Source: Flavobacteriales bacterium (GTDB lineage: Bacteria; Bacteroidota; Bacteroidia; Flavobacteriales_D; Parvicellaceae). From it: a stretch of DNA of 34,565 nt. The position numbers and the translations under genes are program-made. Below the pieces are notes generated by a model. The model saw only the letters and a list, made by a program, of their open reading frames with translations, was not told the DNA's origin and did no database searches. Each line of letters opens with the position of its first letter. The stretch's first letter is position 1. The stretch spans positions 1 through 34,565 of the forward strand of contig JAQWRG010000073.1 of assembly GCA_029243855.1 (NCBI GenBank), given 5' to 3'. Of the stretch, positions 1-34,565 are shown piece after piece.

Positions 1-847
1 AATCCTTGATTATAATTTTACGGCAGATGTAGAGAAGGAATTGGATTTAATAGCTAATGGAGATTTAGAGTGGACCAATATGTTGGATAAGTTCTATCAC
101 CCATTTCATAAAAACATAGAATCTACTCAGGAAAATGCTGCTAGAGCAAATGGAGAGAGATTGCTTGGTGAAGAGCCGGGTACTGGAGAATCAGTATATG
201 TTAAGCTTGGTAAGTATGGCCCAATTGCACAGATAGGTGAAACCACAGACGAAACCAAAAAACCAAAATTTGCTAGCTTAAAATCTGATCAAAATATCAA
301 AACAATTTCATTGGAAGAAGCTTTGTCTTTATTTCAATACCCAAAAAATTTAGGACAAATTGAAGGGGTTGATGTGTTTTTGAAATTAGGTAGGTTTGGC
401 CCTTACATACAAATTGATAAATTAAATGTTTCTGTTCCAAAAGGAATTGATGCCGATGATATAGGTTTATCTGAAGCTTTGGTTTGGGTTGAAGAAAAAA
501 AGAAAGCAGACGCTCCAATTATGCACTACGATGAGCTTCCTGTGTCAAAAGGAAAAGGAAGGTTTGGTCCTTTCATAAAATGGAATGAAATGTTTATTAA
601 TGTTTCTAAAAAATATGATTTTGACAATTTATCTGAATCTGATATCACAGAGCTAATTGAAAATAAAAAAAGAAAAGAGATTGAAAAGTTTGTTCACAAC
701 TGGGAAGAACAAGGGATATCAGTTCAAAAAGGCAGATGGGGAAGATATTTTGTTATTTCAGGAAAGAAAAAAATCCAATTAGATAAAAATCAAGATCCGG
801 CCGATATTACTCTGGAACAAGCAAAAGAAATGTTGAAGAAGAAATAG
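1..847 (+). CDS. topA: DNA topoisomerase I, C-terminal part (5' truncated by window edge)
   Basis: Relaxes negative supercoils by single-strand passage. The reading frame is open from base 2, so the protein enters from outside the window; the first visible residues (ILDYNFTADVEKELD) match the end of the type IA catalytic core, whose active-site tyrosine lies upstream. The rest is a series of C-terminal repeats with the pattern K-G-R/K-(W/F/Y)-G-x-(Y/F/I), seen in LGKYGP, LGRFGP, GKGRFGP and GRWGRY. These are Toprim-like C-terminal repeats, typical of Bacteroidota TopA, which lacks the zinc fingers of the E. coli enzyme. The TTG at base 41 is an internal codon, not a start. The next gene begins 6 bases after the stop, so the two are probably co-transcribed. 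Confidence 0.93.
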   Translation, partial: ILDYNFTADVEKELDLIANGDLEWTNMLDKFYHPFHKNIESTQENAARANGERLLGEEPGTGESVYVKLGKYGPIAQIGETTDETKKPKFASLKSDQNIKTISLEEALSLFQYPKNLGQIEGVDVFLKLGRFGPYIQIDKLNVSVPKGIDADDIGLSEALVWVEEKKKADAPIMHYDELPVSKGKGRFGPFIKWNEMFINVSKKYDFDNLSESDITELIENKKRKEIEKFVHNWEEQGISVQKGRWGRYFVISGKKKIQLDKNQDPADITLEQAKEMLKKK

Positions 848-853
848 CTTAAG

Positions 854-1999
854 ATGAATATTGATGTTTTTTTCAGTCCTGTTGATAAAATTGATGTTAA
901 AAAGGGAACAGCTGGCTCTTTTATAGATGCTTATCATAAAAGTTTTCCAAACTGGGAAGACGCAGACATTGTTTTTTTTACTGTTGATAGCTCCTCAAAT
1001 CAAGGCGACATTAATAAAACCATCGCTGTAGATCCATTTAGAATATACTTGTATGAACTTTTTTTAGCTAAAGCTGTTAAAATTGCTGATTTGGGGGTTT
1101 TGATAGCTGGCAAGCAAAAAAAAGACACAACGGCAGCAATTAAAGAAATTACTTCAGCTGTTAATAGTAAAGGAAAATTGCTTGTTATAATTGGTGGAGA
1201 ACAAGAATTAACTTATGCTAATTTTTTAGGTTATGAAAAATCAGAACAATTGGTAAATTTAGTTGTTGTTGATCAAAAGGTTAATCTTTTAATTGACGAT
1301 AAAACTTCTATAAGTTCCAATAATTTCCTTAACCATATTTTACTTCATGAGCCCAATTATTTATTTAATTTTTCTCAGATAGGTTATCAAAACTATTTTG
1401 TATCTAATGAGCAGCTCAAATTTTTTGATAATTTATATTTTGACTTGCTTCGATTAGGAGATGTCCAATCTGATATAAAAAAAACAGAACCTCTTCTTAG
1501 AAATGCAGATTTATTAAGTATTGATCTGTCATGCATCAGAAAAAGTGAATTCAATGGGTCTTTTGATGCAGGTCCTAATGGGTTGTTTGGAAATGAAATT
1601 TGTCAACTCATGAAGTATGCAGGGATTAGCGATAAACTCAGTAGTATTGGTTTACATAATTTTCAAAACAATGCTCTTTTTCAAGAGGACGCCATGTTGA
1701 TAGCTCAAATGATGTATTTTCTGATTACTGGATTTTCTGATAGAAAAGGAGATTTTCCAATTGGTACTAAACATGACCATTTAAAGTATGTTGTTTTTCA
1801 TGAAGAATTAAATCACGACTTAGTTTTTCATAAAAGCCAGAAATCTGATCGATGGTGGTTGGAAGTGCCGTATCCACCAATAAAAGAATTTAAATTTGAA
1901 AGACATCACTTGATTCCTTGTGATTTCTTAGACTATCAAAATGCTCAAGAAGGAATTATTCCAGACTTATGGTGGAGAACATATAGAAAACTTAATTAG
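854..1999 (+). CDS. Arginase/formimidoylglutamase-fold protein with degenerate metal site
   Basis: 381 residues of the ureohydrolase (arginase, agmatinase, HutG) fold. The fold is recognised from three motif remnants: GGEQE at residues 114-118 (family GGDHS), VDQKVN around 140-144 (family DAHxD), and SIDLSC around 222-227 (family SxDxDxxDP). Of the six manganese ligands only Asp140 and Asp224 remain; the others are Gln117, Lys142, Asn144 and Ser226. Relatives in Bacteroidota are often labelled formimidoylglutamase, but with these changes hydrolysis by the usual two-metal mechanism is doubtful. The gene follows topA by 6 bases and precedes the T9SS operon, which is a recurrent neighbourhood as far as I recall. 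The function is unknown; a structural or regulatory role is possible. Confidence 0.75.
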   Translation: MNIDVFFSPVDKIDVKKGTAGSFIDAYHKSFPNWEDADIVFFTVDSSSNQGDINKTIAVDPFRIYLYELFLAKAVKIADLGVLIAGKQKKDTTAAIKEITSAVNSKGKLLVIIGGEQELTYANFLGYEKSEQLVNLVVVDQKVNLLIDDKTSISSNNFLNHILLHEPNYLFNFSQIGYQNYFVSNEQLKFFDNLYFDLLRLGDVQSDIKKTEPLLRNADLLSIDLSCIRKSEFNGSFDAGPNGLFGNEICQLMKYAGISDKLSSIGLHNFQNNALFQEDAMLIAQMMYFLITGFSDRKGDFPIGTKHDHLKYVVFHEELNHDLVFHKSQKSDRWWLEVPYPPIKEFKFERHHLIPCDFLDYQNAQEGIIPDLWWRTYRKLN

Positions 2000-2128
2000 T
2001 TAAATTTATTATATTTACAACCTTAAATTAACCTTAAAATATGCATTAATTTGCTTATTTTAGCAGAATTGTATTGAATACATTTTTTGTTTTAATTATT
2101 AATTAACTGATTAACAGATACTTAGCTT
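2000..2128 (+). promoter_or_regulatory. Leader region of the T9SS operon
   Basis: AT-rich 129-base gap in front of porP that should hold the operon promoter. I found no good TTG-N19-TANNTTTG pair. The closest -7-like string is TACATTTT at 2079-2086, without a correctly spaced TTG. The segment does contain a 9-base direct repeat, listed separately. The site assignment rests on position only. Confidence 0.3.
2019..2038. repeat. Direct repeat AACCTTAAA, 11-base period
   Basis: AACCTTAAA occurs at 2019-2027 and again at 2030-2038, so the two copies lie about one helical turn apart on the same DNA face. This is the geometry of many response-regulator sites. It sits about 90 bases upstream of porP. 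That it binds a regulator is inference. Confidence 0.4.
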
Positions 2129-3067
2129 ATGAAGATATGTGCATATTTAATTGTTTTAGGATCGCTTTTTGGGACGTCTTTTGCCCAACAAGATTACCAA
2201 TTGACACATTATATGTTTGATAATTTATCATTTAACCCAGGATATGCTGGAATGAATAATAATATTTGTGGAACAATTATTAATCGTGAGCAGTGGGTTG
2301 GTTTTGCCGGTCGTCCGTCAACTAAATTGTTAAATGTTCATTCTCCAGTGGAAATGCTTAGGGGCGGTTTAGGGTTCTCTTACATCAGTGATAAGTTGGG
2401 TGTTGAAAGCAATAATATTGCAAGACTAAGTTATTCTTATCACATGGGCTTAGGTGCTGGTCAATTAGGTATTGGTTTAAGTGCAGGTATAATTCAGAAA
2501 AGTTTTGATGCAACATGGATCACACCTGATCAAGGTTCTTCGTATGTTCATGGAGACGATAATTCTATTCCTGAAAATAACGCAAGTGGTGTATCTCCTG
2601 ATATTAATTTAGGGGTCTTTTATAAAACCGAAGAGTTGTATTTAGGTATTTCAACAACTCATGTTGGTGGATTTAGTATGAAAGGATTAAATGTTCAAAA
2701 TGTTCATCACTATTGGATTACTGCAGGATACAAGTATGATTTAAATACAGACTTTAAAATCAGACCTAATTTGTTAATTAAATCTGATGCAGCTTCTACA
2801 ATAATGGATTTAAATGTTAACGTATTATTTAGAGACATGGCTTGGGGTGGACTAACATACAGAATAGGTGATGAAATTGCTCCTATGGTTGGATATCAAC
2901 ACTCTTTTACTGATGGAAGCACTTTAAGAATTGGATATGCTTATGGTATAACAACAAGTGTTATCGGAGATTATAGTACTGGTTCGCATGATATTATGCT
3001 AAACTATTGTTTCAGTTTAGCTAAACCACCAACAATAGAAAAATCTAAGAATCCAAGATTCTTATAA
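2129..3067 (+). CDS. porP: PorP/SprF-family type IX secretion outer-membrane protein
   Basis: Outer-membrane beta-barrel of the PorP/SprF family. Members assist the T9SS, some by anchoring type B cargo such as SprB at the surface. A Sec signal peptide is visible with likely cleavage after Ala19 (SFA|QQ). The mature protein opens with the family hallmark, tyrosine- and asparagine-rich and containing NPGYAGM and the INREQWVGFAG stretch, followed by short alternating strands ending in a C-terminal barrel strand with terminal phenylalanine (NPRFL). It is the first gene of the T9SS operon, as in the porP-porK-porL-porM-porN order of Porphyromonas. The start is the ATG directly in front of the signal peptide. 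Which cargo it serves cannot be told from sequence; the secreted type B protein at 29919-31865 is a local candidate. Confidence 0.9.
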   Translation: MKICAYLIVLGSLFGTSFAQQDYQLTHYMFDNLSFNPGYAGMNNNICGTIINREQWVGFAGRPSTKLLNVHSPVEMLRGGLGFSYISDKLGVESNNIARLSYSYHMGLGAGQLGIGLSAGIIQKSFDATWITPDQGSSYVHGDDNSIPENNASGVSPDINLGVFYKTEELYLGISTTHVGGFSMKGLNVQNVHHYWITAGYKYDLNTDFKIRPNLLIKSDAASTIMDLNVNVLFRDMAWGGLTYRIGDEIAPMVGYQHSFTDGSTLRIGYAYGITTSVIGDYSTGSHDIMLNYCFSLAKPPTIEKSKNPRFL

Positions 3068-3162
3068 ATTAATGAAACTAAATAAATTTAAATACGTTAT
3101 AAGTGGTCGCTTGAAGGAGATATTGAATCTTCTAAGTGAACAATAATTTAAGATATTGAACA

Positions 3163-4659
3163 ATGAAAAAGTTATTTTATTTTTTATCAATTGCCTTTAT
3201 CATCTCTAGCTGTGCTACAGGTGGTGGTGGGTCTGGTGAGGTTGTAGGTGTTTTAGGAAGACCTCTTTGGTATTCTACTGATCCCTATGGTATGTTATAC
3301 ATTCCTGCAGGAGGGTTTAACATGGGGCAAAGTGATCAAGATGTACCATTGTCTCATTATAACAATGCTAAAACAGTTTCTATTGGTGCATTTTATATGG
3401 ATCAAACTGAAATTACAAATAACGAATATCGTCAGTTTGTATTTTGGGTTAAAGATTCTATTGCTAGAAGAATTCTTGGGGCGGAATTTCCTGAAGAGTT
3501 TTTGGTAGAAACGTACGATGATGAACTTGAAGTTAAGGATGAAGAGGAATGGACTTTAAATTGGAACGCTAGATTTGAATACATTTCAGTTAATCCTTCT
3601 AGAGGGCACAACTCTGAATATGCACCACTATTAGCACCTATGTTTTTGAATGAAAGCGAAAGGTTTTACAACAGAAAAGAAATTGACACCAGAAAATTAA
3701 TGTTTGAATATTATTGGGTTGATTTGCAAGAGGCTGCTAAGAAAGGTAGACCTTTGGTGAAAAGAATTTCTAATACCGAATCTGATGAAGATGGTGAGCA
3801 TAGAACTAAAATGAAAAACCCTAACATGCCTTTCCCTGCTGAACCAGGTGAGGTTAGAGGTAAAGATCTTGATTTAGGTGTGAGAAACAGTAAGGGACAA
3901 AACAATTCAATTAGAGGTCATGAAGATAGATCACGTTTCATAATTAAAGAAACTATTAATGTTTATCCTGATACATTGTGTTGGATTCATGATTTCACAT
4001 ACAGCAACAACGAACACATGAGTAACATGTATTTTTGGCATCCTGCTTATGATGACTATCCTGTTGTTGGTGTAACTTGGCAACAAGCAAATGCTTTTAA
4101 TGTATGGAGAACACAATTGTTGAACAATTGGAGAAAAGGTCATTATCAGGCCTTTGTTCAAGACTTTAGGTTACCTAGTGAAGCAGAATGGGAATACGCA
4201 TCTAGAGGCGGATTGGATTTAAGTCCATACCCATGGGGTGGTCCTTACATTAGAAATTCAAGAGGTTGTTTCCTTGGGAACTTTAAACCTCTTAGAGGAA
4301 GGTATATGGAAGATGGTGGTTTTCATACTGTTAAGGCTAATTCGTACCATCCTAACGATTATGGGTTATACTGTATGGCAGGTAACGTTGCTGAGTGGTG
4401 TAGAACTGCTTACGATGAGTCAATTTATGAATATGGACACGACATGAATACTGAATACATATATCACGCATTAGATCACGACCCTCCTTCAATGAAAAGG
4501 AAGGTGATAAGAGGTGGTTCTTGGAAAGATATAGGATATTATCTTCAAACTGGTTCACGTTCATATGAATACCAGGATACAGCTAAATCTTATATTGGGT
4601 TTAGAAGTGTAATGAATTATTTAGGTCGAGGAGGCCCAAATAGAGAAGGAGACTTTTAA
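3163..4659 (+). CDS. gldK: T9SS ring lipoprotein GldK/PorK
   Basis: Outer-membrane lipoprotein that, with GldN, forms the periplasmic ring of the type IX secretion system. The N-terminus is a lipoprotein signal with lipobox ISSC, lipidated Cys17, followed by a glycine-rich linker. The body carries a formylglycine-generating-enzyme/sulfatase-modifying (FGE) fold: MDQTEITNNEYRQF near residue 75, LPSEAEWEYASRGG near 340, AGNVAEWC near 405 and IRGGSW near 448. GldK uses this fold as a scaffold, and I see no reason to predict an enzyme here. At 498 residues it has the usual size. A 95-base gap separates it from porP and 104 bases precede gldL. The 10-base string AGATATTGAA occurs twice in the upstream gap (3118-3127 and 3151-3160). 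Confidence 0.93.
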   Translation: MKKLFYFLSIAFIISSCATGGGGSGEVVGVLGRPLWYSTDPYGMLYIPAGGFNMGQSDQDVPLSHYNNAKTVSIGAFYMDQTEITNNEYRQFVFWVKDSIARRILGAEFPEEFLVETYDDELEVKDEEEWTLNWNARFEYISVNPSRGHNSEYAPLLAPMFLNESERFYNRKEIDTRKLMFEYYWVDLQEAAKKGRPLVKRISNTESDEDGEHRTKMKNPNMPFPAEPGEVRGKDLDLGVRNSKGQNNSIRGHEDRSRFIIKETINVYPDTLCWIHDFTYSNNEHMSNMYFWHPAYDDYPVVGVTWQQANAFNVWRTQLLNNWRKGHYQAFVQDFRLPSEAEWEYASRGGLDLSPYPWGGPYIRNSRGCFLGNFKPLRGRYMEDGGFHTVKANSYHPNDYGLYCMAGNVAEWCRTAYDESIYEYGHDMNTEYIYHALDHDPPSMKRKVIRGGSWKDIGYYLQTGSRSYEYQDTAKSYIGFRSVMNYLGRGGPNREGDF

Positions 4660-4763
4660 TTTTTCACTTATACAGTTAAATAATTGTATGAAATACACTT
4701 AGATTCATTAATAATTTATAATTTACAACACTTAAACATTTAATAATTAATAAAAAAAAAATC

Positions 4764-5633
4764 ATGAGCAGCGGAAATAGTTTTTTTGAAAGTAAGCAAT
4801 TCAAAACCATAATGAAATTTGTATATGGTTGGGGTGGAGCAATAGTAATTGTAGGAGCCATGTTTAAAATTCAACACTGGCCAGGTGCTACTATCATGTT
4901 GATTGGGGGATTAGGAATTGAGGCTGTTATTTTTACACTTTCTGCATTTGAACCACTTCATGAAGAAATTGATTGGACGTTAGCTTACCCTGAATTAGCA
5001 ATGGGTCATGGTGACGATGATGATGTTCATGAACTTCCGGCTATTAATAGTGATGATACAGTTATTGAACAGCTAGATAATATGTTAGCCAAGGCTAAAA
5101 TTGAGCCCGAATTGATTGAAAGTTTAGGTTCTGGCATGAGAAACTTAAGTGAAAATGCAAACAAATTAGGAGATATATCTTCGGCATCTGATGCCACTGA
5201 AGAATATGTTGATAGCCTTAAGGGTGCATCAGCAAAGGTTGGTGAAATGGGCGGTGTTTATGAACAAGCATCATCTTCAATTTCTGAAAAAGCCAATCAG
5301 TTGGGTAATGCATATTCTAAAGCTGCTGAATCTGTTGAGCAAATGACAGCTTCTGCTACTCCAGACTCTAATTATGGAGAGCAATTAGAGAAGGTATCTT
5401 CAAATTTAGCTGCTCTTAATAATGTTTATGAAATGCAAGTTAAAGGTGCAAACGAACATTTAAATGTAAGTAGCGAAATGTATTCAGGTATTAATGAGTT
5501 AATGGGTAATTTACATTCGTCTCTTGATGATACAAGAAAATACAAAGAAACGATGGCTCAGCTGACTGAAAACCTAGAATCATTGAATACCGTTTATGGT
5601 AACATGTTGTCAGCAATGAACGTGAACAAGTAA
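4764..5633 (+). CDS. gldL: T9SS/gliding motor inner-membrane protein GldL
   Basis: Cytoplasmic-membrane stator of the proton-driven GldLM motor that powers type IX secretion and gliding. Two transmembrane helices lie at about residues 20-34 and 42-62, joined by the short conserved KIQHWPG loop. The second helix contains Glu53 (GGLGIEAVIF), which corresponds to the essential intramembrane glutamate of Flavobacterium GldL. Residues from about 90 onward form a long hydrophilic cytoplasmic region rich in Ala, Ser, Asn and Glu, with probable coiled coils. The length of 289 residues is a little larger than the usual 215-ish of Flavobacterium GldL, the extra being in this tail. gldM follows 36 bases later. 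Confidence 0.93.
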   Translation: MSSGNSFFESKQFKTIMKFVYGWGGAIVIVGAMFKIQHWPGATIMLIGGLGIEAVIFTLSAFEPLHEEIDWTLAYPELAMGHGDDDDVHELPAINSDDTVIEQLDNMLAKAKIEPELIESLGSGMRNLSENANKLGDISSASDATEEYVDSLKGASAKVGEMGGVYEQASSSISEKANQLGNAYSKAAESVEQMTASATPDSNYGEQLEKVSSNLAALNNVYEMQVKGANEHLNVSSEMYSGINELMGNLHSSLDDTRKYKETMAQLTENLESLNTVYGNMLSAMNVNK

Positions 5634-5669
5634 TTTTAACTAAGTATACTAATTTAAACATACGTAGAT

Positions 5670-7703
5670 ATGGGAGGCGGTAAAGAAACCCCAAGACAAA
5701 AAATGATAGGATTGATGTACTTAGTACTTATGGCACTTCTTGCCATGAATGTATCTAAGGAGATCATTAATGCTTTTGTTACATTGAATAATAAACTTGA
5801 AAGTAGTATTGCTCAAACAGAGTCTTTTAATACAGAACTTTCATCTGAGTTTGCAACAAAACTTGCTACGCTAAAAGCAACAGGTGCACCACCTAATGAA
5901 GTTGCAAGGGTTGAGGTTCATAAAAATACTAATGATGAAGTAGTAAAACTTACCAGAGATATGTGTAATGATTTGGTAAGAAGAAATCTATATTTATTAA
6001 TCTCTGCTGTTGATGCTGGTACAACTTTTGAAGAATTTGAAGGAATTGAAGAAGCTATTGTTAGTGATGATGCAGATGCAAAAGTTAAACTGAAAGCTTT
6101 AGCTGATAAAGTCAATGCTCTTGCTGTTGTTGCTATTGATGAACATGCTGGAGATCATGGTGAAGAACATCACGATGAATACCACAACAACCTTTTTCAT
6201 ATTGACGATGCGGGTTACATTCATATTATGGACCTTTCTGGATATTCAAAAAAGGACGATTACGATACGCCAACAAGGTTATTAGCTGGTGAAAGTTTTG
6301 AAATGATTGCTCCTGAAGGTTTACATTTAATGGAGAACCTCCATCATTACAGAAATGATCTTATTGCCTTAATATCTAATTATAATAGTGATACAATGGA
6401 AGGTGGAGTTGTTTATAAGTATGAGTTTGACACATCCATGATAGAAGATCCTGATTTCTTAATAACAGAGCAAGATGCTTTAGATTTTGAAAATTTAGTT
6501 GATTCTGTAATAGATATTCAAGTTAAAGAACACAAGATTGCCGCTATAGATAAAGAAGCAATAAAGAATATTTTTGTTAGAATGACCATTCCTAAAAAGG
6601 TATTGAACCATGGTGAAGAATATCCGTGGATTTTTGGTCAATTTGATCATGCACCTATTGTTGCAGCTTCTGCAGTTATGACTTCTGTTAGGTCTGATGT
6701 TCTTCAAGTACAAACTTTGGCTTCACAGTTGGTTGCTTCAAGAGTTAAAGTACAAGCATTTAATTTTAATAAAATTGACCCATTAGCTTTTTCATCAACT
6801 TCTTATATTAATCAGGGTGATTCATTAGGTCTTAAAGTAATGATTGCTGCATACGATTCATCTGAAGCTATGGAATTAAGATATTGGGTAGATGATACAG
6901 CTCAAATAAGCAAGTCACATTCTGAACGTAACCTTGATAATATGCTTACATTCAATGGGAAAGCAGGACAAGAAGTTAGAATGTCTGGTTCTGTTGGTGA
7001 TCATATGTTGGTTGGAGAAATTGCAGTAAAAGAAAAGGGTGTTAAGAAATGGAAGCCCTGGAAATTTAATTACGCAGTTGGAGCACCAAATGCAGCTATT
7101 GCAAATGCTGACTTAATGGTACTTTATTTGAATTGGAAAAACAAAATTAAAGTTTCTGCCTCAGGCTACAAGCCTGAAACTATAAAAGTTACTGGTAGTT
7201 CAGGTGTTTCTATTACTTCTAAAGCTGATAAAGATGGTTTTCTGATATGTACCGTCAAAGGTAAAAGACCAAAAGATATTGTTACAATTACAGTTTCTGC
7301 TACAGATGATGATGGTAAAACTGTTGAATTAACAAAAGAAAAATTTAGAGTGTTTACACTGCCTAAACCACTTGCTTATTTTGGAGGTAAGGCATCTGGT
7401 AAAATGCCTAAAATTGAGGCCGGTATGCTTTCTAAAATTACAGCTTCATTAGGTGACAGTCCATTAAATGTTCCTTATACGGTTGTCGAGTTTGGTATGT
7501 ATGTTATTGTTGATGGAAATGCTTCAACTCTTAAGTCAAGATCTAATAAGCTTACTCCAAAAATGAAAGCAGCTGTAAAGAAAATGTCTAAGGGTGCATC
7601 ATTAACTTTTACGGGTGTCATGGTTCAACAATTGACTCCTAGTGGAGCAAAGACTGGTAAGCCATTCAAACTTCCAGTTGGTATTCAAATTAGACTAATG
7701 TAA
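5670..7703 (+). CDS. gldM: T9SS/gliding motor shaft protein GldM, enlarged
   Basis: Periplasm-spanning partner of GldL that carries the motor's rotation to the GldKN ring. The N-terminus shows the conserved cytoplasmic stub GGGKETPRQKMIG and one transmembrane helix at about residues 14-31, then a long periplasmic region. The end of domain D1 is recognisable (HAPIVAASAVMTSVRSDV), followed by beta-rich domains in the C-terminal half. At 677 residues it is about 150 longer than the roughly 515-residue Flavobacterium protein. Most of the excess is in D1, including an acidic, His-rich stretch at about residues 156-178 with six histidines. gldN starts 11 bases downstream, so the two are co-translated. 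Confidence 0.92.
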   Translation: MGGGKETPRQKMIGLMYLVLMALLAMNVSKEIINAFVTLNNKLESSIAQTESFNTELSSEFATKLATLKATGAPPNEVARVEVHKNTNDEVVKLTRDMCNDLVRRNLYLLISAVDAGTTFEEFEGIEEAIVSDDADAKVKLKALADKVNALAVVAIDEHAGDHGEEHHDEYHNNLFHIDDAGYIHIMDLSGYSKKDDYDTPTRLLAGESFEMIAPEGLHLMENLHHYRNDLIALISNYNSDTMEGGVVYKYEFDTSMIEDPDFLITEQDALDFENLVDSVIDIQVKEHKIAAIDKEAIKNIFVRMTIPKKVLNHGEEYPWIFGQFDHAPIVAASAVMTSVRSDVLQVQTLASQLVASRVKVQAFNFNKIDPLAFSSTSYINQGDSLGLKVMIAAYDSSEAMELRYWVDDTAQISKSHSERNLDNMLTFNGKAGQEVRMSGSVGDHMLVGEIAVKEKGVKKWKPWKFNYAVGAPNAAIANADLMVLYLNWKNKIKVSASGYKPETIKVTGSSGVSITSKADKDGFLICTVKGKRPKDIVTITVSATDDDGKTVELTKEKFRVFTLPKPLAYFGGKASGKMPKIEAGMLSKITASLGDSPLNVPYTVVEFGMYVIVDGNASTLKSRSNKLTPKMKAAVKKMSKGASLTFTGVMVQQLTPSGAKTGKPFKLPVGIQIRLM

Positions 7704-7714
7704 ATCTTATTATT

Positions 7715-8644
7715 ATGAAAAATTTTAAATTAATTTCAATATTTACCTTTTTAATTACATATACTGTTAATGCTCAGTTGCCTAGTTCTGGGGTTAGTTT
7801 AGAGTCAAATGTATTGGATGGTGTGTATGTGCAAGAACATATACCAACTAAACGTGTTGTTCAGTATCAACACCTACGAGAAGCTGATGTAATGTGGGCA
7901 AAGCGAATTTGGAGAGTTATCGATTTGAGAGAAAAAATGAATCACAAATTATACTTCCCTTTAGAAAAAATGTCTGATAGAATGTGTCTTTGGGATGTGA
8001 TTAAATACGGGGCTTTAGATGAAGGTAGTTTAACTGTTTATGATTTGAATGGGGTTGATAATGATGATAAGTTTAGGTATCCTATAAAACCTGCTAATGG
8101 CAATATAAACGATCCAGCATTTAAATTAGAATTACGAAAAAAGTTTGGTAGAGAAATTCAAGTCAAGCAATTTGATGAAAATGATGAAGTTATTATTGAC
8201 GATAATGGTGATCCTATTTTGAAAGATACTGTTGATCCTTATATTCCGTCTGATATTGTAAGATATGAACTTAAGGAAGATTGGTTTTTTGATAAGCAAC
8301 GTTCAGAAATGGATGTAAGGATTATTGGTATTTCCCCGGTAGTATATTCTCAAAACCCTGAAACTGGTGAGATTGTTGCACTATCTAATTTATTTTGGTT
8401 GTACTTTCCAGAATGTAGATATGTTTTTCAAAACTTCTTTGTATACAACCCTAGTAACGATGCACATAGAATGAGTTTTGACGATTTGTTTTGGAAAAGA
8501 GAGTTTACAAGTTTCATTAAGAAGGAAAGTAACGTTTTTGATAGAAAAATTTCTCCTAACTGGACTGGTTTAAATGCCTTGTTAGAATCTGAAAGAATTA
8601 GAGAAGAAATGTTCGAAAAGGAACACGATCTTTGGCATTATTAA
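7715..8644 (+). CDS. gldN: T9SS ring protein GldN/PorN
   Basis: Periplasmic partner of the GldK lipoprotein in the T9SS ring. There is a Sec signal peptide with likely cleavage after Ala20 (VNA|Q). The mature protein has the family's features: READVMWAKRIWRVIDLREKMN near residue 50, LFWLYFPECRYVF near 226 and DLFWKREFTSFIKKESN near 259. The 309-residue length is normal. It is the last gene of the operon; a strong intrinsic terminator follows 20 bases after the stop. Confidence 0.93.
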   Translation: MKNFKLISIFTFLITYTVNAQLPSSGVSLESNVLDGVYVQEHIPTKRVVQYQHLREADVMWAKRIWRVIDLREKMNHKLYFPLEKMSDRMCLWDVIKYGALDEGSLTVYDLNGVDNDDKFRYPIKPANGNINDPAFKLELRKKFGREIQVKQFDENDEVIIDDNGDPILKDTVDPYIPSDIVRYELKEDWFFDKQRSEMDVRIIGISPVVYSQNPETGEIVALSNLFWLYFPECRYVFQNFFVYNPSNDAHRMSFDDLFWKREFTSFIKKESNVFDRKISPNWTGLNALLESERIREEMFEKEHDLWHY

Positions 8645-8664
8645 AATATTAATTCTAAAAAATT

Positions 8665-8688
8665 AAAAGCCCTAAGGGGCTTTTTTTT
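8665..8688 (+). terminator. Intrinsic terminator after gldN
   Basis: Perfect 8-base stem AAAAGCCC / GGGCTTTT around the loop TAAG, running into eight T residues in total (8681-8688). It ends the T9SS operon. The last T is directly followed by the ATG of the ABC-F gene, so the hairpin occupies the place of that gene's leader. Confidence 0.85.
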
Positions 8689-10560
8689 ATGATTAGTTTA
8701 CAAAACATATCTGTTAATTTTGGAGGAAGAGATCTTTATAAAGATATTACCCTGCAGATTAAACCTAAAGATAAAATAGGAGTTGTCGGTAAAAATGGTG
8801 CTGGTAAATCTACCCTTTTAAAGTTGTTGATTGGTCAAGAAACACCTTCTAGTGGAGATGTACATTTACCAAAAGGATACACTATTGGATACTTGCCTCA
8901 GGAACTTAATGTTAATTCAAGCGAGCCCATTCTTAAAGAAGTTATCGAGTCAAATAAACGTATTTTAACCATTAACAATAGGTTAGAAGTCATTAATAAA
9001 GAATTGATTGACAGAACTGATTATGAATCAGATTCGTATTTAGCCATTTTAGATGAACTTACAGAACTTAACGAAGAATTAGTTCATTTGGATGGTGATA
9101 ACTTGGTAAAAGATGCAGAATTGCTCCTTAAGGGATTAGGCTTTGAACAAAGTGAGTTAGATTTACCTTATAAGCAATTTTCAGGTGGATGGAAGATGAG
9201 AGTAGAGTTGGCGAAGCTACTTATTCAAAAACCAGATATTATTCTTTTAGACGAACCTACAAATCATCTTGATATTGAATCCATCCAATGGTTAGAAAAG
9301 TATCTAAAAGTTTACCCCGGTGTGATTCTATTGATTTCTCACGATAGAAGATTTTTAGATTTCATTACCAATAGAACCATTGAATTGGCTAACGGCAAGT
9401 CTTATGATTATTCCTGTAATTATTCAAAGTATTTAATTCAAAGAGAGGAAGAAATCATTACGCAAATAGCTGCTAAAAAGAATCAGGATAAAATGGTTAA
9501 ACATACCCAAGAGCTGATCAATAAATTTAGAGCAAAAAAAAACAAAGCTGCTTTTGCACAAAGCTTGATAAAAAAACTAGACAAAATTGAAGATATAGAA
9601 GTTGATCAATTAGAGACAGATCAAATTAAATTTCAATTTCCTGAACCTTCACATTCTGGGAAACAAACTATAAAGGCAACAAAACTCACAAAAAAATATG
9701 GTGATCATTTGGTGTTTAAAGATGCTGATTTCTCAATTACAAGAGGAGATAAAATATCATTGATAGGGAAAAATGGTACTGGAAAGTCAACCTTAATAAA
9801 ATCTCTTGTCAATGATTTAGAACACGAAGGAAGTATAGAACTGGGCCACCAAGTAATGCTTGGTTATTTTGCACAAGATGAGGCGCATCAATTGAATCCA
9901 AATAAAACGGTTTTTGAAATAATTGATGATGTTGCTGTTGGTGAAGTAAGAAAAAAAATAAGACAAATTTTAGGCTCTTTTTTATTTTCTGGAGATGATG
10001 TCGATAAAAAGGTAATGGTGCTTTCGGGTGGTGAAAAAACAAGGTTATCACTATGTAAATTATTACTTCAACCTTATAATTTTCTTGTTTTAGATGAACC
10101 AACCAATCATTTGGATATGGTGTCTAAGGAAATACTTAAAGATGCTTTAAAAACTTATACCGGTACGTTGCTTATTGTTTCTCACGATAGAGATTTCTTA
10201 GATGGATTAACAGAAAAGGTATATTATATTAAAGAGAAACGATTAAAGATCTATCATGAATCTGTAAATCAATTTTTATCTAGTTATTACGATGCTGATG
10301 CTATACTTCAAAAGTCATCACCCGCTAATAAATCAAAAAATATTAATCCTAAAAAATTGATGAACCAACTCAAGTCAAATGAGAAAAAAATCAGTAATTG
10401 GGAAAAGACTTTAGCTGACTTAGAAAGTAAGTTGTATGAAATAACCGTTTCAAGTGATTTACTTGTTGCTCAAAAGCAGATTACCGAATTAAAAGCCAAG
10501 ATTGATAAGGGTTATAAAGAGTGGGATGAACTATCAACCCAAATGGAAGCTCTTAATTAA
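8689..10560 (+). CDS. ABC-F family ATP-binding protein
   Basis: Soluble tandem ATPase of the ABC-F family, whose members act on the ribosome and have no membrane domain. Domain 1: Walker A GKNGAGKST at 34-42, signature FSGGW near 163, Walker B/switch ILLDEPTNHLD near 184. A charged linker with many Lys and Glu lies around 245-310. Domain 2: Walker A GKNGTGKST near 359, signature LSGGE near 445, Walker B VLDEPTNHLD near 466. A C-terminal coiled coil runs from about 545 to the end. This layout fits the Uup/YheS-type housekeeping groups better than short antibiotic-resistance ABC-Fs, but the subgroup is unsettled. The first Met is the natural start, leaving no leader after the terminator at 8665-8688. 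The 3' end overlaps the convergent lipoprotein gene by 8 bases. Confidence 0.9.
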   Translation: MISLQNISVNFGGRDLYKDITLQIKPKDKIGVVGKNGAGKSTLLKLLIGQETPSSGDVHLPKGYTIGYLPQELNVNSSEPILKEVIESNKRILTINNRLEVINKELIDRTDYESDSYLAILDELTELNEELVHLDGDNLVKDAELLLKGLGFEQSELDLPYKQFSGGWKMRVELAKLLIQKPDIILLDEPTNHLDIESIQWLEKYLKVYPGVILLISHDRRFLDFITNRTIELANGKSYDYSCNYSKYLIQREEEIITQIAAKKNQDKMVKHTQELINKFRAKKNKAAFAQSLIKKLDKIEDIEVDQLETDQIKFQFPEPSHSGKQTIKATKLTKKYGDHLVFKDADFSITRGDKISLIGKNGTGKSTLIKSLVNDLEHEGSIELGHQVMLGYFAQDEAHQLNPNKTVFEIIDDVAVGEVRKKIRQILGSFLFSGDDVDKKVMVLSGGEKTRLSLCKLLLQPYNFLVLDEPTNHLDMVSKEILKDALKTYTGTLLIVSHDRDFLDGLTEKVYYIKEKRLKIYHESVNQFLSSYYDADAILQKSSPANKSKNINPKKLMNQLKSNEKKISNWEKTLADLESKLYEITVSSDLLVAQKQITELKAKIDKGYKEWDELSTQMEALN

Positions 10561-10954
10561 CGTTGTTAATTACCTGTTTCCCCTTTTTGTAATGTTGTAT
10601 TATGCTATCATTCCCATAAGAGTCATTAATAATTGCTTTACCATTAATTTTGTTTTGTTGGAAATTCATGATTGATTTAATAGTGCCGTTTGTGTTGTAA
10701 CGAATCATTTCACCTTCCATTTTACCTTCTTTAAATTTTTTACTTATTGAGATGTTCCCATTTTTAAAGTATTCATAACATGTTCCTGTAAATGGTAAAG
10801 TCCGATCATCTAAAAAAAAATGATTATATAATTCATCTAAAATTAAGTCTGTACAATTGCAATTGCTTTCTAAAAGGGTTTCTTTAGTATCAAGATTGTT
10901 ACTACAGCTTACCAAACAAGATAATAGTATGATGATTGTTGGTATATAATTCAT
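10553..10954 (-). CDS. MORN/YwqK-type repeat lipoprotein
   Basis: 133-residue putative lipoprotein with lipobox LVSC, lipidated Cys17. The second half has three imperfect repeats of the MORN_2 (YwqK) type, pattern Y-x2-NG-x-I-x4-F-x2-G-K-x2-G: YFKNGNISISKKFKEGKMEG, YNTNGTIKSIMNFQQNKING and a weaker third copy ending in YKKGKQ. In Bacteroidota such proteins are common and mostly uncharacterised. Two Cys residues (CNC near 32-34) and one at 58 may form disulfides. It is convergent with the ABC-F gene, which it overlaps by 8 bases, and divergent from the DUF422 gene with 62 bases between them. No function can be assigned. Confidence 0.65.
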   Translation of the reverse strand: MNYIPTIIILLSCLVSCSNNLDTKETLLESNCNCTDLILDELYNHFFLDDRTLPFTGTCYEYFKNGNISISKKFKEGKMEGEMIRYNTNGTIKSIMNFQQNKINGKAIINDSYGNDSIIQHYKKGKQVINNVN

Positions 10955-11016
10955 AACTTAAAGATTGTTATTTTTTATTAGAAATGTATCTAATATTTAT
11001 TTTCAATAATTAAAAA

Positions 11017-11757
11017 ATGGTATTAACTCCTGAATTTTTTAAATATACTTTTGAAATAGGTTGTTTTATAATTTTCATTATTTGTATTTATCACTCTTAT
11101 TTAAGTTATGGGATTGCTAAAACAGTAAGAGAATTTACAGCAGGGTTTATTTTATCTGCTGGTTGTGAGAATTTTGGTGTTTTATCAGGCGCCTATGTAT
11201 ACCCTGGCTTTCATCTTTATTTTTTTGAAATACCATTGGCCAACCCTCTTTCATGGGTTGCGTTAGTGTATGTTATTATGGAAATAACTAATCGTTTATA
11301 TATTAAAAACTTTGAGCGTTACTCTATTCTTGGAGGTATGCTCTGTTTTGCTTTTATTGATGGATTACTTGCTTTAATGCTTGATTTAATGATGGATCCT
11401 TTAGCTACAGTTTATAATTGGTGGATTTGGGTAGAGCCTGATCAAACTAAAGTTATTGAAGGTAATGTAATCCCTTATAATTTCACTGAGATTACTCATA
11501 TGATTACTCCCGATAATTGGGTATATGATTTTTTTAAAGAAAATTTTCAAGAATCTAGATATCCAACCAGATGGTTTGGAATCCCATTGATAAATTATAT
11601 TTCATGGTTTGTCTTTGTCTTTGTCTTTTCCTTCCAATTTAGGTGGGTTGAAGATAGATTTGGTTGGAAACAAATTAATAAAAGCCTTTTATTATGGTTA
11701 ATCGTTTTAATAGATGTTCCTATTTTATCGTGGGTACTTATATCTATAAATATATAA
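11017..11757 (+). CDS. DUF422 / CruF-like carotenoid-biosynthesis membrane protein
   Basis: Polytopic membrane protein of about six helices, resembling the DUF422 family that contains the carotenoid 1,2-hydratase CruF. Matching features are the polar intramembrane pattern GCENFGVLSGAYVYP (Glu51) with IPLANPLSW after it, DLMMDP at 123-128 with WWIW at 135-138, and WFGIPLINYISW at 186-197. Compared with my memory of CruF, the segment between WWIW and WFGIP is longer, about 48 residues instead of a short loop. CruF adds water to the end double bond of acyclic carotenoids; that this protein does the same is uncertain, because no carotenoid synthase, desaturase or cyclase is clearly present nearby. 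A small membrane-protein gene follows 36 bases later on the same strand. Confidence 0.6.
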   Translation: MVLTPEFFKYTFEIGCFIIFIICIYHSYLSYGIAKTVREFTAGFILSAGCENFGVLSGAYVYPGFHLYFFEIPLANPLSWVALVYVIMEITNRLYIKNFERYSILGGMLCFAFIDGLLALMLDLMMDPLATVYNWWIWVEPDQTKVIEGNVIPYNFTEITHMITPDNWVYDFFKENFQESRYPTRWFGIPLINYISWFVFVFVFSFQFRWVEDRFGWKQINKSLLLWLIVLIDVPILSWVLISINI

Positions 11758-11793
11758 TTATGGAACTATATCAATTACCAAAATCCGTATCAA

Positions 11794-12003
11794 ATGACAT
11801 TTAAGAAAATATTTCATCATTTACCATTTATATTATTCAGTTATTTCTTTTTAGGGGTGATTATAGGTGGATTGTTTGCTACTCAAGAAAGAATAGATAT
11901 TTTGGACTGTTTTTTTATTACCAAAGGATGGTATATTTCAGTTGTCGCAGTAATACTTTATTTGCCTGTGTTATTTTTATATCTAAAAAAAGTGAAGAAT
12001 TAA
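11794..12003 (+). CDS. Small two-helix membrane protein, unknown
   Basis: 69 residues with two predicted transmembrane helices, about residues 10-29 and 45-64, ending in a positively charged tail (LKKVKN). I do not recognise a family. It lies 36 bases after the DUF422 gene on the same strand and could be a partner of it. Its stop overlaps the convergent SRPBCC gene by 4 bases. The hydrophobic pattern and the fit between its neighbours support a real gene, but its shortness leaves doubt. Confidence 0.5.
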   Translation: MTFKKIFHHLPFILFSYFFLGVIIGGLFATQERIDILDCFFITKGWYISVVAVILYLPVLFLYLKKVKN

Positions 12004-12497
12004 TTTTTCAAAGGGTAATAAAAGTTAGTGTTATTTTCAGAAAGAATTTTCATGTTATTAAGCCCTTTTTTTTGTAACCCTGACCAAAGAATTTTCACAA
12101 ATAAAAAGGTTATTGGAAGTGTTACTATGTTTTTGTTGTCGAAAGTATATTTTGATATTAATTGACATTGATTCTTTGTAGTGTTATTAACCCAGACTTC
12201 TCCTGTAACTTTTTTGACGAAAAAAAATGAATTTTGCGTAAAATCTGTTAATTCATATTTCCAATATTTGTTTTCAATTCTTTCAATTATTCTTTCAGTA
12301 CATAATTTTTTCCCAAACGCTAAAACTGTTCTTTCCCCTTTTGGATTTGCCCAAGTTTCATCATCTATTACTCCCTCAGATTTTGGTAATGGACCATAAC
12401 CGGTCATTATTTTTTTGACATCTAAATATATAGGTGCTTTATAAGTTTTTTCAATGGAACTATTTATGATAATAGTGTGTTTTTTACTGACTTTCAT
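12000..12497 (-). CDS. SRPBCC/START-like protein
   Basis: 165 residues with the layout of the SRPBCC (polyketide cyclase/START-like) ligand-binding fold: an initial strand (HTIIINSSIEKTYKA), a helix-containing region, a series of beta strands (ERTVLAFG, CTERIIERIENKYWKYELTDF, FFFVKKVTGEVWV, CQLISKYTF), and a C-terminal helix (LFVKILWSGLQKKGLNNM). Members bind hydrophobic ligands in a central cavity; catalysis is not implied. It is divergent from the hydroxylase gene at 12593 with a 95-base gap, and convergent with the small membrane gene. The specific ligand is unknown. Confidence 0.55.
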   Translation of the reverse strand: MKVSKKHTIIINSSIEKTYKAPIYLDVKKIMTGYGPLPKSEGVIDDETWANPKGERTVLAFGKKLCTERIIERIENKYWKYELTDFTQNSFFFVKKVTGEVWVNNTTKNQCQLISKYTFDNKNIVTLPITFLFVKILWSGLQKKGLNNMKILSENNTNFYYPLKN

Positions 12498-12592
12498 TAA
12501 TTATTTAAAATAATCTATAAAATTAGACAAAAACGACTAAAAACCTTTGTAAAGTTCAATTAAATTGTTGAAATTTGAACACATAGTATATC

Positions 12593-13237
12593 ATGAGTAA
12601 ATCAAAATCAAAACAAAAATTATTTATTTCAGGTACAGAAAGCATCACTATTTTTAGCAACAAGCTTTTAGAATCAATAACAACTACACATCATATAGTT
12701 CCTTTCTTAATATTTATTCCTGTTGTGTTGTATCTTATTTATCAAACCGTTGTTTGTTGTTTAAATGGACAAATTGATAATTATTGGTATTTAACGATCT
12801 TAACAATTGGAGGTGTTTTGTTTTGGACTATTATTGAATATACTGGTCATAGATATGTTTTTCACAGTAATCCAAAATCTGATCTTGGCAAGAAATTGCT
12901 TTACCTTATTCATGGAGCTCATCATGATTACCCAAATGATCCAAAAAGATTAGTTGTACCGCCTATTGTATCTGTTACTGGAGGTATTTTACTTTATTTA
13001 TTGTCTTTGATTTTATTTGGCCCTTTTTATTCTGCCCCTTTCTTCGCCATGTTGGTACTATCTTATCTTGTATACGATTGGTTTCATTATGCTAGTCATC
13101 ATATGACTATAAAAAATAAGTACATAAGGATGTTAATCAAGCATCATCTTTTGCATCATTATAGAGACCCAGATAATGGATTTGGATTTACTACAACTTT
13201 GTGGGATAGAATTTTGAACAGTATGTTTAAAAACTGA
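12593..13237 (+). CDS. Fatty acid 2-hydroxylase-like di-iron membrane enzyme
   Basis: 214-residue integral membrane protein of the sterol desaturase/fatty acid hydroxylase superfamily, closest by pattern to the Scs7/FA2H group that hydroxylates the alpha carbon of fatty acids, often for sphingolipids. The full set of histidine boxes is present: H86-x4-H91 (GHRYVFH), H107-x2-HH111 (HGAHHDYPND), H165-x3-HH170 (HYASHH) and H185-x2-HH189 (HHLLHHY), which bind the two irons. Three or four membrane helices surround them. No cytochrome b5 domain is fused. Known Bacteroidota lipids include sphingolipids and sulfonolipids with 2-hydroxy acyl chains, a plausible destination. The gene is convergent with the flavin oxidase gene at the end of the catabolic operon and overlaps it by 11 bases. 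Confidence 0.8.
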   Translation: MSKSKSKQKLFISGTESITIFSNKLLESITTTHHIVPFLIFIPVVLYLIYQTVVCCLNGQIDNYWYLTILTIGGVLFWTIIEYTGHRYVFHSNPKSDLGKKLLYLIHGAHHDYPNDPKRLVVPPIVSVTGGILLYLLSLILFGPFYSAPFFAMLVLSYLVYDWFHYASHHMTIKNKYIRMLIKHHLLHHYRDPDNGFGFTTTLWDRILNSMFKN

Positions 13238-14567
13238 TTTTTTTTCCTGAAACTTGAGCTGCAGCCCATCTTCCACTTCTTAATGCTCCCTCAACAGTTG
13301 CACAACTCATGTAATCACCTGCAAAAATCACATCTTTATTTTGCTGGTTTTTAATTTTATTTGCTGTAGTATATCTGCCTACTTCATGTAATGGAATTGC
13401 ATTATTTCTTTTGAATAACGCTACCGGTTTGGCTTCTTTTGGAAGTTTACCTTCAAAAGTAATGGCCATTTCCCAAATGCGTTTAAATACCTCTTCATCG
13501 TCATCTATTTCAATTAGTTCTCTTGATGGTTTATCTAATATGAAAACACTAATTAGTTCTTTTCCCTCAGGAACTTTAATAGAATCTTTGCATTTTTGTT
13601 TATGTAAAACAATGGCTCCTATGGGTGTTTTCCACTCTCCACAAGGGTAATAATAAGCAAACATGTTTTTTACTTCCTCTTCATTGACGGTAAAGGTTGC
13701 ATGAACATTACTTACGTATTTTTGAGTACTTATAAAATCAGATATTCCTTTCTCTAATTTGAAATTAATTGAAATGTTTTGAAATGCATTGGCTGGCGTT
13801 GCTACTATTATTTTATCCACTTCAATAGTTGATTCAATGTTGTCTTTTATGTAAGATATTTCAATCTTATTTTCTTTTTTTGAAAGTTGATTTACTGTAG
13901 ATTTCATATGTAATTCTACATTTGCTAATAACTTTTCAGATATTCTGGACATTCCTTTTTTAAATGTATAAAACTTTGCATCTGCTGCTCTTCCTTGTAA
14001 TACAGTAGTCATTGCTCTAGAAACATCATTGCATGAAAAATACCAAAAGGGTTCGACTCCCGGTCTTATTAGGTATTGGTAAACGTTTTCAGACATGGTG
14101 TTTGTTGCCCATTCTGCTATTGATGAATCATCGTATTTTGCTAATTTTTCTGGAGATACTAAATCCAGATTTCTTCTTTGAAGCGTAAGTTTAATGGTGC
14201 TCCAAATCATTATTAGTTTATCTTTTCTAGTTATAAAAGGAAGCCTCCAAAATGTTTTTAAATCTCCGAAAGTAAACTCTGCGAGTACATCTTTGTAACG
14301 TAATCCTACTCTTCTTTCTAACTCAATAACCTCGTCATCAAGATTAAGTTTCGTAACTAATTCTTTAAGTAGGGGATAAAAGTTGGTGAAAAAACTAGCT
14401 CCAGTATCAAACCTAATTTCTCCATCATTATAGGCGTGCGTTCGGCCTCCAATAAAACTTTCCTTTTCAAAGACAGTTACATCGTAACCTTCTTTTTGTA
14501 AATAATAGGCTGCTGAAGCACCTGCTGGCCCAGCGCCTATTATTCCAATTTTATTATTTTTATTCAT
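13227..14567 (-). CDS. FAD-dependent amine-oxidase-like oxidoreductase
   Basis: 446 residues with an N-terminal Rossmann FAD motif IGIIGAGPAGASAA (GAGPAG at 11-16), a downstream acidic residue (VFEKESFIGGRTHA), and a C-terminal FAD-contact segment (VIFAGDYMSCATVEGALRSG). This is the flavin amine oxidase superfamily, which includes protoporphyrinogen oxidase, phytoene desaturase, squalene-associated desaturases and monoamine oxidases. I see no feature that fixes the substrate. It is the last gene of the 13-gene minus-strand operon, 12 bases downstream of the dehydrogenase-SCP2 gene, so it should be expressed with the acyl-CoA pathway. Either it oxidises a product of that pathway or it was joined to it by chance. 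Its end overlaps the convergent hydroxylase gene. Confidence 0.75.
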   Translation of the reverse strand: MNKNNKIGIIGAGPAGASAAYYLQKEGYDVTVFEKESFIGGRTHAYNDGEIRFDTGASFFTNFYPLLKELVTKLNLDDEVIELERRVGLRYKDVLAEFTFGDLKTFWRLPFITRKDKLIMIWSTIKLTLQRRNLDLVSPEKLAKYDDSSIAEWATNTMSENVYQYLIRPGVEPFWYFSCNDVSRAMTTVLQGRAADAKFYTFKKGMSRISEKLLANVELHMKSTVNQLSKKENKIEISYIKDNIESTIEVDKIIVATPANAFQNISINFKLEKGISDFISTQKYVSNVHATFTVNEEEVKNMFAYYYPCGEWKTPIGAIVLHKQKCKDSIKVPEGKELISVFILDKPSRELIEIDDDEEVFKRIWEMAITFEGKLPKEAKPVALFKRNNAIPLHEVGRYTTANKIKNQQNKDVIFAGDYMSCATVEGALRSGRWAAAQVSGKKISF

Positions 14568-14579
14568 AAATAATGGAGA

Positions 14580-16136
14580 TTAACCCATAAGTGATTGAAG
14601 CTTAAGGGCAATGCCTGTATCTCCTTTTACTTTCATTTTACCTGCCATAAATGCTCCCATTGGATTTAACTCTCCTTTAACCATTGCTGTGAAATCTTCT
14701 AGACTAACATCAACGGTACAATTGGCTTCCGCATCATCACCTGAAACAACATTTCCTCCGTTTGTTCCATCTATAACAATTTGATTTTCACCAAAATTTA
14801 ATTTTAATATTGATCCAAGTGCATCTGCTGATGCCGCTTTTTCTTTCATGGCATTAAGTGTGTTTTCGTAACTCATAATTTTTGTATTTGTTGTATTTTG
14901 ATTGTTTGATTTTGTTTTTTCTTCTTTTATAGAATCTGTTTTTTTAGTATTTGAAATAGGGTTCGATTTTGAGGTTGTTTTGGCGTATGATTTATCATCA
15001 ATAACCATTTTGGCAATGATTTCTCTCATAATTTCAGATGTTCCTCCTCCTATTGTACCAATTCTACTGTCTCTAAACATTCTAGCCATTTTGTACTCTT
15101 CCATGTATCCATATCCACCAAAAAATTGAAGACATTGATACATAACTTTGTCTGATAATTCAGTTCCTAACAGTTTTGCCATTGAGCATTCTTTGACTAC
15201 ATATTCTCCATCAGCATGCAGTTTACAACAGTTGTAAACAAAATATTTTATGCACTCAATTTCTGATGCCATTTGTGCTACTCTATGTCTTAATACTTGG
15301 AATTTATTTATTGATCTTCCGAATGCTTCTCTTTCAGACATATACTGAAGCGAATAATCTAAAGCTGATTCAGAACCAGCATAACCACCTATAGCTCCAA
15401 CCAATCGTTCAAGCTGTAAGCCTCCCATTAGATAAAAGAATCCTTGGTTTTCATCTCCTAATAAATTTTCTACAGGAACTTTCACATTATCAAAAGCCAG
15501 TTCGGCTGTATCTGATGCATGCCATCCTAGTTTTTTTAGCTTAGTAGCCGAAACTCCATCTGCATGTCTGTCAATTACCAATAAGCTAATTCCATTAAAG
15601 CCCTCACTTGGATCGGTCTTAACAACTGTTATTAATACATCTCCGTAAACGCCACTAGTTATAAACGTTTTAGATCCGTTAACTATATAATGGTCGCCTT
15701 CTCTTACAGCAGTAGTTCTAATGTTAGCAACATCTGATCCTGCATTGGGTTCAGTGATGGCTATGGAACAAATGGCATCTCCCGTTATTGCTTTGGTAAG
15801 GTATTTTTCTTTTATAAATTCAGAACCGTGTTTAAATAAATATGGGCTTGACATGTATTGTTGGACTGAAAATGCCGCCATAAATCCTCCAGAAAAAACC
15901 TTAGAGATTTCTTCAACAAATACAACTGAGTAAAAGAAGTCTGCATCCGTTCCACCATATTTTTCAGGATAGTTTAGGCCCAAGTAACCCATGTCACCAA
16001 ATTTTTTGAAAACTTCTTTGGGAATTCTTTGCTCTTCTTCCCATTTTTCAATGTTTGGAATAACTTCTTTTGCTAAAAAGTCTTTTAGTCCTTGACGGAA
16101 CATTTCGTGATCTTCGTTAAAATAGTAATTTTTCAT
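14580..16136 (-). CDS. Acyl-CoA dehydrogenase fused to SCP2 lipid-carrier domain
   Basis: 518 residues. Residues 1 to about 385 are a complete FAD acyl-CoA dehydrogenase of the long-chain/isovaleryl type. The catalytic Glu is probably in helix G (GGLQLERLVGA), because the alternative site in the YEGT motif is Gly here (IGGGTSEI). The flavin-contact string CSIAITEPNAGSD is intact. A low-complexity Ser/Lys/Thr/Asn linker runs from about 387 to 420. Residues 421-518 are an SCP2 sterol/fatty-acyl carrier domain (NPMGAFMAGKMKVKGD...ALKLQSLMG) that begins with an in-frame ATG at 14874-14876. The fusion would hold the bulky acyl-CoA near its dehydrogenase. The neighbour at 16141 is a paralogue of the first part without the SCP2 domain. 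The substrate is likely long or branched. Confidence 0.85.
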   Translation of the reverse strand: MKNYYFNEDHEMFRQGLKDFLAKEVIPNIEKWEEEQRIPKEVFKKFGDMGYLGLNYPEKYGGTDADFFYSVVFVEEISKVFSGGFMAAFSVQQYMSSPYLFKHGSEFIKEKYLTKAITGDAICSIAITEPNAGSDVANIRTTAVREGDHYIVNGSKTFITSGVYGDVLITVVKTDPSEGFNGISLLVIDRHADGVSATKLKKLGWHASDTAELAFDNVKVPVENLLGDENQGFFYLMGGLQLERLVGAIGGYAGSESALDYSLQYMSEREAFGRSINKFQVLRHRVAQMASEIECIKYFVYNCCKLHADGEYVVKECSMAKLLGTELSDKVMYQCLQFFGGYGYMEEYKMARMFRDSRIGTIGGGTSEIMREIIAKMVIDDKSYAKTTSKSNPISNTKKTDSIKEEKTKSNNQNTTNTKIMSYENTLNAMKEKAASADALGSILKLNFGENQIVIDGTNGGNVVSGDDAEANCTVDVSLEDFTAMVKGELNPMGAFMAGKMKVKGDTGIALKLQSLMG

Positions 16137-16140
16137 GTTG

Positions 16141-17280
16141 TTATTGTATAATTTGTTTTGCTATTATTTCTCTCATAATTTCTGATGTTCCTCCTCCAAT
16201 TGTTCCTATTCTGCTGTCTCTAAATATTCTAGCAGCCTGATATTCTTCCATATATCCATAGCCACCTAAAAATTGAAGAACTTCATAACTTACTTTATCC
16301 ATAAGTTCTGTACTTAGTAACTTTACCATAGCGCATTGAGTTGTTACATCGTATCCATCGCTAAAGGATCTACAAATTTGATAGTTGAACGATTTTAAAC
16401 TCTCAATTTCTGAGGAGAGCTGAGCTACTCTGTGTCTTAATTCTTGGAATTTTGAAAGAGGTCTTCCAAAAGCTTCTCTTTCACTTAAATATTTAAGTCC
16501 ATAATCAAGAGCATATTCTGCTGAAGCCAAAGCACCTGTTGATAGAACTAGTCGTTCTAACTCAAATCTTTGCATAATGTAGTAAAAGCCTTGATTTTCT
16601 TCTCCAATTAAATGCTCAAAAGGAACTTTTACATTATCAAAAGAAATTTCTCCAGTATCTGAAGCATGCCATCCTAACTTTTTTAAAGGTGTAGCACTAA
16701 CACCTTCCCATTTGCTGTCAATTAACATCATGCTAATTCCCTCAAATCCGGTGTTTTCAGTTCTGGTTGCTACAACCATAAAATCGCTGTATACCCCGTT
16801 GGTGATAAACGTTTTTGATCCGTTTAAAATATAATGATTTTCTTTTTTGACTGCACTAGTTTTAATGGATGCTACATCTGATCCAGCATTAGGTTCTGTA
16901 ATGGCAAGGCATCCTATTAAATCCCCATTAATAGCGGGTTTTAAATAGTTGGTTTTTAAAAAATCATTTCCATTTTTTTGAAGATGTTCCATGGCTAATG
17001 TAGAATGAGCCAACAAAGAGGCAGCTGTTCCGCCAGAGTTGCATTTGTTTAATTCTTCAATCAATATGATGGTATAAAAAACATCTGTATTTACTCCTCC
17101 ATATTTTTCATCCATCCCCAATCCATAATATCCCATTTCACCCATTTTCTTGAATGCAGATTTTGAGACTCTTCCATTTTCTTCCCACTGGTCAATTTCA
17201 GGCACTATTTCTTTATCTAAAAAATCTCTAAGAGATTTTCTGAATAAATTATGTTCATCATGGAAATAAAAACTGTGCAT
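16141..17280 (-). CDS. Acyl-CoA dehydrogenase, long-chain/isovaleryl-type
   Basis: 379 residues, complete. Introduces the alpha-beta double bond into an acyl-CoA and passes electrons to ETF. Visible features are GCLAITEPNAGSDVAS (flavin contact), LGWHASDTGEISFDNVKVP, FELERLVLS with the probable helix-G catalytic Glu, and GYGYMEEYQAARIFRDSRIGTIGGGTSEIMRE at the C-terminus, where the YEGT glutamate of MCAD is replaced by Gly. That combination is shared with LCAD and isovaleryl-CoA dehydrogenase, both of which accept branched chains. It is a clear tandem paralogue of the next gene's dehydrogenase part, with 4 bases between them. It follows the HSDL2-like SDR by 2 bases. Confidence 0.9.
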   Translation of the reverse strand: MHSFYFHDEHNLFRKSLRDFLDKEIVPEIDQWEENGRVSKSAFKKMGEMGYYGLGMDEKYGGVNTDVFYTIILIEELNKCNSGGTAASLLAHSTLAMEHLQKNGNDFLKTNYLKPAINGDLIGCLAITEPNAGSDVASIKTSAVKKENHYILNGSKTFITNGVYSDFMVVATRTENTGFEGISMMLIDSKWEGVSATPLKKLGWHASDTGEISFDNVKVPFEHLIGEENQGFYYIMQRFELERLVLSTGALASAEYALDYGLKYLSEREAFGRPLSKFQELRHRVAQLSSEIESLKSFNYQICRSFSDGYDVTTQCAMVKLLSTELMDKVSYEVLQFLGGYGYMEEYQAARIFRDSRIGTIGGGTSEIMREIIAKQIIQ

Positions 17281-17282
17281 TT

Positions 17283-18095
17283 TTAAACAAATAAATCTTT
17301 CATTAAACTCATTTCAGGATTAACAGCATATTTATTGAAATCAGTAATGCCTTTATTTCTTAATAGGTCTTCATCAATGAAAAAATTACCAGTACATTCT
17401 TTACTGTTTTGTTTAATTATTTCAAATGCTGCATCAGCCATTATTTCTGGTGTTCTACTTGCCTGAATCAATGCATCTCCACCTAATAAGTTTTTAACGG
17501 CTGCTGTTGCTATTGTAGTTTTTGGCCACAAAGCATTGGCTGCAATGCCTTTAGATTTTAATTCATTAGATTGACCTAAAACGGTCATGCTCATTCCGAA
17601 TTTGCTCATTGTGTAAGCAAGATGAGCACCAAACCATGAGGGGTCTAAGTTTAAAGGTGGAGAAAGCGTTAAAATATGGGGGTTTTCTGCATTTTTAAGA
17701 TGAGGAATACATGTCTTTGAAACCATGAAAGTTCCTCTAACATTAATGTCGTGCATCAAGTCATAACGTTTCATAGACGTTTGCTCTGTAGGGGTTAGTC
17801 CTATTGCACTTGCATTGTTTACAAGTACATCAATTCCTCCAAATTCTTTTACAGTTTTATTGACAGCTTCATTTACCATCTCTTCATCTCTAATGTCAAC
17901 CACAATAGGTAATGCTTTTACCCCTATTTTTTCTATTTCTTCAGCTGCCGTAAAAATTGTTCCATCTAATTTTGGATGAGGTTCAGCTGTTTTAGCAGCA
18001 ACAACTATATTAAATCCATTGTTTGCAAGTTTTAATGCTATTGCTTTGCCAATTCCTCGGCTACTCCCTGTTATAAATGCTGTTTTATTACTCAT
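17283..18095 (-). CDS. HSDL2-like short-chain dehydrogenase (no SCP2 domain)
   Basis: 270-residue NAD(P)-dependent short-chain dehydrogenase. The glycine motif GSSRGIG (10-16), NNAS (93-96) and catalytic YTMSK (Tyr161, Lys165) are present. The string AAKTAEPHPKLDGTIFTAAEEIE at 33-55 and SPPLNLDPSWF, NALWPKT, and TGNFFIDED are characteristic of the SDR domain of mammalian HSDL2, a peroxisomal/mitochondrial lipid enzyme. Human HSDL2 carries a C-terminal SCP2 domain that is lacking here; the domain occurs instead on the acyl-CoA dehydrogenase two genes downstream. A role as 3-hydroxyacyl-CoA or hydroxy-lipid dehydrogenase in the same pathway is inferred from context. The gene sits 10 bases after the aldehyde dehydrogenase. 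Confidence 0.85.
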   Translation of the reverse strand: MSNKTAFITGSSRGIGKAIALKLANNGFNIVVAAKTAEPHPKLDGTIFTAAEEIEKIGVKALPIVVDIRDEEMVNEAVNKTVKEFGGIDVLVNNASAIGLTPTEQTSMKRYDLMHDINVRGTFMVSKTCIPHLKNAENPHILTLSPPLNLDPSWFGAHLAYTMSKFGMSMTVLGQSNELKSKGIAANALWPKTTIATAAVKNLLGGDALIQASRTPEIMADAAFEIIKQNSKECTGNFFIDEDLLRNKGITDFNKYAVNPEMSLMKDLFV

Positions 18096-18105
18096 GGTTG
18101 GTTTT

Positions 18106-19524
18106 TTAAATGCTTACAATTTTTTTAAAATATTTGAAAATTTTACTATTAAATGGAGGATAAATAGGTTTTAATGATCCCCAGTTTCTTTTAACGATAC
18201 CTCTTGGGTTTGAAAAGTCCTCAAAACTGTGCTTTCCATTTGATTTGCCTATTCCGCTATTGTTTAACCCTCCAAAAGGCAAATGAGGGTTTACGGATGT
18301 TAACATTAATTCATTTATGCATGATCCGCCTGAAGCAGTATTGTTCAAGAAGTAATTAATATTTGATTTTTTATTACTCATTACGTAAAATGCTAATGGA
18401 GTAGGAAGTTGTTGAACCGTTTTGATGGCATCCTCCTTGGTTTTATAAGAGATTATTGGAAGAATTGGGCCGAAAATTTCATGGATCATAATGTCCATTT
18501 CCATACTTACGTTATTTATTAATGTTGGGCTTATAAATTTTTCTTCTTCATTAAAATCTCCTCCAAATTCAATTTTTGCTCCATTTGATATAGCTTTATC
18601 TACAAGGTCTTTTATTCTCTTAAAATTGGTTTTATTGATAATTCGTCCATAGTCTTTTGATGAATGAATTCCTTTTTTATCACTATTGTAGAATTTATTA
18701 ATCGTATTCTCAAATGCTGTTATAAATTCTTCAAGTTTGGTTTCTTGAACTAATGCGTAATCTGGAGCAATACAGGTTTGACCGCTATTCATTGATTTAG
18801 CCCATGCGATTTTTTCTGCAGCATTTTTTGTATTACATGTTTCGTCAATAATTACAGGTGATTTCCCTCCTAATTCTAAGGTTACTCCACTAAGGTTTTT
18901 AGCAGCAGCAGTCATAACAATTTTGCCCACTTTAGGACTTCCAGTAAAATAAATGTGATTAAAAGGTTGCTTTAGTAGTTCAGTAGCTAATTCAGCATTT
19001 CCTTGCATTACAGTTACTTCATTTTCATCAAATAGTTCTTTTATCATAGCGCTGATAACCGAAGAGGTGTTGCTAGAAATTTCAGAAGGTTTGATAATTA
19101 CAGCATTTCCTGCAGCTATAGCATATATAAGTGGGTAAATGGTGAGTTGAAATGGGTAATTCCAAGGAGATATAATTAGTACGGTACCTTTGCCTTCATA
19201 CTTAATGTATGATGACATTCCAGTCATAGTTATTGGAGAGGGCACATGCTCATCTTTCATCCAAGATTTTAGTTTTTTTACGACTTCTTTAATAGTTAAA
19301 ATAAGAGGAGAAATTTCAGTAGTGATTACTTCTTCATTTGATTTGTGTAAATCATTAAAAAGCGCCTCAGCAATTAATTTGTGGTTAGCAGGATTAAGGA
19401 TATATTCAAGAATACTTTTAATCTTTGTTATTCTTTCGTTTGCAGAAGAGTTTTTTAAAGAATTTAGATTCTCAACATCACTTTGTAATTCAAATATTCT
19501 TAAAACTTCTTTACTGTTTTCCAT
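18106..19524 (-). CDS. ALDH3-type fatty aldehyde dehydrogenase
   Basis: 472 residues of the aldehyde dehydrogenase superfamily, class 3 (fatty aldehyde dehydrogenase) subtype. It oxidises an aldehyde to the free acid with NAD(P). Catalytic Cys251 is in NSGQTCIAPDYAL, the general-base Glu217 in LELGGKSP, and the cofactor site in ISPWNYPFQL and FTGSPKVGK. The end of the chain is basic and hydrophobic (FNSKIFKYFKKIVSI), possibly a membrane-association tail as in vertebrate ALDH3A2. The gene follows the acyl-CoA synthetase by 26 bases, which suggests the order aldehyde to acid to acyl-CoA. The natural aldehyde could be long-chain or isoprenoid; sequence does not decide. Confidence 0.88.
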   Translation of the reverse strand: MENSKEVLRIFELQSDVENLNSLKNSSANERITKIKSILEYILNPANHKLIAEALFNDLHKSNEEVITTEISPLILTIKEVVKKLKSWMKDEHVPSPITMTGMSSYIKYEGKGTVLIISPWNYPFQLTIYPLIYAIAAGNAVIIKPSEISSNTSSVISAMIKELFDENEVTVMQGNAELATELLKQPFNHIYFTGSPKVGKIVMTAAAKNLSGVTLELGGKSPVIIDETCNTKNAAEKIAWAKSMNSGQTCIAPDYALVQETKLEEFITAFENTINKFYNSDKKGIHSSKDYGRIINKTNFKRIKDLVDKAISNGAKIEFGGDFNEEEKFISPTLINNVSMEMDIMIHEIFGPILPIISYKTKEDAIKTVQQLPTPLAFYVMSNKKSNINYFLNNTASGGSCINELMLTSVNPHLPFGGLNNSGIGKSNGKHSFEDFSNPRGIVKRNWGSLKPIYPPFNSKIFKYFKKIVSI

Positions 19525-19550
19525 AATCTTTTGCTTAAATTTTAGTTAAA

Positions 19551-21212
19551 CTATTCCCAAATGATTGATTCTTTTTGATTGTACCAGTCTTTGTATTTGC
19601 TCATATATATTTCGTCAATCTTATTTCTTTTAACTTTTAAAGTAGGCGTTAATATGTGATTTTCTTCTGTCCATAATTCATTGGTTACTACAATACATTC
19701 AACTTTGGAATGATTGGCTAATTTTTGATTGGTATTTTTAAGTTGTTCGGTAAGGTTTTCAGCAATTTGTTTTTTATTAATTCCTTCAGCAATTTCTGAG
19801 AGATTTATTAATGCAATAGGTTGCGGTGATGTAAGTCCAGCTACACATACTTGTTCAATCAATTCATTTTTAGACAATGAGTTTTCTATTGGGTTAGGCG
19901 TAATGTAAATTCCTTTTTCAGTTTTAAAGGCGTCTTTAACTCTTCCAATAATATTTAAATTTTTATGTTCATCAATAAATCCTTTGTCTCCACTATAGTA
20001 CCAACCATCTTGTAGAATTTCTTTTGTTTTTTCTTCTTCTTTATAATAGCCAGTCATGAGTTGATCTGAACGATAGATTACTTCACCGTTTTTTTTATCT
20101 ATTTTTATATCAATTCCTTGAATTGCCTTTCCTACTCCTATGTCACTTATTTCTCCAAGAGGTGTTACGGTAATTGCTCCACACGCTTCAGTTGCACCAA
20201 AAACTTCTCTTAAGTTAATGTCTATTTTTCGATACCATTGTTTTAAGTGTACTGGTGTTAAAGCTGCCCCAGTTAAAACTATTTCAGCTTTTGAAAGACC
20301 AAGTGCCTTTTTAAGTTTCTTTTTAATGATATTGGAAATAAAAGGCGTATTAAGTAAAGCGTTTAGTTTTTTTTGTGAAAGTTTATCTAAAACTCCCATT
20401 TGAAATTTGCTCCATATTCGTGGTACTGCAAAAAATACTGTGGGTTGAATATCTTGTAGATTTTTAATGAATGTGTCTATAGATTCAGCAAAAGAAATAG
20501 ATCCTCCTGTGAAAAAAGCTGCTCCCTCAATGGCAAGCCTTTCAGCAACATGATTTAATGGTAGAAATGAAAAGAAAGTATGCTCTTTTAATTTATGAAT
20601 GCCTAATGTGTTGTAGCGTTCTTCATCTCTAAAAACGGCTGCAATACTTTTAAAAGGCAGCATAACACCTTTAGGACTTCCTGTTGTTCCGGAAGTAAAA
20701 AGTATGGTCCATGTATCTTCTAATTTGGGGATAAAATTTTCAGAAAATGGTTGTTTATTTGTGACTAATTCGTTCCAACTTTCACCAATATTTACTTTTG
20801 CATTGCCTTCGTAGTGTGGAAACGTTATTGTTTTTAAGGTTTTAGGTAACGCTTCACCTTTGTCTGCCCAAGAATCAAGTTTTCCAATAAATAATAATTT
20901 TATATCACTTTTTAAGATTACTTCATTTAATTGAGCTTTTGGAAGACTTGCATAGAAAGGAACGGATATAAATCCACCCATCGTGATAGCGATATCAGTT
21001 ATAATCCAGTGATAGCAATTTTTGGAAAGAATTCCAATATGATCACCTTTTTTTAACCCCATTTCATTTAATGCAGTAACTAATTTTCTTGCTTCATTGG
21101 CAGTTTCTGCAAACGTCATGGTTACCCATTTGTTTCCAAAAGGTTGTTTTAAAAAAACGTTTTCTGGAGTTTCTTTCTCCCAGTGGTAAAAATATTCAAT
21201 CGGTGTTTTCAA
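19551..21212 (-). CDS. Long-chain acyl-CoA synthetase (AMP-forming)
   Basis: 553 residues of the ANL superfamily. It activates a carboxylic acid with ATP and CoA. The P-loop is TSGTTGSPKG (173-182), followed by FGATEACGA and the hinge region YYSGDKGFIDEH with GRVKDAFKTEKG beyond it. Resemblance is to the long-chain FadD/FACS type rather than to short-chain or benzoate ligases. The start is probably TTG at 21210-21212, because there is no ATG in frame before the conserved IEYFYHWEKETPEN and none upstream before a stop. It lies 5 bases after the VLCAD-like dehydrogenase and is probably the entry point for free acids into the pathway. Confidence 0.88.
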   Translation of the reverse strand: MKTPIEYFYHWEKETPENVFLKQPFGNKWVTMTFAETANEARKLVTALNEMGLKKGDHIGILSKNCYHWIITDIAITMGGFISVPFYASLPKAQLNEVILKSDIKLLFIGKLDSWADKGEALPKTLKTITFPHYEGNAKVNIGESWNELVTNKQPFSENFIPKLEDTWTILFTSGTTGSPKGVMLPFKSIAAVFRDEERYNTLGIHKLKEHTFFSFLPLNHVAERLAIEGAAFFTGGSISFAESIDTFIKNLQDIQPTVFFAVPRIWSKFQMGVLDKLSQKKLNALLNTPFISNIIKKKLKKALGLSKAEIVLTGAALTPVHLKQWYRKIDINLREVFGATEACGAITVTPLGEISDIGVGKAIQGIDIKIDKKNGEVIYRSDQLMTGYYKEEEKTKEILQDGWYYSGDKGFIDEHKNLNIIGRVKDAFKTEKGIYITPNPIENSLSKNELIEQVCVAGLTSPQPIALINLSEIAEGINKKQIAENLTEQLKNTNQKLANHSKVECIVVTNELWTEENHILTPTLKVKRNKIDEIYMSKYKDWYNQKESIIWE

Positions 21213-21217
21213 ATTTT

Positions 21218-23002
21218 TTATGTTAATTGGTATTGGTTTTTTTCAATAAAGTGATTTGCTACTTTTCTTCTCATTTCCTTTAAATTAGCGAAGGGCAATT
21301 GAAATAATCTATTTATTGATTTAAAGTTAAGTAAGGCTTGATTTTCTTTTGAAGATGCAAAAATTACTTCTTTAGCATGATTAGAAAGTTGTTCACTAGT
21401 TTCGTACATGAGAATAGTTGTCATTAGTTTATATATCTCTGATTTTTCTTGGTGTTTTTGAGCTCTAAGTAATGCACTTTCAAAAATATAAATTGGAGTA
21501 ATCATGTCAGAAAGGTGCATTAAAACTTCTTGCTCATTTTTTATGTCTTGTTGAAACTGTTGAACTGCAATTCCGGCAACAAGTAAAGTGGCTTTCTTAG
21601 CTACAGAAAGAAAGTTGTTTTCAGTTTCAAAGGGAACGTCACTTTGTTTAGACGAACTTAAAATACCACTCATTAAATCATTGAATAAAGCCATTGTTCT
21701 TTCCATTAAGGGTAGCTCACCTTTCATTCCTTTTCTAAATAACATGGTAGGAATTAATATGCGGTTTATTTCATTGGTTCCCTCATATATTCTGTTGCCT
21801 CTTACGTTTCTATAATGAACAGATATTTCACTTTCAGCTGAAAACCCCATTCCTCCATGAATTTGGAGAGATTCATCTACTACGAAAGACTCAGTTTCAG
21901 AACCATATACTTTAATGATGGCACATTCCATAGCATATTCTGCAACGGATTTTATTTTTGCTTCAATTTGATTTTCTTCTTCCTCTATCATTTCGTCATA
22001 AGATTCATCAATTTGATGAGCGACTCTATTCCAACTGCTTTCTAGTCCATATAGCCTAGTAGCCATTTTACAAATTTTTTCTTTTATTGCACCAAATTCA
22101 GAAATTTTAGAGCCAAATTGTTCGCGTTCATTAGCGTAGTTAATGCCTAATTTTAATGCTCTTTTACCAATGGCAGTATTGGCTACTCCAATTTTAATTC
22201 TTCCTGCGTTTAAGGCATTCATAGCAATTTTGAACCCTTTGTTTCTTTCTCCTAATAGATTTTCTACGGGAACCTTGATGTTTTCGAAAAAGACTTGTCT
22301 AGTAGAAGACCCATGGATTCCTAGTTTGTTTTCTTCACTTCCTAACTTTACTCCCCACTCTTTATGAACAATTAAACAGGAGAGGTTTTTATCATCTTCA
22401 ATTTTGCAAAACACAAAAAATACATCAGCAAATCCTGAATTAGTAATCCACATTTTTTGACCGTTTAGTATGAAATGTTTTTTGTCATTGCTGTAAATAG
22501 CTTTTGATTTTCCAGCATTTGCATCTGACCCCGCACTTGGCTCTGTTAAGCAATACGAACATTTTATTTTAGCTGTAACAATGTCGTTGAGGTATTTTTC
22601 TTTTTGAGTATCATTTCCATATAGTAAAACTGGGTACACTCCTAATCCAGTATGTACACCAATCGATTGGCTGAAAGCAAAGCTGTCTGAAGCTATTTCC
22701 CCAAAGGCCATTTCAGTTTTGATGTCACAATTAAGTCCACCGTAATTTTCAGGAACTCCTATTCCATGAAAGCCCAATTCCCCCATTTTTTCTAATAATT
22801 GAGGGGCAAGTAATGTGCCTTCTTTAGAATCAAATTTTTCTTTAATGGGCTCAATTTCTTTGTTTAAGAAGTCTCGCATAGAGCTTCTAAACATCAGTTG
22901 TTCTTCACTATATTCTTCGGGTGTAAAAACAGCACTATAAATGCTTTCTTCTAATAAGAACTCTCCTCCTTTTATTGTTTTCTTTGTGCTTATTGTAGTC
23001 AT
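21218..23002 (-). CDS. VLCAD/ACAD9-like acyl-CoA dehydrogenase with C-terminal extension
   Basis: 594 residues. The dehydrogenase core covers about residues 30-420 and is followed by a helical extension of about 170 residues, an architecture shared with the membrane-associated very-long-chain enzymes and with many Bacteroidota homologues. Flavin contact CLTEPSAGSDANAGK and the C-terminal YEGTNEINRI are intact; the latter has the catalytic Glu in the MCAD/VLCAD position. In this it differs from the two other dehydrogenases of the operon, so the cluster holds two mechanistic subtypes. The preceding SDR gene ends directly before it with no gap. Confidence 0.88.
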   Translation of the reverse strand: MTTISTKKTIKGGEFLLEESIYSAVFTPEEYSEEQLMFRSSMRDFLNKEIEPIKEKFDSKEGTLLAPQLLEKMGELGFHGIGVPENYGGLNCDIKTEMAFGEIASDSFAFSQSIGVHTGLGVYPVLLYGNDTQKEKYLNDIVTAKIKCSYCLTEPSAGSDANAGKSKAIYSNDKKHFILNGQKMWITNSGFADVFFVFCKIEDDKNLSCLIVHKEWGVKLGSEENKLGIHGSSTRQVFFENIKVPVENLLGERNKGFKIAMNALNAGRIKIGVANTAIGKRALKLGINYANEREQFGSKISEFGAIKEKICKMATRLYGLESSWNRVAHQIDESYDEMIEEEENQIEAKIKSVAEYAMECAIIKVYGSETESFVVDESLQIHGGMGFSAESEISVHYRNVRGNRIYEGTNEINRILIPTMLFRKGMKGELPLMERTMALFNDLMSGILSSSKQSDVPFETENNFLSVAKKATLLVAGIAVQQFQQDIKNEQEVLMHLSDMITPIYIFESALLRAQKHQEKSEIYKLMTTILMYETSEQLSNHAKEVIFASSKENQALLNFKSINRLFQLPFANLKEMRRKVANHFIEKNQYQLT

Positions 23003-23815
23003 TTATTGTGGGTTCAAAAAATCTCTCATTACTCTGGCTAATCCCATTTTGTCGTAGTTTAAATGTTGTGCTCCATCTACATATAATGTAGTTCCTGTAC
23101 AATAGGCAGATAAATCGCTTGCAAAAAAACATACTGCGTTTGAAACATCTTTTACAGTTCCAAAACGATGCATAGGAATAGCCTTCTTAGCCTCTTCAAA
23201 CATGTCTTGTACAGGTTTTGGGTAAGTGTCTAACCCTGTTGATTCTACAATACCTGGCGCAACACAGTTTATGCGAATGTTAAAATCGCTCCACTCTTGT
23301 GCTATTGTTTTTGTTATGTTCTCAACACCAGCCCTTGCTGCTCCAGTATGAATCATCCCTGGGAAGCCTCTTAAAATATCGGCTATAATATTGACAATAA
23401 TTCCATTTTTTTGAGGGATGAAAAATGCATTTCCCATTTCTCTAATCATGTAAAATGTTCCGTTAAGGTTGTTGTTGATGACAGCGTTCCAACCTTTATC
23501 GTTAATGTACTCAGTTAAAGCAGGAAATTGTCCGCCAGCATTGTTTATTAAAATATCAAGTCTTCCACATTTTTCTTGAATTACCTTAACCAACCCTTGA
23601 ATTTCCTCAGTTTTTCTAATGTCACATGGGTAGGAGTACACTGTTCCAAATTTGGTCAATTCCTCAGCTGCTTTTTTTAACGGTTCTTCTTTTCTAGATG
23701 CAATTATAACCGTTGCGCCAAGTTGTAATAGATCTTTAGCTATTTGATATCCAATACCACTTCTTCCACCTGTAACTAAGGCTATTTTATTGTTAAATGT
23801 GTTTTTGTTAAACAT
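23003..23815 (-). CDS. PECR-like SDR, likely enoyl-CoA reductase type
   Basis: 270-residue short-chain dehydrogenase with cofactor motif TGGRSGIG (15-22) and NNAGGQF (91-97). The classical YxxxK is absent: the aligned positions are Thr157 and Arg161 (HTGAARAGV). The same change (SGAAR) occurs in mammalian PECR, the peroxisomal trans-2-enoyl-CoA reductase, and the shared NNAGGQF...GW.AV...L.GTFYM pattern supports this kinship. It probably reduces a double bond in an unsaturated acyl-CoA, using NADPH, rather than a ketone. Such a step would be useful for unsaturated isoprenoid chains. Its ATG overlaps the stop of the BKACE gene by one base (TAATG), indicating translational coupling. Confidence 0.8.
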   Translation of the reverse strand: MFNKNTFNNKIALVTGGRSGIGYQIAKDLLQLGATVIIASRKEEPLKKAAEELTKFGTVYSYPCDIRKTEEIQGLVKVIQEKCGRLDILINNAGGQFPALTEYINDKGWNAVINNNLNGTFYMIREMGNAFFIPQKNGIIVNIIADILRGFPGMIHTGAARAGVENITKTIAQEWSDFNIRINCVAPGIVESTGLDTYPKPVQDMFEEAKKAIPMHRFGTVKDVSNAVCFFASDLSAYCTGTTLYVDGAQHLNYDKMGLARVMRDFLNPQ

Positions 23816-24684
23816 TATGCTTCTTGTTTTAGTGGAGTATTTAACATGGTTCTGGCTTCTGAAATAGAAGCTATTTCTCTACCCATCATATTAGCTAGTT
23901 TAGCCCCCCATTCAACACATTCTCCGTTTGATTTAGCCATTTCATTATTTGGTAAATAGAAATTGTCTTCAAGTCCAACTCTAAAATTGCCTCCCATTGT
24001 GCAAGCAACAGCTGCTAATTGCCATTGTTTTCTGCTAATTCCAATTACTTGCCACAAGGCACCTTTTGGAACTTGTTCAATTTGGTGTATTAAATTTTGA
24101 GTTGTTGCTGGAATACCTCCCATAACTCCCATTACTAAGCTATAACAGGCGTTTTCAGGTAAAAGCCCCATTTCTTTTAAGGGTTCTGCGTTTCGTATGT
24201 GACCAGTATCAAAACATTCCATTTCAGGAGTAACATTGTTTTCATTCATAACTTTAACCACCTCAATCATCGTGTCAAAAGAATTTTCAAAAACTCCATT
24301 CCAAAAGAATTGTTTTGCTTTTTTTGAAAAAATTGCATAATTCATACTGCCCATATTGAATGCTGCCATATCGGGCTTAGTAGCATGTAAGTGCTTGGTC
24401 CTTTCAGTAGCATTCATTCCAATAGCTCCAGTAGAGTAGTTGATAATTACATCGGGACAATGTTTTCTTACTTCTTCTTGAATTTGTTCAAAAACTTTTG
24501 TTCTCCAACTTGGTGTACCATCGTCTTCTCTTGCATGAATGTGTACAATGCTGGCTCCAGCATCAACAGCACGTTTTGCTTCATCTCCAAGCTCTTTGGG
24601 AGTAAATGGTATATAAGGACAATGAGACCTGTTGGTAGCGGCACCTGTTAATGCAGCTGATAATATTAGTTTATTTTGAGCCAT
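23815..24684 (-). CDS. Beta-keto acid cleavage enzyme (BKACE, DUF849)
   Basis: 289-residue TIM-barrel enzyme of the family founded by 3-keto-5-aminohexanoate cleavage enzyme Kce. Members split a beta-keto acid with acetyl-CoA to acetoacetate and a new acyl-CoA, a retro-Claisen reaction requiring Zn. The metal ligands are visible: His48 and His50 in VHIHARE and Glu at about 239 in VGLEDNFYL. SAALTGAATNR at the N-terminus and TPEMECFDTGHI are also typical. Kce acts in lysine fermentation, but the family covers many substrates and no other lysine-fermentation gene is present. Lying between a crotonase and an SDR in an acyl-CoA carboxylase operon, it more likely processes the beta-keto product of this pathway. 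Confidence 0.9.
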   Translation of the reverse strand: MAQNKLILSAALTGAATNRSHCPYIPFTPKELGDEAKRAVDAGASIVHIHAREDDGTPSWRTKVFEQIQEEVRKHCPDVIINYSTGAIGMNATERTKHLHATKPDMAAFNMGSMNYAIFSKKAKQFFWNGVFENSFDTMIEVVKVMNENNVTPEMECFDTGHIRNAEPLKEMGLLPENACYSLVMGVMGGIPATTQNLIHQIEQVPKGALWQVIGISRKQWQLAAVACTMGGNFRVGLEDNFYLPNNEMAKSNGECVEWGAKLANMMGREIASISEARTMLNTPLKQEA

Positions 24685-24693
24685 ATCGTTTTG

Positions 24694-25512
24694 TTATTTT
24701 CCAGTCCAAACTGGATTTCTTTTTTCTTTAAATGCTTTTATGCCTTCCTGAGCATCTTCACTCATTATTGTTTTTTGGAGCATTTCCATTAAATATTGGT
24801 GTTCACCAGCAGTTTTAGTGATTTTTTCAAATGCTTTTAATCCCATTCTGATAGCGTTTGGGGAGTTATTAACTATCTTTTCAATTAATTTTTTGGTAAC
24901 ATTACTTAAGTTTTCAACTTCAGTAATTTCACTAATTAAGCCCCATTCTTTTGCTGTTTTAGCAGAAATTTCATCACCTTTTATGCACCAGTTAATGGCG
25001 TTTTGTTTGCTTATGTTATTCAGTAATGCGGCTAAAACTTGAAAGGGAAACAATCCTCTTTTAACTTCGGGTAACCCTAGTTTTACATTTTCTGAAGCAA
25101 TTGTAAAATGACTTCCTGCTAAAAAGAAAAGTCCTCCAGCCATAATGTTGCCATGCAACTGACAAATAATAGGTTTGTGTACTTCATTAAATATTTCCCC
25201 TAGAAGTATGTTTTTAGACGGCTGAGGTATACTTGATTTGAATTCTTCAGAAATACCCATAAACGCTTTTAAATCTGCACCAGAACAAAAAACATCCCCA
25301 TTCGCTTTAAATAAGATTACTCTGATTTCATTATTATGATGCGCATGAGTTAGAGCAAATGCAATTTCATTGACCATTTGAGGGTGAAGTGCATTTTTTT
25401 TAGCTGGTCGATTTAGAATTATGCTAAGAATGTTGTTGTCGATGTTACACTCAATAAATGCCCATTCTTGGTTGCTAATGCTTAGGACTATATTTTCTTC
25501 AAAATAATTCAA
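24694..25512 (-). CDS. Enoyl-CoA hydratase/isomerase family protein
   Basis: 272-residue crotonase-fold protein. The oxyanion-hole segments FCSGADLKAF (near 75-84) and AGGL (125-128) are present, as is the second catalytic glutamate, Glu149 (GLPEVKRG). The first hydratase glutamate is replaced by Phe129. With only the second Glu the protein may be an isomerase or a specialised lyase rather than a classical hydratase. By context it would act on the product of the neighbouring carboxylase. The start is TTG at 25510-25512, overlapping the TGA stop of the carboxylase alpha gene as TTGA; no ATG occurs before the conserved region. BKACE follows after 9 bases. Confidence 0.82.
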   Translation of the reverse strand: MNYFEENIVLSISNQEWAFIECNIDNNILSIILNRPAKKNALHPQMVNEIAFALTHAHHNNEIRVILFKANGDVFCSGADLKAFMGISEEFKSSIPQPSKNILLGEIFNEVHKPIICQLHGNIMAGGLFFLAGSHFTIASENVKLGLPEVKRGLFPFQVLAALLNNISKQNAINWCIKGDEISAKTAKEWGLISEITEVENLSNVTKKLIEKIVNNSPNAIRMGLKAFEKITKTAGEHQYLMEMLQKTIMSEDAQEGIKAFKEKRNPVWTGK

Positions 25513-27470
25513 TTTGTTTTCATTTTAAGAATGGTAAAACCTGCTTCAATATTTGCTCCGTTTTTTGTGAATATTTCTTCAACAATACCATCTTGATCTG
25601 CGTAGATGGTGTTTTCCATTTTCATGGAAGAAAGGATGACTAAAGGGTCACCTGCTTTTACTTTGTCATTTGCTTTTACAAGTGTTTCGATTACTTGAGA
25701 AGGCATTGGAGCGGTACATGTTCCTTTTTCTTTTTCTTTTTCTACGATTGGGAACCTATCAAGTAGTTTGATGTGCCCAGAACCAATAGTGCTGTTGTGT
25801 AGGTAAATTCCATTTTCATTAGAAAAAGCTTTTAAAGAATATGTTACTCCATCAATTTGAAGCTTTAGATATTCCTTATTGAAGTCTATTATTTCAACTT
25901 TATGAATTTCTTGGTCGTTGTAAAATTCAAATGTACTTCCTATCTGGCGATATTTAGAAGTAATGTTGTTGTTGTTGATTTCAAATTTATTTTGTTGAGG
26001 AGCGTAATAGTTGCTTCTCCAACCACCAGGGATGTTTTTTAAGAAAACTTGTTTTTGTTTTCTTTTTTGGTGAAGAAATATTGAAGCTGCAATTGATAGT
26101 TTATTGGTACTCTCATCATTATTTATGGTAAATGAATCCAGAAAGTTCGTGTTGTAGTTCCCTTTTATAATGTTTTTGTTTTTTATTAATTGGGCTAAAA
26201 AGTTTTGATTTGTAACGGTTCCTAGACAAACCATTTGATCTAAGACATATCCCATTTTTCTTAAGCCACATTCTCTATTTTCACCATGCACAATTACTTT
26301 TGCAATCATTGGGTCGTAAAAAACAGAAATAGTACTTCCTGATTGAATAGCCGACTCAACTCTAAGACCCTCCATTTTTGGGTAATTAAAACTATTTACT
26401 TTACCAGTAACTGGAAGGAAATTATTTAATGGGTCTTCAGCGTAAAGCCTAAGTTCAACTGCATAACCAGTTCCTTTTACTTGATTTTGATTGATTGATA
26501 GTTGTTTACCTTCAGCTGACTCTACTTGCATTTTAACAAGGTCTAAACCTGTTATTGATTCAGTAACTGGATGTTCAACTTGCAGTCTAGTATTTACTTC
26601 TAGAAAGAAAAATTCTTTGGATTTGTCATCATAAATGAATTCAACTGTTCCGGCATTGTCGTAGTTTAATGCTTTAGCAGCATTTACAGAAGCTTCCCCC
26701 ATTTTTTTTCTTAATTCTTCTGTCATTATAGGAGAAGGGCTTTCTTCTAAGACTTTTTGGTGTCTTCTTTGTATGGTACATTCTCTTTCTAATAAATGAA
26801 GGATGTTTCCGTGCTTATCTCCAAATATTTGAAATTCAATATGTCTTCCAGATGTAATGTATTTTTCAATAATTAATTCGTCATTTCCAAAAGCAGATAA
26901 GGATTCTCTTTTAGCAGCTTCTATTGCTTCTTTAAGATTTTTTTCATTATTAACAACTCTCATTCCTTTACCTCCACCTCCAGCAGTTGCCTTTAATAAT
27001 AATGGAAAACCTATTTTTTTTGCTTCTTTAATTAAGTTGTCAGTATTTTGATTTTCACCTTCATATCCGGGTATTGTTGGTACCTTATGTTTTTTCATCA
27101 AAATTTTAGCTTCTGATTTGGAGCCCATAGCTTGAATGGCTTTGGTGTTTGGTCCTATGAAAATTAAATTAGACTTTTCACATTTTTCAGCAAATTCAAC
27201 ATTTTCAGATAGAAATCCGTATCCTGGATGAATGGCATCAGCGCCATGATTGATGGCTGTTTTAATAATTAATTCCTGATTTAAGTAGGATGTATTGGGT
27301 GAATTATCCCCAATTAAAACGGCTATGTCAGCTTCTTGTGTGTATGGTGCATTTTGATCTATAGGGGAGTGTATGGCAATGGTTTTAATACCCATTGATT
27401 TACATGTGCGAATTATTCTTGATGTAATTTCACCTCTATTTGCTATTAGTATGGTATTTATTAAATTCAT
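25509..27470 (-). CDS. Acyl-CoA carboxylase alpha subunit (biotin carboxylase + BCCP)
   Basis: 653-residue biotin-dependent carboxylase subunit. It has a biotin carboxylase domain (ILIANRGEI at 7-15, HPGYGFLSEN at 81-90, ATP-grasp loop GGGGKGM at 164-170, EVNTRLQVEH) and a C-terminal biotinyl domain with the carrier lysine Lys617 in SSMKMEN, 36 residues from the end. Between them is the BT-like region seen in methylcrotonyl-, geranyl- and propionyl-CoA carboxylases. The start is ATG at 27468-27470, one base after the beta-subunit stop. A longer reading frame to 27539 exists but would overlap the beta gene and add an unconserved stretch. Substrate: 3-methyl-2-enoyl-CoA is my favoured guess, given the MCC/GCC-type beta partner. 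Confidence 0.9.
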   Translation of the reverse strand: MNLINTILIANRGEITSRIIRTCKSMGIKTIAIHSPIDQNAPYTQEADIAVLIGDNSPNTSYLNQELIIKTAINHGADAIHPGYGFLSENVEFAEKCEKSNLIFIGPNTKAIQAMGSKSEAKILMKKHKVPTIPGYEGENQNTDNLIKEAKKIGFPLLLKATAGGGGKGMRVVNNEKNLKEAIEAAKRESLSAFGNDELIIEKYITSGRHIEFQIFGDKHGNILHLLERECTIQRRHQKVLEESPSPIMTEELRKKMGEASVNAAKALNYDNAGTVEFIYDDKSKEFFFLEVNTRLQVEHPVTESITGLDLVKMQVESAEGKQLSINQNQVKGTGYAVELRLYAEDPLNNFLPVTGKVNSFNYPKMEGLRVESAIQSGSTISVFYDPMIAKVIVHGENRECGLRKMGYVLDQMVCLGTVTNQNFLAQLIKNKNIIKGNYNTNFLDSFTINNDESTNKLSIAASIFLHQKRKQKQVFLKNIPGGWRSNYYAPQQNKFEINNNNITSKYRQIGSTFEFYNDQEIHKVEIIDFNKEYLKLQIDGVTYSLKAFSNENGIYLHNSTIGSGHIKLLDRFPIVEKEKEKGTCTAPMPSQVIETLVKANDKVKAGDPLVILSSMKMENTIYADQDGIVEEIFTKNGANIEAGFTILKMKTN

Positions 27471-27471
27471 A

Positions 27472-29073
27472 TTACATTCTCCAAACCCCGTATGATTTAG
27501 CTCCTTCGATTTTTTGATTGTATAATACAGCAAAAGCAAAACCTAAATAGTTTCTTGTTTCTCTTGGGTCTATAACTCCATCGTCCCAAAGTTCTGATGT
27601 TGAGTGCCATGCAGAAGCTTTAGATTCGGCTTCATTAATTAGCATTTGCTGTATCATTTTTGCATTTTCTTCGTCATAAGGAATCCCAGAAGCTTTTGCG
27701 GAAGCTTTTTGAATTATATTCATTACTCCTGCTAGTTGTTCTGAACCCATAACACCTATTTTAGCATTAGGGTAAGTAAATAAAAAGTTTGGATCGTATG
27801 ATCTTCCATTCATTCCATAATTTCCAGCTCCAAATGAAGCCCCAATCATTAGTGTGACTGATGGTACTTTACTGTTGGAAACCGCATTAATTAACTTGGC
27901 GCCATTTTTAATGATTCCTCCTTCTTCATATGCTTTTCCTACCATGTATCCAGTAGTGTTTTGTATAAACAACAAGGGGATGTCATTTTTATTAGAAAGT
28001 TGAATGAATTGAGCACCTTTATTTGCTGATTCTGAGAAAATAACTCCGTTATTGGCAATAATACCAATTGGATATCCATGTATTTTCCCCCATCCGCATA
28101 CCATGGTGTTTCCGTACTCTTTTTTAAATTCACTAAATTTTGATTCGTCACAAATTCTAAGGATAACCTCTCTTACATCTAAAGGTGTTTTTGGGTCTGA
28201 AGGAATAACACCTAGCAAATCTTCAGGTGAATGAAGAGGCTCTTTAATTTCTTCTTCGGGGATCAATTCTGGTTTGGTAGGCTTTACTACTTCCATAATT
28301 TCTCTTGCAATTCTAATTCCATCAAATTCATCCTCTGCTAAATAGTCGGATACTCCAGAAATTTTACTGTGCATTTCAGCTCCTCCAAGTTCTTCTTCAT
28401 TGCTAATTTCATTGGTAGCCATTTTTACTAATGGAGGCCCTGCTAAAAACACTTTTGCTGCTTGTTTTTGAAATATGGAAAAATCAGACATGCCGGGAAC
28501 ATAGGCTCCTCCTGCTGTTGCATTGCCAAAAACAACTGAAATAGTTGTTAAGCCCATTGCAGATCTCCTAGTTATTTCTCTGAATGCCTCCCCTCCATAG
28601 TTGAATATTTTAGCTTGATCGGGTAAGTTAGCACCACCACTTTCTACTAAGTTGATCGTAGGTAATTTATTTTCTCTAGTAATATCCCCAATTCTTAGCC
28701 CTTTAAATACTGTTGCATAATCTACAGAACCACCTTTTCTTGTGCCCACATTTGAATTTATAATACATAGTTTGCCACTAACTATTCCAATGCCACTTAC
28801 ATTTGTTCCTCCGGCTCCAAATCCTCCTTTTTTTTGCATTCCAGCTAAAGGAAGAAGTTCTAGAAAAGGGCTGTCCTGATCCAATACCATTTCAATTCGT
28901 TCACGTGCAAGCATTTTGTTTCTGCTTCTTGCTTTGTCAATATGTTTTTCTTTGCCTTCAAATCTGCTTTCTTCCATGTGCTTTTCAAGTACTGAAATTA
29001 GCTTTAGCATTTCAGTTTTATTTTGCTGAAATTGATTGCTGTTTGAATTGATATGTGATTTGAGTGAGTTCAT
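27472..29073 (-). CDS. Acyl-CoA carboxylase beta subunit (MCC/GCC-type carboxyltransferase)
   Basis: 533-residue carboxyltransferase with two crotonase-fold halves. Oxyanion-hole segments are GNATAGGAYVPGMSD in the first half and GASFGAGNYGMNGR in the second, where MCC has GGSYGAGNYGMCGR. IIANNGVIFSESANKGAQF and the terminal YGVWRM also follow the methylcrotonyl/geranyl-CoA pattern rather than propionyl- or acetyl-CoA carboxylase. Together with the alpha subunit it would carboxylate a 3-methyl-2-enoyl-CoA. Chain-length preference cannot be read from the sequence; the helix around KIFNYGGEAFREITRRSAMG differs from MCC and might define another pocket. It follows the TetR gene by 2 bases and precedes the alpha subunit by 1. 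Confidence 0.88.
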   Translation of the reverse strand: MNSLKSHINSNSNQFQQNKTEMLKLISVLEKHMEESRFEGKEKHIDKARSRNKMLARERIEMVLDQDSPFLELLPLAGMQKKGGFGAGGTNVSGIGIVSGKLCIINSNVGTRKGGSVDYATVFKGLRIGDITRENKLPTINLVESGGANLPDQAKIFNYGGEAFREITRRSAMGLTTISVVFGNATAGGAYVPGMSDFSIFQKQAAKVFLAGPPLVKMATNEISNEEELGGAEMHSKISGVSDYLAEDEFDGIRIAREIMEVVKPTKPELIPEEEIKEPLHSPEDLLGVIPSDPKTPLDVREVILRICDESKFSEFKKEYGNTMVCGWGKIHGYPIGIIANNGVIFSESANKGAQFIQLSNKNDIPLLFIQNTTGYMVGKAYEEGGIIKNGAKLINAVSNSKVPSVTLMIGASFGAGNYGMNGRSYDPNFLFTYPNAKIGVMGSEQLAGVMNIIQKASAKASGIPYDEENAKMIQQMLINEAESKASAWHSTSELWDDGVIDPRETRNYLGFAFAVLYNQKIEGAKSYGVWRM

Positions 29074-29075
29074 GT

Positions 29076-29732
29076 TTAAAAGGCGATGTAACTTGATAAG
29101 TTGATGTCAAATTTTTGATTTACTGCTTTGAAATAATCTTCACCAAAGAATTTAATGAATAATGCTTTCCCTTTTTTAGTAAAGTAAGGTGACATGAAAC
29201 TCCATATTATTTTTTCACCGTCCATTTTTTTATACATGTCACAAATTTCTTTTTGAGCATCCCAGTAAAATGCAAGCATCCAAGTAATGAATGCAATGTT
29301 GTTGTATGTCCCAGATATTTTTTCTTCAACTACGTTTCCAACGTTTATAGAAAAGGCTATTCCTGCTTTAATATCAGCAATTGTTTTATTGGTCATTTCT
29401 TTAAACTTATTTCTTATAAAAGGCTGAGAAATGACGTTAGGATCAGAAAATATAAAGGAATATTCTTTTTGAAATTTGTAATACAATTGAATTTCATTGT
29501 GAAGATTTTCAAAAGAAGGAAGTTGCATGGTCTTAGATCTTTCGTTTTCTATTTTTGACCACATTTCATCGCATATTGCAACCAATAAGCTTTCTTTATC
29601 TTTAAAATGATAGGTCAGGTTTCCTCTGCTTATCCCTAATTGGTTTGCCAATTCAAATAAGTTAATGGAATTATAACCTTGATCATTAAATAATCTAGTT
29701 GCAGTGCTTATGATTTTCTCTTTTGTTTTCAA
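29076..29732 (-). CDS. TetR-family regulator of the acyl-CoA operon
   Basis: 218 residues with an N-terminal helix-turn-helix of the TetR type (ELANQLGISRGNLTYHF, about 27-43) and a helical ligand-binding C-terminal domain. TetR regulators of fatty-acid and isoprenoid catabolism (for example AtuR in Pseudomonas) respond to acyl-CoA or related compounds. It is the first gene of the 13-gene operon and lies 2 bases before the carboxylase beta gene, so it controls its own transcription if it binds the palindrome upstream (29779-29798). The start codon is TTG (29730-29732): the frame upstream has only ATT-type codons up to a stop at 29760-29762, and the next Met is too far inside. Confidence 0.85.
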   Translation of the reverse strand: MKTKEKIISTATRLFNDQGYNSINLFELANQLGISRGNLTYHFKDKESLLVAICDEMWSKIENERSKTMQLPSFENLHNEIQLYYKFQKEYSFIFSDPNVISQPFIRNKFKEMTNKTIADIKAGIAFSINVGNVVEEKISGTYNNIAFITWMLAFYWDAQKEICDMYKKMDGEKIIWSFMSPYFTKKGKALFIKFFGEDYFKAVNQKFDINLSSYIAF

Positions 29733-29754
29733 TTGTAAAAAAATAATATTCCAG

Positions 29755-29762
29755 CAAATTTA
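29755..29762 (-). promoter_or_regulatory. -7 element of the catabolic operon promoter
   Basis: TAAATTTG read on the minus strand exactly fits the Bacteroidota -7 consensus TANNTTTG. No TTG is found 17-23 bases upstream, so the -33 part is weak, as expected for a regulated promoter. Transcription would start near 29748-29751, giving a leader of about 16-20 bases before the TTG start codon. Confidence 0.5.
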
Positions 29763-29798
29763 ACTAATTATCTAAATTATTAGTTATTAATGACTAAT
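29761..29798. promoter_or_regulatory. Candidate TetR operator, three ATTAGT half-sites
   Basis: The 20-base sequence at 29779-29798, ATTAGTTATTAATGACTAAT, is palindromic except for one pair (T at position 7 against G at 14). A further half-site, TAACTAAT at 29761-29768, pairs with ATTAGTTA at 29779-29786. The outer copy overlaps the -7 element. TetR proteins bind such palindromes; binding by this TetR is inferred from position. Confidence 0.5.
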
Positions 29799-29826
29799 TT
29801 TTTTTTCATGAATACATTATAGAGGT

Positions 29827-29854
29827 ATTTAATCTGAATTTTCACTGATTAAAT
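29827..29854. repeat. Inverted repeat ATTTAATC-N12-GATTAAAT
   Basis: Perfect 8-base arms at 29827-29834 and 29847-29854 in the gap between the TetR gene and the secreted-protein gene. There is no T-run on either side, so it is not a standard terminator; it may be a further regulatory site. A second, shorter one (ATACTTA / TAAGTAT) lies at 29862-29883. Confidence 0.35.
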
Positions 29855-29918
29855 AAATAGCATACTTATTTTAACTTAAGTATAAGTCACATTAAAAAAA
29901 ATGAATTCAGGATAGTTT

Positions 29919-31865
29919 TTATCTGAAAAGCTGAATGGTGAAATTATCTAATTCAAGATATTGAGGCTCACGGTAGCCGTTAACATATTGACTTCCAAAT
30001 GATCCATAGGTTCCTGTTGTTGTTCCATAAACCATAACAAAATAAGTTCCAGGATCACACTCTTTTCCACTAATATCTTTTCCGTCCCATTCAAAAAAGG
30101 AATCGTTTGATTCAAAAACCAATTGACCCCAACGATTGTAAATTTTAATTGTTAAGGTGTCAAAACAAGGATCGTATTCTCCCTTAAGTCGATACAGGTC
30201 GTTGTTGTTGTCACCATTAGGAGTGAATACAGTAGGTATTGAATCGGCTTGACCGTCAGGTACTTGAACACTAATGTATACGTCTTTGTATGAAGTGTCT
30301 GCACCAGAGCAACCTATAGAATATGCTGTTATAGACATCTCATAATCTTGTAGGATATCGTAACATCCAGGTGTCCAACAAAACCGCATAGGAATTTCAC
30401 CAATTCCATGAACAAAGCCATTAATACTATCCAATGTTGGAAAAGTTATATCGGACCCACTGTTATTCCAGTCTGAATAATAATCTAAATTGGTTGAACC
30501 AGATGGGCATGTTGAAACTATAACATTAGATATGTCAGTGCTGTAATCGCCTGAACCAACAATTGTTCCGTTGTTGTTTTGAATGTTATAAGAACACTCA
30601 GTATCAAATAATGCAGTAGGCGAGCTGTACCATGATGTTGATAATATATCACCATTTGATACAGGAAAAGTTTGTGTTCCTGACGCTCCTGTTATAGTTG
30701 CATTGCTTATAACAATTGAGCCATTTACCATAACATCTACACCACTTCCATCCCATCCATCTCCCCAAGAATCAGTCATGTTAAGTGTGAAATCACAAGG
30801 TTGTGTATTGCTGGATTGGCTGTGAAAATCACCTTGAATATAGTTTCCTGCAATATCAAAATCATTTGAATTTATCTGTAAATATAAATCAACGCTATTG
30901 TCACTATCATATGTTCTTACATCAATACATGTTGAGTCTCCGTTTACAAATGCAAAAACAGTATCGGAGGTTTCAATCTGAGGAACATTGTTTACAGTAC
31001 AGGGTAGCGAGGCGTATTGAAGTTCCCTTCTAGACTCTCCCAGTTTAACCCCATTTCTATATTCTTCAACTCTTACAGCAAAAACAAAATTTCCAATTTG
31101 GTTTGGTGCAGCAGTAATTACACCTGTTGATGGGTTAATTGACATTGCAGGGCTTCCTCCGCAAATGTTGCTAAGGCTGTATCCAGGGGCCCATACACAT
31201 GAGGAATAGTATGGATATGCTCCTGAACCAGGAAGAGTAGCGCCACCTACGGTTTGTCCATCTAATGGGTTGACTAGTGAAAAAACTAAAGAATCTCCAT
31301 CACTTTCATTTACTGGGAAATTGAAATTTTTAACATTATTAACGCACAAATACGCATCAGCTGGATATATTCCAAAATCAGGTGTTGAGTTTTGACCAAT
31401 TGAAGGGTCTGGAATTTCAGCGTATAGTGATATTCCATATGAAGATGGAATACTCAAGTTGTCAATTACAGAGTTACGACAACAGTTTTCATATTGTAAA
31501 TAATAACCTTGAGAATAATTGGGAATATTTACTGAGCCTAACTCGAAAATTCCTTCTTCAATATGCACTACATTTTGATCAGGAGTATAACATGGGTCAC
31601 CTAAATTAACATAAGTTAAAGAGGTTCTAGGAAGTGTTAAGATAGTTGTTTGTAAATTGGTTCCAATTTGGTAAACTCCGATAGTAACAGATGTGGGCAT
31701 GGTTGCAGTAGCACTTCCGTTAACATCGTCTCTATATAATCTTAATTTCACATTGTATGTGTTAGCACTTGTCCATTGAACATGTATGTCTCCTCCAATA
31801 ATATGAGTTCCAAAAACATTTGTGGAAAAAATAGAAGTAATTATAAATAGTAATATGTATCTCAT
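29919..31865 (-). CDS. Secreted T9SS type B cargo with gliding-associated C-terminal domain
   Basis: 648 residues: Sec signal peptide with likely cleavage after Gly19 (VFG|THIIGG), an adhesin-like extracellular region with Ig/cadherin-type repeats, and from about residue 543 a gliding-motility-associated C-terminal (CHU_C) domain beginning PTVFTPNGDNNNDLYRL and containing IKIYNRWGQLVFES and the WDGKD motif. That domain is the type B sorting signal read by the T9SS. Between about 355 and 452 is a module with DSWGDGWDGSG, a pattern seen in various Bacteroidota surface proteins; it seems inserted within one of the repeats. Function is probably adhesive or structural. The start codon lies 15 bases after the tRNA terminator's T-run. 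Confidence 0.85.
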   Translation of the reverse strand: MRYILLFIITSIFSTNVFGTHIIGGDIHVQWTSANTYNVKLRLYRDDVNGSATATMPTSVTIGVYQIGTNLQTTILTLPRTSLTYVNLGDPCYTPDQNVVHIEEGIFELGSVNIPNYSQGYYLQYENCCRNSVIDNLSIPSSYGISLYAEIPDPSIGQNSTPDFGIYPADAYLCVNNVKNFNFPVNESDGDSLVFSLVNPLDGQTVGGATLPGSGAYPYYSSCVWAPGYSLSNICGGSPAMSINPSTGVITAAPNQIGNFVFAVRVEEYRNGVKLGESRRELQYASLPCTVNNVPQIETSDTVFAFVNGDSTCIDVRTYDSDNSVDLYLQINSNDFDIAGNYIQGDFHSQSSNTQPCDFTLNMTDSWGDGWDGSGVDVMVNGSIVISNATITGASGTQTFPVSNGDILSTSWYSSPTALFDTECSYNIQNNNGTIVGSGDYSTDISNVIVSTCPSGSTNLDYYSDWNNSGSDITFPTLDSINGFVHGIGEIPMRFCWTPGCYDILQDYEMSITAYSIGCSGADTSYKDVYISVQVPDGQADSIPTVFTPNGDNNNDLYRLKGEYDPCFDTLTIKIYNRWGQLVFESNDSFFEWDGKDISGKECDPGTYFVMVYGTTTGTYGSFGSQYVNGYREPQYLELDNFTIQLFR

Positions 31866-31880
31866 AAAAAAATTATAAAT

Positions 31881-31908
31881 AAAAAAAGCCAGATTATATC
31901 TGGCTTTT
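31881..31908 (-). terminator. Intrinsic terminator of tRNA-fMet
   Basis: Perfect 11-base stem AAAAGCCAGAT (31884-31894) / ATCTGGCTTTT (31898-31908) with loop TAT. Read on the minus strand it ends in seven T residues (31887-31881). It lies directly after the tRNA 3' end and so would end that transcript. Only 15 bases separate it from the ATG of the next gene at 31865. It is symmetrical enough to work on the plus strand as well, with four T residues. Confidence 0.85.
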
Positions 31909-31914
31909 ACTCAG

Positions 31915-31987
<73 letters not shown>

Positions 31988-31990
31988 GTA

Positions 31991-32020
31991 CAAAGTTAAT
32001 TTTTGTTTCTATTTTAGCAA
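31991..32020 (-). promoter_or_regulatory. Consensus promoter of tRNA-fMet
   Basis: On the minus strand TTG (32020-32018), a 19-base spacer and TAACTTTG (31998-31991) match the Bacteroidota consensus TTG-N19-TANNTTTG exactly. The predicted start point, about four bases after the element's final G, falls at the first base of the mature tRNA (31987), give or take two or three. Confidence 0.75.
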
Positions 32021-32031
32021 ACTAAAATTTG
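32003..32031 (+). promoter_or_regulatory. Candidate era promoter overlapping the tRNA promoter
   Basis: TTG at 32003-32005, then a 17-base spacer and TAAAATTTG (32023-32031), one base longer than the TANNTTTG consensus. It lies back to back with the tRNA promoter. Initiation would fall at about 32034-32036, on the ATG of era, implying a leaderless or almost leaderless mRNA. The imperfect fit lowers confidence. Confidence 0.35.
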
Positions 32032-32035
32032 AAAA

Positions 32036-32911
32036 ATGTCTCATAAATCTGGATTTGTAAATATTATTGGTAGTCCTAATGTTGGAAAATCAACACTAAT
32101 GAACCAGTTAGTAGGTGAAAGGTTATCAATAATTACCTCAAAACAACAAACCACTAGACATAGAATAATGGGGATGGTTAATGAAGAAGATTATCAGATT
32201 GTTTTTTCAGATACACCAGGAATAATTGATCCATCTTACAAACTTCATGAGAACATGATGAAATTTGTGTCGGAAGCTTTAAAAGATGCAGATGTTTTGA
32301 TTGTAATGACTGATGTCTATGAAGACTTGGGAAAAATTAAAGATAGAATTGAACGTTTTGCAAAATTAGAGATACCTGTTTTGGTTTTTATAAACAAAAT
32401 TGATCAATCAGATCAAGAAAAATTAATTATTTTGGTTGAGTCTTGGAAAAAAATGCTTCCTAAAGCAGAAATTTTACCAATTTCTGCTCTTCATAATATG
32501 GGAGTTGATTTTATAGTTCCAAAGATTGTTCAACTACTCCCAGAAGGTCCTGCATATTTTGATAAAGATCAATTAACCAATAAAAACATGCGTTTTTTTG
32601 TTTCTGAAATCATAAGAGAGAAAATTCTTATGCAATTTCAAAAAGAAGTTCCTTACTCATGTGAAGTTGTTGTGGAAGAATATAAAGAAGACAAAGACAT
32701 TGTTAGAATACGAACAAATATTATGGTATCAAGAGATACACAAAAGGCTATATTGATTGGTCATCAAGGAGACAAGATTAAAAAATTAGGCATTGCATCA
32801 AGACTAGATATTGAGGCATTTATCTTAAAAAAGGTACATTTGGAGCTTTATGTAAAAGTAGATAAGGATTGGAGAAATAAGGACGGTAAACTTAAAAAAT
32901 ACGGATATTGA
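32036..32911 (+). CDS. era: GTPase Era
   Basis: 291-residue ribosome-assembly GTPase that binds the 3' end of 16S rRNA and helps mature the small subunit. G1 GSPNVGKST (12-20), switch [10 protein letters not shown] with the G2 Thr near 40, G3 DTPG (59-62), G4 NKID (120-123), and a C-terminal KH domain with the GxxG loop [11 protein letters not shown] near residues 241-251. The start is the ATG at 32036. The stop TGA overlaps the TTG start of der. Confidence 0.96.
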
Positions 32912-34212
32912 GTAATATAGTAGCGATAGTAGGAAGACCCAATGTTGGGAAATCAACTCTTTTCAATAGACTTGTTGGATCACGAAGAGCAATTGTAAAA
33001 GAAGTTAGCGGAGTAACTAGAGATAGACATTACGGTAAATCTGAGTGGAATGGGAAAGAATTTTCTGTAATTGATACTGGTGGATATGTTTCGGGTTCAG
33101 AAGATGTTTTTGAAGGCGAAATTAGAAGACAAGTTGAAATAGCTATTGAAGAAGCTAATGCCATAGTTTTTGTTGTAGATGTTGAAACTGGTATTACTGA
33201 TTTAGATAATGCTGTTGCAGATATTTTAAGACAAACTAAAAAGCCTATTGTTGTTGCAGCAAATAAAGTCGATAATAACGAAAGGATTAACGATACATTT
33301 GAGTTTTATCAATTTGGATTAGAAAATATTTTTGGAATTAGTGCAATTAATGGATCAGGTACTGGAGAATTGTTAGATCATTTGGCTTCTCAACTTCAAG
33401 ATGAAGAGGTTACTAAAAAATCAGAAATACCAAGAATCGCCATTATTGGTAAACCAAATGTTGGGAAATCTTCGTTAACAAATGCTTTGTTAGGTGAAGA
33501 TAGAAACATAGTTACGGATATTTCGGGAACTACAAGAGATGCAATTGATACTCATTTTAATGCTTTTGGTTTTGATATGATTTTAGTTGATACTGCTGGA
33601 ATTCGAAAAAAAAGTAAAGTACATGAAGACATTGAATTCTACTCTGTCATGCGTGCTATAAGAGCAATTGAAGACTGTGATGTTTGCTTGTTTATGGTTG
33701 ATGCCAATGATGGTGTTCAGAAACAGGATTTAAGTATATTTTCCGTTATTGAAAAAAATAAAAAAGGGGTTGTATTGTTGATTAATAAATGGGACACTAT
33801 TGATAAAGAGACACAGACGACTAAGAATTATGAAGATGCTACGTTAGAAAAATTAGAGCCATTTAATGATTTACCCATCTTGTTTGTTTCAGCACTTAAT
33901 AAACAGCGTATACACAAAGCTCTTGAAACAGCAATGGAAGTATATGAAAATAGAACTCAAAAAATACCAACTTCAATACTAAATGAGGTGATGCAAGCTG
34001 CAATTGAGAAAAACCCACCTCCATCCATTAAGGGCAAATACATAAAAATTAAATACGTTACTCAGTTACCAACTTATTCTCCAACATTTGCTTTCTTTTG
34101 TAATCTGCCACAATATGTTAGGGATTCATATAAGAGATATTTAGAGAATCAATTGAGAAAAAACTTCAATTTAACTGGTGTGCCAATTCGAATTTTCTTT
34201 AGAAAGAAATAA
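32908..34212 (+). CDS. der: GTPase Der (EngA)
   Basis: 434-residue essential GTPase of 50S assembly with two G domains in tandem and a KH-like C-terminus. Domain 1: GRPNVGKST (9-17), DTGG, NKVD near 118. Domain 2: GKPNVGKSS (182-190), DTAGI, NKWD near 293. The C-terminal domain runs from about 350 ([16 protein letters not shown]). The start is TTG at 32908-32910, inside the end of era (TATTGA), so the two share four bases and are probably coupled in translation. No ATG lies near enough to replace it, since the conserved [11 protein letters not shown] begins within a few residues. Confidence 0.96.
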
Positions 34213-34240
34213 TAAGGCCAAATCTGAATTTCTGGTTTAA
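34213..34240 (+). other. Start of the gap after der
   Basis: Short stretch between der and the sorting-domain relic. Nothing in it was recognised: no convincing terminator hairpin and no open frame linked to the relic. Confidence 0.3.
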
Positions 34241-34453
34241 ATGTTCTTGGTTTTAGTTTTAAAAATCCAGTTTTTCTGTTGTCAAAGTTTTCGCCCACTT
34301 TGTCAAAAAGTATATGAGTCAGCTTTAATCAATCGGAAAACTGAACTTAATTTGAATTTTTTGAGTAAAGGAATGTATTTAATAAAATTAAGTGATATAA
34401 GGTTCTCTTCTCTTATTAAAATAGAAGTTTTTAAACTCCAAAAGCACCTTTAA
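34241..34453 (+). pseudogene. Relic of a T9SS type A C-terminal sorting domain
   Basis: The frame's last 45 or so residues follow the type A (Por) secretion-signal pattern: KVYESALINRKTELNLNFLS, then KGMYLIKLSD and a lysine-ending strand (LIKIEVFKL). Compare the family form G-x-x-V...-I-x-L-S-x-L-x-x-G-x-Y-x-V-x-I-x-x-x...-x-K-I-x-K. The preceding residues (FFCCQSFRPLCQ) do not fit the domain's N-terminal half, and no cargo body or signal peptide precedes it, since der ends 28 bases upstream. I read it as the remnant of a deleted secreted-protein gene. Its end overlaps convergent metK by 23 bases. Confidence 0.5.
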
Positions 34454-34565
34454 TTTTATCTACAAAATCTAATTTTTCCCAAGGAAATAATTCAACTTCT
34501 AAGCTTTTAGTAGTCCCATCAGGAGTCGAGAAAGTCTTAGTTACTTTTTCAGGATTTCTTCCCAT
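34431..34565 (-). CDS. metK: S-adenosylmethionine synthetase, C-terminal end (truncated by window edge)
   Basis: The reverse strand is open from the window's last base and ends with TAA at 34431-34433. The 44 visible residues include MGRNPEKVTKTF, ELFPWEKLDFVDKIK and the terminal AFGV, the typical end of Bacteroidota MetK. MetK makes S-adenosylmethionine from methionine and ATP. The catalytic residues are outside the window. The ATG at the window edge is an internal Met codon, not the start. Confidence 0.85.
   Translation of the reverse strand: MGRNPEKVTKTFSTPDGTTKSLEVELFPWEKLDFVDKIKGAFGV

Follow-up and report, generated by a model that had tools for sequence, protein, structure and literature searches.

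Several members of the arginase (ureohydrolase) family are known that depart from the canonical enzymes in their activity or in their metal ligands. MefH-beta of metformin hydrolase and its relative DmgH-beta belong to the ureohydrolase family and work with an active alpha subunit, and in MefH-beta four of the six ligands are replaced and the crystal is reported to contain no metal (PMC11399263). The arginase-like protein of Trypanosoma brucei is likewise an arginase-family protein, though a eukaryotic one, and is reported to be inactive as an arginase (Hai et al. 2015, as described in PMC6522824). The arginase of Zymomonas has a cysteine in place of the first histidine ligand and still binds two metal ions (PMC6988801), and judging a protein by any one ligand therefore needs caution. 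The formimidoylglutamase HutG (TIGR01227; PDB 3m1r) is the closest solved relative by profile comparison and provides the best NCBIfam match.

Here we describe a new family of pseudo-ureohydrolases that extends through most of a bacterial class and carries an added C-terminal domain. It shares its descent from the ureohydrolases with MefH-beta and DmgH-beta, and the representative analysed here, like MefH-beta, has other residues at four of the six ligand positions. It differs from HutG in that ligands have been lost, a C-terminal domain has been added, the proteins form a separate clade, and the genes do not lie in a hut-like operon. Among the open-licence papers listed by literature searches, no title or abstract concerns the gene, and the main text of a transposon screen (PMC10936215) contains none of the words 'arginase', 'topA' or 'topoisomerase'.

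The locus and its arginase-family protein

The window, by which we mean the whole 34,565-nucleotide stretch of DNA that was analysed, has at its left end the following genes:

2..847, plus strand: 3' end of topA, 6 nt upstream of the pseudo-ureohydrolase gene and its likely operon partner
854..1999, plus strand: pseudo-ureohydrolase gene, 381 aa, supported by the open reading frame, Pfam, NCBIfam and the family profile
2129..3067, plus strand: porP/sprF, 129 nt downstream, the first gene of a type IX secretion system (T9SS) cluster
3163..8644, plus strand: gldK, gldL, gldM and gldN, gene-order neighbours given for context

The reading frame starts with an ATG at 854, has no internal stops, and its stop codon ends at 1999; together with the identities of the genes in the order topA, pseudo-ureohydrolase gene, porP/sprF, gldK, gldL, gldM, gldN, this agrees with the first-pass annotation, which had described an intact gene adjoining topA and the T9SS operon. 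The closest named relative of the protein, at 73% identity, is in a Crocinitomicaceae metagenome-assembled genome (locus L001) with the same gene order. Two sigma-70-like sites are present between the gene and porP (shuffled sequences give 1.9), and a scan of that interval found no terminator and no exact TAnnTTTG. The N-terminus contains no hydrophobic stretch by eye, and the protein is presumably cytosolic. Elsewhere in the window (13227-29732, minus strand) there is a thirteen-gene run that looks like an operon for acyl-CoA or branched-chain catabolism, with three acyl-CoA dehydrogenases, a carboxyl transferase, a biotin carboxylase, an enoyl-CoA hydratase, a BKACE protein, an AMP-binding protein, two short-chain dehydrogenases, an aldehyde dehydrogenase, an amine oxidase and a TetR regulator.

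The protein belongs to the arginase superfamily by descent, as seen both in its match to Pfam Arginase (PF00491), which passes the cut-off narrowly (26.8 bits against a gathering score of 22; E 4.3e-6 for the single protein), and in a match of a 26-member family profile to the formimidoylglutamase 3m1r (E 6.1e-18), which covers the whole arginase domain at profile positions 36-300. When the window sequence alone is compared with the PDB there is no significant match (best E 0.12). The score against TIGR01227, the HutG formimidoylglutamase model, is 30.8, far from the curated cut-off of 229.15, and we concur with the earlier opinion that formimidoylglutamase would be a misleading name. A full-length structure prediction from three sequences was poor (mean pLDDT 44.7), and we build no claim about the fold on it.

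In a quick tree with 65 family rows, a single branch (SH-aLRT 100) separates the family from 12 canonical relatives, with long branches flagged for L116, L117, L119, L158 and L159. The comparisons below use 125 family sequences, which are not a random sample: before exclusions the set consisted of the 88 best matches listed, 40 picked for spread, two more, and the window protein, and from it we removed L003 (the window again), L004, L051, L057 and L061 (duplicates) and L029 (internal stop).

Ordered loss of the metal ligands

The three ligand motifs of the arginase domain can be located in the window protein both by reading the sequence and by alignment:

1193..1204, plus strand: first ligand motif, G114-G-E-Q117, in which the histidine is replaced by glutamine
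1271..1285, plus strand: second ligand motif, D140-Q-K142-V-N144, with Asp140 kept and the histidine and second aspartate replaced
1517..1531, plus strand: third ligand motif, S222-I-D224-L-S226, with Asp224 kept and Asp226 replaced

The protein thus keeps two of the six metal ligands, short of the six histidines and aspartates of an active ureohydrolase, and both the sequence and the alignment bear out the earlier observation that Gln117, Lys142, Asn144 and Ser226 replace the other four. The same columns in ten canonical relatives read mostly H, D-x-H-x-D and D-x-D, with all six ligands in seven of them and five in three. Three otherwise canonical arginase-family proteins, at L137:8855-9820, L139:8718-9692 and L136:8623-9534, each have one ligand changed (His to Asn, Asp to Asn, and Asp to Cys, respectively).

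Not one of the 125 family sequences, the window included, has all six ligands; four are kept in 10 sequences, three in 96, two in nine, one in nine and none in one. Position 117 is a glutamine in 102 of the 125, and the nine that retain His117 are L121-L123 (f19), L124 (one of two f20 sequences), L111 and L128 (two of four from f15), L066, L105 and L108. His142 is absent from 120 sequences and present in five, the same is true of Asp226, and the two never occur together. At position 144 there is an aspartate in 104 sequences and an asparagine in 13, and the window protein with its Asn144 goes further than most members. The comparison with homologues that the first-pass annotation had proposed thus finds the changes at 117, 142 and 226 to be typical of the family but not the one at 144, and the description of four of six ligands as changed fits the lineage of the window and not the group, 96 of whose 125 sequences keep three.

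The losses follow an order. We take positions 142 and 226 to correspond to His126 and Asp234 of human arginase I, which bind metal B only, and positions 117, 140, 144 and 224 to His101, Asp124, Asp128 and Asp232, which bind metal A. Among the 116 less divergent members the two positions specific for metal B drift, with columns 142 and 226 at the 86th and 66th entropy percentiles, and the remaining four are conserved, with 117, 140, 144 and 224 at the 19th, 7th, 15th and 7th. With the columns read through these arginase I assignments, the family has lost site B and retains site A, in which glutamine has taken the place of a histidine. The loss of the second metal site means that the proteins should no longer hydrolyse guanidino compounds by a two-metal mechanism.

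Most members retain much of site A, which makes a one-metal enzyme conceivable. The family might still be catalytic through an altered chemistry that needs a single metal at site A, or no metal, and draws on new conserved residues such as Arg200, Glu212, Arg216, Cys250 and Cys356. The combination of Gln, Asp, Asp and Asp at 117, 140, 144 and 224 in most members is compatible with this, as are several charged or cysteine residues that are close to invariant, but the window protein has Asn144, and the divergent members drop Asp140 and Asp224 while keeping Trp334. No hydrolytic site that dispenses with two metals is known in the arginase superfamily, and we consider such an enzyme unlikely.

A second alternative is that the protein pairs with an active paralogue from the arginase family and forms the inactive half of a mixed complex. 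Its genome does encode two arginase-family paralogues with all six ligands, and the extent of ligand replacement is that reported for MefH-beta of metformin hydrolase (PMC11399263). However, nine of 80 genomes of the order, which are 96-99% complete, have only one Pfam Arginase match (G029, G045, G053, G059, G068, G080, G083, G089 and G098), and all nine have a family member; these sole matches range in E from 4.8e-5 or 1.4e-4 to 1.5e-23, weak as family members score, and in G053 the place listed for the match is the family gene itself. Single cases may hide a paralogue in an assembly gap, but unlike MefH-beta and DmgH-beta with their active alpha subunits, the family member in these nine of 80 genomes is apparently the sole arginase-family match, which makes an obligate active partner unlikely, and we regard a mixed complex of this kind as very improbable.

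The C-terminal domain and conservation of the family

Two further features distinguish the family from the canonical enzymes:

1487..1501, plus strand: family-specific motif E212-P-x-x-R216, with Glu212 and Arg216 in 124 of 125 sequences
1769..1996, plus strand: C-terminal domain, aa 306-381, absent from the ten canonical relatives and predicted to form four strands and two helices

At the place of the C-terminal domain the ten canonical sequences have 0-4 residues, and no such addition is known in MefH-beta or DmgH-beta. The secondary structure of these last 76 residues is predicted from an 80-residue model with a pLDDT of 81.4. No Pfam, NCBIfam or PDB match to the domain exceeds the cut-off or significance level, and fold searches of residues 302-381 against solved structures gave a best E of 0.84 with Foldseek and a best Z of 3.7 with VIA-align. 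We considered and rejected three candidate relatives: a phage gp84-like domain, for which there are just two gp84 chains at E about 0.095 (profile against PDB); the PARP WGR domain, of which Foldseek gave several matches, none better than E 2.4, which is not evidence; and a beta-galactosidase model, matched in NCBIfam by one of 27 C-terminal pieces at E 0.0042.

Gln179 and Trp334 are invariant in all 125 sequences; Glu212, Arg216, Gly257, Phe325 and Cys356 are present in 124, and Tyr361 in 122. The divergent members lose Asp140 and Asp224 as well but keep Trp334 and, in eight of nine, Cys356. Five members are highly diverged (L116:8812-9975, L117:8853-9905, L118:8954-9784, L119:8552-9556 and L120:8696-9529) and still have Trp334; the four of these that were tested, L116-L119, have no Pfam Arginase match.

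The family is found in most of the sampled genomes of the class, 241 of 256 matching a 16-member profile at 1e-12 and a wider profile adding G591 and G619 to give 243. In the order of the window the single protein has a match with E up to 0.001 in 188 of 199 genomes, although the matches in G111 and G123 are weak and possibly paralogues. In a sample of the phylum 157 of 345 genomes match at 0.001, among them 82 of the 85 with GldK over cut-off; the other 75 matches are outside the class, and the four of these that were fetched (L137-L140) have five or six ligands. A search of viral contigs found no relative of the family.

The family is under strong purifying selection. Of 111 pairs more than 80% identical, 69 have dS below 2, and for these the median dN/dS is 0.040 and the maximum 0.135; between the window and L001 dN is 0.171 and dS 1.265. 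The loss of ligands, and one copy with an internal stop, in G081, could be taken as signs of a decaying gene that is heading for loss, but its detection in 243 of the 256 class genomes, a dN/dS of about 0.04 and the nearly invariant residues make this scarcely credible.

We favor, with moderate confidence, the explanation that the protein is a pseudo-ureohydrolase which has lost catalysis and which selection maintains for a binding or scaffold role. This is close to the first-pass suggestion of a conserved, probably inactive protein with a non-catalytic role, of which the conservation is borne out by the clade-wide degenerate site, the intact gene and purifying selection, and the inactivity is inferred. 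An ancestral arginase-family protein would have gained the C-terminal domain and lost its second metal site; the old pocket, formed in most members by Gln117, Asp140, Asp144 and Asp224, may accommodate a small ligand or a single cation, and a partner is probably bound through the C-terminal domain, in which Trp334 and Cys356 lie.

topA and the type IX secretion genes as neighbours

In 92 of 122 loci with room, topA lies directly upstream on the same strand, often 0-15 nt away, and in 30 it is not a neighbour. Downstream, 84 of 119 loci have porP or gldK following in the same orientation. Where there is room on both sides (119 loci), topA precedes the gene and porP or gldK follows it in 82, topA alone is a neighbour in eight, a T9SS gene alone in two, and neither in 27; the 82 loci with both span 25 of 33 family labels (two of the labels being named records). 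We conclude that topA stands nearer to the gene than the T9SS genes do and stays beside it more consistently.

No common neighbour was found among the loci scanned outside the topA locus. RmuC is a neighbour in both of the f14 loci scanned and an S13 carboxypeptidase in two of four from f15; a 2Fe-2S oxidoreductase is upstream in two of three f19 loci and a MacB-like gene in the third; and DUF4837 is beside the gene in one f107 locus, with other genes elsewhere.

The gene order raises the possibility, already hinted at in the first-pass annotation, that the protein assists or regulates the machinery for type IX secretion and gliding. The 84 loci with porP or gldK downstream speak for this, as do the 82 of 85 phylum-sample genomes with GldK that have the gene, and in three of five f18 loci it adjoins a different cluster, one that includes genes for PorP, an FGE-domain protein and a C25 peptidase; at L118, the one f18 locus scanned with Pfam, the neighbours are a Mur ligase, an FGE-domain protein, PorP/SprF and a C25 peptidase. 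However, the presence of the gene does not track that of the T9SS. Two genomes, G725 (99% complete) and G589 (95%), have the gene and no GldN, GldL or SprA matches, although in G589, where topA and the gene are still adjacent, the contig ends 467 bases beyond, and an assembly gap could thus account for the missing markers. Conversely, eight genomes have GldN and SprA with the gene undetected (G556, G643, G533, G669, G689, G705, G386 and G445), where a diverged copy may escape the search. Gene, GldN and SprA are all absent from G426, G434, G536, G561 and G737, the last two being small genomes, and within f22 the gene is missing both from genomes with T9SS markers (G669, G689) and from genomes without them (G426, G434, G536). 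In the class as a whole the gene is missing from five of eight GldN-negative genomes versus eight of 248 GldN-positive ones; we do not count this as support because three of the five are from one family and two are small genomes.

In the order sample, the gene and GldN are jointly absent from seven genomes; another four have GldN without the gene (G007, G102, G112 and G194), and four have the gene without GldN (G078, G122, G129 and G143). The joint absences are largely explained by the adjacency of the genes, which can drop together into one assembly gap, and G145 and G173, without gene and GldN, still have SprA. In G007 and G194 the T9SS contig starts at porP or gldK, and the gene may lie beyond the contig end, whereas G112 has the full region upstream of porP and no copy of the gene in it. 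SprA alone is a weak marker of the T9SS, since G200 (region L153), a single-contig genome, has GldK, GldL and GldN with no SprA match; either its SprA has diverged or its T9SS is reduced. We therefore reject co-occurrence with the T9SS as proof of function and read the link as shared position rather than demonstrated function; with topA closer, eight loci having it without a T9SS neighbour and two the reverse, a role in secretion or gliding seems rather unlikely. The window also contains a T9SS cargo, a protein of 648 aa that bears a CHU_C type IX secretion signal domain (29919-31865, minus strand).

Because the gene is directly behind topA in many families, it is probably expressed in step with topoisomerase I, with which it may be co-transcribed, and not with the T9SS operon. 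A more specific proposal is that the protein is a regulatory partner of DNA topoisomerase I, in which site B would have been given up, site A would act as a conserved Gln/Asp/Asp/Asp ligand pocket and the new domain with the conserved tryptophan and cysteine would dock on TopA or DNA, so that supercoiling would respond to a metabolite or cation; we offer this as a speculative and on present evidence improbable elaboration, and prefer the broader reading of a binding or scaffold protein.

The gene is retained under strong selection in most sampled members of the class, yet membership in the arginase superfamily attracts enzyme names that are probably misleading. The order in which ligands were lost, with site B drifting and site A conserved apart from the substitution of glutamine for histidine, illustrates clearly how a binding protein may arise from a two-metal enzyme.
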